Source: an uncultured Clostridia bacterium (lineage in GTDB: Bacteria > Bacillota > Clostridia > Oscillospirales > Ruminococcaceae). Taken from it: DNA of 64,000 nt. The position numbers and the translations under genes are program-made. The notes below the pieces were generated by a model. It was not told where the DNA came from and did not search any database. It saw only the letters and a program-made list of their open reading frames with translations. Location of the stretch: positions 1 through 64,000 of the forward strand of contig CANQUJ010000006.1 in NCBI GenBank assembly GCA_947627005.1. Direction: 5' to 3'. Of the stretch, positions 1 to 64,000 are shown piece by piece; within the stretch, counting starts at the first letter, position 1, and every line of letters starts with the position of its first letter.

Positions 1-246
1 AGAAATCATCAAAAAGGCGGCTTTTTTGCGTGGTTTTCGGGTGAATTTTTCTTGATTTCGCAAATGTGCCAACTTTGCGAAAGGGTTGCTATTTTTAGCC
101 CCCTTTTTTCCCGATGCTCTCCCCTTTCCCGAAAAATTTCTTAAATTTGCGAAATCTTTTAAAAATGTCTTTATTTTTTGGAAGAGATGTGTTATAGTAT
201 ATCATGTACAAGATTATGTGGCAGTACAGAACGGAGGTACAAAATA
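1..246. other. Intergenic region with a promoter candidate for the M15 peptidase gene
   Basis: No gene is seen here. The stretch is AT-rich. A TATAGT box at 193-198 is a plausible -10 for the following gene, and a GGAGGT ribosome binding site lies at 233-238. I see no convincing -35 box. The first 30 bases contain a short GC element followed by six T, which may be the tail of an upstream terminator. Confidence 0.4.
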
Positions 247-1410
247 ATGACTCAAAAATACCGGCCCAAAAAGAGATACAAGATAAAATACAAAAATCTC
301 GCGATTCTCCTCGCTATTCTCCTCATAATTATTTTGCTGATCTCTAAGGGCTGTTCCGCAATCTTCAAAAATAAAGACGACAAGGAAAAGCAAAAAGAAG
401 ACAGCCCGCTCGTCACCGGCGACCTTTTGCCCGACTCTCCCCCGCCCGAAAACCTTAACACCGACCCGACCAAGCAAAGCTACTATCTCTTTACTCCTAT
501 CGAGATGACCCAGTCGCAGCTCGGAAGCGGCAACCTTGTTTTGGTGAACAACAACATTCGCTTCCTTGGCTCCGTCACCGAAGACGACCTCGACGTAGTT
601 CGCGAAAAGAAGAACAGGGCCTACTCCGTCAAAGACTATACCGTGCTCGTTCAGCCGGTCGTTATGGACGCGCTCAACGATATGTTCTTAAGCTTTTACG
701 AGGCCACCGGCAAGGACACCGTTATGGTGAACGCCGGATACAGAACGCTTGAATATCAGCAGCAGCTTTACGACGAAGAGCTTGCCCGGATTGGAGCGGA
801 TTCTTCGACTTTGGTCGCAAAGGCCGGATACAGCGAGCACCACACCGGCCTCGCGGTTGACTTTACAGTCTACGAGGGCGGAAAATACGACCAGTCAAAG
901 CTTGGGACCGGCGACTATGCTTGGATCGACGAAAACGCCCACAAATTCGGCTTCGTGAACAGATACCCCAAGGGGAAAGAGAGCATAACCCTTATCGACA
1001 ACGAGCCTTGGCATTACAGATACGTCGGGGTTCCGCACGCAACCGCGATGAAGGACTACGATCTCTGCCTTGAGCAATACATCGACTACATTAAAAACTA
1101 CACCATCGACTCCGGCTTCCTTTCGGTCACGACCGACGACGGCGCGCAGTATATGATCTATTATACCCCGATGAGCGAGGCCGAAAGCACGAGCGTTTAT
1201 ATTCCTCTTAAAGAAGGGGCCGACACCCCGGACGACAGCTCGGACGACGTCCCTTACCCCTATGAGATCTCGGGCAACAACATCGACGGCTTTATCGTGA
1301 CCTTCAGATTTAAAGAAGGCACCGGTCTGCCGCAGGTAGTCGACCCGGCTGCGACGACTTCTCCGGACGAAAACGCCGAGCCCGAAGCTTCCGAATCCGG
1401 CGAAGAATAA
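247..1410 (+). CDS. Membrane-anchored M15B-family peptidase (VanY/D-Ala-D-Ala carboxypeptidase-like)
   Basis: The product is a predicted extracytoplasmic zinc peptidase that trims D-Ala from peptidoglycan stems. A basic N-terminus is followed by one membrane segment (about residues 18-33), a low-complexity linker, then the peptidase domain. Zinc-site motifs typical of M15B are visible: SEHHTGLAVDF (about 196-206) and EPWHYRY (about 253-259), preceded by VNAGYR. I chose the ATG at 247 because GGAGGT sits 8 bp upstream; a longer reading from 178 would put 23 residues before the membrane anchor and has no ribosome binding site. The C-terminal 100 residues are acidic and of unknown role. Family assignment is firm; the exact substrate is inferred. 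Confidence 0.85.
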   Translation: MTQKYRPKKRYKIKYKNLAILLAILLIIILLISKGCSAIFKNKDDKEKQKEDSPLVTGDLLPDSPPPENLNTDPTKQSYYLFTPIEMTQSQLGSGNLVLVNNNIRFLGSVTEDDLDVVREKKNRAYSVKDYTVLVQPVVMDALNDMFLSFYEATGKDTVMVNAGYRTLEYQQQLYDEELARIGADSSTLVAKAGYSEHHTGLAVDFTVYEGGKYDQSKLGTGDYAWIDENAHKFGFVNRYPKGKESITLIDNEPWHYRYVGVPHATAMKDYDLCLEQYIDYIKNYTIDSGFLSVTTDDGAQYMIYYTPMSEAESTSVYIPLKEGADTPDDSSDDVPYPYEISGNNIDGFIVTFRFKEGTGLPQVVDPAATTSPDENAEPEASESGEE

Positions 1411-1460
1411 GCCTTAGCCAAAAGAAAAAATATATTTAAAATATAAAGGAGTGACCCGAA

Positions 1461-2285
1461 ATGTCGGAATGTACGCACGACTGCTCGACCTGCGGAGAAA
1501 ACTGTCCTTCAAGAAACGCGCAGCAGGATTTTCACGTTGAGCCGCACGAGATGAGCCACATAAAAAAGGTTATAGGAATAGTAAGCGGAAAGGGCGGGGT
1601 CGGAAAGTCCCTCGTGACCTCTATGCTCGCCGTCGAAGCGCAGAGGAGAAACCTTAAAGCCGCGATTTTAGACGCCGATATAACCGGTCCGTCGATCCCG
1701 AAGGCGTTCGGGATCAAAGAAAAGGCGGGCTCGACCGGCGACGCGCTTTTGCCGGTCATCACAAAAACCGGGATCAAAATCATGTCGGTAAACCTTCTTC
1801 TTGAAGACGAGACCCAGCCGGTTGTCTGGCGCGGGCCGGTTATCGCCGGGGTGGTCAAACAGTTCTGGGAAGAGGTCATTTGGGAGGACGTGGACTATAT
1901 GTTCGTCGATATGCCCCCCGGAACCGGCGACGTTCCGCTGACCGTTTTCCAGTCGATACGGCTGGACGGCATAGTCATCGTGACCTCTCCGCAGGAACTC
2001 GTCGGAATGATAGTCGAAAAGGCCGTCAATATGGCGAAGCTTATGGATATCCCGATACTCGGGATAGTCGAAAATATGAGCTTCTTCATATGCCCCGACT
2101 GCGGCGCAAAGCACGAGATCTTCGGCCCGAGCAGAGCGGAAGAGATCGCGAAAAAGATAGGGACCGAAGTTTTGGCGAAGCTGCCCTTTGACAGAGAGCT
2201 TTCAAAGCTTAGCGACTCGGGGCTTATCGAGCTTTACGAAACAAGGGCGATGGAGCCCGCGGCGGACAAAATCTTTAAAGACTAA
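1461..2285 (+). CDS. mrp: Mrp/NBP35-family ATPase, iron-sulfur cluster carrier
   Basis: This is a P-loop NTPase of the Mrp/ApbC/Nbp35 group, which bind and transfer Fe-S clusters in the cytosol. The deviant Walker A motif GKGGVGKS is at about residues 43-50, and DMPPGTGD, a hallmark of the family, follows near 152. The N-terminus is cysteine-rich (CTHDCSTCGENC, residues 4-15), as in Nbp35-like forms. A CxxC pair (CPDC) near residue 211 is the usual dimer-bridging cluster site. An AAAGGAGTGA ribosome binding site precedes the start. The 274-residue length is normal. The next small gene follows after 15 bp and probably shares the transcript. Confidence 0.93.
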   Translation: MSECTHDCSTCGENCPSRNAQQDFHVEPHEMSHIKKVIGIVSGKGGVGKSLVTSMLAVEAQRRNLKAAILDADITGPSIPKAFGIKEKAGSTGDALLPVITKTGIKIMSVNLLLEDETQPVVWRGPVIAGVVKQFWEEVIWEDVDYMFVDMPPGTGDVPLTVFQSIRLDGIVIVTSPQELVGMIVEKAVNMAKLMDIPILGIVENMSFFICPDCGAKHEIFGPSRAEEIAKKIGTEVLAKLPFDRELSKLSDSGLIELYETRAMEPAADKIFKD

Positions 2286-2300
2286 AGAAAGGACTTTAAT

Positions 2301-2558
2301 ATGAGCGAGACGGAATACAGATACGACACCCAGCTTTTGATCGAGGGCGAAAACCTTGACGAAGACGAGATCAACGACTACTTCACCGAAAACTTTAAGG
2401 GCGACTGCCTTTTGGCCGTCGGCGACGAAGACCTTATAAAAATCCACTTCCACACCAACGAGCCCTGGAAGGTTTTGGAATATTGCCGCAGCCTTGGCGA
2501 GATATACGACATCGTAATCGAGGATATGGACAGGCAGTCGCGAGGACTTCACGGTTGA
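2301..2558 (+). CDS. Stand-alone FakA/DAK-type middle domain protein
   Basis: This 85-residue protein ends in a segment (KIHFHTNEPWKVLEY and IVIEDMDRQ, about residues 48-80) that resembles the domain following the DhaL kinase domain in FakA/YloV proteins. In FakA this region lies between the kinase and the FakB-interacting part. Here the kinase domain is absent. Such free-standing versions are, as far as I recall, seen in Clostridia. Its role is unknown; binding a DegV/FakB-type protein is a guess. The gene follows mrp closely and is closed by a strong terminator. Confidence 0.6.
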   Translation: MSETEYRYDTQLLIEGENLDEDEINDYFTENFKGDCLLAVGDEDLIKIHFHTNEPWKVLEYCRSLGEIYDIVIEDMDRQSRGLHG

Positions 2559-2566
2559 CAAAACAA

Positions 2567-2599
2567 CGCCCTTTCCGATAGCGGAGAGGGCGATTTTTT
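2567..2599 (+). terminator. Rho-independent terminator after the mrp operon
   Basis: An 11-bp stem (CGCCCTTTCCG with CGGAGAGGGCG, one G-U pair) and a 4-base loop are followed by six T. It closes the mrp/FakA-like transcript. Confidence 0.9.
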
Positions 2600-2618
2600 A
2601 TGATATTTAGGAGAAAAA

Positions 2619-3218
2619 ATGTACAACATCGAATTTTTGCCCAAAGAAAAATGGCAGGGCTTTGCTTTGAATATGGACTATCAAACGTCCGAATATTACG
2701 ATATGGCGCTATCCGCGGACGAGGGCGGGTTTGAAATGTCTTTAAAAAAGAAGACCGCCGACCCGCCTATCGTCCACACCTCGGAGGAGTACGACTTCCC
2801 CGACTCGCTCTATCAGCAGCATTGGCCGAAGGCGGAGGCATACGGAATTTTCGACGGGGGCGAGCTTATCGGCGCGATAGAGGTCTGGCCGGAGGAATGG
2901 TCGAACCGCCTTGCGGTCACGGAATTGTGGGTTAAGGAGGGATATCGCGGAAAGGGCGCCGGAAAGGCGCTTATGAACAAGGCGAAAGAGATCTGCCGTG
3001 AGCGGGGCAACCGCGCGATAATCCTTGAAACGCAATCCTGCAACTCGAGCGCGATAGGGTTTTACCTCCACGAGGGGTTCGAGCTTATCGGCTTCGACTC
3101 CTGCTGCTACACCAACGCCGACATCGCGCGGCGGGAGGTCAGGCTCGACCTCGGGTGGTTCCCCGAGAATTGGAGAGGCTCCGCGAAAAGGCGCGATGAG
3201 CAGCGAGGCGGCGTATGA
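2619..3218 (+). CDS. GNAT-family N-acetyltransferase
   Basis: The product is a predicted acetyl-CoA-dependent N-acetyltransferase. The acetyl-CoA pyrophosphate-binding motif A is visible as YRGKGAGKALM (about residues 109-119), preceded by the beta-4 strand LAVTELWV. A C-terminal FYLHEGFELIG segment (motif B) follows. The N-terminal 60 residues are less conserved. GGAGAAAAA precedes the ATG. It overlaps the next acetyltransferase gene by 4 bp (ATGA), so the two are translationally coupled. The substrate cannot be inferred. Confidence 0.85.
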   Translation: MYNIEFLPKEKWQGFALNMDYQTSEYYDMALSADEGGFEMSLKKKTADPPIVHTSEEYDFPDSLYQQHWPKAEAYGIFDGGELIGAIEVWPEEWSNRLAVTELWVKEGYRGKGAGKALMNKAKEICRERGNRAIILETQSCNSSAIGFYLHEGFELIGFDSCCYTNADIARREVRLDLGWFPENWRGSAKRRDEQRGGV

Positions 3219-3619
3219 TAAGATATGCGGATATGAGAGACTTTGAAGTCTTAAAGGAAAATGACAAGCACATCTGTGAGGAAGAACTTAAAAATATCCT
3301 GCCGCTTAAAAGGGTTTTGGTTTATTATCAAGACGGCGGCTTCGTCGGCTGGCTTAGATTCGGCCTTTTTTGGGACAATATTCCGTTTATGAATATGCTC
3401 TACATTCTTGAAGAGCACCGAGGCAAGGGCTGCGGAACGGAGCTCGTCTCCTTTTGGGAAAGAGAGATGAAAAACGCAGGCTTCGGCCGGGTTTTGACGT
3501 CGACTCAATCTAACGAGCGGGCGCAGTTTTTCTACCGAAAAATCGGCTATTCCGATTGCGGCGCGCTCTTGCTTCCGGGCGAGCCGTTAGAGATGTTTTT
3601 CATCAAAAATCTGCGGTGA
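3215..3619 (+). CDS. Small GNAT-family N-acetyltransferase
   Basis: This 134-residue single-domain acetyltransferase has the GNAT motif A as HRGKGCGTELV (about residues 69-79) and the FFYRKIGYSDCG element typical of the fold's C-terminal half. It starts inside the stop codon of the upstream acetyltransferase gene. The pair may act in the same detoxification or modification step, but this is inference from position only. Confidence 0.83.
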   Translation: MIRYADMRDFEVLKENDKHICEEELKNILPLKRVLVYYQDGGFVGWLRFGLFWDNIPFMNMLYILEEHRGKGCGTELVSFWEREMKNAGFGRVLTSTQSNERAQFFYRKIGYSDCGALLLPGEPLEMFFIKNLR

Positions 3620-3635
3620 TCAAAGCCCAAGAGCA

Positions 3636-3667
3636 TAAAAAAGCCCCCCTTTGAGGGGGCTTTTTTA
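3636..3667. terminator. Bidirectional terminator between acetyltransferase genes and ppdK
   Basis: AAAAAAGCCCCCC and GGGGGGCTTTTTT flank a short loop, so both strands end in a U-tract. It separates two convergent transcription units. Confidence 0.92.
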
Positions 3668-3680
3668 TGTTTAAGTGCGA

Positions 3681-6314
3681 TTATTCCTTGTCCTTGATAG
3701 CTGCCTGCGCCGCCGCAAGTCTCGCAATCGGGACGCGGAACGGAGAGCAGGAAACGTAGTCGAGGCCGATCTTGTGGCAGAACTCGATGGAAGAAGGATC
3801 GCCGCCGTGCTCGCCGCAGATACCGCAGTGGAGCGAAGGTCTTACCTTCTTGCCGAGGGTTACGGCCATATCCATAAGCTTGCCTACGCCGGTAGTGTCG
3901 AGCCTTGCGAACGGATCGGACTCGTAGATCTTGTTGGCGTAGTAGGCGGGCAGGAACTTGCCGGCGTCGTCTCTTGAGAAGCCGAAGGTCATCTGGGTGA
4001 GGTCGTTGGTGCCGAAGCAGAAGAACTCGGCCTCTTTCGCGATGTCGTCGGCGGTGAGAGCCGCGCGCGGAATCTCGATCATGGTGCCGACCTCATAGTG
4101 GAGGTCAACTCCTGCGGCCTTGATGACTTCGTCGGCGGTCTTTACAACGACGTCCTTGACGAACTTAAGCTCTTTGACTTCGCCTACCAGCGGAATCATG
4201 ATCTCGGGTACGATGTTCCAGTCGGCGTGGCGGGATTTGACCGCGATGGCGGCCTTGATGACGGCCTTGGTCTGCATAACCGCGATCTCGGGATAAGTGA
4301 CGGTAAGGCGGCAGCCGCGGTGACCCATCATCGGGTTGAACTCGTGGAGGTCGTTGATTACCTGGTGGATATAGGCGACGGATTTGCCCTGGGCCTTTGC
4401 GAGAGCCTCGATATCGGCCTCGTCGGTCGGAACAAATTCGTGGAGCGGCGGATCGAGGAAGCGAATGGTGACCGGGTGGCCGCCGAGCGCCTCGAACAGT
4501 CCCTCGAAGTCGGCCTGCTGCATAGGCTCGATCTTAGCGAGAGCGGCTTCGCGCTCTTCGACGGTCTCGGAGCAGATCATCTCTCTGAATGCGCCGATTC
4601 TCGAAGGATCGAAGAACATGTGCTCGGTGCGGCAAAGGCCGATTCCCTGCGCGCCGAAAGCGGCGGCCTGTTTGGCGTCTGCCGGAGTGTCGGCATTGGT
4701 TCTTACGCCCAATTTCTTATACTTGTCGGCCATCTCCATGATCCTGCCGAAGTAGCCGCTGTTCGGGTCAGCCGGGACGGTGGGAATGATCTCTCCGTAG
4801 ATGTTGCCGGTAGAGCCGTCGAGAGAAATGGCGTCGCCCTCGTGATAGGTCTTGCCCGCAAGGGTGAAGCACTTGTTCTCTTCGTCCATCTTGATGTCGC
4901 CGCATCCGGAAACGCAGCAGGTTCCCATTCCTCTCGCTACGACGGCGGCGTGAGAAGTCTGTCCGCCGCGGACGGTGAGAATACCCTGGGAGTATTTCAT
5001 ACCCTCGATGTCTTCGGGAGAGGTCTCGAGTCTAACGAGGACGACCTTTTCTTTGTTCTTGCCGTGCTTAACGGCGTCTTCTGCGGTGAAGACGATGGTT
5101 CCCGCGGCGGCGCCGGGTGAAGCGGCGATACCCTTTCCGACGGGAACAGCCTTTTTAAGGGCGGCGGCGTCGAAGGTCGGGTGAAGGAGCATGTCGAGCG
5201 ACTTGGCGTCGATCTGCATAAGGGCTTCTCTCTCGGTGATCATGCCCTCGTCGATGAGGTCGCATGCGATCTTTATAGCGGCGGCGGCGGTGCGCTTGCC
5301 GTTTCTGGTCTGAAGCATATAGAGCTTCTCGTTCTCAACGGTGAACTCCATATCCTGCATGTCGCGGTAGTGGTTTTCGAGGATCTTGCAGACTTCCTGG
5401 AACTGCTCGTATACCTTCGGGAAGACCTCGGCCATCTTGGCGATGGGCATAGGAGTTCTTACGCCCGCGACGACGTCTTCGCCCTGGGCGTTGGTCAAGA
5501 ACTCGCCCATAAGGCCCTTTTCGCCGGTGGCGGGGTTGCGGGTGAAGGCAACGCCGGTTCCGCAATTGTCGCCCATATTGCCGAATGCCATCATCTGTAC
5601 GTTGACGGCGGTGCCCCAGCTGTACGGAATGTCGTGGTCCATGCGGTAGACGTTGGCTCTCGGGTTGTCCCAAGAGCGGAAGACGGCCTTGATAGCCTCA
5701 AACAGCTGCTCCTTCGGGTCGTCGGGGAAGTCCTTGCCGAGCTGGGCCTTGTATTCGGCCTTGAACTGGTCGGCGAGCTTGTGAAGGTCGTCGGCGTTGA
5801 GCTCGACGTCTTGGGTGACGCCCTTTTCTTCTTTCATCTGGTCGATAAGTTTTTCAAAATACTTCTTGCCGACTTCCATGACGACGTCGGAGAACATCTG
5901 GATGAATCTGCGGTAGCAGTCCCACGCCCAGCGAGGGTTGTTGGACTTCTTGGCGATGACGTTGACGACTTCTTCGTTAAGGCCGAGGTTGAGGATGGTG
6001 TCCATCATACCGGGCATCGAAGCTCTTGCCCCCGAACGGACGGAGACGAGAAGCGGATTCTCTTTGTCGCCGAATTTTTTGCCGGTGATGGTTTCCATCT
6101 TTTCGATGTATTCCATAATTTCGGCCATGATCTCGGGGTTAATCTTGCGGCCGTCCTCATAATACTGGGTGCAGGCCTCGGTAGAAATGGTGAAGCCCTG
6201 AGGGACCGGAAGACCGATATTGGTCATCTCTGCGAGGTTGGCGCCCTTTCCGCCCAAAAGCTCGCGCATGTTGGCGTTGCCTTCGGTGAAAAGGTAACAA
6301 TACTTTTTGCTCAT
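3681..6314 (-). CDS. ppdK: Pyruvate, phosphate dikinase
   Basis: PPDK interconverts pyruvate, ATP and phosphate with phosphoenolpyruvate, AMP and pyrophosphate; in anaerobic Clostridia it usually serves PEP/pyruvate metabolism. At 877 residues it has the family's normal length. The N-terminal nucleotide-binding domain begins GGKGANLAEM. The phosphohistidine domain carries the catalytic motif GGQTSHAAVVARGMG near residue 455. The C-terminal PEP/pyruvate barrel has LCRTEHMFF and the CGICGEHGGDP loop near 829, with the catalytic cysteine. A GGAGGT ribosome binding site lies just upstream of the ATG. It appears monocistronic, ending at a bidirectional terminator. Confidence 0.97.
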   Translation of the reverse strand: MSKKYCYLFTEGNANMRELLGGKGANLAEMTNIGLPVPQGFTISTEACTQYYEDGRKINPEIMAEIMEYIEKMETITGKKFGDKENPLLVSVRSGARASMPGMMDTILNLGLNEEVVNVIAKKSNNPRWAWDCYRRFIQMFSDVVMEVGKKYFEKLIDQMKEEKGVTQDVELNADDLHKLADQFKAEYKAQLGKDFPDDPKEQLFEAIKAVFRSWDNPRANVYRMDHDIPYSWGTAVNVQMMAFGNMGDNCGTGVAFTRNPATGEKGLMGEFLTNAQGEDVVAGVRTPMPIAKMAEVFPKVYEQFQEVCKILENHYRDMQDMEFTVENEKLYMLQTRNGKRTAAAAIKIACDLIDEGMITEREALMQIDAKSLDMLLHPTFDAAALKKAVPVGKGIAASPGAAAGTIVFTAEDAVKHGKNKEKVVLVRLETSPEDIEGMKYSQGILTVRGGQTSHAAVVARGMGTCCVSGCGDIKMDEENKCFTLAGKTYHEGDAISLDGSTGNIYGEIIPTVPADPNSGYFGRIMEMADKYKKLGVRTNADTPADAKQAAAFGAQGIGLCRTEHMFFDPSRIGAFREMICSETVEEREAALAKIEPMQQADFEGLFEALGGHPVTIRFLDPPLHEFVPTDEADIEALAKAQGKSVAYIHQVINDLHEFNPMMGHRGCRLTVTYPEIAVMQTKAVIKAAIAVKSRHADWNIVPEIMIPLVGEVKELKFVKDVVVKTADEVIKAAGVDLHYEVGTMIEIPRAALTADDIAKEAEFFCFGTNDLTQMTFGFSRDDAGKFLPAYYANKIYESDPFARLDTTGVGKLMDMAVTLGKKVRPSLHCGICGEHGGDPSSIEFCHKIGLDYVSCSPFRVPIARLAAAQAAIKDKE

Positions 6315-6384
6315 TTATTTTTTACCTCCAATTGTGTTTATCCGATTCCGCCGAGCATACAATCGCAAAATCGGAGTTATTGAT

Positions 6385-6390
6385 ATTATA
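6385..6390 (-). promoter_or_regulatory. Candidate -10 box for ppdK
   Basis: A perfect TATAAT on the minus strand lies about 70 bp upstream of the ppdK start. The -35 region at the right spacing is poor, so the promoter may be activator-dependent. Confidence 0.5.
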
Positions 6391-6503
6391 ACAGACAAAC
6401 GAAATTTTTTCCATACTCTTTTGGGATTTTTCAGCAAAAAAATGTGCCAAATTACTGCGGTTAAAATTGTGCAATTTTATGCAATCGCGCCTTGAAATTT
6501 CGC

Positions 6504-6532
6504 TTGAAACCGGCGGCGGGTTGAGGTATAAT
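6504..6532 (+). promoter_or_regulatory. Sigma-A promoter for glmU-pth-mfd
   Basis: TTGAAA (6504-6509), a 17-bp spacer and TATAAT (6527-6532). Transcription would start near 6539, leaving a leader of about 150 nt that contains the GC-rich cloverleaf. Confidence 0.8.
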
Positions 6533-6560
6533 AGTCGGTATAGGCGCCGAAGCGCATTGA

Positions 6561-6650
6561 GGCGGAGCCGCGCGCGGGCCGAAGGCCCGCGCCCGCGCCC
6601 CCCGCGGGGGGCGCGGAGGCGCCCGCTTCGCGGGCGCCGGCGGCTCCGCC
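6561..6650. repeat. Cloverleaf-like nested inverted repeats in the glmU leader
   Basis: A perfect 10-bp outer stem (GGCGGAGCCG at 6561-6570 with 6641-6650) encloses three perfect or near-perfect GC hairpins. These are 6572-6580/6584-6592, 6593-6603/6606-6616 and 6618-6626/6630-6638. The whole 90-bp block is almost only G and C, unlike its surroundings. It could be a repeated palindromic DNA element or a structured leader RNA; the sequence does not decide. Confidence 0.75.
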
Positions 6651-6688
6651 GCCGCCAAGGCGCAATTTTTTAAGAACGGGGTAGATTT

Positions 6689-8086
6689 ATGACAAACGCT
6701 GTAATACTCGCGGGAGGGCAGGGCAAAAGAATGAAATCCGACAAGCCCAAGGCGCTGACCGAAATTTTGGGAAAGCCGATTCTCGGCTGGATAATCTCGT
6801 CATTCGAGGCCGCGGGAATAGAAAACATCTGCGTGGTGACCGGCTTCGCGAAGGAATATATAGAAGAATATCTCGGCGGGAAATACAAGACCGCGTATCA
6901 GTCGGAGCGGCTCGGGACCGGCCACGCCGTTATGACGGCCGAGAGCTTTCTGAAAGAAAGCCCCGATGGCGAGACCTTGATCTTTAACGGCGACGCGCCG
7001 TTTATCGACTGCGAGACGATAAAGCAATCCCTTGAATTTCACAGAAAAAGCGGCAGCGCCGTAACCGTCATAACCGCGGAGGTAGACGACCCGACCGGCT
7101 ACGGAAGAATAATCCGCACCGCCGACGGAAAATCGCTTCTTGCGATTCGCGAACAAAAGGACTGTTCCCCCGAGGAGGCCCTTAAAAGAGAGATAAACTC
7201 GGGCTGCTTCTGGTTTGATACAAAATCTCTTATCGAGACTCTGCCGAAGCTCACCCAAAACAACGCCCAGGGCGAATACTACATCACCGACGCGATAGAA
7301 ATTCTGCTGGCAGAGGGCAAGGGCGCCGGGGCTTTCGCCGCCGAAGACAGCGACATCGTCCTCTCCGCCAACGACCGCAAGGGTATGCTTCTTTTAAACG
7401 ACGTCGCGAGAAAGCGGGTTTTAGAAAAACACCTCGAAAACGGCGTTGAGATCATCTGCTCCGAGGGTATCGTCATCTCCCCCGACGCGGTCATCGGCGC
7501 GGGCGCGAAGATTCTTCCGAACACGATAATTTCGGGGCGATGCGTCATCGGCGCTGGGGCGGTCATCGGCCCGAACACCCAGCTTAACGATACGAAGGTC
7601 GGCGAAAGATCTCGCTTGAATAACGTTATGGCGACGGAGGCCGAAGTCGGCGCGGACTGCAACATCGGCCCGTTCGTTCAGCTTAGGCCGAATACCGTAA
7701 TAAAAGACTTCGCGCATGTCGGCGACTTTGTCGAGATAAAAAATTCGACTATCGGCGAGGGAACATCGGTCTCTCACTTCAACTACGTCGGCGACAGCGA
7801 CGTCGGAAAGAACGTAAACTTCGGCTGCGGCTCGCTTACCGCGAACTACGACGGCACCGTTAAATCCCGCTGCGAGATTGGCGACGACTCCTTCATCGGC
7901 TGCAACACCAACCTCGTCGCGCCGGTTAAATTGGGCAGGGCTTCATACACCGCCGCCGGCTCGACAATAACGAAAGATATCCCCGACGGCGCGCTCGGAA
8001 TCGCGAGAAGCCGGCAGGAAAACAAAGAAGGCTTCGCCGAGAAAAAGCTTTCGCGGCACCTTGAAAAAGGCAAAAAATTCAGGTAA
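6689..8086 (+). CDS. glmU: Bifunctional UDP-GlcNAc pyrophosphorylase / glucosamine-1-phosphate acetyltransferase
   Basis: GlmU makes UDP-N-acetylglucosamine, the precursor of peptidoglycan. The N-terminal uridyltransferase domain starts with LAGGQGKRM (residues 7-15), the nucleotide-binding signature, and has a conserved NGDAP metal-binding loop. From about residue 250 the protein is a left-handed beta-helix made of hexapeptide repeats, ending with an acetyltransferase site (HFNYVGDS, GCGSLTANYDG). The 465-residue length is standard. It is first in an apparent operon with pth and mfd, a common order in Firmicutes. Confidence 0.97.
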   Translation: MTNAVILAGGQGKRMKSDKPKALTEILGKPILGWIISSFEAAGIENICVVTGFAKEYIEEYLGGKYKTAYQSERLGTGHAVMTAESFLKESPDGETLIFNGDAPFIDCETIKQSLEFHRKSGSAVTVITAEVDDPTGYGRIIRTADGKSLLAIREQKDCSPEEALKREINSGCFWFDTKSLIETLPKLTQNNAQGEYYITDAIEILLAEGKGAGAFAAEDSDIVLSANDRKGMLLLNDVARKRVLEKHLENGVEIICSEGIVISPDAVIGAGAKILPNTIISGRCVIGAGAVIGPNTQLNDTKVGERSRLNNVMATEAEVGADCNIGPFVQLRPNTVIKDFAHVGDFVEIKNSTIGEGTSVSHFNYVGDSDVGKNVNFGCGSLTANYDGTVKSRCEIGDDSFIGCNTNLVAPVKLGRASYTAAGSTITKDIPDGALGIARSRQENKEGFAEKKLSRHLEKGKKFR

Positions 8087-8162
8087 AATAAGGTTAAAAT
8101 ATCGCGCCACCCCCCTGCCCTTCGGCATGGGGGCGAAAGCGCGTTAAAATAAAGGAGAGAAT
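8087..8162. other. glmU-pth gap with an imperfect hairpin
   Basis: The 76-bp gap contains a C-rich/G-rich imperfect stem (about 8109-8132) with a CTTC loop. There is no U-tract, so it is not a terminator. AAGGAGAG before 8163 is the ribosome binding site of pth. Confidence 0.5.
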
Positions 8163-8786
8163 ATGGGAATTTTTTCTAAATTCAAAAAGAACGAGCCCTC
8201 CGGCCCGATAGAGTGGCTTATAGTCGGCCTCGGCAACCCGGGGGTCAAATATCAGCGGACCCGGCACAACTGCGGCTGGCTTACGATAGACAACCTCGCC
8301 GCGAAAATCGGGGTAGAAGTCACTCGCGCGAAGTTCAAGTCGATGACCGCGGCGGCGGAAATCTCCGGCAAAAAGTGCCTTTTGATGAAGCCGACGACTA
8401 TGATGAACGCCTCGGGCGAGGCGGTGGTCGAGGCGATGAATTTCTATAAACTGCCGATCTCGCGGATAATCGTCATAAGCGACGACGTTTCGCTCGACGT
8501 CGGAAAGATAAGGATACGCAAGCGCGGCTCGGACGGCGGCCAAAAGGGCCTTCGCTCGATAATAACCCTCACCGGCTCGGAGGATTTCGTCAGAATAAGA
8601 ATAGGCGTCGGCGCAAAGCCGCACCCCGACTACGATATGGCGGCTTGGGTTTTATCCGAATTTTCCGACAAAGAAAAGCCCGCGATGTTCGAGGCGTTCG
8701 GCAGGGCGGCCGAGGCGGTAGGGCTTATAGTCGACGGCAAAACCGACGAAGCGATGAATATATTTAACCGGCAGGTGCAGGAATGA
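8163..8786 (+). CDS. pth: Peptidyl-tRNA hydrolase
   Basis: Pth recycles tRNA by hydrolysing peptidyl-tRNA released from stalled ribosomes. GLGNPG (about residues 21-26) and the catalytic histidine in RTRHNCGW (near residue 38) are present, as are KPTTMMNASGEAV and the DD pair near 107. The N-terminus is about 15 residues longer than usual and basic (KFKKNEP), but the ribosome binding site supports this start. Its stop overlaps the mfd start by 4 bp. Confidence 0.95.
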   Translation: MGIFSKFKKNEPSGPIEWLIVGLGNPGVKYQRTRHNCGWLTIDNLAAKIGVEVTRAKFKSMTAAAEISGKKCLLMKPTTMMNASGEAVVEAMNFYKLPISRIIVISDDVSLDVGKIRIRKRGSDGGQKGLRSIITLTGSEDFVRIRIGVGAKPHPDYDMAAWVLSEFSDKEKPAMFEAFGRAAEAVGLIVDGKTDEAMNIFNRQVQE

Positions 8787-11700
8787 ACATATTTTTAAGC
8801 GCCGCAGAAAAAACCGGCTTTTTAAAAGAGCTCGGCGAGGCGATCTCAAAAAGAGAGACCCCGGCCTCGGCGACCGGGCTTTCGGCCGTTCATAAGGCCC
8901 ACGCCGCGCTCTATGCCTCTCAAAACGACGACATTTTGATGATATTCCCGGACGAGGCTTCTGCATTAAAGACGGCTTCGGACATCAACGAGATGGCCGG
9001 AGAGGAAATCGCGGTCTTATACCCTGTAAAGGACTTTTCCTTTGCAAGCATAGAGACCGCCTCGCCGGAATACGAGCACAAAAGAATAGGCGCGCTCTAT
9101 CGCATATTGACCGATAAAGCGCGGGTTTTGTGCTGTTCGGTCGAGGCTGCGATGCAGTCCGCGATGCCGCCTGACAAGCTATTGGATTTTACACTTGACT
9201 TCGCCCCAGGCGAGTCGATAGACCTCTCGGAGCTCGCCGAACTTTTGGTAGAGATGGGCTATTCCCGCTCGTCGCAGACCGAGGGGCGCGGGCAATTTTC
9301 GATAAGGGGCTCGATAATAGACATCTTCCCGGTCGGGGCGGAGCTGCCCTATCGAATCGAGCTTTGGGGCGACGAGATCGACACTATTTCTCTCTTCGAC
9401 GTCGAGTCGCAGCGGCGGATCGACACCGTTAAAACCCTCTCCGTAACCCCTGCGAGAGAGCTTTTGATTCGCCCGGAAGAGCTTATCGAGAAGATAAAGG
9501 ATATGCTTTCGCGTGTAAGCGGCAGGCAGGCGGAATTCATCAAAAAGAACCTCAACGCCGACCTCGACCTTTTAAAAAGCGGGGTCGGGCTTCCGAGCTA
9601 CGACAAATATTATTCCCAGATCTACCCCTCCGGCGCGACGGTTTTCGACTATTTTCCCGGCGGGGTCTGCATGATCTCGGAGTATTCCTCCTGTATAGAC
9701 CGCGCGAAGGCGTTTTCGGTTCAGATGCAGGAGGACGTCAAGCTTTTATACGAGGACGGAATTTTATACAAAGAGACCAACGGATTTTGCTGCGAGTTCT
9801 CCGAGGTTATGGCGCGGGCGGAAAAGCTAAGGCTCGTGTTTTTGGATATGTTCCTGCGCGGCGCGGACATAAGGCTTAAGCGGCTCATCGCGGCCGAGGC
9901 GTATCAGTCCTCCGGCTGGGGCGGCGAGAGCGCTCCCCTTTTTGAAGAGCTCCACTCTTTTGCCGAGCGCGGCTATTGCGCGGTCGTTATGGCCGGAAGC
10001 GAAAAGGCGCGGGATATCCTTCTTGAAGACGTTTTCGCCGAGGGGATAAAATGCCGGAAGCTTACCGAGCAGTCGGAATTTGCGGCGGGAATGGTATATA
10101 TTTCCTCCGGAAGCCTGACCGGCGGGTTTGAATACCCCGCGGCGAAGTTCGCGCTTATCACAAGAATGAAGACCTCGGCCGCGAAAAAGCGCTCGAAGAA
10201 AAAGCCGAAGGACGCCAAAAAAATCAACTCGATAACCGATATTTCGGTCGGCGACCTTGTTGTTCACGCCCTTCACGGAATCGGGCGGTTCAACGGAATC
10301 TCGAAGATAGAGACGAACGGCGTTACGAAGGACTATATCACGATAAAATACGCCGGCGCGGACGTTTTGTACGTCCCGGTGACCCAGCTTGACGCCGTTT
10401 CAAAATACATCGCCCCCGGCGACGACGAGGCGGTAAAGCTCAACAAGCTCGGAACGCAGGAGTGGACAAAGACCCGCGCGCGGATCAAAAAGGCATGTAA
10501 GGATATGGCCGACGAGCTTATCGCGCTTTACGCGAAGCGGCAGCTTGCGAAGGGGTATCAATTCTCGCCGGACAACGACTGGCAGGCCGAATTTGAGGAG
10601 CGGTTTGAATACGAGGAGACCGCGGACCAGCTTCGCTCGGTCGACGAGATCAAGGGCGATATGATGAAACCGACCCCGATGGACAGACTGCTCTGCGGCG
10701 ACGTGGGCTTCGGGAAGACCGAAGTCGCCCTTAGGGCCGCGATGAAGTGCGTTCTCGACTCGAAGCAGTGCGCGATTATGGTCCCGACGACGGTTCTTGC
10801 GTGGCAGCACTACCAAACCGCGATAAGGCGGTTTTCCCACTTTCCGATAAATATCGAGCTTCTTTCGAGGTTCAGAACCCAAAAAGAGCAGAAAGAAATA
10901 GTCAAAAAGCTCGCGAGCGGGGAAATCGACATAGTTATCGGCACCCACCGGCTAGTTCAGAACGACGTTAAGTTCAAAGACCTCGGACTTTTGATAATCG
11001 ACGAAGAGCAGCGCTTCGGGGTCGCCCACAAGGAAAAGCTTAAAGAGCAGTACCCCTCGGTGGATATACTCACCCTCTCGGCTACCCCTATCCCCCGAAC
11101 CCTTAATATGGCGATGTCGGGAATCCGCGACATGTCGGTAATCGAGGAGCCCCCGCAGGACCGCTACCCGGTTCAGACCTATGTTTTGGAGCACCAACAA
11201 GGGGTGATAATCCAGGCGATTCAGAAAGAGCTTCGGCGCGGCGGGCAGGTATACTATATCCACAACCGAATCGAGACCCTTGAGATGTGCGCGTACAGGC
11301 TTCAGCAGCAGCTTCCGGACGCGCGAATCGGAATCGCCCACGGGCAGATGGAGGAGGAACAGCTTTCTGACATCTGGCGGCAGCTTTTGGAAAACGAGAT
11401 AGATATTTTGGTCTGCACGACGATAATCGAGACCGGGGTCGACGTCCCGAACGTAAACACGCTTATAATCGAAGACTCGGACCGATTCGGGCTTTCGCAG
11501 CTATACCAGCTTCGGGGAAGGGTCGGGCGCTCAAACCGCCGCGCCTACGCGTATTTCACGTTCAGGCGGGGGCGGGTTTTAACCGAAGTCGCCGCAAAGC
11601 GCCTCGAAGCGATCCGCGAGCTTACACAGTTCGGCTCGGGCTTTAAAATCGCAATGCGAGACCTTGAGATTAGGGGCGTGGGGTCGATCCTCTCGGCAAA

Positions 11701-12238
11701 ACAGCATGGGCATATGGAGGCGGTCGGGTATGATATGTATCTGCGGCTTTTGACCGAGGCCATCGCCGAACAAAAGGGCGAAGCCCCGCCGAAAGCCCCC
11801 GAAGACTGCCTCGTAGACGTCAGCATCGACGCCTATATCCCGGAGGACTATATCGAGGACCTCTCGTTAAGGATCGACGCGTACCGCAAAATCGCGCAGA
11901 TTTCGGCGGTCGCGGATTCGGAGGACGTCATCGACGAGCTTATCGACCGCTTCGGAGAGCCGCCGAAATCGGTCACCGGGCTTATCGACGTCGCGCTTTT
12001 GAGGAATATGGCCTCGAAGAACGGCATCAAAGAAATCTCGCAAAAGGGCGATTTCATCTATTTTTATATCCGCGAGGCGAATATCCCCGCGATAATGTCG
12101 GTGAGCAAGGCATATAAGGGCCGCGTGCGGGTCGACGGCACCGAAAACGGCTACATCAGCGTGAAGCTCGCGAAAAACGAGGCGCCGATAAAGCTGATGA
12201 AGGGCGTTTTGGAAATCATGGACGGCAAAACCGAATAA
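8783..12238 (+). CDS. mfd: Transcription-repair coupling factor Mfd
   Basis: Mfd displaces RNA polymerase stalled at DNA lesions and recruits the UvrABC nucleotide-excision system. The 1,151-residue protein shows the UvrB-like N-terminal module, the RNA-polymerase-interacting CarD-like domain (about 480-560), then the RecG-like helicase. Walker A is GDVGFGKTEVA near residue 638 and the DEEQ box is near 738. The RAD54-like TRG motif (GRVGRS...) and the C-terminal TRCF domain complete it. Translation is coupled to pth through an ATGA overlap. Confidence 0.97.
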   Translation: MNIFLSAAEKTGFLKELGEAISKRETPASATGLSAVHKAHAALYASQNDDILMIFPDEASALKTASDINEMAGEEIAVLYPVKDFSFASIETASPEYEHKRIGALYRILTDKARVLCCSVEAAMQSAMPPDKLLDFTLDFAPGESIDLSELAELLVEMGYSRSSQTEGRGQFSIRGSIIDIFPVGAELPYRIELWGDEIDTISLFDVESQRRIDTVKTLSVTPARELLIRPEELIEKIKDMLSRVSGRQAEFIKKNLNADLDLLKSGVGLPSYDKYYSQIYPSGATVFDYFPGGVCMISEYSSCIDRAKAFSVQMQEDVKLLYEDGILYKETNGFCCEFSEVMARAEKLRLVFLDMFLRGADIRLKRLIAAEAYQSSGWGGESAPLFEELHSFAERGYCAVVMAGSEKARDILLEDVFAEGIKCRKLTEQSEFAAGMVYISSGSLTGGFEYPAAKFALITRMKTSAAKKRSKKKPKDAKKINSITDISVGDLVVHALHGIGRFNGISKIETNGVTKDYITIKYAGADVLYVPVTQLDAVSKYIAPGDDEAVKLNKLGTQEWTKTRARIKKACKDMADELIALYAKRQLAKGYQFSPDNDWQAEFEERFEYEETADQLRSVDEIKGDMMKPTPMDRLLCGDVGFGKTEVALRAAMKCVLDSKQCAIMVPTTVLAWQHYQTAIRRFSHFPINIELLSRFRTQKEQKEIVKKLASGEIDIVIGTHRLVQNDVKFKDLGLLIIDEEQRFGVAHKEKLKEQYPSVDILTLSATPIPRTLNMAMSGIRDMSVIEEPPQDRYPVQTYVLEHQQGVIIQAIQKELRRGGQVYYIHNRIETLEMCAYRLQQQLPDARIGIAHGQMEEEQLSDIWRQLLENEIDILVCTTIIETGVDVPNVNTLIIEDSDRFGLSQLYQLRGRVGRSNRRAYAYFTFRRGRVLTEVAAKRLEAIRELTQFGSGFKIAMRDLEIRGVGSILSAKQHGHMEAVGYDMYLRLLTEAIAEQKGEAPPKAPEDCLVDVSIDAYIPEDYIEDLSLRIDAYRKIAQISAVADSEDVIDELIDRFGEPPKSVTGLIDVALLRNMASKNGIKEISQKGDFIYFYIREANIPAIMSVSKAYKGRVRVDGTENGYISVKLAKNEAPIKLMKGVLEIMDGKTE

Positions 12239-12241
12239 GCG

Positions 12242-12278
12242 AAAAGGGCCCGAAACTTCGCGTTTTGAGCCCTTTTTT
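12242..12278 (+). terminator. Terminator after mfd
   Basis: AAAAGGGC pairs with GCCCTTTT around an inner short stem and is followed by a T-run. It ends the glmU-pth-mfd operon. Confidence 0.85.
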
Positions 12279-12315
12279 GAAAAAATTCTTGCTATTCAAT
12301 TTTTTAAATAATCCC

Positions 12316-12693
12316 CTATTTCCCGCTCGCGGCCTTGCTTATTCCGATTCTCCTCGCGGCGGTGGCGATGAACTCCGAGTTGGTCGCTTTGCCCTTTTCC
12401 TGGCTGATGGTGTTGCCGAAATATTCTTTCAGCGTGTCGATGTCAGCTCTGCGGAACGCGATTTCGATGGCGTTTCTTATCGAGCGCTCGACCCGCAAAG
12501 GCGTGGTATTATTATGCTGCGCGATTTCGGGGTAGAGACGTGAAGTCACCGCGCGAAGATATGTAGGGTCGCGGTAAACCAGCGCTATCGCGTCGATTAA
12601 GAACGCGTAACCGTTGACGTGAGCCGGAACGCCGAGGACGAAAAGAGTCATACAAATCTCCCGCAAGAGCGCGGGGTCAAATTCTTCGAGCAT
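12316..12693 (-). CDS. Stand-alone Spo0A C-terminal DNA-binding domain protein
   Basis: Almost the whole 125-residue protein matches the Spo0A effector domain, the winged-helix-like part that binds 0A boxes. Diagnostic runs include LGVPAHVNGYAFL, LYPEIAQHNNTTPLRVERSIRNAIE and KATNSEFIATAA. The receiver domain with its phosphorylated aspartate is missing, so activity cannot be set by the usual phosphorelay. A GGAGGT site precedes the ATG. Two exact 0A-box sequences lie upstream, suggesting self-control or control by full-length Spo0A. Whether it competes with Spo0A or has its own regulon is unknown. Confidence 0.88.
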   Translation of the reverse strand: MLEEFDPALLREICMTLFVLGVPAHVNGYAFLIDAIALVYRDPTYLRAVTSRLYPEIAQHNNTTPLRVERSIRNAIEIAFRRADIDTLKEYFGNTISQEKGKATNSEFIATAARRIGISKAASGK

Positions 12694-12720
12694 ATTAAGA
12701 CCTCCAAAAATTTTTATTTT

Positions 12721-12726
12721 ATTATA
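12721..12726 (-). promoter_or_regulatory. Candidate -10 box of the Spo0A-domain gene
   Basis: TATAAT on the minus strand, about 28 bp upstream of the start codon. The -35 position overlaps the first 0A-box region and is a weak match. Confidence 0.55.
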
Positions 12727-12747
12727 CCTCGTTGAGCAATTTTTGTT

Positions 12748-12754
12748 TGTCGAA
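12748..12754 (+). promoter_or_regulatory. Putative 0A box 1
   Basis: Exact TGTCGAA, the core Spo0A recognition sequence, overlapping the expected -35 region of the Spo0A-domain gene. Confidence 0.5.
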
Positions 12755-12765
12755 AAATGTAAAAA

Positions 12766-12800
12766 CGGCAGAATTTTGTAACAATCTACAAATTCTGCCG
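12766..12800. terminator. Bidirectional hairpin upstream of the Spo0A-domain gene
   Basis: CGGCAGAATTTTGTA pairs with TACAAATTCTGCCG with one bulged T. A-rich and T-rich flanks lie on both sides, so it could terminate transcription either way. It lies between the two 0A boxes. Confidence 0.6.
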
Positions 12801-12807
12801 AAATTTT

Positions 12808-12814
12808 TGTCGAA
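12808..12814 (+). promoter_or_regulatory. Putative 0A box 2
   Basis: A second exact TGTCGAA in the same orientation, 60 bp from the first. Confidence 0.45.
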
Positions 12815-12936
12815 TTTTACGCCCAGCCGTGTTTGCCGTAGTAGCGCTTGTGGTTCACCATTATGACTTCTCGAATAAACTTGAACATCGCGCGGACGTC
12901 CTTCGGGTCGGGTGAAAATTAAATGCCGAGGATTTA

Positions 12937-12965
12937 TTGACCGCCGGGCGGGGGTATGGTATAAT
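12937..12965 (+). promoter_or_regulatory. Sigma-A promoter of the cytidine-deaminase-like gene
   Basis: TTGACC (12937-12942), 17-bp spacer, TATAAT (12960-12965). Confidence 0.85.
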
Positions 12966-13004
12966 TTTAACGCTGTTAAAAATCGCGTTTCGGAGGTTGT
13001 TAAA

Positions 13005-13471
13005 ATGAGAAGATACAAATTAAACAGCGATGACAAAAAACTGATAGAAGCAGCGCTCGACGTAATAAATAAAAACTTCGACGACGGAGTTTACAATCAC
13101 ACGGTCGGCTGCGCGGTCCGCTGCAAAAGCGGCAAAATTTACAAAGGAGTTAATTGCGACGGTATTCACGGCGCGTGCGCCGAATACATAGCCATAGGCG
13201 CGGCCGTCTCAAACGGAGAGAGGGAATTCGATACGATAGTCGCCGCGCACGAAAAGCATTTGAACGGCGTTATACCGCCCTGCGGAAATTGCCGGCAGAT
13301 GCTCTTTGAATACTGCCCGGATATAAAGGTAATATTAAACGACGAAAGCGGAAATCTCATCAAGGTCAATGCGTGCGACCTTCTTCCGCTCGCATGGAAG
13401 CCTGCCGTTTGCCGAGTCGGATCTTCCGCCCGCAAATCCTTTGAAAAATTTATATTTTTGCATTTTTCCTC

Positions 13472-13499
<28 letters not shown>
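13005..13499 (+). CDS. Cytidine/blasticidin-S deaminase-like protein
   Basis: This is a zinc-dependent deaminase-fold enzyme. Zinc ligands are visible in CAEYIAIGAA (cysteine in place of histidine, with the catalytic glutamate, about residues 60-69) and PPCGNC (about 90-95). It probably deaminates a cytidine-like nucleoside in salvage. The C-to-E spacing and C-x-x-C also occur in blasticidin-S deaminases, so the substrate is open. I chose the ATG at 13005 because of CGGAGG upstream; an in-frame start at 12912 lies before the promoter. The next promoter overlaps the 3' end of this gene. Confidence 0.82.
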
Positions 13500-14891
<1,392 letters not shown>

Positions 14892-14912
14892 TTTTAGACA
14901 AAAATATTTTCG

Positions 14913-14941
14913 CGGCAGGGCTTAGGCTCTGCCGTTTTTTT
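14913..14941 (+). terminator. Terminator of gdhA
   Basis: CGGCAGGGC pairs with GCTCTGCCG (one G-U) and is followed by seven T. Confidence 0.9.
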
Positions 14942-14944
14942 GCG

Positions 14945-14974
14945 ATGTTACATTTTGTGGCGCGAATGTTACAT
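14945..14974. promoter_or_regulatory. Paired ATGTTACAT operator-like sites
   Basis: Two identical 9-bp near-palindromes (14945-14953 and 14966-14974) are spaced exactly 21 bp apart, two helical turns. They lie directly upstream of the -35 of the XRE-regulator gene and are probably its operator. Confidence 0.6.
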
Positions 14975-14982
14975 CGGCGAGA

Positions 14983-15011
14983 TTGAATTTTTCGGCAGAT
15001 CGAATTATAAT
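14983..15011 (+). promoter_or_regulatory. Sigma-A promoter of the XRE membrane regulator gene
   Basis: TTGAAT (14983-14988), 17-bp spacer, TATAAT (15006-15011). Confidence 0.85.
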
Positions 15012-15042
15012 CAAAACACAAATCACGAAAGGAAGTGCTTGT

Positions 15043-16119
15043 ATGCAATTCAACGAAACGCTTGCAAAGCTTAGAAAAGAACGCGGCTATACCCAAGAGC
15101 AGCTTGCGGAAAAACTCAACGTCTCGCGGCAGGCTGTCGCGAGGTGGGAGTCGGGCGAGACCGCGCCGGACGTCTATATTCTCAAAAATATCTGCGAGAT
15201 ATTCGACGCGTCGGCGAGCGATATTTTAAACGGAACTCCGCCCGAGCCCGCAAAAGTAGAGTTTATCCCCCTGCCCGAAAGCGCCGAAGAAAAGACTTCG
15301 ACGAAGCGGGAACCCTCTAAAAAAACAAAAACCGCTTTCGCCGCGGCCGCCGTCGCGATAGTCGCCTTAAGCGTTACGACGAACGTCGGAATGTTGCTTT
15401 TGGCGAAGGCGCAGCTTATGCCTCGCAGCAAAACGGACGACATCACGCTGAACGCGCAGTCGAAGCTTTCGAGCCTGTCGTATATCGACGAAAACTCGTT
15501 CTGGACCGCCGAGGAATATGAAAAATGGGCGGAGGAGCAGCTTGAATATTATCGCGAGATGTATGAAATCGGCGAAGAGCTTTGGTGGTACACCGAGAAC
15601 GGCGACAAGGTCTGCAAGGCCCTCACCGAGGAGGATTTAAAGAGCATCGAGAAGAGCGTCAACGAGACGCTGAAAACTATCGTCGACGGCGACCTTTGCA
15701 CAAAGGACAAGGTCATAAATTGGACGGGCTCCGACGGGAAAGAGTATTCTATGATAACGGAGGTGGTCTATTTCACCCGCGACGATCAGGCCACTTTTGA
15801 AAGCGAAGTGTCCGAGACCTTCCTGACCTATGACGGCAACGTCGCGACAAACGAAGAAAGCGCCGCGACGGGCAATTCAGAAGCGGGCGGCAGGAGCTTT
15901 GAAGAAGTGTTTGAACCATATAAGAAGTACGGCGTTGAATACCGCGAGGAGAACGGCGAGCGAAAGCTTTATTTCAACGGCACGGCGGTCAGCAAGTTCC
16001 TCGACTTGAGCCCCGACGGCGGAATATATGTCTTCAGCTCTGACGGCGGCGGAGAGATTAGCGTTCAGACGAAGTATAACGACCGAGGCGAGCTCGTCGG
16101 AGTCGAGGAGATCGAATAA
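15043..16119 (+). CDS. XRE-family regulator with a membrane segment and an extracytoplasmic domain
   Basis: Residues 1-64 are a clear helix-turn-helix of the XRE type (LRKERGYTQEQLAEKLNVSRQAVARWE). A basic linker leads to one membrane span (about 103-123), and about 230 residues would lie outside the cell. This layout suggests a one-component membrane sensor-regulator. The outer domain has no motif I recognise. The ATG at 15043 has AAAGGAAG upstream and fits the promoter. Its target may be its own promoter, which carries twin near-palindromes. Confidence 0.8.
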   Translation: MQFNETLAKLRKERGYTQEQLAEKLNVSRQAVARWESGETAPDVYILKNICEIFDASASDILNGTPPEPAKVEFIPLPESAEEKTSTKREPSKKTKTAFAAAAVAIVALSVTTNVGMLLLAKAQLMPRSKTDDITLNAQSKLSSLSYIDENSFWTAEEYEKWAEEQLEYYREMYEIGEELWWYTENGDKVCKALTEEDLKSIEKSVNETLKTIVDGDLCTKDKVINWTGSDGKEYSMITEVVYFTRDDQATFESEVSETFLTYDGNVATNEESAATGNSEAGGRSFEEVFEPYKKYGVEYREENGERKLYFNGTAVSKFLDLSPDGGIYVFSSDGGGEISVQTKYNDRGELVGVEEIE

Positions 16120-16135
16120 AATCCGGGCAGACCGG

Positions 16136-16163
16136 AAAAAGCAGCCCTTAGGGGCTGCTTTTT
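16136..16163 (+). terminator. Terminator after the XRE regulator gene
   Basis: AAAAAGCAGCCC pairs with GGGCTGCTTTTT around a short loop. Confidence 0.9.
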
Positions 16164-16175
16164 AGATTGACAGAT

Positions 16176-16267
16176 AATCAGATTGTCAGAGAACAGATTT
16201 GTTTTTGCGGCTTTGTGCGATTTCGAGCTTTCTATCCTTCTAACTTCTGACTTCTGACAATCTGATT
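16176..16267. repeat. Inverted repeat with 15-bp perfect arms
   Basis: AATCAGATTGTCAGA (16176-16190) and its exact complement (16253-16267) flank 62 bp. TTCTGACTTCTGAC micro-repeats lie in and next to the right arm. No gene is present. It resembles a small non-autonomous element or repeat seed. Confidence 0.65.
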
Positions 16268-16269
16268 TC

Positions 16270-16548
16270 TGACTTCTAACTCCAACACGGCGGCGCGAAG
16301 CCCCACTTGTGCTTGCGGAAAAGCAATCGCATCTTTCCGTCAAGCGAAGCCGGGAGGAATTGCAGAAAGCAATAAGAGCGCAGTTTTAAAACCGCGAAAA
16401 GTTGGTAGCGCCGCGGAGCCGTCGTGAGCGCGCTTGCAAGCGAACAGGCGAAGCAAGCGTGACTTTTCGCGGAAAAGGAGCGGCAGCCCGTCAAGCGAAG
16501 CCGGGATTTGCAAAGCAAATCGCGGCGAGCCAAAAGGGCTCGCCGCGA
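16270..16548. other. Non-coding structured region just left of attL
   Basis: No convincing gene is seen. The stretch carries a repeated GTCAAGCGAAGCCGGGA (about 16339 and 16490) and an inverted pair CCGCGAAAAGT/ACTTTTCGCGG (16392-16402, 16462-16472). It ends with an 11-bp hairpin, CGCGGCGAGCC/GGCTCGCCGCG (16521-16547). It may be a structured RNA or a palindromic repeat, but has no obvious promoter. Confidence 0.5.
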
Positions 16549-16550
16549 CG

Positions 16551-16569
16551 TGGCGGAGCAGGAGAGATT
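16551..16569. repeat. attL, left attachment site (19-bp direct repeat)
   Basis: TGGCGGAGCAGGAGAGATT is identical to the 3' end of tRNA-Ser (CCA through part of the T-arm) at 60084-60102. The integrase gene starts its module right next to it. It marks the left edge of the element. Confidence 0.92.
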
Positions 16570-16608
16570 AAACGTCATACTATATATTGAACATTATTTC
16601 TATTTGTT

Positions 16609-16644
16609 ACACAATATATTGTGTATTTTCAGAAAATGTTACAA
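16609..16644. promoter_or_regulatory. Candidate integrase arm sites near attL
   Basis: A perfect 16-bp palindrome ACACAATATATTGTGT (16609-16624) is followed by ATGTTACAA (16636-16644). The latter is similar to two ATGTGACAA copies near attR. They may be arm-type binding sites for Int or Xis. Confidence 0.4.
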
Positions 16645-16669
16645 TTTAGTTACTTTTTCTTGACTTTCT

Positions 16670-17800
16670 TCACCCTATCCTCCCGACGATATCGCGCACG
16701 TCGCTGTCGTAGAGGTGCCCGTAGGTTTTGGCTATCTGCTCGACGTTGTCGCCGATGAGCTCGGCGACGGTGTGGTAATTCGCGCCGAGGTGTATGCACA
16801 TCGAGACGAACGAGTGGCGCAGGTCGTGAATCCTTATCACCTTGACGTCCGCTTTCTTGCAGTAGCGCCGAAAAGCGCGGGTGATGGTCGTCTCGGGGAG
16901 AGGGCACTCGCCGCCGAAGAAAAACGGCGCCTCGCCCGCATAGCTCGCGAGCTCGTCCCTCACGGTCTTGCAGATCGGAATAGTCTGCGACCTGTCGGCC
17001 TTAGTCGAGGTGATTTTATATGTGCTTCCGTCGATGGTCTTTCGGGTGTAAGTTTTGTTGATGACGATCTTATCGCCCTTGATGTCTTCGGGCATAAGCG
17101 CCAAAAGCTCGCCCTTGCGACGGCCGGTATAGAACATCATCGTGAACAGGCAGTGGAGCCTCGGGTCGTCGACGGCCTCGATAAAGCGGTCGAATTCCTC
17201 TTTTGTCCAGAACTGCATTTCGGTTTTGGGGGCGCGGCGCTTCGGCAGAACGACATCGGAAAGATTGTTCGGGTAGCCGTAGCGGCTTCGGCACCATTCT
17301 AAAAAAGAGGAGAGCAGCGCCCGAATTTTCTTCAAATAGCTGTACGAATACGGTTCGCCGGTGCGCGGGTTCTTCATACTCCAGACGGCGTCCTGCCAAC
17401 GATAAAGTTCCTCTTTCGAGAGAGCTGTTATTTTTTTATCGCCCAGAAGCGGAAGCACGAAGTTTTTATAAATTTTCTGCTTATCGTAGATCGAGCTTTC
17501 TTTGTTCTGCCCGCCGAGGGTGAGCATATATTGCGCGATGAGTTCCGAGACGGTCGGTTCGGCCTTCTCGGGCTTTATTTTTTTGAGAGGATTGTTTTTG
17601 AGGAGCTCGCAGTTTTCGGTGACGAATGAGGTATATGCTTCTTTGGCAAGAGTCTTGGTCTTGTAGCCCGATAAACGCTTGTTTTTCAAAGCCCCGTCCG
17701 GCGTTACGACTCTAAAAAAGACATCGTACACTTTTCCGTGCTTCTTGGTCTGACGCTCTTGTATGCTGTATTTTGTTGAGGAAATATAAAATTGCGGCAT
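16670..17800 (-). CDS. int: Tyrosine-recombinase integrase of the element
   Basis: This 376-residue phage integrase catalyses attP/attB recombination at the tRNA-Ser gene. The N-terminal part fits the AP2-like and SAM-like arm/core-binding domains. The catalytic domain shows the first arginine in TGRRKGELL (near residue 225), HDLRHSF (near 327) and the nucleophile in KTYGHLYDSD (near 360). It reads toward attL, as is usual. It lies at the end of the leftward lysogeny module, 22 bp after the DUF3800 gene, and may be expressed with it. Confidence 0.95.
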   Translation of the reverse strand: MPQFYISSTKYSIQERQTKKHGKVYDVFFRVVTPDGALKNKRLSGYKTKTLAKEAYTSFVTENCELLKNNPLKKIKPEKAEPTVSELIAQYMLTLGGQNKESSIYDKQKIYKNFVLPLLGDKKITALSKEELYRWQDAVWSMKNPRTGEPYSYSYLKKIRALLSSFLEWCRSRYGYPNNLSDVVLPKRRAPKTEMQFWTKEEFDRFIEAVDDPRLHCLFTMMFYTGRRKGELLALMPEDIKGDKIVINKTYTRKTIDGSTYKITSTKADRSQTIPICKTVRDELASYAGEAPFFFGGECPLPETTITRAFRRYCKKADVKVIRIHDLRHSFVSMCIHLGANYHTVAELIGDNVEQIAKTYGHLYDSDVRDIVGRIG

Positions 17801-17821
17801 GGCGAGTATCCTTTCAATCGG

Positions 17822-18718
17822 TTACAATTTGTAACCATACGATTTTCTCGTACAGTTGTCGGCAAAAATTTCTTTGCAAATCGTGTTGACTTTTCCGAAA
17901 ATCGGAGTATAATAGTAATTGAAGAACGCCGCCGGAGAACGCGAGGGTGTATTACCAGCATGCTTGACATGTGGCAGTCGCGCCGGGGGTTCTTTTTGTT
18001 TTGCACACGGCCATGACCGCTTTAGCTCATCATAATCCGGCGTCATTTCTTTATCAAAAAATTTCAGCCCGTAGCTTTCGAGCTTACTGTTTCTTCGGTA
18101 CAAGTGCTGTTCAATAACCCTTGTATAGCATGGCACGCAAAAACCTTTCGGATTCTTTTGATATCCGTAAAATGTAGCAGTCGCACAGACATCGGCCAAT
18201 TGGAGCATGTCCCACGAGCCTGCGGGCTTTGCTGCCACTTTGCTTATAACGTTCGGAGCAATCTCGCTTTCTCCATAAGATAACAGCTTAGATATGTACT
18301 GTATAAGGTCTCGGTCTCTCGATGTTCCTCTTGCGGAAAGCGTTATATTCCCTTTTGCACCGCTATCACGCAGGTACCAAGACACTCTTTCTATAAGCAT
18401 TCGGCATATATAATTGTATGCCGTCATCGAATTAGTGCGCATGGCGAGATCGAGCATATCCGTATTGACAATAACATTTGTGTATGTGAACGGTAAATGT
18501 GAAATTCCTTGTACAATCAACGCTTTGTTGAATAAATCCCCTGCTTTCCTAAAATGTATTTCATGAAGATTAAGTCTGACTTTAAGATTTGAAAGAACCG
18601 CCCTGATTGCGGGCTCGTCGCTTGAATCCACAATAACGGCAGTCAGAACAAACCATTGTGTTCCCCTTTGATAGCCGAGATCGCCCGCTTCGTCAATATA
18701 AACATTATAATTCTTCAT
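17822..18718 (-). CDS. DUF3800 domain protein
   Basis: The N-terminus YIDEAGDLG (residues 6-14) is the signature of DUF3800, a family of predicted RNase-H-like fold found mainly in mobile elements; its function is not established. HFRKAGD and FYGYQKNPKG segments also fit. The last 50 or so residues overlap a promoter and structured RNA on the opposite strand, so the C-terminal tail may be constrained by that RNA rather than by protein function. A CCCGC-TTCG-GCGGG hairpin sits just before its ribosome binding site. Conserved RNA motifs linked to DUF3800 genes have been described in comparative genomics; whether this RNA belongs to one is untested. Confidence 0.85.
   Translation of the reverse strand: MKNYNVYIDEAGDLGYQRGTQWFVLTAVIVDSSDEPAIRAVLSNLKVRLNLHEIHFRKAGDLFNKALIVQGISHLPFTYTNVIVNTDMLDLAMRTNSMTAYNYICRMLIERVSWYLRDSGAKGNITLSARGTSRDRDLIQYISKLLSYGESEIAPNVISKVAAKPAGSWDMLQLADVCATATFYGYQKNPKGFCVPCYTRVIEQHLYRRNSKLESYGLKFFDKEMTPDYDELKRSWPCAKQKEPPARLPHVKHAGNTPSRSPAAFFNYYYTPIFGKVNTICKEIFADNCTRKSYGYKL
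17886..17913 (+). promoter_or_regulatory. Promoter of the RNA antisense to the DUF3800 gene
   Basis: TTGACT (17886-17891), 16-bp spacer, TATAAT (17908-17913), reading rightward inside the 3' end of the leftward DUF3800 gene. Confidence 0.75.
17919..18001 (+). ncRNA. Candidate structured small RNA next to and antisense of the DUF3800 gene
   Basis: About 80 nt start a few bases after a consensus promoter and end in a T-rich tract. The RNA folds well by eye. The outer stem pairs AGAAC (17923-17927) with GTTCT (17989-17993), extended by CC and CCGG to GG and CCGG (17983-17986). A CGCG/CGCG stem lies inside (17940-17943/17979-17982). A terminal hairpin CCA-CATG/CATG-TGG has loop CTTGA (17955-17974). 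The outer stem plus T-tract would itself terminate transcription. The loops contain unpaired GGGTGTATTA. Confidence 0.72.
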
Positions 18719-18803
18719 ATTTTCACCTTCCCGCTTCGGCGGGATTTTTTATTTTATATCATTTTCGTAAGGCCGCGAAAATGTTATTTAGTTCTTCATT
18801 TAT

Positions 18804-19592
18804 CTAATCAAAATAAAGCGGCGGAGACGGCGGGGATCCCGAATCGTCAAGATAGGCGCCCTCTTCCATGTAATCGCTTATTTCTTTCAAATATTCTTCC
18901 ATTGCCGCTTTCCACCCCGTATATTGTTCGCTCGAAAGCGGAAACAAATTGTTTATAAGCTTCATTTTCGCTATTTCAACGTTTACCATAGAAGCAACTA
19001 CGTTCAGTTCGAGAGTTGCTCTATACGCGTCCTTATTGCTTGCGGAAATTTTGTCAGAAATATCCGACAAATCATCAATCAATTCTCCGATTTTGTCAGA
19101 ATCGTATTGATTTGCAAGCTCTTCTACGGTGTCAGACGATAAAGCGTCGTAATACTCGGCATACATCACGCTAAATAATTCTAAGGCTTTGTCAAGATTT
19201 TCGTCAATCGTTCCGTATCCGGCAAGTTCCTTTGCGGAAGCTGTAAGCATATAAGGCTCATTTTCTTCGCTGCGATATTTCATAAAGTAATATGAGCCTG
19301 CAAGAGCACAACAAATAATTATAATTGTAATTAGAATTACAGTTAAAATTATTGCCGCTTTTTTACGCCCTTTTTTATTCGCCTGCGCAATTATCTCCGT
19401 TAGCCCTTCTTGATATTGTTCCCTCGTAAGGCGCGTGGCACCGCAGCAAGGGCAAACATCAAGCATAGCGCTAAATTCCGCTCCACAGTTTTTACACTTG
19501 TTAAGCGTAGAAGCTTGGACTTTTTCCCCGCAATAAGGGCAAAATTCGGCTATGTCATCAAGTTGCTTGCCGCAGTTGCGACATGTTTTCAT
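18804..19592 (-). CDS. Zinc-ribbon membrane protein 1 of the lysogeny module
   Basis: The product has two zinc ribbons at the N-terminus (CRNCGK...CPYCGE and CKNCGA...CPCCGA), then one strongly hydrophobic membrane span (about residues 98-122). An outer domain of about 140 residues has no recognised motif. I start at 19592 because GGGGG lies upstream and the zinc ribbon begins there. The next gene upstream encodes a protein of the same layout, so the pair may act together. Expression from the prophage repressor promoter is likely. A role in superinfection exclusion or host surface change is only a guess. Confidence 0.75.
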   Translation of the reverse strand: MKTCRNCGKQLDDIAEFCPYCGEKVQASTLNKCKNCGAEFSAMLDVCPCCGATRLTREQYQEGLTEIIAQANKKGRKKAAIILTVILITIIIICCALAGSYYFMKYRSEENEPYMLTASAKELAGYGTIDENLDKALELFSVMYAEYYDALSSDTVEELANQYDSDKIGELIDDLSDISDKISASNKDAYRATLELNVVASMVNVEIAKMKLINNLFPLSSEQYTGWKAAMEEYLKEISDYMEEGAYLDDSGSPPSPPLYFD

Positions 19593-19594
19593 TT

Positions 19595-20245
19595 TCAGAA
19601 CCCCCATTTTTTCTCGTAGATTATTTGAAGACCTTGGGTAGGGTGGTATGTCCAACTTATTCTAAGGCGTAAGGTTTCGGCGTTTTGCCTGCCGTCTATG
19701 GCTCTTGTATCGTTCATTTTTTCGGTTATCGCCTCGGAAACCCCGAGCTTCTTATTTAATTCTACAATGACAGAAGCCGCGTAAAGCGAATCTCCTTCCG
19801 AAATATCGTTCGGGTTGGTATCCACTTTAAGATAACCGCCGTCGGAAGCGACCGTAAAATATCTGCCGTCTTCATATGCGCCGACTCTATCGAGAACTCG
19901 GTGAAAGTTAATGCGAATAAGTAAAAGATATATCGCGACGACTGCTATTACCGCGAATATTGAAATCGCGACGACTGCTTTTTTGCTACGCTTTTTTGCC
20001 GTAAGGGCGTTGCTTATAGTCGCAGGTACATTACCTGCATAAGAAGATTCTTTTACGTCTACGTCGTTTGCCGGAAGGTTGACGAAGCTGCTTGATATTC
20101 CGCAATAAGGACAAAAAGCATATTCTCTCGGTACCTCTTTGCCGCAGTTTGGACAAACCGTATATTTTTCGACAGGCTTTCCGCATATTTGGCAAAAGGC
20201 AAAGCCTTCCTTAAGATCGGCGCCGCAATATTTACAAGTCGCCAT
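19595..20245 (-). CDS. Zinc-ribbon membrane protein 2 of the lysogeny module
   Basis: The 216-residue product has two zinc ribbons (CKYCGA...CQICGK and CPNCGK...CPYCGI), a basic stretch KKRSKKA, one membrane span (about 101-120) and an outer domain of about 95 residues. AAAGGGGAA precedes the ATG. Only two bases separate its stop from the next zinc-ribbon gene, so the two are almost certainly cotranscribed. Function unknown. Confidence 0.78.
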   Translation of the reverse strand: MATCKYCGADLKEGFAFCQICGKPVEKYTVCPNCGKEVPREYAFCPYCGISSSFVNLPANDVDVKESSYAGNVPATISNALTAKKRSKKAVVAISIFAVIAVVAIYLLLIRINFHRVLDRVGAYEDGRYFTVASDGGYLKVDTNPNDISEGDSLYAASVIVELNKKLGVSEAITEKMNDTRAIDGRQNAETLRLRISWTYHPTQGLQIIYEKKWGF

Positions 20246-20257
20246 ACTCGTTCCCCT

Positions 20258-20653
20258 TTATCCGTTTAACATCATAAGCGCGAGCAGAATCCCGCATACA
20301 ATTCCTATAACGGTAAGAGTTGTAAAGAAAACCATGCATTTCTTTATAGTTTTAAGACCCGATAAGGTCTTTTTTTGAAGAATTATCTGATCGAGTTGCG
20401 CAATATATTCGCGAACGTTATCGTCGCAAGCCGATTGCTCGACCTTATAAACTTGATACATTTCGGTGCTTAAAGTGTCGGCCGTAAACGGCGGATCGCA
20501 GTAAATGTCGTCGGGCAGCGGCTCTCCCGCCTTAAACATTTTCAATAATTTTTTCTTTTCTTCGCTTGAGCACGGAATCAAAACCAATCCGTTTTCATTG
20601 ACCGTCTCGGCCTCAATCACCTTTTTTATAAATTCCTTATTCATACTTGCCAT
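20258..20653 (-). CDS. Small C-terminally membrane-anchored protein
   Basis: This 131-residue protein has a mainly hydrophilic front and one membrane span near the C-terminus (about 108-129, MVFFTTLTVIGIVCGILLALMM). GAGGAGG lies 7 bp upstream of the ATG. I recognise no family. It sits between the repressor and the zinc-ribbon membrane proteins and likely shares their transcript. Confidence 0.7.
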   Translation of the reverse strand: MASMNKEFIKKVIEAETVNENGLVLIPCSSEEKKKLLKMFKAGEPLPDDIYCDPPFTADTLSTEMYQVYKVEQSACDDNVREYIAQLDQIILQKKTLSGLKTIKKCMVFFTTLTVIGIVCGILLALMMLNG

Positions 20654-20666
20654 TTTATATCCTCCT

Positions 20667-21323
20667 CTATTTTACGTCGCTTTGAAAAGCAACTGCTTTT
20701 CCTAAGATTCTGATGTTATTGAGTTCCTCGTTCGTGTAAACAAAATCTTGATAGGCCGGATTCTCCGCTTTGAGTATTAAAAGGTTTTTTTCTTGATAAT
20801 AGTATACTCTTTTAAGCGTAGCCTCATTTTCTATAATAACTGCGGCTATTTCACCGTTTTCGACGGTTTCTTGTTGACGGATAAATACAATATCGCCGTC
20901 AAGAATTCTTGCGCCTATCATACTATCGCCCTTTGCCCACAAACAGAAATCGGCTTTGAGTTCGGTGCCCGCAACTATATAACTTTCTCGATCCTCGTCG
21001 GCATATATCGGTTCACCGCAAGCTATCTCGCCAAGCAAGGGGATTCTTTTTGTACTGATAGGAAAAATATTATCCAAAGAAACTTCTTGTTCTTTCAAAC
21101 TGTACGGTGTCCTGCTCATCGGAACATCATATCCCATTAACCAAGTTTCTGAAACATCAAGAGCTTTAGCGAGCAAATATAAATTCTCCTGCCGCGCCTT
21201 ATATCTTCCGGATAAATAGTTGCTAATCAGTGATTTATCAAGGCCGGAAGCTTTAGCAAGGTCGGTTTGCTTATAATCTTTGGCCATCATTGCTTCTTTT
21301 AACCTTTCAGAAAAGCTGTTCAT
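20667..21323 (-). CDS. LexA/CI-type prophage repressor (XRE + S24 peptidase)
   Basis: This is the master repressor of lysogeny. Residues 8-62 form an XRE helix-turn-helix (QTDLAKASGLDKSLISNYLSG). The C-terminal S24 domain has the cleavable Cys102-Gly103 bond, the catalytic Ser134 in KGDSM and Lys171 in ATLKR, so RecA-stimulated self-cleavage and SOS induction are expected. It is divergent from the Cro-like gene, with inverted-repeat operators between them. GGGGAGG precedes the start. Confidence 0.93.
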   Translation of the reverse strand: MNSFSERLKEAMMAKDYKQTDLAKASGLDKSLISNYLSGRYKARQENLYLLAKALDVSETWLMGYDVPMSRTPYSLKEQEVSLDNIFPISTKRIPLLGEIACGEPIYADEDRESYIVAGTELKADFCLWAKGDSMIGARILDGDIVFIRQQETVENGEIAAVIIENEATLKRVYYYQEKNLLILKAENPAYQDFVYTNEELNNIRILGKAVAFQSDVK

Positions 21324-21352
21324 AATTGCGCCTCCCCTATCTTTTTAAATAG

Positions 21353-21381
21353 ATTATACAGCATTTGCAAACAGAAATCAA
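21353..21381 (-). promoter_or_regulatory. Repressor promoter
   Basis: On the minus strand TTGATT (21376-21381), 17-bp spacer, TATAAT (21353-21358). It drives the repressor and the lysogeny genes to its left. Confidence 0.75.
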
Positions 21382-21399
21382 TAGAAAATCAAAAAATAT

Positions 21400-21413
21400 T
21401 TGAGAAATCTCAA
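21400..21413. promoter_or_regulatory. Repressor operator O1
   Basis: TTGAGAAATCTCAA, arms TTGAGA/TCTCAA, lies between the two divergent promoters. Confidence 0.75.
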
Positions 21414-21421
21414 AAAAAGTA

Positions 21422-21450
21422 TTGACAAATCAAAACTGCCGTGCTATGAT
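21422..21450 (+). promoter_or_regulatory. Early rightward promoter
   Basis: TTGACA (21422-21427), 17-bp spacer, TATGAT (21445-21450). It lies between operators O1 and O2 and should start the lytic early operon. Confidence 0.85.
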
Positions 21451-21459
21451 GGAAAAAAG

Positions 21460-21473
21460 TTGAGTTTTCTCAA
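21460..21473. promoter_or_regulatory. Repressor operator O2
   Basis: TTGAGTTTTCTCAA, 60 bp from O1, lies over the expected transcription start of the early promoter. Confidence 0.75.
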
Positions 21474-21490
21474 CACAAGGAGGTGATGAT

Positions 21491-21709
21491 ATGCGTAAGG
21501 TACGATTCGATTATAGTAAGCTTCGCGGAAGAATTGTAGAAAAGTGCGGGAGCGTTGATAATTTTGCAAAGAAAATAGACGTTACGCCCACTACTGTCGG
21601 CCGCAAGCTATCAGAAAAAAGCGAATGGTCACAGGGCGAGATAATTAAAGCCTGCGAGGTTCTTGATATTTCCGCTAACGAGATCGCCGCTTATTTTTTT
21701 GAGAATTGA
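21491..21709 (+). CDS. Cro-like DUF739 family protein
   Basis: This 72-residue phage regulator has a helix-turn-helix (FAKKIDVTPTTVGRKLSEKSEWSQGEI) and fits the DUF739 family. Its place as first gene opposite the CI-type repressor marks it as the functional Cro. AAGGAGGTGATG precedes the ATG. A third operator-like sequence lies just past its stop codon. Confidence 0.85.
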   Translation: MRKVRFDYSKLRGRIVEKCGSVDNFAKKIDVTPTTVGRKLSEKSEWSQGEIIKACEVLDISANEIAAYFFEN

Positions 21710-21710
21710 G

Positions 21711-21724
21711 TTGAGTTTTCTAAA
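21711..21724. promoter_or_regulatory. Degenerate third operator
   Basis: TTGAGTTTTCTAAA matches O2 at 13 of 14 bases and lies just upstream of the next ribosome binding site. It could be an extra repressor site or a relic of duplication. Confidence 0.4.
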
Positions 21725-21746
21725 CTTTAACAAAGGAGGAAATTTA

Positions 21747-22115
21747 ATGTCCAGATACGGTTATCCCCCGATGAACTATGCCCGGCGTGAAGAAATCTTT
21801 GCAAAAGAGGTTCTGACCTGCCGCGATATCGGCGAGCTTTTCGACTGCTCGGAGGCTGCCGCCTCTCTGCGTATCAAGGAGATTAAAATCCAAGTCGGCG
21901 ATAGACTCGGTATGCAAGGCCGATTGCACATTCAAGACTACTTGAACTGGCTTCAACTCGACAAAGATTGCTGCCGAGACAGATATGTGCGGCCGGAGGA
22001 TCTCGAACTTGCGAAAAAGCTTGAAAGAGAGGCTATTTCAAAGCAATCGACCTCGGTCTTCACTACACCGTCGGACAAAATCCGTCAAATCCACGCCAAA
22101 GGAAAGAGCTTGTAA
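21747..22115 (+). CDS. Phage early DNA-binding protein (putative)
   Basis: The 122-residue product has a short helix-turn-helix-like stretch (TCRDIGELFDCSEAAASLRIKEIK, about residues 24-47) and a conserved GRLHIQDYLNWL segment. This pattern occurs in small phage early or excisionase-like proteins. AAAGGAGGAAA lies 8 bp upstream of the ATG. A role as excisionase is possible but not shown. Confidence 0.65.
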   Translation: MSRYGYPPMNYARREEIFAKEVLTCRDIGELFDCSEAAASLRIKEIKIQVGDRLGMQGRLHIQDYLNWLQLDKDCCRDRYVRPEDLELAKKLEREAISKQSTSVFTTPSDKIRQIHAKGKSL

Positions 22116-22116
22116 T

Positions 22117-22305
22117 ATGCAGATACGACAAAGAAAATATATGCACTGTAAGATACATACCTGCAAACCTCGCAGGCGAAATTACTGCTGCTTTGATTGT
22201 CCCGAAAAGCATAAGAGCTCTTGCAAAAACAAGTGTCTTAACAGCCCCGATAAATGCGGCTGCGTTGAGGTTCGTTTCAACAAAAACGGAAAGAAGGTGA
22301 AATGA
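22117..22305 (+). CDS. Small cysteine-rich protein
   Basis: This 62-residue basic protein has eight cysteines between residues 9 and 48 (pattern CxxxxC, CCxxC, CxxxC, CxC), likely binding zinc. It starts right after the stop of the previous gene with GGAAAGAG upstream and overlaps the next start. Common in Clostridial phage early regions; function unknown. Confidence 0.65.
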   Translation: MQIRQRKYMHCKIHTCKPRRRNYCCFDCPEKHKSSCKNKCLNSPDKCGCVEVRFNKNGKKVK

Positions 22306-22556
22306 TGAAAATGATTCTTAACGATATGGAGACTTTCTCCGTATTTATGACCGGCGTTTGCATTGCCTTCGGCATAGCTTATCTCGCTACCCTCGGACTC
22401 GTAGCGTCTCAAGGAATAGGAGGTCTCTTTGTCTCAACGCTGATCATCGCCGCAGCAAGCAAAATTTGTTGCAAGTTTTGTAAAGATGGCGGCGCGGGCG
22501 ACGAGCAGTGCGCCGCAGAAGATTTCGTAAACGACAACGATAAGCTGCAAAGATAA
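22302..22556 (+). CDS. Small membrane protein
   Basis: The 84-residue product has two hydrophobic stretches (about residues 13-35 and 38-52), a CCKFC cluster and an acidic tail. It overlaps the previous stop codon (ATGA), so it belongs to the early operon. Function unknown. Confidence 0.6.
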   Translation: MMKMILNDMETFSVFMTGVCIAFGIAYLATLGLVASQGIGGLFVSTLIIAAASKICCKFCKDGGAGDEQCAAEDFVNDNDKLQR

Positions 22557-22588
22557 CTCTGATTTTCGTTCGGAAGCAAGGTGAAAAC

Positions 22589-23232
22589 ATGTCATTAAGC
22601 AGAATCTCGGCAAAAGATCGCGACGAATGGCTTAAGCTAAGGCTCTCGCAGGGAATCGGCGGTTCGGAAGCTGCCGCCTGCGTCGGTCTTTCCCCATGGA
22701 AAACTCCTTTGGAGTTGTGGAAAGAAAAAACGGGGGTCATTTCGGAAAAAGATCTTTCCGACAAAGAATCGGTAAGCCGCGGCGTTCGCCTCGAACCTGC
22801 TCTTCGCGAATTATACCGAGCGCTGCACCCCGAGTACAACGTAGAATACTACAAATACGATTTGCTGTTTCAGTCCGAGCGCCCTTGGCTGTTCGCCACC
22901 TTGGACGGCGAAATCGTTACGGAAGACGGAACCCGGGGCATCTCGAAATCAAAACTTCCGAACCGGCAAACGCCGCAAAGTGGCAGGAATGGGCCGACGG
23001 TATTCCGCAGCATTACTATTGCCAATGTCTTCATCAGCTTTTGGCAACCGGCTATGCTTTCGCTGTCCTTTTCGCCGCTCTTATAGACGCAAGAGGTACG
23101 ATCTCGCTAAGGCAATATGAAATCTATCCGAACGAACATTCCGACGATATGGAATGGCTTCTCAATCGTGAAAAAGCTTTCTATGAGCATTGCGCAGCGA
23201 AAACTTTACCGCCTCAAGTTTTAATTCTTTAA
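22589..23232 (+). pseudogene. YqaJ-family recombination exonuclease, frameshifted
   Basis: YqaJ-type exonucleases resect DNA ends for phage single-strand annealing with RecT. The N-terminal half reads GIGGSEAAACVGLSPWKTPLELW and FATLDGE, typical of the family. The catalytic part (HLEIKT, then QHYYCQCLHQLLATG) continues in another frame. The switch needs one extra G at a run of four G (22935-22938). As read, the first product ends at 23086 without the catalytic EIK motif. It could be a real mutation or a sequencing error. The partner recT is intact downstream. Confidence 0.8.
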
Positions 23233-23257
23233 ATTCAAAAACGGAGAGTGACAAAAA

Positions 23258-23500
23258 ATGTTTTGCAAAGTCAGATACTACAAGCCGGAGCATAACGGAT
23301 ATGCGGGTCAAGAATATCTCTACAATGCTTTAATACCCGTATCGGTGGGAACAAAAGTTCTTGTTCCTACAAAAAACGGCACCACAAAGGCAATCGTCTC
23401 CGAAGCCGAGGTTTCAAACGCCGACATCAATCCCCTATGGAAAGACAAAATCCGTCAGATAACGGAATACGACAATGAGGCAGGAGGAAAAAAGATATGA
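23258..23500 (+). CDS. Conserved phage protein, unknown
   Basis: An 80-residue protein made mostly of predicted beta strands (YLYNALIPVSVGTKVLVPTKNGTTKAIV), which resembles the small barrel at the start of PriA-like proteins. It overlaps the DUF1351 gene by 4 bp and lies inside the recombination block, so a link to recombination is plausible. Confidence 0.6.
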   Translation: MFCKVRYYKPEHNGYAGQEYLYNALIPVSVGTKVLVPTKNGTTKAIVSEAEVSNADINPLWKDKIRQITEYDNEAGGKKI

Positions 23501-24420
23501 GTCAAGTAGATTTCCAAATAACGACAGATCTCGAGCCCTTAAGATCATTTAACATCGAGGCGAATTTTGCCGAGGTCAAAGATTTTCTTCAAAATGCCGT
23601 CGAGCCTTATAAAGCCGAGATTGTCACGGAAAGCGGCGTGACGATAGCAAAAACCAATCTTGCCAAACTTCGCAAGGTTCGCGAGGCGATAGAGCAAAGC
23701 CGTAAGGCGGCCAAAGAGGCGGCGCTTGCCCCGTACAATGCGTTTGCCGAAAAGACGTCCGCGCTCGTTAATATACTCGACAGCGGGATAGAAAACCTCG
23801 ACCGTCAAGTTAAAGATCTCGACAACCGGCGCAGAGAGCAAAAGCTCGCGGCTTTAAAGGCATACTTTGAAGAAAAGGTCGGCGAAACCGCCGATTATCT
23901 CACTTGGGAAGACGTCAAGGACGAACGCTACGGCAACGTTACTTATTCCGAAAGCGCAGCCCAACTTGATATCATCAAAAAAATATCAAATTGCCGCGTA
24001 GAGATCAGCTCTATAAAGGGGCTTAACAGCGAATTTGAAAGCGAGCTCTTGCTGCACTACACCAAAACCCATAACATCGCCTCTACTTTGGCGAAAAATA
24101 CCGCCCTCTTGCAGGTAAAAGAGCAGGAAGTTCAAAAGAAAGAGCGTGAAGAACGCCGTCGCCAAGAAGAGCAGCTTCAAAAGAAGGCCGAGGAAGAAAG
24201 GGCCAAGACCTTAAACACGCCCGATTTTCCCCCGTTTCAAACCGAGTTTGAGATGGTTTCTCCTACTGCGCCGCAACAGCCTAAAGCAGAAAAACAAACA
24301 GCACCCGATCTGCAAGAGCGCACATATACGCTTACGTTTAAGGTAACTGTTACCGAAACGCAGCTCGGTCTGCTTCGCGACTTCTTGAAAAAGAATGGGA
24401 TAAAGCCCGAAAGAGCTTAA
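23497..24420 (+). CDS. DUF1351 domain protein of the recombination module
   Basis: The N-terminal half matches DUF1351, a family usually found beside recT-like genes in Firmicutes phages. A long coiled coil (about residues 195-240, rich in E, K, R and Q) links to a C-terminal TFKVTVTETQLGLLRDFLKKNGI segment. Its biochemical role is not known. It sits directly before the DUF1064 and recT genes. Confidence 0.82.
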   Translation: MSQVDFQITTDLEPLRSFNIEANFAEVKDFLQNAVEPYKAEIVTESGVTIAKTNLAKLRKVREAIEQSRKAAKEAALAPYNAFAEKTSALVNILDSGIENLDRQVKDLDNRRREQKLAALKAYFEEKVGETADYLTWEDVKDERYGNVTYSESAAQLDIIKKISNCRVEISSIKGLNSEFESELLLHYTKTHNIASTLAKNTALLQVKEQEVQKKEREERRRQEEQLQKKAEEERAKTLNTPDFPPFQTEFEMVSPTAPQQPKAEKQTAPDLQERTYTLTFKVTVTETQLGLLRDFLKKNGIKPERA

Positions 24421-24422
24421 CG

Positions 24423-24860
24423 ATGGCGATAGATATTTATTCTTTAAGTCCCGCCGCAAGGCAACAGATTCTTAGCAAGCTTTCGGAGCAAGAAAAAGCG
24501 GCCGCTTTAAAAGGCGCCAAAGAAAAAAGGTCTAAATACAACGCCAAGAAAACCGCTCGCGGCAATATTGTTTTTGACAGTCGCCACGAGGCGGAACGCT
24601 TCGACGAACTTATTCTAATGCAAAAGGCCGGACTTATTTCCGATCTTAAGCTCCAACATAGTTTTACGATCAGCGAAGCTTATACGGCGGTCGACGGCGA
24701 AAGAATCAGAGCCGTTCGATATGTAGCCGACTTTACATATACCCGCAACGGCGTTTTGGTGGTCGAAGACGCCAAAAGTCCCGCTACAAGAACACCGACA
24801 TATAAGCTCAAACGAAAACTGATGTTAGAAAAATTCGGTATCAAAATACAGGAGGTCTAA
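24423..24860 (+). CDS. DUF1064 protein, predicted endonuclease
   Basis: KYNAKKT...FDSRHEAERFDEL and VRYVADFTY...VVEDAKS (about residues 35-125) match DUF1064. This is a restriction-endonuclease-like fold in which E, D and the D-x-K residues would bind metal. It probably processes recombination or replication intermediates. It starts two bases after the DUF1351 stop. Confidence 0.82.
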   Translation: MAIDIYSLSPAARQQILSKLSEQEKAAALKGAKEKRSKYNAKKTARGNIVFDSRHEAERFDELILMQKAGLISDLKLQHSFTISEAYTAVDGERIRAVRYVADFTYTRNGVLVVEDAKSPATRTPTYKLKRKLMLEKFGIKIQEV

Positions 24861-24862
24861 TA

Positions 24863-25906
24863 ATGGCAAATATCAACAACTCATTACTTCCGCGCAAAGA
24901 TGAATACGATAACCGCAATTTCAGCGCGGTTATCCTTCACAACAGCATTCAAAACTTACTTCGCCGCACTCTGGGCGACGATAGGGCCGTACAGAGATTA
25001 ACCGCCACCCTGCTTTCCGCCGTATCTACTTCGCCGGAGCTTGCGGCTTGCGAACCTCAATCAATAATTTCCTCCGCTCTTTACGGAGAGGCCAAGGGCC
25101 TTATATTCAAGCACGGATATTATATCGTGAAATACGGAAATCTCGCCACTTTCGTAATGGGATATAAAGGCTACATACAGTTGGCGCTTTCCACCGGCTA
25201 TTATAGCGATATTGATTGCGTAAAAGTTGTGGAAGGCGAATATAAGGGAAAGGATCCGAGAACCGGCAGAAAGATTTTTGATTTATCCGTCTATCCCGAC
25301 GATGAAGTAAGAGATAAGCAAAAGGTTATCGGCTACTGCGCCTATTATATTTTAAAAGACGGCACATATAGAAACGAATTTTGGCCTATCGAGGATATTT
25401 TCAATCACGCCGATAAATATGCCCCGGCTTTTAAGCTTTCAAAATATAACGACATGATCAACGGAAAACTATCCGCCGAAGAAGTAAAAAAGCTTAAAAA
25501 AGGAAGCGCGTGGTACGACGTCGGCGGCTCGCAGGAAAGCATGCTGAAAAAAACAGTTATACGCTCATTGCTTAAAAGCGGATACGCGCCGCTTTCAAGC
25601 GAAGTAAGATACATTTTCGACACCTGCGACACCAACGCGGGCGACGTAGGATTCACTCCGAATCTCGAAAGTTTGTCAAATCCGCAAATGGAAGCAGCGT
25701 CTATGCAGCAAATTGCCGAGGCGGAAAGCGCCGCCAAAGAAGAAGCCGAAAAGAAATCTTCCGAGCAAAAAGCTCCGCCGCAAGAGCCTAAGCCCGGAAA
25801 CAACGCTCCTGCGGAAAAGCCCTCGGCCGCAAAAGCCGAATCGTCCGAGAATCTTTCCGGCAATTCGGAGGCAGACGCCATTAAATATTTCTTCGACGAG
25901 GGATAG
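24863..25906 (+). CDS. recT: RecT-family single-strand annealing protein
   Basis: RecT anneals single strands during phage recombination. The core reads LSAVSTSPELAACEPQSIISSALYGEAKGL and VMGYKGYIQLALSTGYY, and the FWPIEDIFNHADKYAPAF segment is typical. The C-terminal 80 residues are a low-complexity A/E/K/P tail that ends EADAIKYFFDEG. The expected partner exonuclease is the frameshifted YqaJ-like gene. Confidence 0.93.
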   Translation: MANINNSLLPRKDEYDNRNFSAVILHNSIQNLLRRTLGDDRAVQRLTATLLSAVSTSPELAACEPQSIISSALYGEAKGLIFKHGYYIVKYGNLATFVMGYKGYIQLALSTGYYSDIDCVKVVEGEYKGKDPRTGRKIFDLSVYPDDEVRDKQKVIGYCAYYILKDGTYRNEFWPIEDIFNHADKYAPAFKLSKYNDMINGKLSAEEVKKLKKGSAWYDVGGSQESMLKKTVIRSLLKSGYAPLSSEVRYIFDTCDTNAGDVGFTPNLESLSNPQMEAASMQQIAEAESAAKEEAEKKSSEQKAPPQEPKPGNNAPAEKPSAAKAESSENLSGNSEADAIKYFFDEG

Positions 25907-25909
25907 TCT

Positions 25910-26374
25910 ATGAAAAAACTTAAAGGCGGATTCATTCAATCCCCATTTTGGGAAGAAGAAGTCTTCGTTCGCGGAGAGCCGAGAAAAGACCGTATCTGCA
26001 ATATGCTGATATGGGGCCCGCTTACAAGAGAGGTCACAGAGACCGTCAAAAACGGAAACTGCAAGGCCGAGTTTGGCGTAGACATCGGCCGCACCGCCCC
26101 GGGCAAAGAGCAGTTTATCAACTGCGTTGCAAAGCAGCAAAACTATGCTTACGCCCACGATCTTAAACAGGGCGACTGGATCATAGCCTGCGGGACTTGG
26201 AGAAGTCACCCCTATTATAAGGCCAAAACCGACGAGTGGAAAGAAAAAGTATATTTCACCGTAGAGGCTTTTCTCCAAAACGCCGCACTTCTTCCTATGT
26301 CGTCTCTAAGACCGATGGCCGATGGCGACGAAGATATTTTTGAAGGCAATTCCTTTGCGGAATTTGATTTGTAA
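25910..26374 (+). CDS. SSB-like OB-fold protein (putative)
   Basis: The 154-residue product has NCKAEFGVDIGR..GKEQFINCVAKQQ, which resembles the beta strands of single-stranded-DNA-binding OB folds, and an acidic C-terminal end (DGDEDIFEGNSFAEFDL) like SSB tails. A true SSB is encoded at 29820. This one starts three bases after recT and may serve recombination. Confidence 0.55.
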   Translation: MKKLKGGFIQSPFWEEEVFVRGEPRKDRICNMLIWGPLTREVTETVKNGNCKAEFGVDIGRTAPGKEQFINCVAKQQNYAYAHDLKQGDWIIACGTWRSHPYYKAKTDEWKEKVYFTVEAFLQNAALLPMSSLRPMADGDEDIFEGNSFAEFDL

Positions 26375-26463
26375 TTTGAGGCTGCCGCAAACACCGATTC
26401 GATAGGTCAATGCCTTGCACACCGTCGTTTTCGGTAAAGGCGGCGCCGAAAGAAAGGTATATT

Positions 26464-27393
26464 ATGGGTCGACAAAAAAATGACGGCTTAAGTTATTTTC
26501 CCTTAGATGTCGGCTTTTTCGAGGACAAACGGATCCGAAGACTTATAGGAACCTTCGGAACGGAAGGCGCAGCGTTTTATATTTATATTCTTTGCAAGGT
26601 ATACAGCAATGGCTATTATGCCGAATACAGCGAAGATTTTGTTGAAGACGCTGCCCTCGACCTCGGGTGTACCCGTGAAAAAATAGAGCTGATGTTGCAC
26701 TACCTATCAAATAAGTCACTGATTGATTCCACACTGTTTGATACGGTAAAGGTTCTCTCATCTCACGGAATACAAAGGCAATATCAAGAGTCCCGTAAGG
26801 GTGCAAAGAGGGACGTTGAGGTTGCTCGCCGCTTCTGGATTCTGAAAGATTCGGAAACCGAGAAGCATATTAAAGTATGCCCTAACGAAGATAAATCCGA
26901 GAAAAAAGAAGATATTTCCGAGAATAAAAAGGATAATTCCGAGAAAAACGCCGTAAAAGAAAAGGAAAATAAAATAAAAGAAAATAAAGAAGATATAACA
27001 GATTCTTCCGAATCTGTTTGTCGGTCGGAAGCCCGACGAGCCGTAGAAGCTTGGAACTCTCTTAGCAGTCTCGGCATACCTCCCGTGACAAAGATAACCG
27101 CCGATTCTACTCGGGGAAAATCTTTAAAGGCACGGCTTATGCAGAACGGAATTGACGATATTCTTAAAGCAATAGAGAATATCAGAAACAGCGATTTCCT
27201 TTGCGGAAAGAACAAAAGAAACTGGGTCATCACCTTTGACTGGTTTGTTAAGCCCAACAACTTCCCGAAGGTTTTGGAAGGCAACTACAACAATCGAACC
27301 CCGCAAAGCAGCGAACGGTACATAACCGACGAGCCTTACGATAATTCGGAAGAATACCGCAATTATAACCCGTTTACGGAGGATAACAGATGA
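26464..27393 (+). CDS. Phage replisome organiser (DUF4373, Lin1244/Lin1753 type)
   Basis: The N-terminal 100 residues (LSYFPLDVGFFEDKRIRRLIGTFGTEGAAFYIYILCKVY) are the DUF4373/Lin1244 winged-helix domain of Firmicutes phage replication initiators. A K/E-rich linker follows, then a DnaD-like C-terminal part (IDDILKAIENIRNSDFLCG..WVITFDWF). It likely binds the origin and recruits the DnaC-like loader encoded next. GAAAGG precedes the ATG at 26464; the stretch to 26410 has no ribosome binding site. Confidence 0.85.
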   Translation: MGRQKNDGLSYFPLDVGFFEDKRIRRLIGTFGTEGAAFYIYILCKVYSNGYYAEYSEDFVEDAALDLGCTREKIELMLHYLSNKSLIDSTLFDTVKVLSSHGIQRQYQESRKGAKRDVEVARRFWILKDSETEKHIKVCPNEDKSEKKEDISENKKDNSEKNAVKEKENKIKENKEDITDSSESVCRSEARRAVEAWNSLSSLGIPPVTKITADSTRGKSLKARLMQNGIDDILKAIENIRNSDFLCGKNKRNWVITFDWFVKPNNFPKVLEGNYNNRTPQSSERYITDEPYDNSEEYRNYNPFTEDNR

Positions 27394-28292
27394 CAGAGAT
27401 TATACTTTCCAATCCGGGCGCGTTTGAAATGTTAAGAGGCGTGTTCGCAAGCGCAATTTCTTCACAGGTTGTCCGAGACGGCGACTACTTCGACGCCAAC
27501 GACAAAAATATCTTAATATGCGGTACTTGCGGCCGGCCGAGGCGTGAATATGTTAAGGCGCACTTCCCCACTCTCGAAAATCTGTCCGAATGCGACGTAT
27601 TTTTAGCGCCCAAAGCTTGTCCGTGCGATATCAAAGAACATGAAGATATGAAAAAAAGGCAGCTTGAAGATTATAAAGACGGCTTACGCCGATTCAGTCT
27701 CATTGAAGAAAAATTCTCCGGCGCTTCTTTCGGTAAGCTTACAATCAACGCCAACAACGAAACAAGCATAAAAATGTGTCGAAACTACGCTATGAATTTT
27801 GAAAAATACAAGAAAAAAGGCTTGCTTCTCTGGGGCGGCGTAGGAACCGGCAAAAGCACAGCTGCGGCTTGCATAGCTAACGCGCTGATTGACGACTTTA
27901 CGCCGGTGATGATGATCTCTTTCACTCGTATTTTAGACCTTTCGGGATCCGATCGAACGTTTGAGCGAAATTTTCTTGAAGATATGCAGAGAGCCGAGCT
28001 CGTCGTCTTCGACGATCTGGGTTCGGAGCGAAATACCGATTATGCGCTCGAAAAGATCTATAACATCATAGACGCAAGATATCGCAGTCATAAGCCGATG
28101 ATACTTACTACCAATCTCGACCTTCGCAAAATGACCGAAGAGACAGACATAAGGTATAAGCGGATATATGAGAGGATTCTCGAAGTTTGCCACCCTATAA
28201 TGTTCTGCGGAACAAACTGGCGAAGAGAAATCGGTGGAAAAGAATTTAATTCCTTTGAGGAAAGCCTTTTGAAAGGATATGACGAAAAATGA
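27390..28292 (+). CDS. dnaC: DnaC-like helicase loader ATPase
   Basis: AAA+ ATPase that loads the host replicative helicase. An N-terminal zinc finger (CGTCGR...CPCD) precedes Walker A GGVGTGKST (about residues 149-157) and Walker B VVFDDLGSE (near 208). An arginine-finger region follows (RIYERILEVCHPIMFCG). It overlaps the replisome-organiser gene by 4 bp, the usual pairing. Confidence 0.92.
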   Translation: MTEIILSNPGAFEMLRGVFASAISSQVVRDGDYFDANDKNILICGTCGRPRREYVKAHFPTLENLSECDVFLAPKACPCDIKEHEDMKKRQLEDYKDGLRRFSLIEEKFSGASFGKLTINANNETSIKMCRNYAMNFEKYKKKGLLLWGGVGTGKSTAAACIANALIDDFTPVMMISFTRILDLSGSDRTFERNFLEDMQRAELVVFDDLGSERNTDYALEKIYNIIDARYRSHKPMILTTNLDLRKMTEETDIRYKRIYERILEVCHPIMFCGTNWRREIGGKEFNSFEESLLKGYDEK

Positions 28293-28816
28293 GCAAACCT
28301 ACAATTGCAATAGACTTTGACGGCGTAATACACAGCTATACAACCCCATGGCAGGGCGAAACGATTATTCCGGATCCCCCGGTCTCGGGTATCGGACAGG
28401 CCCTTGAAGATATACGGAATGCCGGTTATGAAATTGCGGTGTATTCTACCCGGTGCGATACGGTCGAGGGAAGGCGCGCGGTTATGCAATGGTTGAGCAA
28501 GCACAATCTTCGGCAATATATCAATCGTGTTACCTCACTTAAGCCGCCCGCAACGGTTTACATAGACGATCGAGCGATCTGCTTTGACGGCCGGCCGGAA
28601 ACGTTGTTGCAAAAAATCAAAGATTTTCGGCCGTGGTATAGGGGCGGTCCCAAAATACAGGAAGTAACATTTTGCCCCGACGGAGCGCACCCGCTTGCAC
28701 CGCATAACTACAAAGAAAAAGAGATTATTCCGAACGCAACCGTTCAGATTCTCGAATGCCGCGACTGCGGGCACATATCCGTAGGTTGGAAAAAGAATGA
28801 TGAGGTGATTAAATGA
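28289..28816 (+). CDS. HAD-like phosphatase with a C-terminal zinc-ribbon-like part
   Basis: Motif I is DFDGVIHS (residues 9-16), motif II is YSTRC and motif III/IV includes VYIDDRA, so the HAD fold is well supported. From about residue 125 there is a second part with CRDCGHISVGW. Phage HADs of this size may act on nucleotides or nucleic-acid ends; the substrate is not visible. Overlaps both neighbours by 4 bp. Confidence 0.8.
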   Translation: MSKPTIAIDFDGVIHSYTTPWQGETIIPDPPVSGIGQALEDIRNAGYEIAVYSTRCDTVEGRRAVMQWLSKHNLRQYINRVTSLKPPATVYIDDRAICFDGRPETLLQKIKDFRPWYRGGPKIQEVTFCPDGAHPLAPHNYKEKEIIPNATVQILECRDCGHISVGWKKNDEVIK

Positions 28817-29076
28817 TCCGTATATGTCCAGTCTGCGGGAAGACGTTCGATACGCATTATCCGAACAAAAAATATTGCTCGTATTCCTGCTATCTTGAAG
28901 TGCAAAACTCTCAACTAAGCGCAAGATACAACGATCTCAAATCCCGAGGGATCTGCGTTTACTGCGGAAAAAGCAAGGCGGAAGAGGGTTCGGTCGCCTG
29001 CCGAAAATGCAAGCTCTATCGCAGCGAAATGTGGCGAATCAATTATCGGCATAAAAGGAAGGCAAGCGGACTATGA
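28813..29076 (+). CDS. Small double zinc-ribbon protein
   Basis: An 87-residue basic protein with CPVCGKTF...NKKYCSYSC followed by CVYCGKSKAEEGSVACRKC. This same two-part arrangement forms the C-terminal extension of the serine recombinase at 32087, so the module exists here both free and fused. Likely a nucleic-acid binder. Confidence 0.75.
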   Translation: MIRICPVCGKTFDTHYPNKKYCSYSCYLEVQNSQLSARYNDLKSRGICVYCGKSKAEEGSVACRKCKLYRSEMWRINYRHKRKASGL

Positions 29077-29441
29077 GAGAAATTTTATTTAGAGGTAAAA
29101 GAACGTTTGGCGGCGAGTGGATCTATGGCTTTTATTTCATTGAAAAAGGAAAAGGAAGTTTTATTAAAGAATTGCCAAGCTCGGTATTTAATGCAACTTG
29201 CCTTATCAACCCCGAAACGGTCGGACAGTACACAGGCGTTACCGACAGAAACGGCAAGAAAATATTTGAAGGGGACATAGTCAAAACCAAAACTGACATT
29301 TGCGTTATAGTTTGGCAGGGCTTAGGTTTTATAGCTAAAAAACCAAATAAACGCCCTATGTGTTGGCAATATGTCATGTGCGGCGGAGAGATCATCGGCA
29401 ACATCTACGATACCCCCGAGCTTATATCACAGCCGGAGTAA
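29073..29441 (+). CDS. YopX-family phage protein
   Basis: REILFRGKR at the start, then GQYTGVTDRNGKKIFEGDIV (about residues 51-70), is the YopX signature. YopX proteins are widespread in Firmicutes phages and have no known activity. It overlaps the previous gene by 4 bp. Confidence 0.88.
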   Translation: MREILFRGKRTFGGEWIYGFYFIEKGKGSFIKELPSSVFNATCLINPETVGQYTGVTDRNGKKIFEGDIVKTKTDICVIVWQGLGFIAKKPNKRPMCWQYVMCGGEIIGNIYDTPELISQPE

Positions 29442-29483
29442 AATCCGAAAGGGTCGTTTGTATTCGATTTAAAGGAGGCTTTT

Positions 29484-29750
29484 ATGAGCAATATAACCGC
29501 AAATCTTATTGACGAGGTTTTGGGCGCGTTTCACAGCGATTCCGCCGGGCGCCCGAACAATAACGAGACCCGAGCAAAGGAGCTTGCAGACTGCGACACA
29601 TCGTTTGAAGCCGGATTTAGGCTTGCCACCCCCGAAATTCTCAAGCGCTGCTATGCATACGGTTATTATGAAAATTCGTTTTCAAAGTGGAGAAGTCTCT
29701 TTGACGAAAGAAGCAAACCCTCGCTTACGGATTTTAAGAGAAAAAGATAA
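29484..29750 (+). CDS. Hypothetical phage protein
   Basis: 88 residues, no recognised motif. AAAGGAGG before the ATG supports it as a real gene of the early operon. Confidence 0.6.
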   Translation: MSNITANLIDEVLGAFHSDSAGRPNNNETRAKELADCDTSFEAGFRLATPEILKRCYAYGYYENSFSKWRSLFDERSKPSLTDFKRKR

Positions 29751-29819
29751 GCAAAGTTAAATGAAGACGAATAGGTAGTTGCAATAATCGCAACAACCAC
29801 TCAAAAAAGGAGTTAAACA

Positions 29820-30296
29820 ATGTTAAACAAAGTAATTTTAATGGGCCGCATAACCCACGAGCCCGAGCTTAAAGCCTCGCCGTCGGGCGCTTCGGTATTG
29901 ACCTTTTCTCTTGCAGTCGAGAGAAACTATGCTCGGCAGGGAGAGGAGCGCCAGACCGACTTTATCAACTGCGTCGCTTGGCGACAGACGGCGGAATTCA
30001 TCTCAAAATATTTCCCAAAGGGCGCGCTGATCGCCGTCGAGGGCGAGCTTCAGACCCGAAAATATTCCGCTCGCGACGGCTCGGAACGCACCGTTACCGA
30101 GGTTATCGTCTCATCGGCGAGCTTTACCGGCGAGAGGCGCTCGGATATGGGCGACGCCGGATTCAGAGAGCCGCCGAAGTCCTCCGGCGCGGAATACATA
30201 GGAACCGACAACGAGGAGCGCAGCGCCGCAAAATATGAAGCCGCAGGAGGTTTTGACGACTTCGAGACAATACTCACAAGCAACGATCCGTTTTAG
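29820..30296 (+). CDS. ssb: Single-stranded DNA-binding protein
   Basis: Standard bacterial/phage SSB: LNKVILMGRITHEPELKASPSG at the start, DFINCVAWRQTAEFISKYFPKG in the core, and an acidic C-terminal tip ending NDPF close to the usual DDIPF tip that binds partner proteins. AAAAAGGAG precedes the ATG. It serves replication and the RecT system. A short GTTGC/GCAAC hairpin lies just upstream (about 29778-29794). Confidence 0.95.
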   Translation: MLNKVILMGRITHEPELKASPSGASVLTFSLAVERNYARQGEERQTDFINCVAWRQTAEFISKYFPKGALIAVEGELQTRKYSARDGSERTVTEVIVSSASFTGERRSDMGDAGFREPPKSSGAEYIGTDNEERSAAKYEAAGGFDDFETILTSNDPF

Positions 30297-30316
30297 CCGC
30301 AGAAAGGTTGTTTGAG

Positions 30317-30521
30317 ATGAAAAAGTACAAAATGATCTTTAACAATCTGAAAGAGGCCACAACGCATATTGCCACAAACAGCAGCAATACTGCGGCACCT
30401 GCCCTCTTGATTATCATATCGTCGGTGTAAGCTGCATTGAGTTGGTGAAGAAACACCACGCCAAAGCAGCAAAAATAATGGGGCTTGAAATTGAGGAGGT
30501 AAACGATGAAGAAATATAAGA
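30317..30521 (+). pseudogene. Frameshifted paralogue of the following gene
   Basis: The start codes MKKYKMIFNNLKEATTH, like the next gene's MKKYKMTLMFDSIEAARL. After about 17 codons the homology continues in another frame (YCHKQQQYCGTCPL...KAAKIMGLEIEE), matching the next protein's CHYIGTQCNKCPI...KVAKFIGLEIIEE. One base is missing near 30366. In frame as read, the product is only 37 residues. It overlaps the start of its intact paralogue. Confidence 0.75.
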
Positions 30522-30943
30522 TGACGCTGATGTTTGACAGCATAGAGGCCGCTCGACTTGTGTTTTGCCATTACATAGGAACACAATGCAATAAATGCCC
30601 AATTCGCAGCTTTTGTGTTTCCGATACTTGTAAAGTGTATGCGGACAAAGTTGCCAAATTCATAGGCTTGGAAATTATTGAAGAAGAGGACAAGCCGAGG
30701 CTCACCGAGCAGGAGCTTACAATTTGCAAGGCGGTCGGCGCGAAGTGGGTGAGCTGGGACAAATTCCATATTCCGGAGTTACGGAACGGAATAGTAGATC
30801 TTTGGGAATGCTCGCCTCATTATAACGGAGCGCAATATTCCGGCACAGGTTTATTAGCCAAAGTTGGCATAAAGCTGTTCCCCTCTCTCAACCCCGGCGA
30901 CTGCGTTAATGTCGAAGAGCTTCTGGAATCGTCTGAACAGTGA
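30506..30943 (+). CDS. Cysteine-containing phage protein, unknown
   Basis: 145 residues. The N-terminal third has CHYIGTQCNKCPIRSFC, a likely zinc site. The C-terminal part (VGAKWVSWDKF..VDLWECSPHYNG) is found in other small Clostridial phage proteins. An inactivated copy lies directly upstream, so the gene pair arose by tandem duplication. Function unknown. Confidence 0.65.
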   Translation: MKKYKMTLMFDSIEAARLVFCHYIGTQCNKCPIRSFCVSDTCKVYADKVAKFIGLEIIEEEDKPRLTEQELTICKAVGAKWVSWDKFHIPELRNGIVDLWECSPHYNGAQYSGTGLLAKVGIKLFPSLNPGDCVNVEELLESSEQ

Positions 30944-30987
30944 TACTTCTTTTTCGGTCACAAGAAAATACGTTGGAGGAGATAGCA

Positions 30988-31194
30988 ATGAAAAAATATT
31001 ATGTTACGGTCAATATCCCGGTCACCATCGAATACGGCGGCCTGAACGATGAGTACATCGAGGCAGACAGCTTAGAAGAGGCACTCGAAATAGCAAAAGA
31101 TTCAGCACTTGAAGATTGCACTATCATAGGCGGAGATATCGGAGAAATAGATGCCTACGGGTGGGAAGCAGATGAGGAGGACGAAGATGACTAA
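30988..31194 (+). CDS. Small acidic phage protein
   Basis: 68 residues with an acidic tail EADEEDEDD. The start at 30988 has GGAGGAGA 8 bp upstream. The pattern (beta strands, then SLEEALEIAKDSA) recalls small phage proteins of unknown role. Confidence 0.6.
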   Translation: MKKYYVTVNIPVTIEYGGLNDEYIEADSLEEALEIAKDSALEDCTIIGGDIGEIDAYGWEADEEDEDD

Positions 31195-31372
31195 CGAAAA
31201 TAAAATCAAGTCTATGAGTGTAGAAAAACTGGCAGAGTTCGTAGATGATATTTACCGTGAGGGGGAACGTTTTGTAGACCCACCATACTGCGAAAAGCCG
31301 TGTACGAAGCATGTTGACTATCCCTGCCGTCTTTGCGTTGAAGACTGGCTAAAACAGGAGTCAAAGACATGA
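31187..31372 (+). CDS. Small cysteine-rich phage protein
   Basis: 61 residues: SVEKLAEFVDDIY followed by CEKPCTKHVDYPCRLCVEDWL. This layout (start helix, then 3-4 cysteines and a CxxWL end) is frequent in Firmicutes phage accessory regions. It overlaps both neighbouring genes. Confidence 0.65.
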   Translation: MTNENKIKSMSVEKLAEFVDDIYREGERFVDPPYCEKPCTKHVDYPCRLCVEDWLKQESKT

Positions 31373-31659
31373 CAGTAAGAACCCCCAAACCGGCATATGC
31401 CGACTTCGACGCTCCCGCGAAATTCTTAGCGATTGAGAGTATCGTCGCTCGGCGGCTGAAAGAACACCCGAAAGCGATATGCAGTTATAGCGGCGGCTCG
31501 GATTCGGACATTCTTATAGATTTAATCGAGCGCACCCGCGCGATGTTCGGTCTGCCGCCGGTAGACTATGTTTTCTTCAACACCGGACTTGAAATGCAGG
31601 CGACGAAAGATCACGTCAAGGCGACCGCGGAAAAACAGAAATGCTTAAAGAAATATTGA
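31369..31659 (+). pseudogene. Truncated N-terminal copy of the PAPS-reductase-like gene
   Basis: The first about 87 residues are the same as those of the gene at 33226, including the SGGSDSD nucleotide loop. The copy ends abruptly after a 239-bp near-identical repeat and adds seven unrelated residues. The catalytic remainder is absent. It marks one end of an inserted or exchanged module. Confidence 0.85.
31390..31628. repeat. 239-bp direct repeat, left copy
   Basis: Matches 33247-33485 at all but two positions (offset 1,857 bp). The two copies flank the serine recombinase and three or four small genes. Confidence 0.93.
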
Positions 31660-31772
31660 GCGAAACTTACAACATGGAGATAACGGAAAGCGAAGATGTT
31701 TACATTGCCCGCGATGAGGCGGGCGGGCGCGAGGTCAGAATTAGACTACGACAGGAGGATTGTCCGAAATGA
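31641..31772 (+). CDS. Possible 43-residue protein
   Basis: Reads MLKEILSETYNMEITESEDVY... and stops inside the next start codon. Low confidence because no good ribosome binding site precedes it; its upstream part lies in the truncated copy. It may be the end of a gene cut by the repeat junction. Confidence 0.35.
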   Translation: MLKEILSETYNMEITESEDVYIARDEAGGREVRIRLRQEDCPK

Positions 31773-32086
31773 CACACCAAATCAGACCGATAGACGGAAA
31801 CGATTTGCTCAAAGACGTTAATTGCAGGATCAACGATCTTTTTGCAGCCGGCGAAGACGCCAAATTACTACAGTGCTTGGACGAAGAAACGAGGCGCATT
31901 AAAAGCGCCCCTACGCTCGACTATGCGCCCGTCGTTCACGCGCATTGGGATTATTACAGCGGCGGTATTATACGACCTCATTTTAGGTGCTCCGCTTGCA
32001 GCAGTCCGCGCTATGAACATTATGCGGTAAATGAATTTAAATATTGCCCCTCCTGCGGCGCAAGAATGGACGAGGAGGCGCGATAA
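31769..32086 (+). CDS. Phage protein with a C-terminal zinc ribbon
   Basis: 105 residues. The front (IRPIDGNDLLKDV) and the end (CSACSSPRYEHYAVNEFKYCPSCGARMDE) form a common phage layout: short helical front plus zinc ribbon. AGGAGG lies 10 bp upstream of the ATG at 31769. Stop and next start are adjacent. Function unknown. Confidence 0.68.
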   Translation: MTHQIRPIDGNDLLKDVNCRINDLFAAGEDAKLLQCLDEETRRIKSAPTLDYAPVVHAHWDYYSGGIIRPHFRCSACSSPRYEHYAVNEFKYCPSCGARMDEEAR

Positions 32087-32971
32087 ATGCCCCGAAAAAT
32101 CTACGGCTATGTCCGAGTAAGCACAAAGGAGCAAAATGAGGATCGGCAGCTCGTTGCCATGGCAGACGCAGGGGTCGGGCGGACGGATATTTTCATGGAT
32201 AAACAGTCGGGAAAAGACTTTGACCGCCCGGAGTACCAAAAGCTCATACGGCGAATCAAGCCCGGCGACCTCCTCTACATAAAGAGCATTGACCGCCTTG
32301 GCAGAAACTATGAGGAAATCCAACAGCAGTGGCGGGTCATAACAAAAGACAAAGGCGTGGATATTTGCGTGATAGATATGCCCCTGCTCGACACAAGGCG
32401 CGGAAAAGACCTCGTAGGAACTTTTTTAAGCGATATTGTGCTACAAGTGCTGTCATTCGTTGCCGAGAACGAGCGGCAAAACATCAGGCAAAGGCAAGCG
32501 GAGGGCATAGCCGCGGCGAAAGCCCGCGGGGTCAGATTCGGGAGATCGCCCAAACCGCTCCCGGACAACTTTCCGGAGATCGTGCGGCGATTCAATGACG
32601 GGCAAATCTCTCTGACCGAAGCAGCAAAAGAGTGTAAAATGCCGTTATCTACTTTCAGCGACCGAGCTCGCGGATACCTCGGAGCGGATTATGCCGCAAT
32701 CGGCAGAGGACGCTATCACTCGGCTGAAAGAATTTGCGCAGAGTGCAGTGAAACTTACAAACCGCATAGCCCAAATCAAAAATACTGCTGTGAGAAATGC
32801 GCCAAAGCGGCGGAGCTCAGACAGGCGGCTGCGAAAAGGCAGGAATTGAAAGAAGCAGGTACGTGCCCAATTTGCAGAAAAGCTCCGGCGGTTCCGGGAC
32901 ATGTAATGTGCAGCACGTGCCGAACCAAGAATAAAATCAGGCGGATAAAAGGAGCGACAAAGAGAAGGTGA
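32087..32971 (+). CDS. Serine recombinase (resolvase) with a C-terminal double zinc-ribbon extension
   Basis: The catalytic domain reads YGYVRVSTKEQNEDRQ with nucleophile Ser12, then SIDRLGRNYEEI, and a resolvase helix-turn-helix follows (SLTEAAKECKMPLSTF, near 175-190). Small resolvases normally stop here at about 190-200 residues. This one continues for about 95 residues with CAECSETYKPHSPNQKYCCEKC and CPICRKAPAVPGHVMCSTC, the same module as the free protein at 28813. It lies between 239-bp direct repeats. It may be an invertase or resolvase for element DNA; its target site is not obvious. Confidence 0.9.
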   Translation: MPRKIYGYVRVSTKEQNEDRQLVAMADAGVGRTDIFMDKQSGKDFDRPEYQKLIRRIKPGDLLYIKSIDRLGRNYEEIQQQWRVITKDKGVDICVIDMPLLDTRRGKDLVGTFLSDIVLQVLSFVAENERQNIRQRQAEGIAAAKARGVRFGRSPKPLPDNFPEIVRRFNDGQISLTEAAKECKMPLSTFSDRARGYLGADYAAIGRGRYHSAERICAECSETYKPHSPNQKYCCEKCAKAAELRQAAAKRQELKEAGTCPICRKAPAVPGHVMCSTCRTKNKIRRIKGATKRR

Positions 32972-33068
32972 GCGAGCGGCATTATAAAGTTGCCTGTAAA
33001 AATATTGAAATTGGTCGTAACAGTGAAAACGCCAACGTTTGGCGAGAAAGAGAGAAGAGATATAAACA

Positions 33069-33215
33069 ATGCCATCAGACCCCAAAATAGAACTTTTCGT
33101 CCTGCAATCGGGACGAGCTATCCTCTCGGAAGAACTCTCCGAGAAAATGTATAAAATCAAATACTACCACCCCGAACGTCCCGACGAGAACGGCGAGAGC
33201 TTTGAGAAGAGGTGA
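33069..33215 (+). CDS. Possible 48-residue protein
   Basis: Reads MPSDPKIELFVLQSGRAILSEEL and ends just before the PAPS-like gene. A weak AGAGAAGAG ribosome binding site is present. No family recognised. Confidence 0.4.
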   Translation: MPSDPKIELFVLQSGRAILSEELSEKMYKIKYYHPERPDENGESFEKR

Positions 33216-33225
33216 AAGCATAGGA

Positions 33226-34338
33226 ATGATGGCTGAAATCACCCGCCCGGCATATGCCGACTTCGACGCTCCCGCGAAATTCTTAGCGATTGAGAGTATC
33301 GTCGCTCGGCGGCTAAAAGAACACCCGAAAGCGATATGCAGTTATAGCGGCGGCTCGGATTCGGACATTCTTATAGATTTAATCGAGCGCACCCGCGCGA
33401 TGTTCGGTCTGCCGCCGGTAGACTATGTTTTCTTCAACACCGGACTTGAAATGCAGGCGACAAAAGATCACGTCAAGGCGACCGCCGAGAAATACGGCGT
33501 GACCATCCGGGAGTGCCGCCCAAAAATCAGCATTGTGCAAGTGGCACATACATACGGCATACCGTTTATATCGAAAATTATGTCTGAACGCCTTGAATAT
33601 TGGCAAAGAAAAGGAACACCTCTGTCTGTGGTGGAAGAATATAACAGCGCAGAAGACAAACCAGCAAAATTTGAAGAGCTTAATCAACGCTACCCTCAAA
33701 GTAAAAATGTCTTGACCTTTTTCTGTAGTTGCAATTTTAAGGGGGAGCCTTATGATAATGCGCATTTAACTCAGCTCTGTATAGCTTCATCAAAATATAT
33801 GCTTGATTTTTTGTCAGAAAATCCTCCAGACTTTCAGATAAGCCCAAAATGCTGTACCTATTGTAAAAAACAGCCTGCCCATAAAGTGCAAAAAAATTAC
33901 GATATGGTAATTACGGGCGAGCGGCAAGCTGAGGGCGGTATAAGAGCAATAAATCGTGGAGACTTATTGGCGGAAATTGGAAATACGCCATGTTTCTATG
34001 AATACGGAGAACAATTTAGACTTCGCCCGCTGTACTACGTCGGCAACAAGGACAAGGCGTGGTACAAAGAGCATTACGGAATCCGCTACTCCGACGCGTA
34101 TGAAGTCTACGGCTTGACCCGGACAGGCTGCTGCGGCTGCCCTATAAATTATAAGGCGGTCGAGGACTTGGAGAAAATCCGACCGTATGAGCCGAACGTT
34201 GTCAAGGCTGCGTGGAACATCTTCGGGAAAAGCTATGAATATCGGCGTAAATACGTCGAGTACAGGCAGAGGCGCCGCGCCGAGGAGCACCGCGACCCCG
34301 CGCAGATCGCTTTTGAGGATTTGGAGGCAAAGGAATGA
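33226..34338 (+). CDS. Phosphoadenosine-phosphosulfate-reductase-like protein
   Basis: Adenine-nucleotide alpha-hydrolase fold: SYSGGSDSDIL at residues 39-49 is the pyrophosphate loop. Clustered cysteines near residue 210 (CCTYCKKQ) and near 303 (TGCCGCPINYK) suggest an Fe-S cluster or zinc site, as in phage PAPS-reductase relatives and DndC-type enzymes. The true substrate is open: sulfur transfer to nucleic acid or assimilation. The ATG at 33226 follows GAGGTG. Its N-terminal 239 bp are duplicated at 31390. Confidence 0.85.
   Translation: MMAEITRPAYADFDAPAKFLAIESIVARRLKEHPKAICSYSGGSDSDILIDLIERTRAMFGLPPVDYVFFNTGLEMQATKDHVKATAEKYGVTIRECRPKISIVQVAHTYGIPFISKIMSERLEYWQRKGTPLSVVEEYNSAEDKPAKFEELNQRYPQSKNVLTFFCSCNFKGEPYDNAHLTQLCIASSKYMLDFLSENPPDFQISPKCCTYCKKQPAHKVQKNYDMVITGERQAEGGIRAINRGDLLAEIGNTPCFYEYGEQFRLRPLYYVGNKDKAWYKEHYGIRYSDAYEVYGLTRTGCCGCPINYKAVEDLEKIRPYEPNVVKAAWNIFGKSYEYRRKYVEYRQRRRAEEHRDPAQIAFEDLEAKE
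33247..33485. repeat. 239-bp direct repeat, right copy
   Basis: Partner of 31390-31628; lies within the intact PAPS-reductase-like gene. Confidence 0.93.
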
Positions 34339-34553
34339 GAAAGGATTTCGTTGAGCACGTTGACAAAGAGTGGATTATGGAAAAGATAGGCGGACACGGT
34401 GGCTCCTATTCCTACGACCGCCCCGACGGGATAGTCCGAATAGGATATATCGGAAGCACCGGAAAGATGAAAATTCATTTTTATAATTTTCTGCTTTTTA
34501 TTCGATTTCTGAAAAGAAAAATCGCTGAACGCCGTTTAAAAAATAGGAGATAA
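34335..34553 (+). CDS. Hypothetical protein
   Basis: 72 residues, basic C-terminus (FLKRKIAERRLKNRR), one short hydrophobic patch. It overlaps the PAPS-like gene by 4 bp. No family recognised. Confidence 0.55.
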   Translation: MRKDFVEHVDKEWIMEKIGGHGGSYSYDRPDGIVRIGYIGSTGKMKIHFYNFLLFIRFLKRKIAERRLKNRR

Positions 34554-34557
34554 AAGT

Positions 34558-34698
34558 ATGAGAAAAGAATACATCTTCCCGCTGATTCTGATTTTGTTTG
34601 ACGTTTGCGCTGCTTTTGTTTACGGTGTTAGCGGCGATTGGCGAAAGGTTATTTACTGGATAGCCGCAGCGGTGCTCAATGCGGCGGTAACGTTTTGA
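34558..34698 (+). CDS. Small two-span membrane protein
   Basis: 46 residues: MRKEYIFPLILILFDVC, a short loop (GVSGDWRKV) and a second hydrophobic segment. TAGGAGAT precedes the ATG. It is of the size and build of tiny phage membrane proteins. A holin function is conceivable but there is no endolysin nearby. Confidence 0.65.
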   Translation: MRKEYIFPLILILFDVCAAFVYGVSGDWRKVIYWIAAAVLNAAVTF

Positions 34699-34711
34699 GG
34701 AGGGTCGGAAC

Positions 34712-35269
34712 ATGAACAATTGTGGAACCGGCTTTGAGCTGATATACGCAGATCCGCCGTGGCCCCAAAAGAAGGGCGGCATAAGAAAAAGTCGGCCTAA
34801 TCAAGGGCGGGAGCTCGACTATAAAACCATTTCGGTCGACGAATGTTTCAAACTGATGGACGGCTTCTTGCAGTCGGCCGCAGAACGACACAATGTCTTT
34901 CTTTGGACGATCGACAAATTTTTGCACGAGGCCGAGCGGCAAATGGAGAGCCGAGGGTATAAGCTTCACGCGCGATTCATCTGGGACAAAGAAAACGGCG
35001 TTGCGCCCGCTTTCACGGTGAGATTCTCGCACGAATATCTGCTTTGGTTCTATCGCTCCGGAAAAATGCTTATGCCGAGAAAAGAATGTCGGGGAAAATA
35101 TTCTACTGTCCTGCGCGAGGCGGCTACATACCACAGTCGCAAGCCGGTTTGCGCTTACGAAATGCTTGAAGATATGTTCCCGGACGCGAAGAAGATCGAG
35201 CTTTTTGCAAGAAATCTCCGCGACGGTTGGACGAGCTGGGGCGATGAGGTAGAACAAAAATCTAAATAG
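34712..35269 (+). CDS. MT-A70-family adenine methyltransferase
   Basis: Catalytic DPPW motif at residues 14-17 (YADPPW), followed by TIDKFLHEAERQM and RFIWDKENG, as in phage MT-A70 proteins that methylate adenine N6 in DNA. The 185-residue length is usual. It is the first of three methyltransferase genes within 2.4 kb. Confidence 0.9.
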   Translation: MNNCGTGFELIYADPPWPQKKGGIRKSRPNQGRELDYKTISVDECFKLMDGFLQSAAERHNVFLWTIDKFLHEAERQMESRGYKLHARFIWDKENGVAPAFTVRFSHEYLLWFYRSGKMLMPRKECRGKYSTVLREAATYHSRKPVCAYEMLEDMFPDAKKIELFARNLRDGWTSWGDEVEQKSK

Positions 35270-35289
35270 AGAAAAGGAGCGCGGAGAAA

Positions 35290-35808
35290 ATGAGCTATGA
35301 TATTTCAAAAAAGAAAATCCTCGACGCGACCTGCGGCTCGCGGACTATATGGTTCAACAAAAATCACCCGGCCGCCGTCTACTGCGACAAGAGGGCCGAA
35401 AGCCTGTCGAATATATGGAAAAGCGGCGACGGAATGTCCGAGCGGAAGTGCGTTGTAGATCCCGACATCGTCTGCGATTTCACCGCGCTGCCGTTTGAGG
35501 ACAACTCGTTCTCGCTCGTCGTGTTCGACCCGCCGCACCTCACCCGAGCAAAAGAAACCTCTTGGCTCGTCAAAAAGTACGGCAAGCTCGGCGAGAACTG
35601 GCCGCAAATGATACACGACGGTTTCAAAGAGTGCATGAGAGTATTAAAGCCCGACGGCGTTCTTATTTTCAAATGGAGTGAGCACGACATTCCCTCCACC
35701 GACGTGTGGAAAGCAATCGGCGAAAAGCCGCTTTTCGGACATCACTCCGGAAAAAACAGCAAGACTTTCTGGGGCTGTTTTATGAAATTTGAGGAGGCTG
35801 AAAAATGA
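35290..35808 (+). CDS. Class I SAM methyltransferase-like protein
   Basis: KILDATCGSRTIWF (residues 9-22) is the AdoMet-binding region and VVFDPPHL (about 77-84) a DPPH variant of the methylase catalytic motif, followed by VLKPDGVLIFKWSE. This type is frequent in Firmicutes phages; the target base is unknown. AAAGGAG precedes the ATG. It overlaps the next gene by 4 bp. Confidence 0.85.
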   Translation: MSYDISKKKILDATCGSRTIWFNKNHPAAVYCDKRAESLSNIWKSGDGMSERKCVVDPDIVCDFTALPFEDNSFSLVVFDPPHLTRAKETSWLVKKYGKLGENWPQMIHDGFKECMRVLKPDGVLIFKWSEHDIPSTDVWKAIGEKPLFGHHSGKNSKTFWGCFMKFEEAEK

Positions 35809-36032
35809 ACGAGATGGCGCTTGTAGAATATCTGCTTCAAAAGTACGTCGAAAATGCCCAAAAAGCCGAGGCGGCTAAAAAGAAAAAAGACGATTTTGAA
35901 TACGCCTATTACGACGGTAAGGCCGAAATGGCGCACGATATCATCAACGAGCGCTTCGGCATGAAAATCCGTGAGACCGACACCGAATACATAGCCGAGA
36001 ACAGCGTGTGCAGCGTAAGGGTGAGAAAATGA
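35805..36032 (+). CDS. Hypothetical phage protein
   Basis: 75 residues with a lysine/alanine-rich helix (NAQKAEAAKKKKDDFEYAYYDGKAEMAHDII). Overlaps both neighbours by 4 bp, which supports it as a real operon member. Function unknown. Confidence 0.6.
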   Translation: MNEMALVEYLLQKYVENAQKAEAAKKKKDDFEYAYYDGKAEMAHDIINERFGMKIRETDTEYIAENSVCSVRVRK

Positions 36033-36508
36033 AAAATGCAGTAATGATAAGCATACGCCCGAAATGGTGCGAGCTGATTACGAGCGAGGAAAAGACTATC
36101 GAACTTAGAAAGACTCGCCCGAAGCTTGAAACTCCCTTTAAGTGCTATATATATTGCACGAAAAGCAAAGAACCGTTTTCTTATGTAACGGATAAACCGA
36201 TCGATCGCAGCTGCGGCAAAATGTATAGGTTTATCAGCGGCGGCGTTGTAATCGGCGAGTTTATCTGCGACAAGATTTTTCCAATTTCTATTGAGTATTC
36301 GGATCCAAATTGTTACATAGCGCAAAAAGAATTTCCATACATCAGAATGACAGACAAAGAGATAATCGACTATCTCGGTAACGGTAAAATAGTATACAGT
36401 TGGCACATCTCTTGGCTGAAAAGATATCATAATCCCCAAGCGCTAAGCGCGTTCGGCTTGAAAAGACCGCCGCAGTCGTGGTGCTATGTCGAGGAGTTGA
36501 AGCAATGA
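36029..36508 (+). CDS. ASCH/EVE-like nucleic-acid-binding protein
   Basis: The start AVMISIRPKWCELITSEEKTIELRKTRP matches ASCH-domain proteins, a PUA-like fold that binds RNA or modified nucleic acid. 159 residues. It sits between two methyltransferase genes and overlaps the second one's start. Confidence 0.75.
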   Translation: MKNAVMISIRPKWCELITSEEKTIELRKTRPKLETPFKCYIYCTKSKEPFSYVTDKPIDRSCGKMYRFISGGVVIGEFICDKIFPISIEYSDPNCYIAQKEFPYIRMTDKEIIDYLGNGKIVYSWHISWLKRYHNPQALSAFGLKRPPQSWCYVEELKQ

Positions 36509-37123
36509 ACCTCGCCTACTGTATGGACTGTATGACGGCTATGAAGCAAATGCCGGATAAATATTTCGATCTTGCCGTGGTCGACCCGCCGTATGGACTT
36601 TCAAAAAGCAGTTCAAACGGCAGGGGCAAGCTTAAAAACCGCACGTTTAATCGCGGAAATATATCGCGATGGGACACTCCGCCGAGCGCGGAATATTTCG
36701 TCGAACTGTTTCGAGTATCGAAAAACCAAATTATCTGGGGCGGAAATTACTTTTCGTTGCCGCCGTGCAGGTGCTTTCTGGTATGGGACAAGCTCCAACC
36801 GTGGGAAAATTTCAGTCGCTGCGAGTACGCTTGGACAAGCTTCAATAAGCCCTCAAAGCTCTTTGCGTTCGACAATCGAACGGGCGGGAAAATCCACCCG
36901 ACTCAAAAGCCCGTAGAGCTCTACAAATGGATATATCAGCATTATGCTACCCCCCCCCGCAAAAATCTTAGACACTCACCTCGGCAGCGGGTCGAGCCGT
37001 ATCGCCGCATACGACGCAGGGCTTGACTTTGTCGGCTTTGAAATCGACCGCGAATATTTTGAAAAGCAGGAGGAACGCTTTGCCGCCCATACCGCGCAGA
37101 TGAGTTTTTTTATCGACCTTTGA
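36505..37123 (+). CDS. Phase-variable DNA methyltransferase (OFF in this sequence)
   Basis: A beta-class DNA methyltransferase: catalytic DPPY at residues 27-30 (VVDPPYGLSK), then GGNYF and HPTQKPVELYKWI. Straight after comes a run of nine C (36950-36958). As read, the frame leaves the gene and stops at 37026. Removing one C restores KILDTHLGSGSSRIAAYDAGLDFVGFEIDREYF, the AdoMet motif I and following strands, to a stop at 37123 (about 205 residues). The downstream part is intact, so the break is at the tract alone. This is a classical slipped-strand switch layout. Start at 36505 is coupled to the ASCH gene. Confidence 0.88.
36950..36958. repeat. C9 tract in the methyltransferase gene
   Basis: Nine consecutive C inside the coding region; eight (or five or eleven) would keep the frame. 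Confidence 0.9.
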
Positions 37124-37149
37124 ATCGCTCTTTGAAAGGAGACGACAAT

Positions 37150-37488
37150 ATGAAAATCAACAGTATAAACAGGCAAGAACTTTTGCGGCTTATTCAAGAA
37201 AACCCCGATCTGCCGGTCATACCGTTTGTAGACAACGAAGCCGCGTGCAGCGAATACGACCACACCCTCGCAAGTCTCGGAAGCGTGCACATAAATGAGT
37301 TTCTCATATGCCAAGGGTCATACGAAGGCTACATCATATTCAAGGGCGAAGAAAGTGTGATGGATACTCTTGAATACTATCTTTCCAAAGAAGAGCTTGA
37401 AGCTCTTCCCGAGAACGAAGATGACTGCCGACCTTATTACGACGCTCTTCCGTGGGTCAAGGCAATAATCGTGCGTATAGAGCCTTAA
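37150..37488 (+). CDS. Hypothetical phage protein
   Basis: 112 residues, acidic (IQENPDLPVIPFVDNEA, EEALPENEDD), GAAAGGAGA before the ATG. Similar-looking proteins occur in Clostridial prophages; function unknown. Confidence 0.6.
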   Translation: MKINSINRQELLRLIQENPDLPVIPFVDNEAACSEYDHTLASLGSVHINEFLICQGSYEGYIIFKGEESVMDTLEYYLSKEELEALPENEDDCRPYYDALPWVKAIIVRIEP

Positions 37489-37509
37489 AATCTTTGAAAG
37501 GAGCTAAAT

Positions 37510-38208
37510 ATGAAACCTATTTACAAGCCGAGCGGAGCCGCCGCCGAGTATGGCGATTATGCTGTCAACATCTACACCGGCTGCCCGCACCGCTGCTATT
37601 ACTGCTTTGCCCCGACCGTCCTAAGAAAAGACCGAGAGACTTTTCATTCCGTCGTTGAGCCTCGCGCAAATATCGTAGAGGAGACCCGCAAGCAGCTCGA
37701 ACGTGAGCAGATTACAGGCAAGACCGTTCATCTCTGCTTTACTTGCGACCCGTACCCGATGGATTATGACAGCTCCACGACGCGAGAAATTATAAAGCTG
37801 TTGAAGCAGTACGGTAATCACGTTCAGATACTTACCAAGGGCGATGGCAGCAGAGACTTCGACCTGCTCGACGGCGACGATTGGTACGGGATAACCTTTA
37901 CAGGAGCGAGCGCCGAAGAGGAGCCGTATTCTCTTGCTCCACCTTTTGCCCGCAATCGTCTGAAACGCGCACACGAAATGGGCATTAAGACGTGGATTTC
38001 GTTTGAGCCTGTAATCAACCCCGACACCGTGCTTTGGGCGATTGAGAAAACCTCGCTGTATGTTGACAGAGCGAAAATCGGCAAGCTGAATTATCACCCG
38101 TCAAGCGTCGATTGGAAAGATTTCGGTCGCAGAGCCGAGGAGCTTTGCCAGTGGCTTGAACTCGACTACTACATCAAGGACAGTTTGAGAAAGGAGATGG
38201 AGAAATGA
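37510..38208 (+). CDS. Radical SAM protein, spore-photoproduct-lyase-like group
   Basis: Three cysteines Cys25, Cys29 and Cys32 in GCPHRCYYC form the radical SAM [4Fe-4S] site. CFTCDPYP and a truncated TIM-barrel-like body (232 residues) place it with the SPL-like phage radical SAM proteins. It could repair or modify nucleic acid; the substrate is unknown. It overlaps the ASCH-like gene by 4 bp. Confidence 0.85.
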   Translation: MKPIYKPSGAAAEYGDYAVNIYTGCPHRCYYCFAPTVLRKDRETFHSVVEPRANIVEETRKQLEREQITGKTVHLCFTCDPYPMDYDSSTTREIIKLLKQYGNHVQILTKGDGSRDFDLLDGDDWYGITFTGASAEEEPYSLAPPFARNRLKRAHEMGIKTWISFEPVINPDTVLWAIEKTSLYVDRAKIGKLNYHPSSVDWKDFGRRAEELCQWLELDYYIKDSLRKEMEK

Positions 38209-38810
38209 AGCCTATATTTTTCAACATCGAGGACGTTAGGGCGATTCTCGACGGCAGGAAGACAGTTACCCGGAAAGCGATAAAACCGCAACCCGCTTTT
38301 CTAAGCAGTTTACTTATACCGCCATACCGTAAAGATGATATTCTCTACGTTCGGGAGACGTGGAAAAATGCAACTTGGTGTTTTGGCGGGGGCGGCGTCG
38401 GGATCGTGGACGGCTATTTGTATAGGGCGGGAAAAAATCCGTTTGATCCTATTGAAGCCTTGATTGAGAAAAAATGGCACTCTCCCGTGAGTATGCCCCG
38501 CGAAGCCGCTCGCCTTTTTCTTCGCGTTAAAGATGTGCGCGTTCAGAGGCTGCAAGATATAACCAATGAGCAAGCAAGAGATGAAGGAGTTACAGACCCA
38601 TACGACTATCAGTCCCGCTCTTGGTATGATAAAAGGTCCAACTTAAACAACTGCTTTTATCGTGCCGCTTTCGCCGGATATTGGGACAGGACATTTAAGC
38701 GCAAAGACCTCGCCGCCTATGGTTGGGAGGCTAATCCGTATGTATGGGTGATCGAGTTTGAAAAAATCACAAAGGAGGAAACAAAAAATGAACACGCCAA
38801 AGCTGATTGA
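38205..38810 (+). CDS. ASCH-like phage protein
   Basis: 201 residues: VRAILDGRKTVTRKAIKPQP, then YRKDDILYVRETW, MPREAARLFLRVKDVRVQRLQDIT and GYWDRTF. This set is typical of a common phage protein with an ASCH/PUA-like fold. Likely binds nucleic acid, perhaps modified bases, given the methyltransferases and radical SAM enzyme encoded beside it. Confidence 0.75.
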   Translation: MKPIFFNIEDVRAILDGRKTVTRKAIKPQPAFLSSLLIPPYRKDDILYVRETWKNATWCFGGGGVGIVDGYLYRAGKNPFDPIEALIEKKWHSPVSMPREAARLFLRVKDVRVQRLQDITNEQARDEGVTDPYDYQSRSWYDKRSNLNNCFYRAAFAGYWDRTFKRKDLAAYGWEANPYVWVIEFEKITKEETKNEHAKAD

Positions 38811-39021
38811 CGCCGACGTTCTTTACGAATGTTTTGAAAAGGCTGAATGGTACGACAATAAGGACAGAGATTTCGTCGCGGAAAAAATTCTTCTGTCACA
38901 GTCGCCGGTAGAGGTCGACGCAAGGTCATTGTCAGAGCAGAAAACGCTGTGCCGCTGCTCGAAATGCCGTTGCTGCGGCGCAGTAATGGATTTGCCGGAA
39001 GAATACAGGGAGGAAAGATAA
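38788..39021 (+). CDS. Small phage protein with a cysteine cluster
   Basis: 77 residues; start at 38788 has AAAGGAGG upstream. The front LIDADVLYECFEKAEWYDNKDRDFVAEKIL is a frequent phage pattern; the end has CRCSKCRCCGAVMD. Function unknown. Confidence 0.6.
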   Translation: MNTPKLIDADVLYECFEKAEWYDNKDRDFVAEKILLSQSPVEVDARSLSEQKTLCRCSKCRCCGAVMDLPEEYREER

Positions 39022-39023
39022 AT

Positions 39024-39386
39024 ATGTTTGACAGGAATGTATGGAACGATTACAACGATGACGGACATAAGCTTGAGCCTCTAAAACCTTGTCCTTGCTG
39101 TGGCGGAGAAGCCTGGTTGGAGGATAATAGTTATATGCGCCCTGTTCTTGACGAAAACGGATATTATGTAGATATTGACATATCCGATTCAAGCGATTGC
39201 TTGGTTGAATGTCAGTCGTGCGGTTTGAGTACGAAACTAATGGGCTCTCCGGAAGAAGCTATCGCATTATGGAATCAGAGGCAGATACCGACGATTTCAC
39301 ACTGCGGTCGAGCCTACGACATACACGACAACACGAAATATTGTCAGCACTGCGGCGCAATAATGGAAGAGGAGGTAAAAGAATGA
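39024..39386 (+). CDS. Lar-like zinc-ribbon protein
   Basis: 120 residues: LKPCPCCGGEAWLE ... VECQSCGLSTKLMGSPEEAIALWNQR is the pattern of restriction-alleviation (Lar)-like proteins. A second ribbon (HCGRAY...YCQHCGA) follows. GGGAGGAAAG precedes the ATG. Anti-restriction activity is only inferred from the pattern. Confidence 0.65.
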   Translation: MFDRNVWNDYNDDGHKLEPLKPCPCCGGEAWLEDNSYMRPVLDENGYYVDIDISDSSDCLVECQSCGLSTKLMGSPEEAIALWNQRQIPTISHCGRAYDIHDNTKYCQHCGAIMEEEVKE

Positions 39387-39736
39387 GACCAATTTTGCAG
39401 CGCAAAGATGTGCAAGAAGGCAAAGTGAGACTGATAGACGCGGACGAGCTCAAGAAAAAGCTGACCGCTCTGGCGGAATATCATGGAGAGGAATACGCCG
39501 ACGGAAAAATTAAATCCGATACGTTTAAGCAGGCGATCTCCATTCTCGAATCAATGCCGACATCGTTGCCCTGCCTCACCCGGAAGCCGCAACCCCGCCG
39601 CACACGCCTCTTCAAGGCCCCGACTACATACCGACGTCCCACCGCAAAGCGGCCGAGCTCTCGCCGATTCTGCTGCTCCGACGACTTCTCAACCATAAAA
39701 AACAAAGAAGGTGAAAACTATGAAAGGAAAAAGTAA
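39383..39736 (+). CDS. Phage protein with an odd C-terminus
   Basis: 117 residues. The front (RLIDADELKKKLTALAEYHG...TFKQAISILESMPT) is a well-known phage pattern. After SMPT the sequence turns into a basic, proline/arginine-rich stretch unlike its relatives, so the end may be frameshifted or fused. Overlaps the upstream stop. Confidence 0.55.
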   Translation: MRPILQRKDVQEGKVRLIDADELKKKLTALAEYHGEEYADGKIKSDTFKQAISILESMPTSLPCLTRKPQPRRTRLFKAPTTYRRPTAKRPSSRRFCCSDDFSTIKNKEGENYERKK

Positions 39737-39992
39737 GTTCGACAGCGCCGTTTTTGAACACGACGGATTAAAGGTCGTCGCCGTAAACGCGCAAAAATAT
39801 TCCAAAACGCAGGCGTCCGATATCTGCAAAAGAATCCTCGGCTTTATCCCGAAACACATAACCACCGCCGCCGTATCTTGGCAAGCAACCACAAACGAGT
39901 TTTCCGAACGTCACGTCGGTTGGTCCCTTAATCTTCTCAAAGACGGCACAGAGCCCCGATTCTGCCCCGTGTGGGTGTTCACAATGTCTTAG
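39720..39992 (+). CDS. Hypothetical protein at the end of the early operon
   Basis: 90 residues: FEHDGLKVVAVNAQKYSKTQASDICKRILG. GAAGGTG precedes the ATG at 39720. A terminator follows. Function unknown. Confidence 0.6.
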   Translation: MKGKSKFDSAVFEHDGLKVVAVNAQKYSKTQASDICKRILGFIPKHITTAAVSWQATTNEFSERHVGWSLNLLKDGTEPRFCPVWVFTMS

Positions 39993-40009
39993 CCCGCTTT
40001 TTATTATTG

Positions 40010-40051
40010 CCCCCTTGAAGGTAACTTTTTGCCTCTTGGGGGCTTTTTGTG
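40010..40051 (+). terminator. Terminator of the early operon
   Basis: GCCCCCTTGAAGG pairs with CCTCTTGGGGGC, followed by five T. Confidence 0.85.
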
Positions 40052-40787
40052 ATTCTTGATGGGCAAAATCATCGGTAGCTGTTTGGGCTTTTGGGGAAAC
40101 TTCGTAGAATGGGAAGAGCTTACAGAGTTTTCGGCTAAAAAAGAGGCTTTCCGAATCAAAAGCAGGGGGGCTGCGCGGCCTCTTCGGGCTTCATTCGTTG
40201 CGATTATATACAATAATCGCAACGGAAAGCACCGGGGCCGACGAACAGCAGCGGCAAAAAGCCGACGGAAGCGAAAAAAGCCCCTCGGCCGGTCGGCTTT
40301 CACGTTTCGCGCCGGTTCTGACGATTTTTTCAGCTTTTCAAGTTCCTTTTTTCCCGCTCAAACTCGCGGCGTTCGGTAACTCTTCCCATTTTGCCCCCTT
40401 TTTCCTCTCTTTTCCCCTTTCCTTTCCCCTCTATATTGCTTTATTTTATTTTATTTCATTTCATTATAGTATATTTTATTCCGGCAGGCGCGCGGGCGTA
40501 TGTGTGCGCGGGTGCGTAGCGTGTGCGCGCCTGTATATATACGCGCGCGGGCGCGTGTGCGCGTGTGGGTGAATGCGGGTGCGGGCGTGAGCTATGCGGG
40601 CGGGTATAACGCGCGAGAGGGCGGGACGGATAACAGCATACAAGCAAAAGCCGCCGAGCGGTCGCAAGGGCTGCGGGCGGTTTCTTATTTTCTCTTCTCT
40701 CGTCTCTCTGCTTAGTCTTCGCCGGTGTTCCGGCTTTCTTTCTCCTCTTCAATCTCTTCGGCCTCTTCGGCCCGGGAGTCTTCCGGC
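40052..40787. other. Non-coding region with unusual base composition (possible origin or regulatory region)
   Basis: No believable gene is seen. In order it holds a 29-bp palindrome (40196-40224), a CT-only stretch (about 40388-40433), a T-rich AT block (about 40434-40480) and an almost pure purine-pyrimidine alternating GC stretch (about 40496-40590). A G-rich run follows. The mix of easily melted, triplex-prone and Z-DNA-prone DNA is unlike the rest of the window. Confidence 0.6.
40196..40224. repeat. Perfect 12-bp inverted repeat
   Basis: CGTTGCGATTAT and ATAATCGCAACG around ATACA. The half CAATAATCGCAAC also occurs upstream of ssb (near 29781). Confidence 0.75.
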
Positions 40788-40994
40788 CTAATCCTTCGGC
40801 GAATCCTCGGCGCGATCGCGTTCCATTGCTTCGGCAATCGCCCGAGCGATAAAGGCATTAACGCTCTCGCCGGTGCTTTCCGCGTGGGCTTTGATTTCGT
40901 CTTTGTAGCCTTTCGGAACAGTTAAGTTGATACGGTCGTAGGCTTTGTTTATATACTTGTTTACGGATTTTTGTTGCGCTTTGCTCGTTGGCAT
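40788..40994 (-). CDS. Ribbon-helix-helix (Arc/CopG-like) regulator
   Basis: 68 residues: YDRINLTVPKGYKDEIKAHAESTGESVNAFIARAIAEAMERD is an RHH DNA-binding fold (beta strand about residues 18-24, two helices after). ATG at 40994 follows GAGGTGATTTC. Palindromic TATTTGCGCAAATA-type sites upstream are probably its operators, so it likely represses itself and the divergent promoter. Confidence 0.85.
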   Translation of the reverse strand: MPTSKAQQKSVNKYINKAYDRINLTVPKGYKDEIKAHAESTGESVNAFIARAIAEAMERDRAEDSPKD

Positions 40995-41027
40995 GAAATC
41001 ACCTCGCCCAATATGATAGCAAAAAAT

Positions 41028-41109
41028 TATATTTGTGTAAATATACATAATGCACTATTTTACGCAAATATATTTGTTTATTTTGTCACTTGATATATTT
41101 GCGCAAATA
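41028..41109. promoter_or_regulatory. Three operator-like inverted repeats
   Basis: TATATTT-GTGT-AAATATA (41028-41045), TATTT-TACGC-AAATA (41056-41070) and the perfect TATTTGCGCAAATA (41096-41109). They lie between the RHH gene and the divergent promoter. Confidence 0.65.
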
Positions 41110-41118
41110 GTATATAAT
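41090..41118 (+). promoter_or_regulatory. Rightward promoter P1
   Basis: TTGATA (41090-41095), 17-bp spacer, TATAAT (41113-41118). The spacer holds the third inverted repeat exactly. A CAATCGC-CCGA-GCGATTG hairpin (41135-41152) lies at the start of its transcript. Confidence 0.75.
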
Positions 41119-41159
41119 AAGAGCATAGAAAAACAATCGCCCGAGCGATTGCGGGGTGC

Positions 41160-41375
41160 TTAATTCTCTCCCACGTCTGGAACATATTCGAGCAGGTCGC
41201 CGGGCTGACAGTCTAAAAGCTCGCAAAGCTTGTTTAAAACATTTTTCGACGGAATCGCGCCGGATCTGATTTTCTGCGCCTCAGATTCGCCAAAAATTCG
41301 GTCTTGCCTTATCCTGTAACTTGTATAGCCTCGGTCTTTCAACGCCGCAAGAACATCAAATTTAAATTTTAACAT
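41160..41375 (-). CDS. Small XRE/Cro-type regulator
   Basis: 71 residues: VLAALKDRGYTSYRIRQDRIFGESEAQKIRSGAIPSKNVLNKLCELLDCQPGDLLEY is a Cro/XRE helix-turn-helix of the compact type. GAGGTGATTT precedes the ATG. It probably controls the neighbouring promoter P2. The P1 transcript would run antisense to it. Confidence 0.82.
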   Translation of the reverse strand: MLKFKFDVLAALKDRGYTSYRIRQDRIFGESEAQKIRSGAIPSKNVLNKLCELLDCQPGDLLEYVPDVGEN

Positions 41376-41490
41376 CAAATCACCTCGCCTAAAGTATAAC
41401 CAAAATGCGCACTTAAAACAAGTGACAATTTATACAAAATATGCACGCAAAATTTGTGTATATTTTTTGCAAATAAACACGCAAAAACAG

Positions 41491-41519
41491 TTGACAATCA
41501 CGTGAAACGGGTGTATAAT
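41491..41519 (+). promoter_or_regulatory. Rightward promoter P2
   Basis: TTGACA (41491-41496), 17-bp spacer, TATAAT (41514-41519). From the -10 on, 26 bp are identical to P1. Confidence 0.85.
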
Positions 41520-41744
41520 AAGAGCATAGAAAAACAATCACAACGAAACCGCGCCGATCCGGAGCGGGAAAGAATCAGAAGGGAGCGCGCAAAATGATCC
41601 ACGAGGAAGAAACACCGTTATAAAGCCGGGCGGCCGCCCAAACAGACCAAAGCCGAGCGACCGCCACACATACGCCAACAGCCAACGACCGCCGGCGCCT
41701 TGAATTATACCACGGGCGCGGCAGAAAATCAAGGAGGAAACACA

Positions 41745-42740
41745 ATGAAACAGTATAAAATCACTTTTAAATCGAGCGAAGACATCTTCAGCGAAAACAT
41801 CGTTAAAGCGGAGAGCGCCGAGCAGGCCGCCGCCTACTACTCCGAAGACGGCTACACCGTCATCGGGTGCGACGAGTTCAGCGGAACAGTTAAGCCCGGA
41901 CAGCCTGTAATCGAGATCCCGCAGGGGTGGAAGTCCCGGAAAGAGCGCGCGGCCGAAGTCGCCGCGATCGTCTCGGCGGCAAAGCCCGAAAATAAAGTTT
42001 ACTTATCGTATATAACCGAGGTCCGACAGTGCAACGACGGACGCCGCCGCCTGTATTCGATCGGCCGTAATTTCACCATCGAGGCGAGCCGCTGCGAGCA
42101 CGACCTAAAAGACCCGCACGATTTAATGAACATTTGGAAAAAAGCCGGCTATATCTCCCGGGTTCTGCCCTCCCACGTCGTTATAAATACCTACTACACC
42201 GACGCCGAGGGGTGCCGGGGGCGCTACAACATCACCGAAAAGAACAGCGAAGACGGCAAAAGGCGGGTTATAGACTTCAATTATTTGCGAGAGGCAACGC
42301 TTGAAAACGAGCTCGATCTTATCGCGGGGTGTATCTGCGAAGCCCTTGAAGACGGCGCAATAAAAACCGAAGAGGCGGAAAAGGCAAAAATTTGTCAACT
42401 TGTCAACGCGCAATACAGCGACGGCCGCGAAGTCAAACAAAGGCCGCTTGAATGGGTCTTCAAGAACCAAAACGGCGCGCGCGTGACCGTCTCGCCCTGC
42501 CTCTTCGTTAAGGCCGCCGCCGATTGTTTCGCCGTCTGCTTCTACGGCCGGAACGGTTGCTTCACCCTCAAAGCGTTTCAAAATCTCAAAGAGGCGCAGA
42601 ACTGCGCCGGAGCCCTCGGCGAAATGACTTGCGAAAAATTCGTCGACTACCTGCGAAGCAACGGCGAAGGGCACAGAATGAACGCGGCCGATTTTCTCTT
42701 CGGCGATTATCTCAACAGAAAGGACGACATGAAAAAATGA
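41745..42740 (+). CDS. Large accessory protein, unknown
   Basis: 331 residues. The first 50 (YKITFKSSEDIFSENIVKAESAEQAAAYYSEDGYTVIGC) look like a small domain that also begins other phage/plasmid proteins; the rest has no motif I know. AAGGAGGAAA precedes the ATG. It is the first large gene after P2 and precedes another large unknown protein. Confidence 0.65.
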   Translation: MKQYKITFKSSEDIFSENIVKAESAEQAAAYYSEDGYTVIGCDEFSGTVKPGQPVIEIPQGWKSRKERAAEVAAIVSAAKPENKVYLSYITEVRQCNDGRRRLYSIGRNFTIEASRCEHDLKDPHDLMNIWKKAGYISRVLPSHVVINTYYTDAEGCRGRYNITEKNSEDGKRRVIDFNYLREATLENELDLIAGCICEALEDGAIKTEEAEKAKICQLVNAQYSDGREVKQRPLEWVFKNQNGARVTVSPCLFVKAAADCFAVCFYGRNGCFTLKAFQNLKEAQNCAGALGEMTCEKFVDYLRSNGEGHRMNAADFLFGDYLNRKDDMKK

Positions 42741-42843
42741 AAAAACAAGCTATTACACCAAGCGCAAAGAGACCGCCCGCGATAGGGCGATAGAGTGGCA
42801 GGCGGCAAACGCCGAACGCGCCGCGAGCTATGGAATAATTTAA
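42737..42843 (+). pseudogene. Possible small frameshifted gene (RAIEWQ-type)
   Basis: From the second ATG the open frame gives only 18 residues. One extra A in its A6 run would give KTSYYTKRKETARDRAIEWQ and more, about 34 residues, which resembles a class of small phage/plasmid proteins. Weak evidence. Confidence 0.3.
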
Positions 42844-42857
42844 GGGGGTAAAAAATA

Positions 42858-45074
42858 ATGAAATACAACACCGAAAAGCAGGAAAACCGAATCACCGATC
42901 GCAACGGGCGCGAAATCCGCCCCGGCGACGTTGTGAAAATCTCCGACGCATATTTCAAGAACGACAACGGCCTGTATTTTGTCGAGAACGCGCCCGGCCG
43001 CGCGAGCTGGCGCGGTTCCGATCTTAGCTTGAAGAAAATATCAAAATCCGGCAAGATCAGCACCGCAAAGTATTCGCTCGCTTTTTGGCCGTTAAAATGC
43101 TTCGTCAGCAGTTGGGAAAAGCGCACCGCCGGAAACGCTTGGAACGCCGAACACGCGAAGATCGAGCTTTCGAGCGTCGCCGACGTCTCCGAAATCGTCG
43201 CATACTTCCGCGAAAAGGCCGAGAGCAGCATAGAGCAGGCCGACCGCGAGGCGCGAGACTTCGGGCAGGATTCCGAAAATGTCGCCGCCCTTCGCCGCTA
43301 TGCCGAAGAATACGAGGCCACCGCCGCCCGCCTAATCTCCGAAAAGCTGCCGGACGGCTACACCGAGCCGCAGCCCGAGCCCGCGGACAATATCCCGCAC
43401 TTCGTCCAAAACGGCATGAAAATCAACGGAAAACTTTACAGCGGCCGATATTCCGAATACGATCGCGACGACGGCGCCGTTGTGATTTACATGCGCGACT
43501 TCACCGAAACGCCCGCCGCCTCCGGGATTGAAATTTCAAACGATTCGGACAGCATGAGCGACTACTTCGAGCGCGACACCGTCACCGTCCGCCCGGATTC
43601 CCCCTACTACGCCGAGGCCGTAAAAGCTCGCGCCGCCGCTCTGATCCGCTACGCGAAAAACGCGGTCAAGCACGCCGAGAGGAATTTTGAAAAGAAAAAG
43701 GGCACGAGCTACGAAATTTACTACAAAAACGAGCTCGACCGCCGCCGCGAACGCCTCGAAAAGCTTTTAGCCCAAAGCGAAGAAACGGCCGCAGCCCCCG
43801 CCGAAAATAAAAATTTTGAAATGCAAAAGCCCTCCCCCGCCGACTCCCAAGAGTCGCCCGAACTCTCGCCCGTGATCGTCTCGAAATCCGGCGACGGCTA
43901 CATCGTCGGAAGAATGGCGGACGGCGAAGCGCTTCGCCTCGGAAGCTTCCGCAGCTTTGAAGAAGCGCAGATCTTTGCAAGGCGTATCTGCGAATATTCG
44001 CAGCCGCCGAAGAAGCCGCAGCCCGCCGCAAATCCGCAAAATAATGAAATCAAACAGCCCGAAACCGCAAAAGCGTCCCAGAGCGCCGAAGTTCCGAGCC
44101 CCGCGTCCCCCGAGTCGGGAGAGGTTCGGCAAAAAAATATTGAAACCCAACAGCCGAAACCCCTTTATTTCCCGATCGACGAAAAGGCCGCAAAACTCGC
44201 CCACGAAATGATGTCGTTAAACGACTACCGGGAAGGAAGCCTCACCGCCGAATATACGGCGCTCGTAAACGACGCCTACGACCTCGCCGACAAAATATCG
44301 AAAGTAAAGCCGCGGCAGGCCGAAAAGGCGCGACAGATCGCCGAAACCTACGCCCGCAAGCTTGCAGAAAATCTGAACGAAGCAAGCCGGATCGGCGCCC
44401 GCTGCCCCTCGGTTCTGATCACCGGCGCCTCAAACTTCCCGACCCGGAAAAAAGAAAAGCAAAACGCCGCTTTCGACCGGAATTTTGAAAGATACGAAGA
44501 GCTTCAAGGCTGCTTCGAGCGCCTCCACGGCCTTCTGTGCTCCGCCGAGGTTATCCGATCGGACGAGGCCGACGCCGCCGAGGAGCTCGAAAACAAGCTC
44601 GCAAAGCTTAACGCCGAGCAGGAAAAAATGAAATCGGTCAACGCCTTTTACAGAAAAAATAAAACGCTCGACGGCTGCCCGGCGCTCTCCGACTCCGAAA
44701 TTAAAAAATTGAAAAACGAAATGCAACAGGGCTTTCACCTCGCCGACTCGCCCTATCCGCCCTTCGAGCTTTCAAACAACGGCGCCGAGATCCGCAGAAT
44801 CAAAGAAAGGATCGAGAGCCTTAAAAAATTGAAAGATGAAGCCTCCGGCGCAAAGGAATACGAAGATCTCGGCCTCACCGTCTCGGAAAATACAGAAATA
44901 ATGCGCCTGCAATTCCGCTTTGAAGAGATTCCGTCTCCCGAAATCCGCGAAATAATGAAACGGAACGCCTTCAAATGGTCGCCGAAAAACGGTTGTTGGC
45001 AGCGACAGCTGACCGAAAACGCCCGCCTCGCGGGAAAGAAAATAATCGAGCAGCTAAAAAAGTCGGCCGGGTAA
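42858..45074 (+). CDS. Large polyvalent-type accessory protein
   Basis: 738 residues. The front (RNGREIRPGDVVKISDAYFKNDNGLYFV) is a small beta domain. A middle part is low-complexity and rich in A, E, P and S with helices. The end reads RLQFRFEEIPSPEIREIMKRNAFKWSPKNGCWQRQLTENA, which I have seen described at the ends of large multidomain plasmid/phage proteins. Enzyme motifs are not evident. TAAGGGGGT precedes the ATG. Confidence 0.65.
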   Translation: MKYNTEKQENRITDRNGREIRPGDVVKISDAYFKNDNGLYFVENAPGRASWRGSDLSLKKISKSGKISTAKYSLAFWPLKCFVSSWEKRTAGNAWNAEHAKIELSSVADVSEIVAYFREKAESSIEQADREARDFGQDSENVAALRRYAEEYEATAARLISEKLPDGYTEPQPEPADNIPHFVQNGMKINGKLYSGRYSEYDRDDGAVVIYMRDFTETPAASGIEISNDSDSMSDYFERDTVTVRPDSPYYAEAVKARAAALIRYAKNAVKHAERNFEKKKGTSYEIYYKNELDRRRERLEKLLAQSEETAAAPAENKNFEMQKPSPADSQESPELSPVIVSKSGDGYIVGRMADGEALRLGSFRSFEEAQIFARRICEYSQPPKKPQPAANPQNNEIKQPETAKASQSAEVPSPASPESGEVRQKNIETQQPKPLYFPIDEKAAKLAHEMMSLNDYREGSLTAEYTALVNDAYDLADKISKVKPRQAEKARQIAETYARKLAENLNEASRIGARCPSVLITGASNFPTRKKEKQNAAFDRNFERYEELQGCFERLHGLLCSAEVIRSDEADAAEELENKLAKLNAEQEKMKSVNAFYRKNKTLDGCPALSDSEIKKLKNEMQQGFHLADSPYPPFELSNNGAEIRRIKERIESLKKLKDEASGAKEYEDLGLTVSENTEIMRLQFRFEEIPSPEIREIMKRNAFKWSPKNGCWQRQLTENARLAGKKIIEQLKKSAG

Positions 45075-45468
45075 TCCCAGGCTGACGCCCCGTCCCCTTG
45101 AAATTTTGAAATGTCGGGGCAAGGTTGAATTTTGAAACGCTTTAGGGTCTCCCGGGGCAAAGAATTCCGAAAAATAGGAAACGCGCTTAGAGGCCGAAAA
45201 ACGCCTCTGCAAGGCGTTCCGAATTTCAAAAGGATTTTTCTTTAAAGCTCTCGCAAAATCAAAAATCGCCTCGAAAAGTCGTTGCCACATTTTAAAAATT
45301 TTGAAATGCAAGACCTAATTTCCCACAATCCGAAAAAATTTTGAAATCAAACAAAGGTTTTTGACAGCCCGCAAACCTGCCCGCAAAAAAGAAATCAGAC
45401 ATCGCCGACAGGTGTAATTTTGAAATAAATCTAAACGCCCAAATCCGCGCAATTTCGCGGAAATCCCC
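45075..45468. other. Non-coding spacer with repeated TTTTGAAAT motifs
   Basis: No gene is seen. Copies of AATTTTGAAAT or close variants occur near 45104, 45131, 45296, 45337 and 45417, with an inverted copy near 45221. The same string recurs between and at the ends of genes to 46.3 kb. Confidence 0.6.
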
Positions 45469-45497
45469 TTGACAAATGCGTATAAAAGGCGTATAAT
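45469..45497 (+). promoter_or_regulatory. hicAB promoter
   Basis: TTGACA (45469-45474), 17-bp spacer, TATAAT (45492-45497). GCGTATAA occurs twice, 14 bp apart, over the spacer and -10, a likely HicB operator. Confidence 0.85.
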
Positions 45498-45547
45498 ATT
45501 ATCGTCGGAAGGAGGCGAGCCGAACGAAAAGATCGGAGCTTATAAAA

Positions 45548-45697
45548 ATGCTCATACGAAACGGTTGGCATTTAAAAAGAAACGGCGCGGAGCATGATAT
45601 TTACACCAACGGAAGCGAGGCCGAAGCGATTCCGAGGCACAAAGAAATCAAAGAAAATTTGGCAAAGGCAATAATCAAGCGGCGCGGGCTTAAATGA
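45548..45697 (+). CDS. hicA: HicA-family toxin (mRNA interferase)
   Basis: 49 residues from the ATG: NGWHLKRNGAEHDIYTNGSEAEAIPRHKEIKENLAKAIIKRRGLK is the HicA double-stranded-RNA-binding-like fold; the histidine in AEHDIY is the expected catalytic residue. The family usually has 6-8 more residues (SELIKML), which are encoded upstream in frame without a normal start codon. GGAG lies 9 bp before the ATG. Toxin acts by cleaving mRNA; neutralised by the next gene. Confidence 0.85.
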   Translation: MLIRNGWHLKRNGAEHDIYTNGSEAEAIPRHKEIKENLAKAIIKRRGLK

Positions 45698-45736
45698 CTC
45701 CGCAGCCGCAGAAAATATAAACAGGAGGTTTGATTT

Positions 45737-46138
45737 ATGAAAAATTCTTATCCCATAGTCTTAACGCCGGACAAAAAAGGATTTACCGTCTTTATCCCGG
45801 ATTTTGAAATCAACACCGAGGGCGACGATCTCACGGAAGCGATCGAAATGGCGAGAGACGCCATCGGCCTTATGGGGATCGACATGGAAGACGACGGTAA
45901 GCCCTTGCCCGACGCGAGCCCGGTCGATTCGATATCCCGCAAAAATAACGAAATCGTTTCGCTCGTCGACGTAGATTTCGCGGAATATCGCAGAAAAAGC
46001 GATCAAAAGGCCGTAAAAAAGAACTGCACACTTCCTCGCTGGCTCTGCTACGAGGCAGAAAAGGCCAACATCAATTTTTCCTCGGTTCTTCAAACGGCCT
46101 TAAAAAAAGAGCTTAAAATCGAATCCCCCGGCAAGTAA
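45737..46138 (+). CDS. hicB: HicB-family antitoxin
   Basis: 133 residues. The N-terminal half (YPIVLTPDKKGFTVFIPDFEINTEGDDLTEAIEMARDAI) is the partially degraded RNase-H-like HicB fold; the C-terminal part (LPRWLCYEAEKANINFSSVLQTALKKEL) is a ribbon-helix-helix DNA-binding domain. It should bind HicA and repress the operon. AGGAGGT precedes the ATG. Confidence 0.93.
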   Translation: MKNSYPIVLTPDKKGFTVFIPDFEINTEGDDLTEAIEMARDAIGLMGIDMEDDGKPLPDASPVDSISRKNNEIVSLVDVDFAEYRRKSDQKAVKKNCTLPRWLCYEAEKANINFSSVLQTALKKELKIESPGK

Positions 46139-46149
46139 ATTTTGAAATA

Positions 46150-46264
46150 AAAAATGCGTTCCGCCCATATTCCCCCGAGCGAAACGCAAAAGCCCATTGA
46201 CAGATTATCCCATAACAGGTTTCTCCCATAAACAAGATTTATCCCATAACAGGATTTTTCCGTC
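46150..46264 (-). ncRNA. Candidate small RNA with tandem TATGGGA repeats
   Basis: A consensus promoter on the minus strand would start a transcript near 46264. It would contain four tandem units of about 15-18 nt around TGTTATGGGATAA. It would end at a hairpin TGCGTT...AACGCA followed by six T (about 46153-46190). No coding frame is obvious in it. It is divergent from the second tyrosine recombinase gene. Confidence 0.6.
46205..46249. repeat. Iteron-like repeats before the second recombinase
   Basis: TCCCATAA occurs at 46208-46215, 46224-46231 and 46242-46249. The first and last are in palindromic TTATCCCATAA. Possible binding sites for the recombinase or another protein. Confidence 0.7.
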
Positions 46265-46270
46265 TTCGGT

Positions 46271-46299
46271 ATTATACCACGCGGCGAAATTCCTGTCAA
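46271..46299 (-). promoter_or_regulatory. Leftward promoter of the repeat RNA
   Basis: On the minus strand TTGACA (46294-46299), 17-bp spacer, TATAAT (46271-46276). Confidence 0.85.
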
Positions 46300-46323
46300 C
46301 AGTCCAAAGAAAGGAATTTTGAA

Positions 46324-47331
46324 ATGAACCGCTACACAGAAAAATATTCAAATGCAAAAGCCTACTATCTCTCGAACCTCGAAATAACCGGCGCAAGCCC
46401 TAAAACGCTTCGCAACTACGAGCGCTCGCTTCGCCTCTTCCTCGATTTTTGGGGATCCTCTTCCCCGGAGTCCGACCCTTCCGCTTCCGATATAAGGGCG
46501 TGGCGCGATTATCTAACCGAAAACGGCCTCGCCGCGTCGACCGTTCGCTGCTATCTAAGCGATCTTTCGTATTTCTTCTCCGCGATGTCCGACCCTTCCC
46601 TTGAAGAAGACAGGGCTTACAACTCCAACCCCGTAAGCCGAAGATTCTACCCGAAGATCGAATCCCGCCCCTACGATATGATTTTAACCGACCGGCAGGT
46701 TTGCCGCCTTTGGCTTCGCGAAAAGCCCTTGGCGGAAAAAGTGAAATACTTCCCGCGAAACTACGCTATCGTCGTGCTTCTCTTAACCTCCAAAATCCGA
46801 AACGCCGAGCTTCTTAATTTAAGGCTCTGCGATATCGACTTTGACAACGACGAAATAACCGTCGAGCGTGGCAAAGGCGGAAAATTCCGAAGAGTATATC
46901 TTCAACCGATAGCGAAAAGCGGGATCCGCCTCTATCTCGAATCCGGCATAAGGCCGCAATCAGCGGGGTCCGACGATTATCTTTTCGGAACGACTTCGGC
47001 TGCTTCGTTCGGAACCAACGACCGAACCGAGCAATGGCACAAAGGAAGCTCTCAATGGCTTTCGGATATCGTCGAGCGCTATGTTTTCAACGCCGTGGGC
47101 GTTCACGGCGTAAGGACTCACGATTTAAGGCATATAGGCTCGCGGTTAGAGCTTAACAGCGGTTCGAGTATCGAGCTTCTTCAATCCGAGCTCGGCCATT
47201 CCTCGATCGTCACCACACAGATCTACACCGGCAGACTCGAAGCGCGGGGCGAACGCGCAAGCGCGATAAAAGCCCTCGCAGAACGCGACCGGCAGGCCGA
47301 AAACAATTTTGAATTGATAAGACCCGCTTGA
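46324..47331 (+). CDS. Second tyrosine recombinase (XerC/D-like)
   Basis: 335 residues with the SAM-like N-terminal domain (SPKTLRNYERSLRLFLDF) and a catalytic domain. Conserved residues: Arg in SKIRNAELLNL, Lys in RGKGGKFRRVYL, HDLRHIG, LGHSS and Tyr in TTQIYTG. It is more like Xer-type enzymes than like the att-proximal integrase. It lies next to iteron-like repeats, so it may act on a local site, for example DNA inversion or dimer resolution. AAAGGAATTTTGAAATG contains its ribosome binding site and the common TTTTGAAAT string. Confidence 0.9.
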   Translation: MNRYTEKYSNAKAYYLSNLEITGASPKTLRNYERSLRLFLDFWGSSSPESDPSASDIRAWRDYLTENGLAASTVRCYLSDLSYFFSAMSDPSLEEDRAYNSNPVSRRFYPKIESRPYDMILTDRQVCRLWLREKPLAEKVKYFPRNYAIVVLLLTSKIRNAELLNLRLCDIDFDNDEITVERGKGGKFRRVYLQPIAKSGIRLYLESGIRPQSAGSDDYLFGTTSAASFGTNDRTEQWHKGSSQWLSDIVERYVFNAVGVHGVRTHDLRHIGSRLELNSGSSIELLQSELGHSSIVTTQIYTGRLEARGERASAIKALAERDRQAENNFELIRPA

Positions 47332-47339
47332 TTTTATAA

Positions 47340-47373
47340 CAAAGCCCCGCTTAATGTCGCAGCGGGGCTTGTA
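47340..47373 (+). terminator. Terminator-like hairpin after the second recombinase
   Basis: AAGCCCCGCT pairs with AGCGGGGCTT; the T-tract is weak. Confidence 0.6.
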
Positions 47374-47461
47374 ATTTAATCTAACTTGCGCTATAATAAT
47401 TATATATAGACAAAAATATTGAAACCCTTTGCGATTTTCTTTTGAAAGGACTTTTTGTTTT

Positions 47462-47635
47462 ATGCTTCCCAAACTCAACGTCGTAACCGAAAGGTTTTCC
47501 ATCGAAGCGACTTCCCAAAACGACCCCGATTCAAAAAGATTATTCGTGATCGAGGCCGAAAGCTTAGAAGCCGCTCGTCTAAGGCTGCCGGCGGGGTGGA
47601 TAGCCGTTACCGGCGTAAAAAAAGAAAAGGAGTAA
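47462..47635 (+). CDS. Hypothetical protein
   Basis: 57 residues, AAAGGAC upstream. Ends with SLEAARLRLPAGWIAVTGVKKEKE. It directly precedes the next gene. A TATAAT at 47395-47400 may serve as -10. Function unknown. Confidence 0.55.
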   Translation: MLPKLNVVTERFSIEATSQNDPDSKRLFVIEAESLEAARLRLPAGWIAVTGVKKEKE

Positions 47636-47639
47636 AGCT

Positions 47640-47930
47640 ATGAACGGCGACATCGGGCAGATAAAATCCTTTGCCGATAACATTTGGAGTTATATCGAAC
47701 CTAAAATCGACAAAAAGCTTGCAGACGGCGTTCGCTATTATAAGGCGAGCGTTGTACAAAATCCCCGAGACGGAAAAATCAAAATTCAGCGCCCGTTCGA
47801 GGATTCCCAAATCGAGCTCCCCTGCGCCGCCTCGGCAGCCTCGCTTAAGGCCGGCGACCAATGCTTGATTCTCGTCTTCGGCTCCGCCTCAAACTCATAC
47901 GTCGTCGGAAAGGCCGATTTCACCGCTTAA
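47640..47930 (+). CDS. Small beta-barrel-like phage protein
   Basis: 96 residues: helical front, then YKASVVQNPRDGKIKIQRPFEDSQIELPCAASAASLKAGDQCLILVFGSASNSYVVGK. The second half looks like a small barrel seen in phage baseplate-associated proteins. It is oriented opposite to the tail genes it faces. Function not shown. Confidence 0.6.
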   Translation: MNGDIGQIKSFADNIWSYIEPKIDKKLADGVRYYKASVVQNPRDGKIKIQRPFEDSQIELPCAASAASLKAGDQCLILVFGSASNSYVVGKADFTA

Positions 47931-47934
47931 ATAA

Positions 47935-47976
47935 AAGCCGCCCCGCTCGCTTTTCGCAGGCGGGGCTTTTTATGCC
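47935..47976. terminator. Terminator between rightward accessory and leftward tail genes
   Basis: GCCCCGC pairs with GCGGGGC, with A-rich left and T-rich right flanks. Confidence 0.8.
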
Positions 47977-47988
47977 AAAATGCGGATT

Positions 47989-48512
47989 TTACGAGATTAT
48001 TACAGAGTCGATCACCAGTTGTGTTTGAGTGTAAAGAGTATCCGGCCCGATCATAATGACCAGACTGTTTTTATAGTAGTCATACCCCGCTTTTTCAAGC
48101 TGCTCTCTCGTAAAAATGACTCTTTTTCCGATAGTGTCTCCAACCATTGTGGTTTTATCGGTCACATAGTTGCCGCTAAGGTTTTCCGCAAGTCTCACCG
48201 TAATTACTTGGGCGCTGCGGTTGCCGCTTCTTCTATCGGCGTATTCCACTTGAATGGTTTTCCAGTTTTCATAATCGCTTGTCGTCGGCGGGCCGTATAC
48301 CGAAAATGGATAAATACATAATTGAATATTCCCGCTCAAGTGCATACCGCGATTTTCTATACTGCTGCTTCCGTGGGTATAACCGCTGATATATGAATAG
48401 CTTAACCGCCCTTCATCTTGAAGCTTTTCCCAATCGGCTTGGGTCTCGATTATAACCGGCAACCCCCCCCCGATTTCAAAAGCGCTCTTCTTCTACTGAA
48501 AAAATCCTGCAT
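47989..48512 (-). CDS. Phase-variable tail-tip paralogue 4 (OFF)
   Basis: From the ATG at 48512 (GGAGGAATATAAA upstream) it reads MQDFFSRRRALLKS, the same start as its neighbours. A G9 run (48463-48471) follows. As read, the frame stops after six more residues. G10 or G7 would join it to LPVIIETQADWEKL and a 157-residue body that stays open to 47989 and ends ...LVIDSVIIS. The body is beta-rich with no known motif; ENWKTIQVEYADRR aligns with NW.t.. in the paralogues. Probably a receptor-binding or tail-tip protein, by position and family pattern. Confidence 0.75.
48463..48471. repeat. G9 tract (C9 on the + strand) in tail-tip paralogue 4
   Basis: Interrupts the gene after codon 14; out of frame here. 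Confidence 0.92.
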
Positions 48513-48534
48513 TTTATATTCCTCCTGTTTTGAT

Positions 48535-49153
48535 TTATGATATTTTTATTTCGGTTATGGTTGCGTATGCCCATGTCATAAGGCCGGTCCAAATTCCGAG
48601 GCGCCGCTCGGCGATGTCTATATCTTCATATTCTATCGGCGTTCTCCGTTGCAATTCACTTCGGTGAAACACATAAGTGTAAGTCTTTCCTTCTTGAGAC
48701 GAGGGCTTATAACAATTGGTCGCGTAAAATTTTTCGACCGGTTTATTTTGAAAAGTCCCTCCTCTGTTGTAAGTGTCATAAAATATATGCTGCGAAACAT
48801 TTATATTTGCTGACGGGCCGGTATATATAAATTTTATTTCTACCGTTTGCCAGTTCTTAAGCGCGGGGTGTAAAACGTTTATTTCTCCTGCGCTTTGGAA
48901 TGGCAGAAAAATAATCGAGCAGCCGGTATAAAAGCCTTCATCTGTAATAACGTATTTATCGGCTATTGAATTTTCCACATAATCACCGCTCCATTCGGGA
49001 TTTAATATAAGTTTATAGCCTTCGGTTTTAAAATTCCAGCTATTATATTTTAATACGTTTTCAATACCCCCCCCCGCACGAATAATAAGTATAAGGCAAG
49101 CTTATGTCGCCGCTGCTTAAAAGCGCCCGCCGCCTACTGAAAAAGTCTTGCAT
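48535..49153 (-). CDS. Phase-variable tail-tip paralogue 3 (OFF)
   Basis: From ATG 49153 it reads MQDFFSRRRALLSSGDISLPYTYYSC, then a G9 run (49067-49075). As read, a TGA follows four codons later. With G8 the frame continues as IENVLKYNSWNFKTEGY through VENSIADKY to the stop at 48535 (about 205 residues), with no other interruption. NWQTVEIKF and the end ATITEIKIS match the other copies. AGGAGGAAAAACT precedes the start. Function inferred as tail-tip/receptor binding. Confidence 0.77.
49067..49075. repeat. G9 tract (C9 on the + strand) in tail-tip paralogue 3
   Basis: Lies directly after codon 26 (TGC); out of frame here, in frame with eight. Confidence 0.92.
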
Positions 49154-49164
49154 AGTTTTTCCTC

Positions 49165-49707
49165 CTATATTATTTCAATTTTTGTTATGTAAATGTCTTT
49201 GGGATTCCACTCGTTGGAGCCGAGGAATATAGAACCGTTGGGGCTAACCGGCGAACTCTGTACGTTGATAACCGAGATCTCCGAGTTTGTTCTTATGTCG
49301 AACATGCCCAAAACAGCTAAAGGTTTAGCTGACGACTGACTCGGCTTGTGGCCTTGATACGCGAATATAACCCCCCCCGCCGAATTTTCGGTGGTAACAA
49401 GAATCGTTCGCCAGTTTTTGAGCCCGCTGTGAAGCTTGCGATAGTTTACGCTCGAATCGTCCGTAGATTCCCAAGGCAATTCAACCATCATATAGCTGCT
49501 CGCTCGGCAGCCCAAGCCGCTCGAATAGTCAGTAACAAACGGAAGAGGAAAGACCGAATAGGCCGTTCCCGAGCGATCGACGTTAAAGCTTTTAACCGTC
49601 TCTAATCCGATTTTGTTGTATTTGTCGAAATACACATACGGAAGCTCGATCTTAGCTTCCCCCGCCGAGGTAAAAAGCTGCCTTCTCCTGCCGAAAAATT
49701 CATGCAT
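49165..49707 (-). CDS. Phase-variable tail-tip paralogue 2 (ON)
   Basis: 180 residues in one open frame: MHEFFGRRRQLFTS at the start, LKNWRTILVTTENSAGG in the middle and DIYITKIEII at the end. The middle carries a G8 run (49371-49378) coding for the glycines near residue 111; here it keeps the frame. A change by one base would cut off the last 40 percent. AGGAGGAATTGAT precedes the ATG. The only copy of the array that is fully open in this sequence. Confidence 0.8.
   Translation of the reverse strand: MHEFFGRRRQLFTSAGEAKIELPYVYFDKYNKIGLETVKSFNVDRSGTAYSVFPLPFVTDYSSGLGCRASSYMMVELPWESTDDSSVNYRKLHSGLKNWRTILVTTENSAGGVIFAYQGHKPSQSSAKPLAVLGMFDIRTNSEISVINVQSSPVSPNGSIFLGSNEWNPKDIYITKIEII
49371..49378. 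repeat. G8 tract (C8 on the + strand) in tail-tip paralogue 2
   Basis: In frame here, coding A-G-G-V around residues 110-113. Confidence 0.92.
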
Positions 49708-49767
49708 ATCAATTCCTCCTATATTTTAATTATATCATAATTTGATATGATTTGCAATACATTTGTA

Positions 49768-50360
49768 TTATCTTATCACTATTTTATTTATAGTGTAGCG
49801 CGGAAAGTTTATATAAATCAGCAGTCTTCTCAAGCCGATATCAAGATCTTTGTATTTTGCATATTCCGGCGTGCCTCCGTTATCTATCATTTCGCTTCTT
49901 TTGAAGATTGTTGAAATCATTTTGTCCTTCTCATAGCTTATTTTCTTGTTTATAGACCTACTTAAATACTCATGATTATATACTCCTCCGTCGCTCGTAT
50001 CTTTTTGTGATATTTGAAAATACATATCATAATATAGGCCGATAGACCAAGAAACATTTTGATATGCGGTATCTGTATTTCGATTTCTTGCCAGTTTCCC
50101 AAGCCGTCCGCCAAAACAAGCCCGTCTGGGGTCTCTTTATAAGGCATATTCACATAATAAGATCCGTTGCATAATCCGTTAAAGTCGCTCGGAAAAGCGT
50201 CGAACAAGCCGTAGCTGCCTCCAGAAAAATATAAACGTTCCGGCGTAGAGTTATATTTCAGAATCGCTTGATTGCTTCCGCCCTCTTCCCAATAATTATA
50301 CGGAAGAGGAATTGATTCCGACGGCAGTATAAGCCTTCTTCTGCTCATAAATTCGTTCAT
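49768..50360 (-). pseudogene. Tail-tip paralogue 1, frameshifted without a long tract
   Basis: From ATG 50360 (GGAGGGC upstream) it reads MNEFMSRRRLILPSESIPLPYNYWEEG up to GNWQEIEIQI. The homology then continues one frame away as NVSWSIGLYYDMYFQISQKD, ending RYTINKIVIR at 49768. One base seems missing near 50066-50076 (CAG-AT). No homopolymer is present, so this looks like a fixed mutation, not a switch. Confidence 0.7.
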
Positions 50361-50377
50361 TTTAAGCCCTCCCCTTT

Positions 50378-50935
50378 TTAATTCGAGACCTTTTTGTCGT
50401 GCTTCTTCCAAACCATAACCGAATTGATGATCGAAAACTCCCATTCCTCTTCGGGCTTGGCCTGCGTAAAGTCGTCTCCGCTGACGAATATTTCCGTGGC
50501 GCTCTTAAGCGTTATCCCGCTTATCCCCTTTAAAAACCCCCAAGCGGTAACCGTGCTCGGGCTTAGAGTAACCGTAAGCGCGTGCTCGTTAAGGGTTATG
50601 TTGTAATAGGTCATATCTTTAAGGGTGATCGAGCAGTCGGCGTCTTTGTTAAGGCTTGCGCCGTTGTCAATCGTAAAGCCGTCCAAATACGGAAACGCCG
50701 ATTTTTTTAAATGCCCGCTCTCATCAAGCCCCGCGACTCCGTTTGCCGCGTTTTTCTCTTTGCTTTCGATATAATCGGAATCCTCGAAGTTTTTAATCTT
50801 CTTTTCTGCTTCCTCGATGGCGGTTTCGTGGCCGACAAGGGTGTCGCTGATTGCGTTAAGCTCTTCGGCGTTCAAATAGGGCGCGGAATCGTTTTTCCAC
50901 CCGGGGTTCTTGTATTTTCCCTGCACTACCGGCAT
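50378..50935 (-). CDS. Tail fibre/baseplate-attached protein (putative)
   Basis: 185 residues. The front (GKYKNPGWKNDSAPYLNAEELNAISDTL) followed by a short coiled coil (ETAIEEAEKKIKNFEDSDY) is a common start of tail-fibre proteins. A beta-rich part follows (SLNKDADCSITLKDMTYYNITLNEHALTVTLS). It sits directly upstream of the paralogous tail-tip array and may be the fixed stalk for them (inference). Confidence 0.7.
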   Translation of the reverse strand: MPVVQGKYKNPGWKNDSAPYLNAEELNAISDTLVGHETAIEEAEKKIKNFEDSDYIESKEKNAANGVAGLDESGHLKKSAFPYLDGFTIDNGASLNKDADCSITLKDMTYYNITLNEHALTVTLSPSTVTAWGFLKGISGITLKSATEIFVSGDDFTQAKPEEEWEFSIINSVMVWKKHDKKVSN

Positions 50936-50941
50936 AATTTT

Positions 50942-51145
50942 CTACCTCTCTTTCGTAATTGCTTCTCGGTCGACTTTTCTTTGCTCGATTAAAGCTATGT
51001 CGGGGTGAGATTTAGAAAAGGCCGTGCCCTCGCAGATATAAAACCTGCCGTTCTCGCCGGTAATCTCATACTCGCGCCCGCTTTTAAGTTTTAATATCCT
51101 TGCGGTCCTTTTTGCAGCGGTTTGCTGCGGTTTTTTCTTGCTCAT
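50942..51145 (-). CDS. Small basic phage protein of the tail operon
   Basis: 67 residues: ARILKLKSGREYEITGENGRFYICEGTAFSKSHPDIALIE. GGAGGAGGAAT upstream of the ATG. Found among tail genes; function unknown. Confidence 0.65.
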   Translation of the reverse strand: MSKKKPQQTAAKRTARILKLKSGREYEITGENGRFYICEGTAFSKSHPDIALIEQRKVDREAITKER

Positions 51146-51151
51146 ACTTTG

Positions 51152-52519
51152 TTATTCCTCCTCCGTGTCGGTTATCGTAGCGACGGGAAAATCGTGAACC
51201 GAAACTGCGTTGATCGTCATTTCCCCATTTGCCGTCAAGGGTCTTGAAAAGCCTAAAATCAAGTGCCGTTCAACCGGCGAGCCCTCTTTGTCGGTTCTGA
51301 CTATCGAAATAAGCCTGTTTTCTTGAATGTGCAATATTTGAGAACACGAGATTGTAACCGCCTTTTTAAGAATCGTCGCCCTTTTAAGCTCCCAAGCCGC
51401 GCGATCCTCGCACTGTTTGTTCGTAACATACCCCGGCGCGCTTTCCCTTATCGTCTTTCGGCCTATAAGGTTTACATTCGTGTCGCTCTTCGGGTCAAGA
51501 TTTTGCGCCCTGCCCCTCGGCTGCGAATAGTCGTCGAGCTGCTCTCCGTATATGATGTAATCGTTGTATACCTCGGTATTTTTAACCTCGTAGGTCATGC
51601 CTAAAAGCGTTGTCTCTTTCTCCGAAAACTGCCAGATAACCGGCTTGGTGTCGTCTAAAATGTCGTCCTGCGAGGGGTCTATCCTAAGCGCGCCCAATTC
51701 GTCATACCCGACTACGGCGTTTACCGCTCCGGCTAATTCAAGAATAACGTCCGCCTTTTTGTCGCTTCCTCCGTCCTTCCTAACGGTATAAGGAAGATCG
51801 GTCATCTTAACGGTGCTGCCGTCCGGCAATTCCTGCGTTCTTTGGTTGTAATACTCGGTGTATATCGGCTTAATTCCGTCTAAGGGGCGGCCGTTTCCTC
51901 GGTCTTCGCTTAGCAGAGCCGAGATCGGCTCAAAAATATTCGTTCCGACTGCAACCTCGTAAGTCCCTTCAAGATTTCCGAAAAGCGTTCCGTCAAGATT
52001 CGCCCATTTATCCACAAGGTTATAGGTCATCGTCCGCGAGTTCGGCAAAATCTCTTCGCTCGGCGTGTCGATCAAAAATACGCCCTGCTGTATATAAAAA
52101 TCCGTGCCGTCCGCCAAAACAAGCCCCTCGTCAAGAGCAATCTCCTGCCCGAACCAAATGTTGTTCACATTGTACTGAAAATCCGAACCGTAATTCGCAA
52201 GGGTAACGCTCGCAGTCCTGCGCCGCCCGTTCTGAAAATTGACCGATATGCTTCCGTCCGTGATATATGCCTGCCCGCGCCGCTTTTTAGTGCTGTTGTC
52301 AACCGCAAACGCCGTCGAGCGGTCGGGGTTCAAAAATCGCAGTCTGCAAAGCTTTCTAAACGGTGTTTGCAATACCCTCATATAGTCTATATATCGGTTT
52401 TTCCTGTCCCAAGGACCGAGAACGGTAAAGTTCTTCCCGTCCGAACATAAAATAGGTCCGTCCGAGCATAGAAAGTCGACGTCTTGAAGATGAAGATACT
52501 CTATGTTCGTTTTGCTCAC
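51152..52519 (-). CDS. Phage tail/baseplate protein (DUF5048-like)
   Basis: 455 residues, beta-rich, with RGQAYITDGSISVNFQNGRRRTASVTLAN, FLIDTPSEEILPNSRTMTYNL and VVGYDELGALRIDPSQDD. The pattern fits DUF5048-type tail proteins, which relate to gp27/Tal-like baseplate hubs. The start codon is uncertain: the GTG at 52519 has GGCGGAG very close upstream. It follows the 118-residue gene with an 18-bp gap. Confidence 0.75.
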   Translation of the reverse strand: MSKTNIEYLHLQDVDFLCSDGPILCSDGKNFTVLGPWDRKNRYIDYMRVLQTPFRKLCRLRFLNPDRSTAFAVDNSTKKRRGQAYITDGSISVNFQNGRRRTASVTLANYGSDFQYNVNNIWFGQEIALDEGLVLADGTDFYIQQGVFLIDTPSEEILPNSRTMTYNLVDKWANLDGTLFGNLEGTYEVAVGTNIFEPISALLSEDRGNGRPLDGIKPIYTEYYNQRTQELPDGSTVKMTDLPYTVRKDGGSDKKADVILELAGAVNAVVGYDELGALRIDPSQDDILDDTKPVIWQFSEKETTLLGMTYEVKNTEVYNDYIIYGEQLDDYSQPRGRAQNLDPKSDTNVNLIGRKTIRESAPGYVTNKQCEDRAAWELKRATILKKAVTISCSQILHIQENRLISIVRTDKEGSPVERHLILGFSRPLTANGEMTINAVSVHDFPVATITDTEEE

Positions 52520-52537
52520 CTCCGCCCGACCGTTTTA

Positions 52538-52894
52538 TCAGTCCATAATATATTCGACGCTGATCTCGATATCGTGATCGTAGGCCTTTTTGATTGTCGC
52601 AATAACCGCGTCGCTTTCATATTTCAGCTCGCAAAGAATCTCTTCGCCCGTCTGCATATCTTCGGCCCTTGCGGATATGGGAACCCCTTCGACTTCTACC
52701 ATCGTCGTCGTTTCGCCCTTGGCAAGCTTCCCCTTTTCAACCGCTATCGCTCGGGCGATTTTCGCAACATAGTCGAAAATCTCGTTTACCGCTTCGACAA
52801 TTGTCGTTTTTGCTTCGGTGCGAAGATCGGAAGCGTTGCCGATACTTAAAATCATCTTCGCGACTTCTTTGCCTGTTTTGTTGATATCCGCCAC
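52538..52894 (-). CDS. Small tail protein
   Basis: 118 residues starting at a GTG with GGGAGTGA upstream. Helical front (EAVNEIFDYVAKIARAIAVEKGK) and beta end (EILCELKYESDAVIATIKKAYDHDIEISVEYIMD). Unknown role in the baseplate module. Confidence 0.65.
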   Translation of the reverse strand: MADINKTGKEVAKMILSIGNASDLRTEAKTTIVEAVNEIFDYVAKIARAIAVEKGKLAKGETTTMVEVEGVPISARAEDMQTGEEILCELKYESDAVIATIKKAYDHDIEISVEYIMD

Positions 52895-52900
52895 TTAGTA

Positions 52901-54964
52901 TCACTCCCAACTGACTATTGAAACGTTTTCCGAATCTCCCACTTCAATCCAAGGAATAGAGACTGTCTGCGCTTGCTCTCTAAGATTATCCGCCGTGCTC
53001 GCCGTAATCGCTCCCGACGTCTTGATTTGAATAAGATCGCCCTTGCGATTCTTTAAAAACAGCGTATTTTGAGAAGTCGCCAACGCAAATATTTTGTCGC
53101 GCTGCTCTATCGTGTCTCTATATGCAATCTTACCGTCCTCGTTCATCTCAATCTTCCCGATAAGTCCGCTTAGGGTTCCGCTCTTATATTCCGCAGAATC
53201 CGGCTGAACCGTGGGAAATTTTGTAAAGTTGCGAAGAACGTTAGGCGAATTGTTGTTAGAAGTCGTCCCGCTCGAAACATTATAGGCGAATCTGTATTCT
53301 TCCAAAAGGCAATAATAACCCTCTTCGATTTCGGCACATTCGAGTATGACCCAGTCCCACCGAACGGGGCTTATTTCGTTCGAGACAAAGGGCTGCGTGG
53401 CAAACGAGGTTTCGGTATAAGGGAACGCATAATAGATATACGGGCCCTGCTCGTTTGCGGCGGCATAGTCGAACAACACCGTCGATTCGGTGTCCGAGAT
53501 ATGAACCAAAAAGCCGCTGTCCTTTTTCCTGCGGTAAACCGAATAACCCGCAATAATTCCGTCGATTGAATTAGAAGTTCCCGCGTTAAGGGATTTATAA
53601 GCAAGAAACAGATCTTCGTCGACGTGCTCCGGGACGTATGTATCGGTCTCGTATACCGCCTCGATCGTCTCGTTCTTCGGCTCTCCCGAAAGTATCTCGA
53701 TATATTCTATTTTCTGTCTGCCGTCCGTTTCAATCGCAGTAATTCCGCCTTGGACGTAGTCCAAATCGCACATATACCGGGACGTAGACACCGCGCCGCT
53801 CGAAGGAACCAGAGTTGAGCTCGGGGTAAGGGCTTCGCTCGGCGCAAGAGCCCCTTGCAGCCCGGTGATTCTCGCATACATTCTCTCGGGGGTAAAAATC
53901 ACGGAAACGATCGAGCCTTTTTCCACAGAACCGTCCGGCAATTCCGCAAGCGTAAAATTGCCTCGCGTAATCGAAAGCGTTTTCCTGTCCGAGAGATACT
54001 TAAACCTAATCGCGCCGGGGACTGTCGAAAGCTTCATAATCCTAACGTCCGAGTCATATACGGCGGTTTTGAAAATAAGCGTCCAAGGGTCGCCGAAAAG
54101 CATATCCTTGCCGTCGACGTTGTCCCAGACTATATTCGAGTCGGGCCCTATTTCGATTTCGCCGGAATTTTCGTCGAGCTCAACCTCGCCGGTGGTCTTC
54201 CCGATAATGCTGTATATGCCCGGCCACGAAAGCGCGACCGCCGATCTTCCTTTCGCGCACGAAGCTTTGATTGCGCCGGTTATGGATATCGTCTCGTATT
54301 CGACGTGAAAATCTATCCACCCGGTATCGGCTTCTATTCCGTTTGCGGTCTGCGCCCTGCAACGAACCGAATAGTCGGTACCTGTGAAAAATCCATCGTA
54401 TTCCGTTTGCAAAAGCGAAACGCCGTATATGTATTGCGAATCGTAAAAGGGCTCGTCGGTGTTGTCGGCCTCGGCTATCTGCCACCGAACCCAGTTTAAG
54501 GGGTCTCCCTGTTCTTGATAATAAGTAGCGCCGAATAAATACTTGTTTGCGGCAAGCGGCGAAGGAATTTCGTCTATACTCAACGAAGGCGCGGTTCTTG
54601 TGATGAACACCGAGGCGCTTTGCTGCGTAATGCTCTCGCTTTCGCTCCACCATTGAGTGATAATAAGCTTATATTCTTCGCCGTTTACCATTCCGGCCTG
54701 CTTCGGGCTCTCAATCTTGTAGCTGAAAAATTTATAGTTTCCAAGGCGGTCTTTGCCCTCAAACGGGCAGTTTTCGGTAAGCTTTCCCGTAGAATAAACC
54801 AACGTGCTTTGAAAATCATTCTTGTATATCCCGATAGAAAAGGCCGTCATCGGAGAATTTCCGTTTATCTGCCAAGATATTTCAAGAGGCTTCTCGGCGT
54901 CGACCGTTCCGCCGCCGAGTCCCATCGAATCGGACGGGAAGATGTTAGTCGGTTGAAAAAGCAT
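52901..54964 (-). CDS. Large tail/baseplate protein
   Basis: 687 residues, beta-rich. The front has fibronectin-III-like segments (PLEISWQINGNSPMTAFSIGIYKND, VRWQIAEADNTDEPFYDSQYIYG). A middle segment (SWPGIYSIIGKTTGEVELD) is followed by more beta repeats and a C-terminal region found in Clostridial phage tail proteins. Its place right after the tape measure suggests a distal tail or tail-associated structural protein. GGAGGAAG precedes the ATG. Confidence 0.75.
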   Translation of the reverse strand: MLFQPTNIFPSDSMGLGGGTVDAEKPLEISWQINGNSPMTAFSIGIYKNDFQSTLVYSTGKLTENCPFEGKDRLGNYKFFSYKIESPKQAGMVNGEEYKLIITQWWSESESITQQSASVFITRTAPSLSIDEIPSPLAANKYLFGATYYQEQGDPLNWVRWQIAEADNTDEPFYDSQYIYGVSLLQTEYDGFFTGTDYSVRCRAQTANGIEADTGWIDFHVEYETISITGAIKASCAKGRSAVALSWPGIYSIIGKTTGEVELDENSGEIEIGPDSNIVWDNVDGKDMLFGDPWTLIFKTAVYDSDVRIMKLSTVPGAIRFKYLSDRKTLSITRGNFTLAELPDGSVEKGSIVSVIFTPERMYARITGLQGALAPSEALTPSSTLVPSSGAVSTSRYMCDLDYVQGGITAIETDGRQKIEYIEILSGEPKNETIEAVYETDTYVPEHVDEDLFLAYKSLNAGTSNSIDGIIAGYSVYRRKKDSGFLVHISDTESTVLFDYAAANEQGPYIYYAFPYTETSFATQPFVSNEISPVRWDWVILECAEIEEGYYCLLEEYRFAYNVSSGTTSNNNSPNVLRNFTKFPTVQPDSAEYKSGTLSGLIGKIEMNEDGKIAYRDTIEQRDKIFALATSQNTLFLKNRKGDLIQIKTSGAITASTADNLREQAQTVSIPWIEVGDSENVSIVSWE

Positions 54965-54977
54965 ATACCTTCCTCCG

Positions 54978-56682
54978 TTACTGATTTTTATAAAGGGCCA
55001 AATTGCCGGTCAAACGTACAAGATCGTAAAGCGTAAGCGTTTTAGCTTGGCCTTCCGAAAGCGTGATATTCCCGAACTGATACACGCTTCCTTTATACTG
55101 CGTTCCGATATTTTCTTCGCTCTTTCCCATAATGCGCGAAAGTGATTTTTCGGGGCTGCCGTACATAAGGTTCAGCTCCGAAAGCCGCTGTAAGAACGTC
55201 GAAGAAGCCGTCGGCGACAAAAGCGATTTCGATATGTCGGGCGGCAAAACGATCTCGTCCTTCGCCGTCGCCTTTATTCCGCCGATTCCTTTTAAAACTC
55301 CGCCCGAATCGAAGACTTGACCGTTTAACATCTTGTTTACGATTTCTCTGATGATTTCGTAGTCATATCCGAGCGCTTCTATTGCCCTTCTCCTTGCGGA
55401 ACCGTTTCCAAATTCGCCGCGTATTACTCTTCGCGCAAGATCTATCATATCTTGCGTGTAATATTGATTCGAGCCGGCAGACTCAATGATCGGGTCGTCA
55501 TCGACAATTTCAAAGTCGCTACCGGGCGGGCTGTATGGGCTGTAATAGCTGTTGCCGCCCACCCAAGGCGAAGAAAATCCCGCCGTACTTACTCCGAGGG
55601 TTCCCGAAAGGAAGCTTCCGAGGCTTGAAAGAAGTTGATTTACGTTGTCGATGTTTTGCCTCATAAGGGGCGTTCCGTATGTGGCGATGTCCTGCAAAAT
55701 AGCGGTTATGCTCCTTGTTGGGGCTTGAAGCGAATCTACCGCGCTCTGCCACTGTGAGGAAAGGGCGTTGTACTGCGAATTTATAAGATCCTTTTTTCGC
55801 TCGATCTCCCTTTTTGCGGCGTCGTATTCGGCGTCTATGGCGCTTTTCTGCTTTTTAATACTGCTTTCTATGGCGTCGTATGCCGCTTGAACGGCGATTT
55901 TTTTGTCCTCTATCGCTTGAAGAGCGGCATTGTAGGCAAGCTCGGCGCGGTAGCTTTCAAGGTCTTCTTTGGCCTGCTCTAAGGCGTCTTCGGCTGATTT
56001 TACATTGACCTCATCGGCGCGCCATTCCCATTGCTTTGTGTCGCTGTTATAATAGCGGACCGTTCTCTCGCGCCTTGCCTTTTCTAAGGCGTCTTCCGCC
56101 TCTTTGACCGCAAGAATCTTTTCTTCAAGTTCAAGTTGGTTTTCCTTTTCCTCTTTTGCGGTCTTAAGGGCCTCTTCTTCGGCCTCGATAGCCGACATGC
56201 GGCTGTCGAATAACTGCTTCTGCCCTTCAAGCTCGGCGTCTAAGGCTTCGTTGCGGCTGTCTCTAAGGTCTTCCAAAGAATCAAGCTGCTTTTCGAGCTG
56301 CTCGATCTGTTCGTCCGCAAGGTCCTTTGCTCTTTCAAGCTCCGAGTTGACCGCGCTTTCCAACTCGTTTTGAAGATCCTCTTGAAGCTTTTTAAGCGAT
56401 TCGGCTTCGCTCTCGATCAGATCGTTTATCTTTGCGTTCCAGTCGTACCATTCCGCCGCTAAAGCGTTAATGTCTTCCTGCGAGCCTCCGATAGATTCGA
56501 GATAGCTCTTTTCGGCGTTGATACTCGTCTTTTGTTATTTCTCCGCTCTTTTCGGGCTTTTCACCGTTATCGAAGATCAATATGTATCTCTGCGTTATCC
56601 TCGAAAAGCGCCTATTCTCCGCAAGCTTTATATTCTCTTGATTCAAAGCCGCGGCGTACAGCTTATATTCGTTCTTGCTCAA
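54978..56682 (-). pseudogene. C-terminal half of a tail tape-measure protein, frameshifted
   Basis: The body is a long coiled coil with ERTVRYYNSDTKQWEWRADEVNVKSAEDALEQAKEDL, then a glycine-rich part and the end DSGGVLKGIGGIKATAKDEIVLPPDISKSLL, all typical of Clostridial tape-measure C-termini. A frame break at an A4 run (56509-56512) separates the first about 57 codons (starting at a TTG at 56682) from the rest. Even joined, it has only about 565 residues and lacks the N-terminal and membrane-spanning parts. It overlaps the stop of the terminase gene. Confidence 0.8.
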
Positions 56683-58529
56683 AACAATTTTCCCCCGTGG
56701 CGCTGCGTAATCAGTCGACTGCTCGCGCTATAATTGACCGTGTTGTTCAAAGCGCCTTGTTCCGCTTCGCGTATAAGCCTATCCCAGTCGCTTTCCCTCT
56801 TCGACGTCGAAAGATTCGCCTTTTCAAGCTTTTGCGCAAGCCTAAGAGCATATTTCAAAGCGGACCAACTGTCTCTTTGAATCCTGTGAGAAATGCGCTT
56901 TTCACATACTCCCGCGCCGGAGACGCCCTTTTTAAGGTTTCTGATCTGATCTGCGAGCTCGTTCGTCTTTTTATATGGGCTCGATATGGCAACGTCAAGG
57001 CGGGAATCCTTTATTCTGTGAGTCCTTTTATAAGCTTCAATGCCCGCGTATATGTTGGAGGTCAATAGCGACACGTTTCGGTTGTCAAACTGAATCTCGG
57101 CATATCTGACCATTTCGGAATCGGGATCCGTCGTACCTACTCCGCCCGCCTTTATGGGATATATAACGGGAAGTGCACCTTCAAGTTCAAGCTCCGTATA
57201 TTGATCGTGGTTTATAACGCACAGCGGCGCGAGCCCATCGTCGAGATTACTCATCAACGCTTCCGTAACCGCCTTGCCGTATTGCCAACAGTCGATGGAT
57301 ATATATGTCTCGCTTCCCTCGTAGCAAAATCTGTACCACACTTGCTTAAGCCTTCGGGCCTGCTCTCTCTCGGTCATTCCGAGCGGAGACCAATCGTCGA
57401 GGTAGACAACGTCCTTTTTATATTTATCTCTGCGATAATAATCTTTCTGCTTGGTAAGCTTAACCACCGCGCAAGCGCATTTCGCGTTATTCGCGCCGTC
57501 CTCATAAGCCACATCGTAGCCGACAATGTATATTACCTCTTCGGGCTTAAGCTGATTGTCGCGATCCTTGCAGCAATGGTGCTCTTCCATAAGGATCAAA
57601 TCTCTGCTTGCGGTTAGAATTTCGTCTCTGACTATCGGATTCTCGTCGGTACCCGTATATAGGCTTTCCATTTCTCGCATAAACTCTTCGGGAGTTGACT
57701 CGTGCTTTCTCTGCATAGCCCACGAATACGAGCGCATTTGACTTAAAACGATAACCGTCCACGGAATGTCCATAACAAAGGCGCTTTTGCCTTCCAACAT
57801 CATCTTGAGGTGCTTGCAACGGGTCTCGAAGCTGTGATTCTGCTTTCGCCCCGCCGAAGTGATGGTATGCTGCTTAAACTTAATAAACGTCGGATCGTCT
57901 TCGCCCTGCACCCTGTGAGTAAGCCTAACTGCATATAGAACAATAGATGTGTATTCGCGATAGTCGAACGGCGGATCTTCCTCCTGCGCATATTCCTCTG
58001 CGGTGACGTCGTGAATGTTTTGCCCGCGCAAGGCGTTGATGGTAATGCTCGACCCGAATTTCGTCGATATCGCCCAACTGTCCTTGCTTTGGGAATCTAT
58101 CATGTAATGCCTCGCTATGGCGGGAAAGTCCTTTTTAAGCTGTACGAAGGCTTCTTTTGCAAGCGCAGCCTGCTGTTTATAGCTTGGCCCGTAGTAGCTC
58201 GAATTTGTCGCGGGAAACAAAATGTTTTCCGCAATCTTTTGCTTTATTTTGGTGCTCGTCTTGGTGGCGGAACGGCAGCCGGTTATGTCGACGAATTGAT
58301 ATCGCGCAAAAGCTCTCATCATCACACGCTGTATAAGCTCTTCCGTCTTATATTTGGAATCGGGAGCGCGAAAGACATCGTACATAACATCGGGGTACCA
58401 CCTAAAGAACGAAATCAAGAACGCCCAAGATTCGTTGGCATATTCGGTGTAGTCGCGCGCCCACTCGTCGTTTACCTTAGTCCAGCCGCGGCCTTCGACC
58501 CACGCCATACCGATTTTTCTGCCCGCCAT
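56679..58529 (-). CDS. terL: Terminase large subunit
   Basis: 616-residue packaging motor. The ATPase region has TGCRSATKTSTK (about residues 82-93) as a deviant Walker A and DVTAEEYAQEEDPPFD as the Walker B/catalytic region. The nuclease half has YIVGYDVAYEDG (first metal-binding aspartate, near 345) and SIDCWQYG. Length and order match phage terminases. It is followed directly by the tape-measure fragment instead of a portal gene. Confidence 0.88.
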   Translation of the reverse strand: MAGRKIGMAWVEGRGWTKVNDEWARDYTEYANESWAFLISFFRWYPDVMYDVFRAPDSKYKTEELIQRVMMRAFARYQFVDITGCRSATKTSTKIKQKIAENILFPATNSSYYGPSYKQQAALAKEAFVQLKKDFPAIARHYMIDSQSKDSWAISTKFGSSITINALRGQNIHDVTAEEYAQEEDPPFDYREYTSIVLYAVRLTHRVQGEDDPTFIKFKQHTITSAGRKQNHSFETRCKHLKMMLEGKSAFVMDIPWTVIVLSQMRSYSWAMQRKHESTPEEFMREMESLYTGTDENPIVRDEILTASRDLILMEEHHCCKDRDNQLKPEEVIYIVGYDVAYEDGANNAKCACAVVKLTKQKDYYRRDKYKKDVVYLDDWSPLGMTEREQARRLKQVWYRFCYEGSETYISIDCWQYGKAVTEALMSNLDDGLAPLCVINHDQYTELELEGALPVIYPIKAGGVGTTDPDSEMVRYAEIQFDNRNVSLLTSNIYAGIEAYKRTHRIKDSRLDVAISSPYKKTNELADQIRNLKKGVSGAGVCEKRISHRIQRDSWSALKYALRLAQKLEKANLSTSKRESDWDRLIREAEQGALNNTVNYSASSRLITQRHGGKLF

Positions 58530-58542
58530 TTCACACCTCTTT

Positions 58543-59445
58543 TTATTCCTTAGCCGCGCTGCCCCACCTTAGAATCCCAATCTTTTCGTATGAATCCTTT
58601 TCGGTTTCGTTAGGCTTTGCGGCAAATTCGGCGGCAAAGGCAGCGTCTATTTTCGCCTCTTCCGGCAGCTCGCTTAATTCCGAATAGCCGTCGTTAGCTC
58701 TCATTGTGTTAATGACCGCCAAAATCATATGATCCGCTGCGTCGAGCGTATAAGCATATTTGTGACTCGGGTTTCCGCCCATCGTCCCAAGTCTCTTTAA
58801 AAGCGCGTCTTGAAGCTCTTTAAGCGGCAAAATCTTGCCCTCTTTAACAAGTCCGGCCTTTTCAAGCGAATCTACTATCGAATCAATTCTCACTTCTTCT
58901 ACGGGGCGTTCGTCCTTCTTCCTAAGATTTTCGCTCGATAGGATTTCTTGAATCATTTTGTTAAGCCTTTGCGCCAACTCAATTCCGTTTTTTGTTCCCG
59001 ACGAGAAACATTTGTCGGACATAAGGCGGTATTTGCAAACCGTTCTTAATGTGTCTTCCTGCTGCATATCATATCCGCCCGCGGATACCAACCTCGACGA
59101 ATAGGTTTTAAACAGCGAATCAAGCCTCTGGTAGTCTTGCTCTGTATATGGATTCACCGCGTCCCCGATTCCCCAAGTATTCACATGGCGTTCGTGATCG
59201 TCAATGTTGTTTTCCAACACGCCTCTGACGTCTGTGCTGCCGTCAAGGAACCCGAGGGGTTCGTCCTCGTATCTGTCTATGCCCGCTTTTGCAAGGTGGT
59301 TTCTATACTCTGCAAAATTAGCCCACGTCTTCTTTCCCACTACCGAAGGAATATAGGGGAGGTCGTAAAGCATGCAGCAGTAGAACATCGCGAGATCTGC
59401 GCCGACTGCGGAAGCGAGCTCGTCATATCTATCAAAATTGCCCAT
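58543..59445 (-). CDS. Putative terminase small subunit or associated protein
   Basis: 300 residues; position directly before terL suggests a DNA-recognition subunit. It has helical segments (RKKDERPVEEVRIDSIVDSLEKAGLV and LKELQDALLKRLGT) but no clear helix-turn-helix. Assignment is by context only. Confidence 0.5.
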   Translation of the reverse strand: MGNFDRYDELASAVGADLAMFYCCMLYDLPYIPSVVGKKTWANFAEYRNHLAKAGIDRYEDEPLGFLDGSTDVRGVLENNIDDHERHVNTWGIGDAVNPYTEQDYQRLDSLFKTYSSRLVSAGGYDMQQEDTLRTVCKYRLMSDKCFSSGTKNGIELAQRLNKMIQEILSSENLRKKDERPVEEVRIDSIVDSLEKAGLVKEGKILPLKELQDALLKRLGTMGGNPSHKYAYTLDAADHMILAVINTMRANDGYSELSELPEEAKIDAAFAAEFAAKPNETEKDSYEKIGILRWGSAAKE

Positions 59446-59464
59446 AATTCACCCTAAAATTCCC

Positions 59465-59545
59465 CAAAAAACAAAAAGGGGCCTACTCGCCAAGACGAAT
59501 CTTGACAGGTAAGCCCACTCGCTTTTGATGTGCCCCTACTTGGAC
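59465..59545 (-). ncRNA. Structured RNA element between the first late gene and the terminase genes
   Basis: On the minus strand AGGGGC (59537-59532) pairs with GCCCCT (59482-59477). It encloses a 7-bp hairpin GTCAAGA/TCTTGGC with a stable TTCG loop and a repeated GCGAGT. A T-rich tract follows. It can act as a terminator or attenuator of the late operon, or be a phage RNA motif. I cannot run the covariance search that would decide. Confidence 0.6.
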
Positions 59546-59548
59546 ACA

Positions 59549-59740
59549 CTATTTAATTTTCAATGCAGAACCGCTGATTCTTGTATCGCTTGTTTTTTGA
59601 GAGGTGCTCTTTTTGATGGTTCTTACAATCTCGCTCGTGATTTTGTAGCCGTCCTTCACGCGCTTAATGGAAACGTCGTTTCCGGCATTCAGCTGCGCGT
59701 TGATAATTTCAAGGTCATCTTCGGTTACGAACATCTTCAT
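59549..59740 (-). CDS. Small protein, first gene of the late operon
   Basis: 63 residues: MKMFVTEDDLEIINAQLNAGNDVSIKRVKDGYKITSEIVRTI. GGGAG lies 8 bp before the ATG at 59740. No family recognised. Confidence 0.6.
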   Translation of the reverse strand: MKMFVTEDDLEIINAQLNAGNDVSIKRVKDGYKITSEIVRTIKKSTSQKTSDTRISGSALKIK

Positions 59741-59766
59741 AGCGACTCCCTGCACTCAAATCAAGC

Positions 59767-59772
59767 ATTATA
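59767..59772 (-). promoter_or_regulatory. Candidate -10 box near the first late gene
   Basis: TATAAT on the minus strand, 27 bp upstream of the first late gene; no good -35. Confidence 0.45.
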
Positions 59773-59799
59773 GGCGTTTTGCAGCATATCTACGATTTA

Positions 59800-59828
59800 A
59801 TGGTACCACATAAATTTTTCCTTGTCAA
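59800..59828 (-). promoter_or_regulatory. Candidate late promoter
   Basis: On the minus strand TTGACA (59823-59828), 17-bp spacer, TACCAT (59800-59805). Confidence 0.6.
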
Positions 59829-59863
59829 CACGTTAATGTCGGCTGTCAACACGTTAATGTCGG
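59823..59863. repeat. Tandem 20-bp repeats at the late promoter
   Basis: Two identical copies of TGTCAACACGTTAATGTCGG with a 21-bp period (two helical turns); the proximal copy includes the -35 box. Probably binding sites for a late-gene regulator. Confidence 0.75.
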
Positions 59864-60032
59864 TATTTGAATAAAATTTTCACAGCTGCGGCATTCGGCC
59901 CCAAGACGGCGCCATTCTTCTGACAGCCGCTCGAATCCGAAAAATATGTGACAAAAAAATGTGACAAAATACAGTTTGACTGCTTGAAAAGTCTTGAAAC
60001 ATTTGTGAAAAATCTTTAAATTGTAAGCAAAA
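59864..60032. other. Spacer with candidate attR arm sites
   Basis: No gene is seen. ATGTGACAA occurs at 59946-59954 and 59959-59967, 13 bp apart, similar to ATGTTACAA near attL. These may be integrase arm sites. Confidence 0.45.
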
Positions 60033-60080
60033 AAACAAGTAGCTTTTAGCGATTTTGCACTAAAAACTACTTGCTTTTTC
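60033..60080. terminator. Bidirectional terminator next to attR
   Basis: CAAGTAGCTTTTAG pairs with CTAAAAACTACTTG (one mismatch) between A-rich and T-rich flanks. It would end the tRNA-Ser transcript at the element edge. Confidence 0.85.
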
Positions 60081-60083
60081 TTT

Positions 60084-60102
60084 TGGCGGAGCAGGAGAGA
60101 TT
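60084..60102. repeat. attR, right attachment site
   Basis: The same 19-bp core as attL, here the genuine 3' end of the tRNA-Ser gene. Confidence 0.92.
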
Positions 60103-60175
60103 CGAACTCTCGGACGGCTTATCACCGTCACACGATTTCCAGTCGTGCTCGTTATGACCGCTTCGATACTGCTCC
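60084..60175 (-). tRNA. tRNA-Ser (anticodon GGA)
   Basis: 92 nt including encoded CCA. The acceptor stem GGAGCAG/CTGCTCC is perfect with discriminator G. The anticodon arm CACGA-CTGGAAA-TCGTG gives anticodon GGA. A long variable arm (serine type) and TTCGAATC in the T-arm are present. It is intact after integration because the element brought its own copy of the 3' end. Confidence 0.97.
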
Positions 60176-60266
60176 GTGTCATAACATTCATTATTTTCGC
60201 AACAATCGGTATTATAACAGATTCGAGAAAAAAATGCAAGCCTTTTTAAAAACTTTTTTCTCGAAC

Positions 60267-60314
60267 TTTCTTAAAATTTAATATTTTCTTAAGATTCTCG
60301 GGGTTGTTTCTTAA
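60267..60314. promoter_or_regulatory. Three TTTCTTAA repeats upstream of the response-regulator gene
   Basis: TTTCTTAA at 60267-60274, 60285-60292 and 60307-60314. Direct repeats like these are typical for OmpR-type regulators; likely autoregulation. Confidence 0.5.
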
Positions 60315-60332
60315 TAAATGCCGTGTTATTAT
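60304..60332 (+). promoter_or_regulatory. Promoter of the two-component operon
   Basis: TTGTTT (60304-60309), 17-bp spacer, TATTAT (60327-60332). Confidence 0.6.
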
Positions 60333-60407
60333 ATTTATAACGCCGATGGCGAAGTGGTTTAATAAAGTGGTTTTACAAGTTTTGCAAAAAGAAAAGGAGA
60401 ATCGAAA

Positions 60408-61103
60408 GTGTATAACATTCTAATCTGCGACGACGAGCGCGACATAGTTTCGGCGCTGAAAATCTATCTTAAGGGCGAAGACTACAACATCTACGAGGCG
60501 TATAACGGCGCCGAAGCCCTTAATATCCTTAGGGCGAGAAAGATCCACTGCGTTTTGATGGACATTATGATGCCCGAGGTCGACGGCATCTCCGCCCTAT
60601 CCGAACTTCGGGCGTTCACAAACGTCCCGGTCATATTTTTGACCGCGAAGTCGGAGGACATAGACAAAATTGTCGGTCTTAACCTCGGGGCGGACGACTA
60701 TATCACCAAGCCCTTTAATCCGATAGAACTGATCGCGAGGATAAAATCTCATATCCGAAGATACGTTATGCTCGGCAGCCTTCCGGAAGCTCCCGACTCC
60801 ATAAGAATCGGCGGGATAGAGATTCACGACTCGGACAGAACGGTTTTGGTCGACGGCGAGCCGATAAAGCTTACCGCAAAGGAATACGAGATACTCTACT
60901 TTTTGATGTCAAACGCGGGGACTCTATACTCCCCCGCCGAGATTTATCGAAAAGTTTGGGGGAACGTTCCGGTCGGGGTCGACAACGCCATCGCCGTTCA
61001 TATCCGCCATCTTCGCGAAAAGATAGAGATAAACCCGGCCGAACCCAGATATTTAAAGGTCGTATGGGGGCGCGGCTATAAATTCGACAAAAACGAGGGG
61101 TAA
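60408..61103 (+). CDS. OmpR/PhoB-family response regulator (VanR-like)
   Basis: 231 residues: a receiver domain with the acidic pair near residue 8-9 (CDDE), phospho-acceptor Asp in VLMDIMMPEVDG (near 52), TAKSEDIDKIVGLNLGADDYITKPF, and a winged-helix DNA-binding end (LTAKEYEILYFLMSNAG...VHIRHLREKIE). Starts at a GTG with AAAGGAGA upstream. Paired with the histidine kinase gene 26 bp downstream. Similarity and the following VanY-like gene suggest cell-wall control. Confidence 0.93.
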   Translation: MYNILICDDERDIVSALKIYLKGEDYNIYEAYNGAEALNILRARKIHCVLMDIMMPEVDGISALSELRAFTNVPVIFLTAKSEDIDKIVGLNLGADDYITKPFNPIELIARIKSHIRRYVMLGSLPEAPDSIRIGGIEIHDSDRTVLVDGEPIKLTAKEYEILYFLMSNAGTLYSPAEIYRKVWGNVPVGVDNAIAVHIRHLREKIEINPAEPRYLKVVWGRGYKFDKNEG

Positions 61104-61129
61104 ACTCCTCTCGTTCCCGGAGGTATAAT

Positions 61130-63751
61130 ATGAACAACCAAAAAAACAAGCTCCGCGAGCGCGCGGGATTAAAGGCGCTCGCCGCGGCGCTGGCTTCGCT
61201 TTGCCTGTTCGTCTGCTTTGTAAGCGGGGTCTTTAGCGTTATCTGCGTTCAGAACAACGTCTATTTCGAGGATAATCACGAGACCTTTCTTAAAAACGTC
61301 ACCGAAAACATTTCGTCGAGGACGGCCTATAACAGCTCGTCGAATTTCCTCGGGCATATAAGCTTTCTCGCGAACGAGGGGATAATCAGATACGACGGCG
61401 AAAAGCTCGTCTACGACCGCGAAGAGGTCGACAAATACCTCGAAGATTTCCTCCCCGAAAACTGCAACTATATCTTCAACCTTTATTTGCAGGACGGCAG
61501 CGTTATTTTTAGCACGCTCGAGGGCTACGACGGCGGCGATATCGAGGGATATTACCGCTCAGACTCCGACTACTATGCCAACAGCGAGCTGAGCGTTTTG
61601 ACCTGCGACCCGCAGCCCTATGAGAAGACATATTACTACGACAGCGCCCGGGGCGATTTTGCCGAAAGAATATGGAGCATACTCGACGGCGAGGGACTTT
61701 ACAGCGGAAAATTCTACGGAACGATCCTTCACTACGACTATGACAAGGGCATCGTCCCGGAATTTGCCGAGATAGCGACCGCGGACAATATCAACACCTA
61801 TAACGTTCAGCTTGACGGCCTCGAATATACCGACAATTACGATATTTTCAGCAAAACAGTCGAAACATACTGCTACAATCTTCAATACTACGCCGAAGAC
61901 AGCAGCGGCGCGGGCTATTATTTCCCGATGGTAAGCGTAGAGCATGAAGATGAAGAGGAAACCGAGTCCTACCCCGTCGACAGGGCTCAAAACGGCCTTG
62001 CGGTTACAGTTGTTCAAGAGTCTAAAGACGGTATTCGGCTTTTGGCCGAAGACGGAAGCCTTTTGGCGCCGGTAGACATCGCGCTTAAATTCGAGGGCGA
62101 ATACACCCCGGTGACAAGGATTTACATCGCGGTGGGCCTATTCGTCTCGGATACCCCGACCGTCACCGACGACGTCTTCGCGGCGACCAAAATAGTCGAC
62201 ATAACCGCGAAATACGCGAATTTCTATCCTGTCGTCTGCGCGATCTCGGGGATAATTCTCATTGTTCTTCTGATATGGCTTTGCTGCGCGAGCGGATACA
62301 GAAAGGGCTCGGATACGCCCTCCCCCATCTGGTTCGACAAGATTCCGTTCGAGCTTTTCATAGCGGCCGGCGTTGTCGCGGCAAACGCTTTGTACGCGGG
62401 CTACCTTTACTGCGCCTACTACATCTGGCGGAGCGGATTGAGAATGTTTACTCTCGCGGCGACCGCGGCGATACTTCTTGCGGTGTTCGTGTTTATTCCG
62501 CTGACCCTTATGACCCTTGCGACCAGAATCAAGACCGGAACGTTTTGGAAGTATTCCGTCGTCGGATTCGTATTTAGGCTTATGCTCTCGGCGCTTAGGT
62601 TTATTTGGCGCGCGATCTGCTCGATAAGGCTGACTTGGCGTATCTTCCTTGGTATGTCGGCGATATTCGCGGCGGAGATCTTCGCCTTGGCGCTTTCGGA
62701 TTTGGGCCGCATCGATTTCTTCTCGATTTTACTGTTAGGCGCGATACATTTTCTTCTGACCTGCTTTTTGATGATCTGGGCGGAGGGCTATACGCGGATC
62801 CGAGACTATGCGAAAAAGGTCTCGGAGGGCGAGCTCGGGTCTAAAATCGACCGAAACTTTTTGTTCGGCGACTTGAGGATAACCGCGGATTACCTCGAAG
62901 GGATAGACGAAGGGGTCAAAAAGGCGGTCGACGAGAGAATGAGATCCGAGCGCCTTAAAACCGAGCTTATAACAAACGTATCTCACGACCTTAAAACCCC
63001 GCTGACCTCGATAGTAAACTATATCGACATTCTGTCGAAGGACGAAATCGAGTCGGAGGCCGCGAAGGAACACATAGAGGTTTTAAAGCGGCAGTCGGCG
63101 AGAATGAAAAAGCTTATCGAAGACCTTGTAGAGGTCTCTAAAGCGACGAGCGGAAACGTTTCGGTCAACATCGAGCGCACCGACGTAAACCTTCTTTTGA
63201 CCCAGACCATCGCGGAATATTCCGAAAGGCTTGAAGCCGCGAAGCTTGAAACGGTGGTAAAAATCCCGAAGGAAAAGATGATCGCCTCGCTCGACGGGCG
63301 GCTTATGTGGCGGGTTTTGGACAATATTATGAACAACATCTGCAAATACGCCCTCGCTCATACGAGAGTTTACATCTCGGCCGAAGACAACGGCGCGTTC
63401 GTCAAGCTTAGCTTTAAAAACATCTCGAAATTCCCGATAGAGGTTTCGGGCGAAGACCTTGCCGAGCGGTTCGTTCGGGGCGACGCCTCTCGGAACACCG
63501 AGGGCAGCGGCCTTGGGCTTTCGATTGCGAAAAGCCTTTGCGACCTTCAGGGCGTAGGGTTTATGCTTACGGTCGACGGCGACCTTTTCAAGGCCGAGCT
63601 TGAAATAGCCAAAATCGGCGACGAAGAGCTTTTTGAAGACGGCGAGGAAGAATTTGCCGCGGACGAAGAGGCTGAAATCGCCCCCGAGGCCGAGGAAGAA
63701 GAAGGAGAAGAAAGCGAATGCGGAAAAACCGAAGAGCAGCCCTTGCAATAG
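61130..63751 (+). CDS. Multi-span sensor histidine kinase
   Basis: 873 residues. One N-terminal membrane span, an outer sensor region (about 45-360) rich in tyrosine and acidic residues, then five membrane spans (about 360-560). A HAMP-like linker, the phospho-acceptor helix VSHDLKTPLTSIVNY (near 625) and the ATPase domain with NNICKYA and GSGLGLSIAKSLC complete the kinase. The last 50 residues are almost all acidic. The multi-span part is larger than in classical VanS. Cognate partner is the response regulator just upstream. Confidence 0.93.
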   Translation: MNNQKNKLRERAGLKALAAALASLCLFVCFVSGVFSVICVQNNVYFEDNHETFLKNVTENISSRTAYNSSSNFLGHISFLANEGIIRYDGEKLVYDREEVDKYLEDFLPENCNYIFNLYLQDGSVIFSTLEGYDGGDIEGYYRSDSDYYANSELSVLTCDPQPYEKTYYYDSARGDFAERIWSILDGEGLYSGKFYGTILHYDYDKGIVPEFAEIATADNINTYNVQLDGLEYTDNYDIFSKTVETYCYNLQYYAEDSSGAGYYFPMVSVEHEDEEETESYPVDRAQNGLAVTVVQESKDGIRLLAEDGSLLAPVDIALKFEGEYTPVTRIYIAVGLFVSDTPTVTDDVFAATKIVDITAKYANFYPVVCAISGIILIVLLIWLCCASGYRKGSDTPSPIWFDKIPFELFIAAGVVAANALYAGYLYCAYYIWRSGLRMFTLAATAAILLAVFVFIPLTLMTLATRIKTGTFWKYSVVGFVFRLMLSALRFIWRAICSIRLTWRIFLGMSAIFAAEIFALALSDLGRIDFFSILLLGAIHFLLTCFLMIWAEGYTRIRDYAKKVSEGELGSKIDRNFLFGDLRITADYLEGIDEGVKKAVDERMRSERLKTELITNVSHDLKTPLTSIVNYIDILSKDEIESEAAKEHIEVLKRQSARMKKLIEDLVEVSKATSGNVSVNIERTDVNLLLTQTIAEYSERLEAAKLETVVKIPKEKMIASLDGRLMWRVLDNIMNNICKYALAHTRVYISAEDNGAFVKLSFKNISKFPIEVSGEDLAERFVRGDASRNTEGSGLGLSIAKSLCDLQGVGFMLTVDGDLFKAELEIAKIGDEELFEDGEEEFAADEEAEIAPEAEEEEGEESECGKTEEQPLQ

Positions 63752-64000
63752 CCTTTGCGGCGGTTGCGGCGATAATCGCGGCGGCGGCGGTCATATATAT
63801 AAACGACACCCTAAGATATATGATAACCGACAGCTTTGCGCGGATCGGAGAGTCGCTCGAAATCAAAGAGGCGGACGAAGAAACGGTCTCCGTCTCGCTC
63901 GAAGACCTTTCAAACGACGAGCGGGTTTCGTTCGACCAGTCGATGATGCTTATAAACGCGGATTTCAAGCTTTCGGAAGACTTCGAGCCGGACATTTCGG
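63718..64000 (+). CDS. Start of a membrane-anchored VanY-like D-Ala-D-Ala carboxypeptidase (runs off the window)
   Basis: Begins inside the 3' end of the kinase gene (34-bp overlap). An N-terminal membrane segment (AALAIAFAAVAAIIAAAAVIY) is followed by a linker and SMMLINADFKLSEDFEPDIS. The LLVN-x-D-x-x-L-P-E-D-x-x-PD-like pattern at the start of M15 carboxypeptidases fits the last part. The catalytic part lies beyond the window. Confidence 0.65.
   Translation, partial: MRKNRRAALAIAFAAVAAIIAAAAVIYINDTLRYMITDSFARIGESLEIKEADEETVSVSLEDLSNDERVSFDQSMMLINADFKLSEDFEPDIS

What the first reader, a model, noticed from the sequence alone, without database searches (positions are those of the whole stretch)
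47989..50360. Array of four paralogous tail-tip genes, three carrying long G tracts: a phase-variable receptor-binding cassette
Four consecutive genes share a start of the type M(Q/H/N)(D/E)FFSRRR.LL.S, an NW.t.. core and a short beta end, and each has its own strong ribosome binding site. Three contain G8-G9 runs; in two of them (copies 3 and 4) the run alone breaks an otherwise open gene, while in copy 2 it is in frame. Slipped-strand change would allow several ON/OFF combinations and so different tail tips from one prophage. Tract-based switching is well known for bacterial surface genes and some phage genes; I do not know of such a multi-gene tail array being described in this group.
Basis: partly seen in the sequence, partly recalled or inferred. 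Interest (0 to 1): 0.9.

Follow-up and report, generated by a model that had tools for sequence, protein, structure and literature searches.

The report
Poly-G switchable phage tail-tip gene array
A damaged prophage carries four sister tail-tip genes, three with long runs of G that probably act as slippery on/off switches, and related phages carry such runs near the same spot, in one case differing only in run length, so some phages may shuffle which tail tip they make.

Summary
Four diverged paralogues follow a conserved tail module; three carry G9, G9 and G8 runs, and the two G9 runs sit where the reading frame changes. Three such runs within 1 kb occurred in 0 of 300 simulated windows. But copy 1 is broken by an ordinary frameshift, and the prophage has lost its head genes in this assembly. 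A C9 run also splits a DNA methyltransferase of the same prophage.

Relatives support a slippage switch. Of 11 phages found with the same tail module, 4 carry G8-G11 runs at or near tail-tip genes. Two contigs identical over 21,253 bases differ only by one G (10 versus 11), in a short leader just before the tail-tip gene. A separate tail-fibre family shows runs of 8, 10 and 12 at one site. Other viral contigs hold paralogous tail genes with several G tracts. In two further relatives the slot carries a reverse transcriptase, suggesting a retroelement.

Poly-G switching of receptor-binding proteins is known from Campylobacter phages, so this is a new variant of a known kind: tandem arrays, here in a temperate phage. 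Length variation in the window itself could not be tested; receptor binding is inferred.

The parts
47989..48512 (-). Copy 4: tail-tip paralogue, start codon at 48512, anchor MQDFFSRRRALLKS, G9 at codon 14, remainder open in another frame
48463..48471 (-). G9 tract of copy 4 (observed state: frames differ on the two sides)
48535..49153 (-). Copy 3: tail-tip paralogue, anchor MQDFFSRRRALLSS, G9 at codon 27, remainder open in another frame
49067..49075 (-). G9 tract of copy 3 (observed state: frames differ on the two sides)
49165..49707 (-). Copy 2: intact tail-tip paralogue, 180 aa, G8 in frame at codon 110
49371..49378 (-). G8 tract of copy 2 (observed state: in frame)
49768..50360 (-). Copy 1: tail-tip paralogue broken by a frameshift near 50,030-50,090 that is not at a homopolymer tract
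50378..50935 (-). Small tail gene ahead of the array; similar to the gene ahead of the array in MT835723.1 (31% over 90 aa) and, over its first 26 residues only, to the gene behind the polymorphic tract in L278/L279
51152..52519 (-). Tail protein (PHROG 1887, E 5e-36), the marker used to find relatives
52901..54964 (-). Large tail protein, 42% identical to that of MT835723.1
54978..56534 (-). Tape-measure-like fragment (by my reading; weak PHROG matches) lacking its beginning; abuts a truncated gene that in relative L276 lies between terminase-like gene and portal
56679..58529 (-). Terminase-like protein, 55% identical to that of relative L276 (function by my reading; PHROGs give no name)
36478..37123 (+). 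Prophage DNA methyltransferase split by a C9 run: profile 123-301 of PHROG 67 lies before, 304-354 after, in another frame
36950..36958 (+). C9 tract inside the methyltransferase gene
47640..47930 (+). Small gene beyond the array, similar (28% over 86 aa, E 1e-11) to a gene about 1.7 kb behind the tract-bearing array in L042
46324..47331 (+). Tyrosine integrase next to the array

Best explanation
The array is a multi-gene phase-variable tail-tip cassette. Each gene encodes a small tail-tip protein with a shared short N-terminal anchor and a diverged body. Poly-G tracts in three of the four genes gain or lose G residues by slipped-strand mispairing, putting each body independently in or out of frame, so a phage or lysogen population would carry different combinations of tail tips. 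Shown: gene anatomy, tracts, frames, and length variation near the equivalent place in relatives. Inferred: that the proteins bind receptors, that slippage happens in this host, and that combinations matter. In this strain the prophage has lost its head genes, so the cassette is probably a relic of a recently working phage.
For: Tracts far beyond chance at the frame junctions of otherwise open genes. Of 11 phages with the homologous tail module (L278/L279 counted as one, L283/L042 as one), 4 have G8-G11 runs at or near tail-tip genes: MT835723.1, L276, L278/L279, and L283, whose contig holds L042. L278 and L279 differ only in tract length, G10 versus G11, over 21,253 aligned bases. Four related phages of the L043 fibre family have, at one leader tract, 12 (L288 = L043), 10 (L289) and 8 (L291) G, the fourth (L290) lacking it, and at another leader tract 9, 9, 10 and 9. 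Tandem tail-gene arrays with two or more tracts occur, by my reading, in eight further loci (L043 and L119 counted once). A methyltransferase of the same prophage is split the same way, and methyltransferases are the commonest class of start-proximal G9 genes in the viral contigs sampled, up to 18 of 49 against 1 of 30 for C9 controls. The host genome has 20 distinct G9 or longer runs, three of them in the window; two lie at the start of surface-sugar acyltransferase-type genes (L022, L023) and one at the 3' end of another (L019).
Against: No second strain or read set was available, so no length variation is shown in the window. The prophage lacks head genes and copy 1 has a non-tract frameshift, both compatible with decay. 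Seven of 11 relatives show no run of 8 or more in the DNA held, although the contig of L277 ends soon after the module. Also without such a run: one of two more distant Thomasclavelia phages (27% identity; only L028 was fetched) and four genus relatives that carry a protein of this tail family. In L276 and L278/L279 the tract lies in a short leader, not in the tip gene. No fold or family match identifies a receptor-binding domain. L119 and L289 are identical over 4,071 bases, tracts included, and may be the same record. Some genomes of the genus contain long G runs, several near contig ends, that look like sequencing artefacts.
Confidence: 0.72

Rival explanations
1. The array is decaying debris of a defective prophage, and the frame breaks at G runs are ordinary mutations or assembly errors in homopolymers, with no switching function.
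For: Head genes are deleted and a neighbouring gene is truncated at the junction; copy 1 carries a frameshift with no tract; several genus genomes show artefactual-looking G runs.
Against: Decay does not readily create three G8-G9 runs within 1 kb. The runs lie at different codons of the paralogues, so they are not one inherited accident. Relatives carry G10-G11 ahead of or in tail-tip genes, with a single-G difference as the only change between two contigs.
Confidence: 0.2
2. The runs are sites of constitutive transcriptional or ribosomal slippage, so all copies are expressed at some level at all times and tract length does not switch anything.
For: Slippage during expression at runs of nine is an established possibility (general knowledge, no call); tracts of 8 and 9 coexist in one array.
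Against: Tract lengths of 8 to 12 at one site among related phages point to unconstrained DNA length, not a tuned slippage length. Slippery motifs and downstream structures were not tested.
Confidence: 0.07
3. The runs are chance products of base composition with no role.
For: GGG is a normal Gly codon here, 37 of 179 Gly codons in seven intact ORFs.
Against: The array is AT-richer than the window (42% against 49% GC), and 0 of 300 simulated windows had three runs in 1 kb; recurrence in relatives; more multi-tract loci for G than for C, 18 of 120 against 6 of 120.
Confidence: 0.01

Closest known systems
Poly-G phase-variable receptor-binding proteins of Campylobacter Fletchervirus phages (Sorensen et al. 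2021, Cell Reports 35:109214; paper not held, known here only from passages in PMC11868660 and PMC11959909)
   Same: Poly-G tracts vary phage receptor-binding proteins; the host uses the same kind of tract in surface-structure genes (passages).
   Different: Here: a temperate phage of another bacterial group, four tandem paralogues with tracts in three, different tract positions within the paralogues, a tract-split methyltransferase in the same prophage, and leader-type tracts in relatives. No experiment has been done here.
Bacterial contingency loci (poly-G tracts in surface-structure and restriction-modification genes, e.g. Campylobacter)
   Same: Tract in or near the gene start, frame depends on tract length, surface-related genes.
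   Different: The genes here are phage tail genes; whether the host genes vary in tract length was not tested.
Diversity-generating retroelements of phage tail tips
   Same: Same slot behind the tail module and same presumed purpose, varied tail tips: relative L030/L280 and genus relative L299 have a reverse transcriptase there.
   Different: No RVT_1 reverse transcriptase in the window's genome; variation here would be on/off, not point-mutagenic. Template and variable repeats were not sought in the relatives.
Invertible tail-fibre cassettes (Mu Gin type; recalled, no call)
   Same: Switches between alternative tail genes.
   Different: No long inverted repeats flank the copies; the best pair within 46000-51200 is 32 nt at 72%.

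Membership tests
Poly-G phase-variable phage receptor-binding genes (Fletchervirus type) | G tract of about 8 or more in the gene, with frame depending on its length | tested here: met
Poly-G phase-variable phage receptor-binding genes (Fletchervirus type) | Tract length varies between near-identical phages | tested here: inconclusive
   Met in relatives with the same tail module and in the L043 family. No second copy of the window's own array was found, but the collections may leave out records very near the window's genome, as the tool states
Poly-G phase-variable phage receptor-binding genes (Fletchervirus type) | Gene product is a receptor-binding protein | tested here: inconclusive
   Position behind the tail module only; no PHROG family with E below 0.05 for any of the five pieces and low-confidence, mainly beta models
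Poly-G phase-variable phage receptor-binding genes (Fletchervirus type) | Switching changes adsorption or plaque phenotype | not testable with these tools
   needs cultures
Poly-G phase-variable phage receptor-binding genes (Fletchervirus type) | Sequence homology to Fletchervirus receptor-binding proteins | not tested
   no such protein was compared directly
Diversity-generating retroelement | Reverse transcriptase in the locus | tested here: not met
   0 matches to PF00078 in the window's genome; controls rang in 3 of 14
Invertible tail-fibre cassette | Inverted repeats flanking alternative genes | tested here: not met
   a DNA-invertase-like recombinase lies about 15 kb away at 32087-32971, not at the array

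The most novel reading that the evidence does not exclude
Poly-G multi-gene tail arrays are a widespread diversification system of temperate and gut phages, arisen several times and interchangeable with retroelements at the same genomic slot. Each phage carries several tail-tip paralogues with independent G-tract switches, in the gene or in a short leader ORF ahead of it. In this host the prophage's tail tips and the host's own surface-sugar genes use the same switch, so receptor and receptor-binding repertoires would both be stochastic.
Probability: 0.5. Interest if true: 0.85.

Novelty: new variant of a known kind. Interest (0 to 1): 0.68.

Why it matters
A 2025 review passage calls Fletchervirus an exceptional case of phages using phase variation (PMC11959909). 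If tandem tail genes with independent G tracts recur across unrelated phages, as searches suggest, host range of many gut phages would be a population property set by slippage, and single assembled genomes would misreport it: genes annotated as broken could be switches in the off state. Finding G tracts and reverse transcriptases behind one and the same tail module makes it testable which strategy is chosen and when.

Tried and rejected
Single-protein search with copy 2 in 99 genomes, the window's own included: only its own. Tail protein in 31 genus genomes: only its own. Anchor pattern in viral contigs (0 matches) and in 394 genomes of the order (only the window's genome, 3 hits, copies 2-4). 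Tail protein alone in viral contigs: no relative; two-sequence profile in genome contigs: none. Megablast of the arrays of L079, L038, L099 and L042 against phage records: no match. A protein of L079 in viral contigs found only its own contig, so its tract lengths could not be compared. Structure prediction from five rows gave pLDDT 46 and 52, and Foldseek hits are not usable. The T5-like DT57C/DT571/2 paper (PMC4728585) was checked because a listing showed 'phase variation'; the passages seen concern host O-antigen. A retroelement and an invertible cassette were rejected for the window. The methyltransferase count of up to 18 of 49 adds three Pfam families (13, 4, 1); overlap between them was not excluded, and several members are near-identical phages (L037/L056, L061/L105/L124, L123/L128), which inflates the Fisher p of 8e-4. 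Of 18 multi-tract G loci, I judged 10 to be paralogous tail-gene arrays by eye (L119 is identical to L289, a kin of L043; L039 and L150 are single interrupted runs); of 6 C loci none.

Full report
What is there. On the minus strand, behind a conserved tail module, lie four paralogous genes with strong ribosome sites and a common anchor M(N/H/Q)(E/D)F(F/M)(S/G)RRR. A 53-nt repeat covering ribosome site and anchor links copies 2, 3 and 4. Identity of the other copies' pieces to copy 2 is 18-39%, so the bodies have diverged strongly. Copy 2 is an intact 180-aa gene with G8 in frame at codon 110. Copies 3 and 4 carry G9 at codons 27 and 14; their start frames end after 30 and 20 codons, while another frame is open for 176 and 157 codons after the tract. 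Copy 1 is broken near 50,030-50,090 by a frameshift that is not at a run. The finding did not mention this.

Chance. G8 occurs 7 times (overlapping matches) against a mean of 1.04 in shuffles, and 1 of 100 shuffles reached 7. With a third-order Markov model 0.83 runs of 8 or more are expected in the window and 4 are seen; none of 300 simulated windows had three within 1 kb. The window has no G/C run of exactly 7. The tracts sit at different codons of the paralogues, so they are not one inherited accident.

Surroundings. The prophage seems to run from an integrase at 16670-17800 to near the tRNA-Ser at 60084-60175; the ends were not mapped. It has a RecT-like protein and a primase, a single-strand-binding-like ORF (by eye), two methyltransferases, a second integrase at 46324-47331, the tail module and a terminase-like protein 55% identical to that of relative L276. 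The gene that follows the terminase-like gene in L276 is present here only for about 65 codons (37% identity over 62 aa) and then runs into a tape-measure-like fragment without a beginning. Portal, capsid and tail-tube genes are therefore missing between them. The relative's portal protein finds no match in the genome (no positive control), and the one match to the Pfam portal family PF04860 lies on another contig. This copy is probably defective, unless the assembly is wrong. In the same prophage a C9 run splits a DNA methyltransferase: the upstream ORF matches PHROG 67 positions 123-301, the downstream piece positions 304-354 in another frame.

Relatives. The tail protein finds MT835723.1, a phage contig from human faeces, at 62% identity, and two Thomasclavelia phages at 27%; the one of these fetched (L028) has no run of 8. 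Behind the MT835723.1 module, after a gene similar to window gene 50378-50935, two paralogous glycine-rich genes follow, the first with G10 about ten codons after its start. Profile searches gave further relatives in viral contigs and in three metagenome-assembled genomes. Counting L278/L279 as one and L283/L042 as one, 4 of 11 phages carry a run of 8 or more at or near tail-tip genes: MT835723.1, L276, L278/L279 and L283 with L042. L042 has three tandem small paralogues, one with G8 in frame and one with G9 out of frame, and lies about 1.7 kb from a gene similar to window gene 47640-47930. It is on the same contig as the L283 module, at unknown distance. Seven of 11 show no run of 8 in the DNA held. 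Four genus relatives carrying a protein of this tail family (4 of the 30 other genus genomes) show no run of 7 or more in the stretches taken.

Length variation. L278 and L279, contigs of two metagenome data sets, align over 21,254 columns with no mismatch and one gap: the G tract just ahead of the tail-tip gene, 10 versus 11. There the tract lies in a short leader ORF with its own ribosome site, 44 bases before the gene's ATG. In L279 the leader's stop codon overlaps the tail gene's start codon; in L278 the leader ends earlier. A second G10 leader at 2920 is the same length in both. In the unrelated L043 fibre family, one leader tract has 12 (L288, the same contig as L043), 10 (L289) and 8 (L291) G and is absent from L290; another has 9, 9, 10 and 9 in L288, L289, L290 and L291. 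L119 is identical to L289 over 4,071 bases and adds nothing independent. These phages also differ elsewhere by 2-5%. No second copy of the window's own array was found, but the collections may leave out records very near the window's genome.

How general. A scan of viral contigs for ribosome site, ATG, 12-42 bases, G9 and the same with C9 each hit the limit of 120 stretches, so these are samples. Loci with two or more start-proximal tracts on a strand were 18 of 120 for G and 6 of 120 for C (Fisher p 0.016). By eye 10 of the 18 are paralogous tail-gene arrays (L036, L038, L042, L043, L069, L079, L097, L119, L120, L144) and none of the 6 C loci is. L069 has four tracts, in the leaders of paralogous tail-collar genes (Collar domain found by Pfam in the two tested). 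Among downstream pieces of 100 aa or more, DNA methyltransferases make up to 18 of 49 for G (13 C5, 4 N6/N4, 1 MT-A70; overlap not excluded) and 1 of 30 for C. Near-identical phages inflate these figures.

Same slot, other device. In L030/L280 a gene with an N-terminus like that of the MT835723.1 paralogues ends in a DUF6273 domain and is followed by a reverse transcriptase; genus relative L299 also has a reverse transcriptase behind its tail module. This supports the view that the slot codes for the variable, host-recognising part; retroelement repeats were not sought. The window's genome has no reverse transcriptase of Pfam RVT_1.

Host. The window's genome has 20 distinct runs of G9 or more, three of them in the window. 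One is at the start of a hexapeptide acetyltransferase gene (L022), one near the start of an acyltransferase-3 gene (L023) and one at the 3' end of another hexapeptide gene (L019). Others are near secreted-looking genes or unassigned. Some genus genomes contain artefact-like G runs, so contig-end runs should be distrusted.

Mechanism. The most likely mechanism is slipped-strand change of each tract, switching each tail-tip body in or out of frame independently. Shown: anatomy, non-randomness, frame junctions and length variation in relatives. Inferred: slippage in this host, receptor binding, and combinatorial use. Models of copy 2 and of the downstream piece of copy 4 are mainly beta strand but of low confidence (pLDDT 46 and 52), and matches are not meaningful.

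Known or new. A review passage states that phase variation occurs in phages and cites Sorensen et al. 2021 on hypermutable polyG tracts in Campylobacter phages (PMC11868660, passages). Another calls it an exceptional case in Fletchervirus receptor-binding proteins (PMC11959909, passages). The paper itself was not held. Against novelty outside Campylobacter, one review sentence attributes hypermutable polyG tracts to Pseudomonas aeruginosa and Bordetella phages (PMC9311878, passages); its two references are a study of PB1-like Pseudomonas phages and the Campylobacter paper, and I did not check them. Nine literature searches listed, among the top 1 to 20 rows shown of 1 to 1,036 papers found, none that by title or start of abstract reports poly-G tail-gene arrays in prophages; the listings were read, and passages of five papers. 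I therefore rate it a new variant of a known kind.

Noticed in passing
window 36478-37123: A prophage DNA methyltransferase is split by a C9 run exactly between two conserved profile segments, the second in another frame.
   Followed up: yes
window 56470-56682 and 54978-56534: Internal deletion: the gene after the terminase-like gene is truncated and runs into a tape-measure-like fragment; portal, capsid and tail-tube genes are absent between them, and the relative's portal protein finds nothing in the window's genome (an empty answer without a positive control).
   Followed up: partly
G000: L019, L020, L022, L023, L004 and L013, L014, L024, L009, L017: 20 distinct G9 or longer runs in the host genome (three in the window). 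One is at the start of a hexapeptide acetyltransferase (L022), one near the start of an acyltransferase-3 gene (L023), one at the 3' end of another hexapeptide gene (L019), one near the start of an ORF that looked epimerase-like to me but has no Pfam match (L020), one in the signal region of an ABC-type lipoprotein by my reading (L004); others lie about 55-150 bases ahead of secreted-looking genes. Some runs are at contig ends (C19:1, C26:101).
   Followed up: partly
L278/L279 11,300-11,400; L276 7,390-7,480 and 14,760-14,850; L069, L120, L144, L097, L043 family: A recurrent second architecture: a short leader ORF with its own ribosome site, a G tract at about codon 8-14, then the tail gene some 35-65 bases on. 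In L279 the leader's stop overlaps the tail gene's start codon; in L278 it ends earlier. Possible translational coupling.
   Followed up: partly
L030/L280 12,790-15,783 (L030 coordinates); L299 (genus relative) 8,928-12,261: Reverse transcriptase genes (RVT_1, E 2.5e-12 and 2.4e-7) behind the tail module, in L030 after a protein with a DUF6273 domain: possible diversity-generating retroelements at the slot where others have G tracts. Template and variable repeats were not sought.
   Followed up: partly
IMG/VR loci L037, L054, L056, L083, L091, L093, L102, L141, L148: Phage cytosine-methyltransferase-like genes starting MPR(H/Y) with a start-proximal tract of 9-14 G; in 7 of these 9 the longest open frame after the tract is not the start's frame: likely phase-variable phage methyltransferases.
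   Followed up: partly
G015, G001, G002: Some genomes of the genus have 72 to 464 overlapping G9 matches, in G001 with runs of 25, several near contig ends, probably sequencing artefacts.
   Followed up: no
window 32087-32971: DNA-invertase-like recombinase (PHROG 125) within the prophage's early region; its target was not sought.
   Followed up: no
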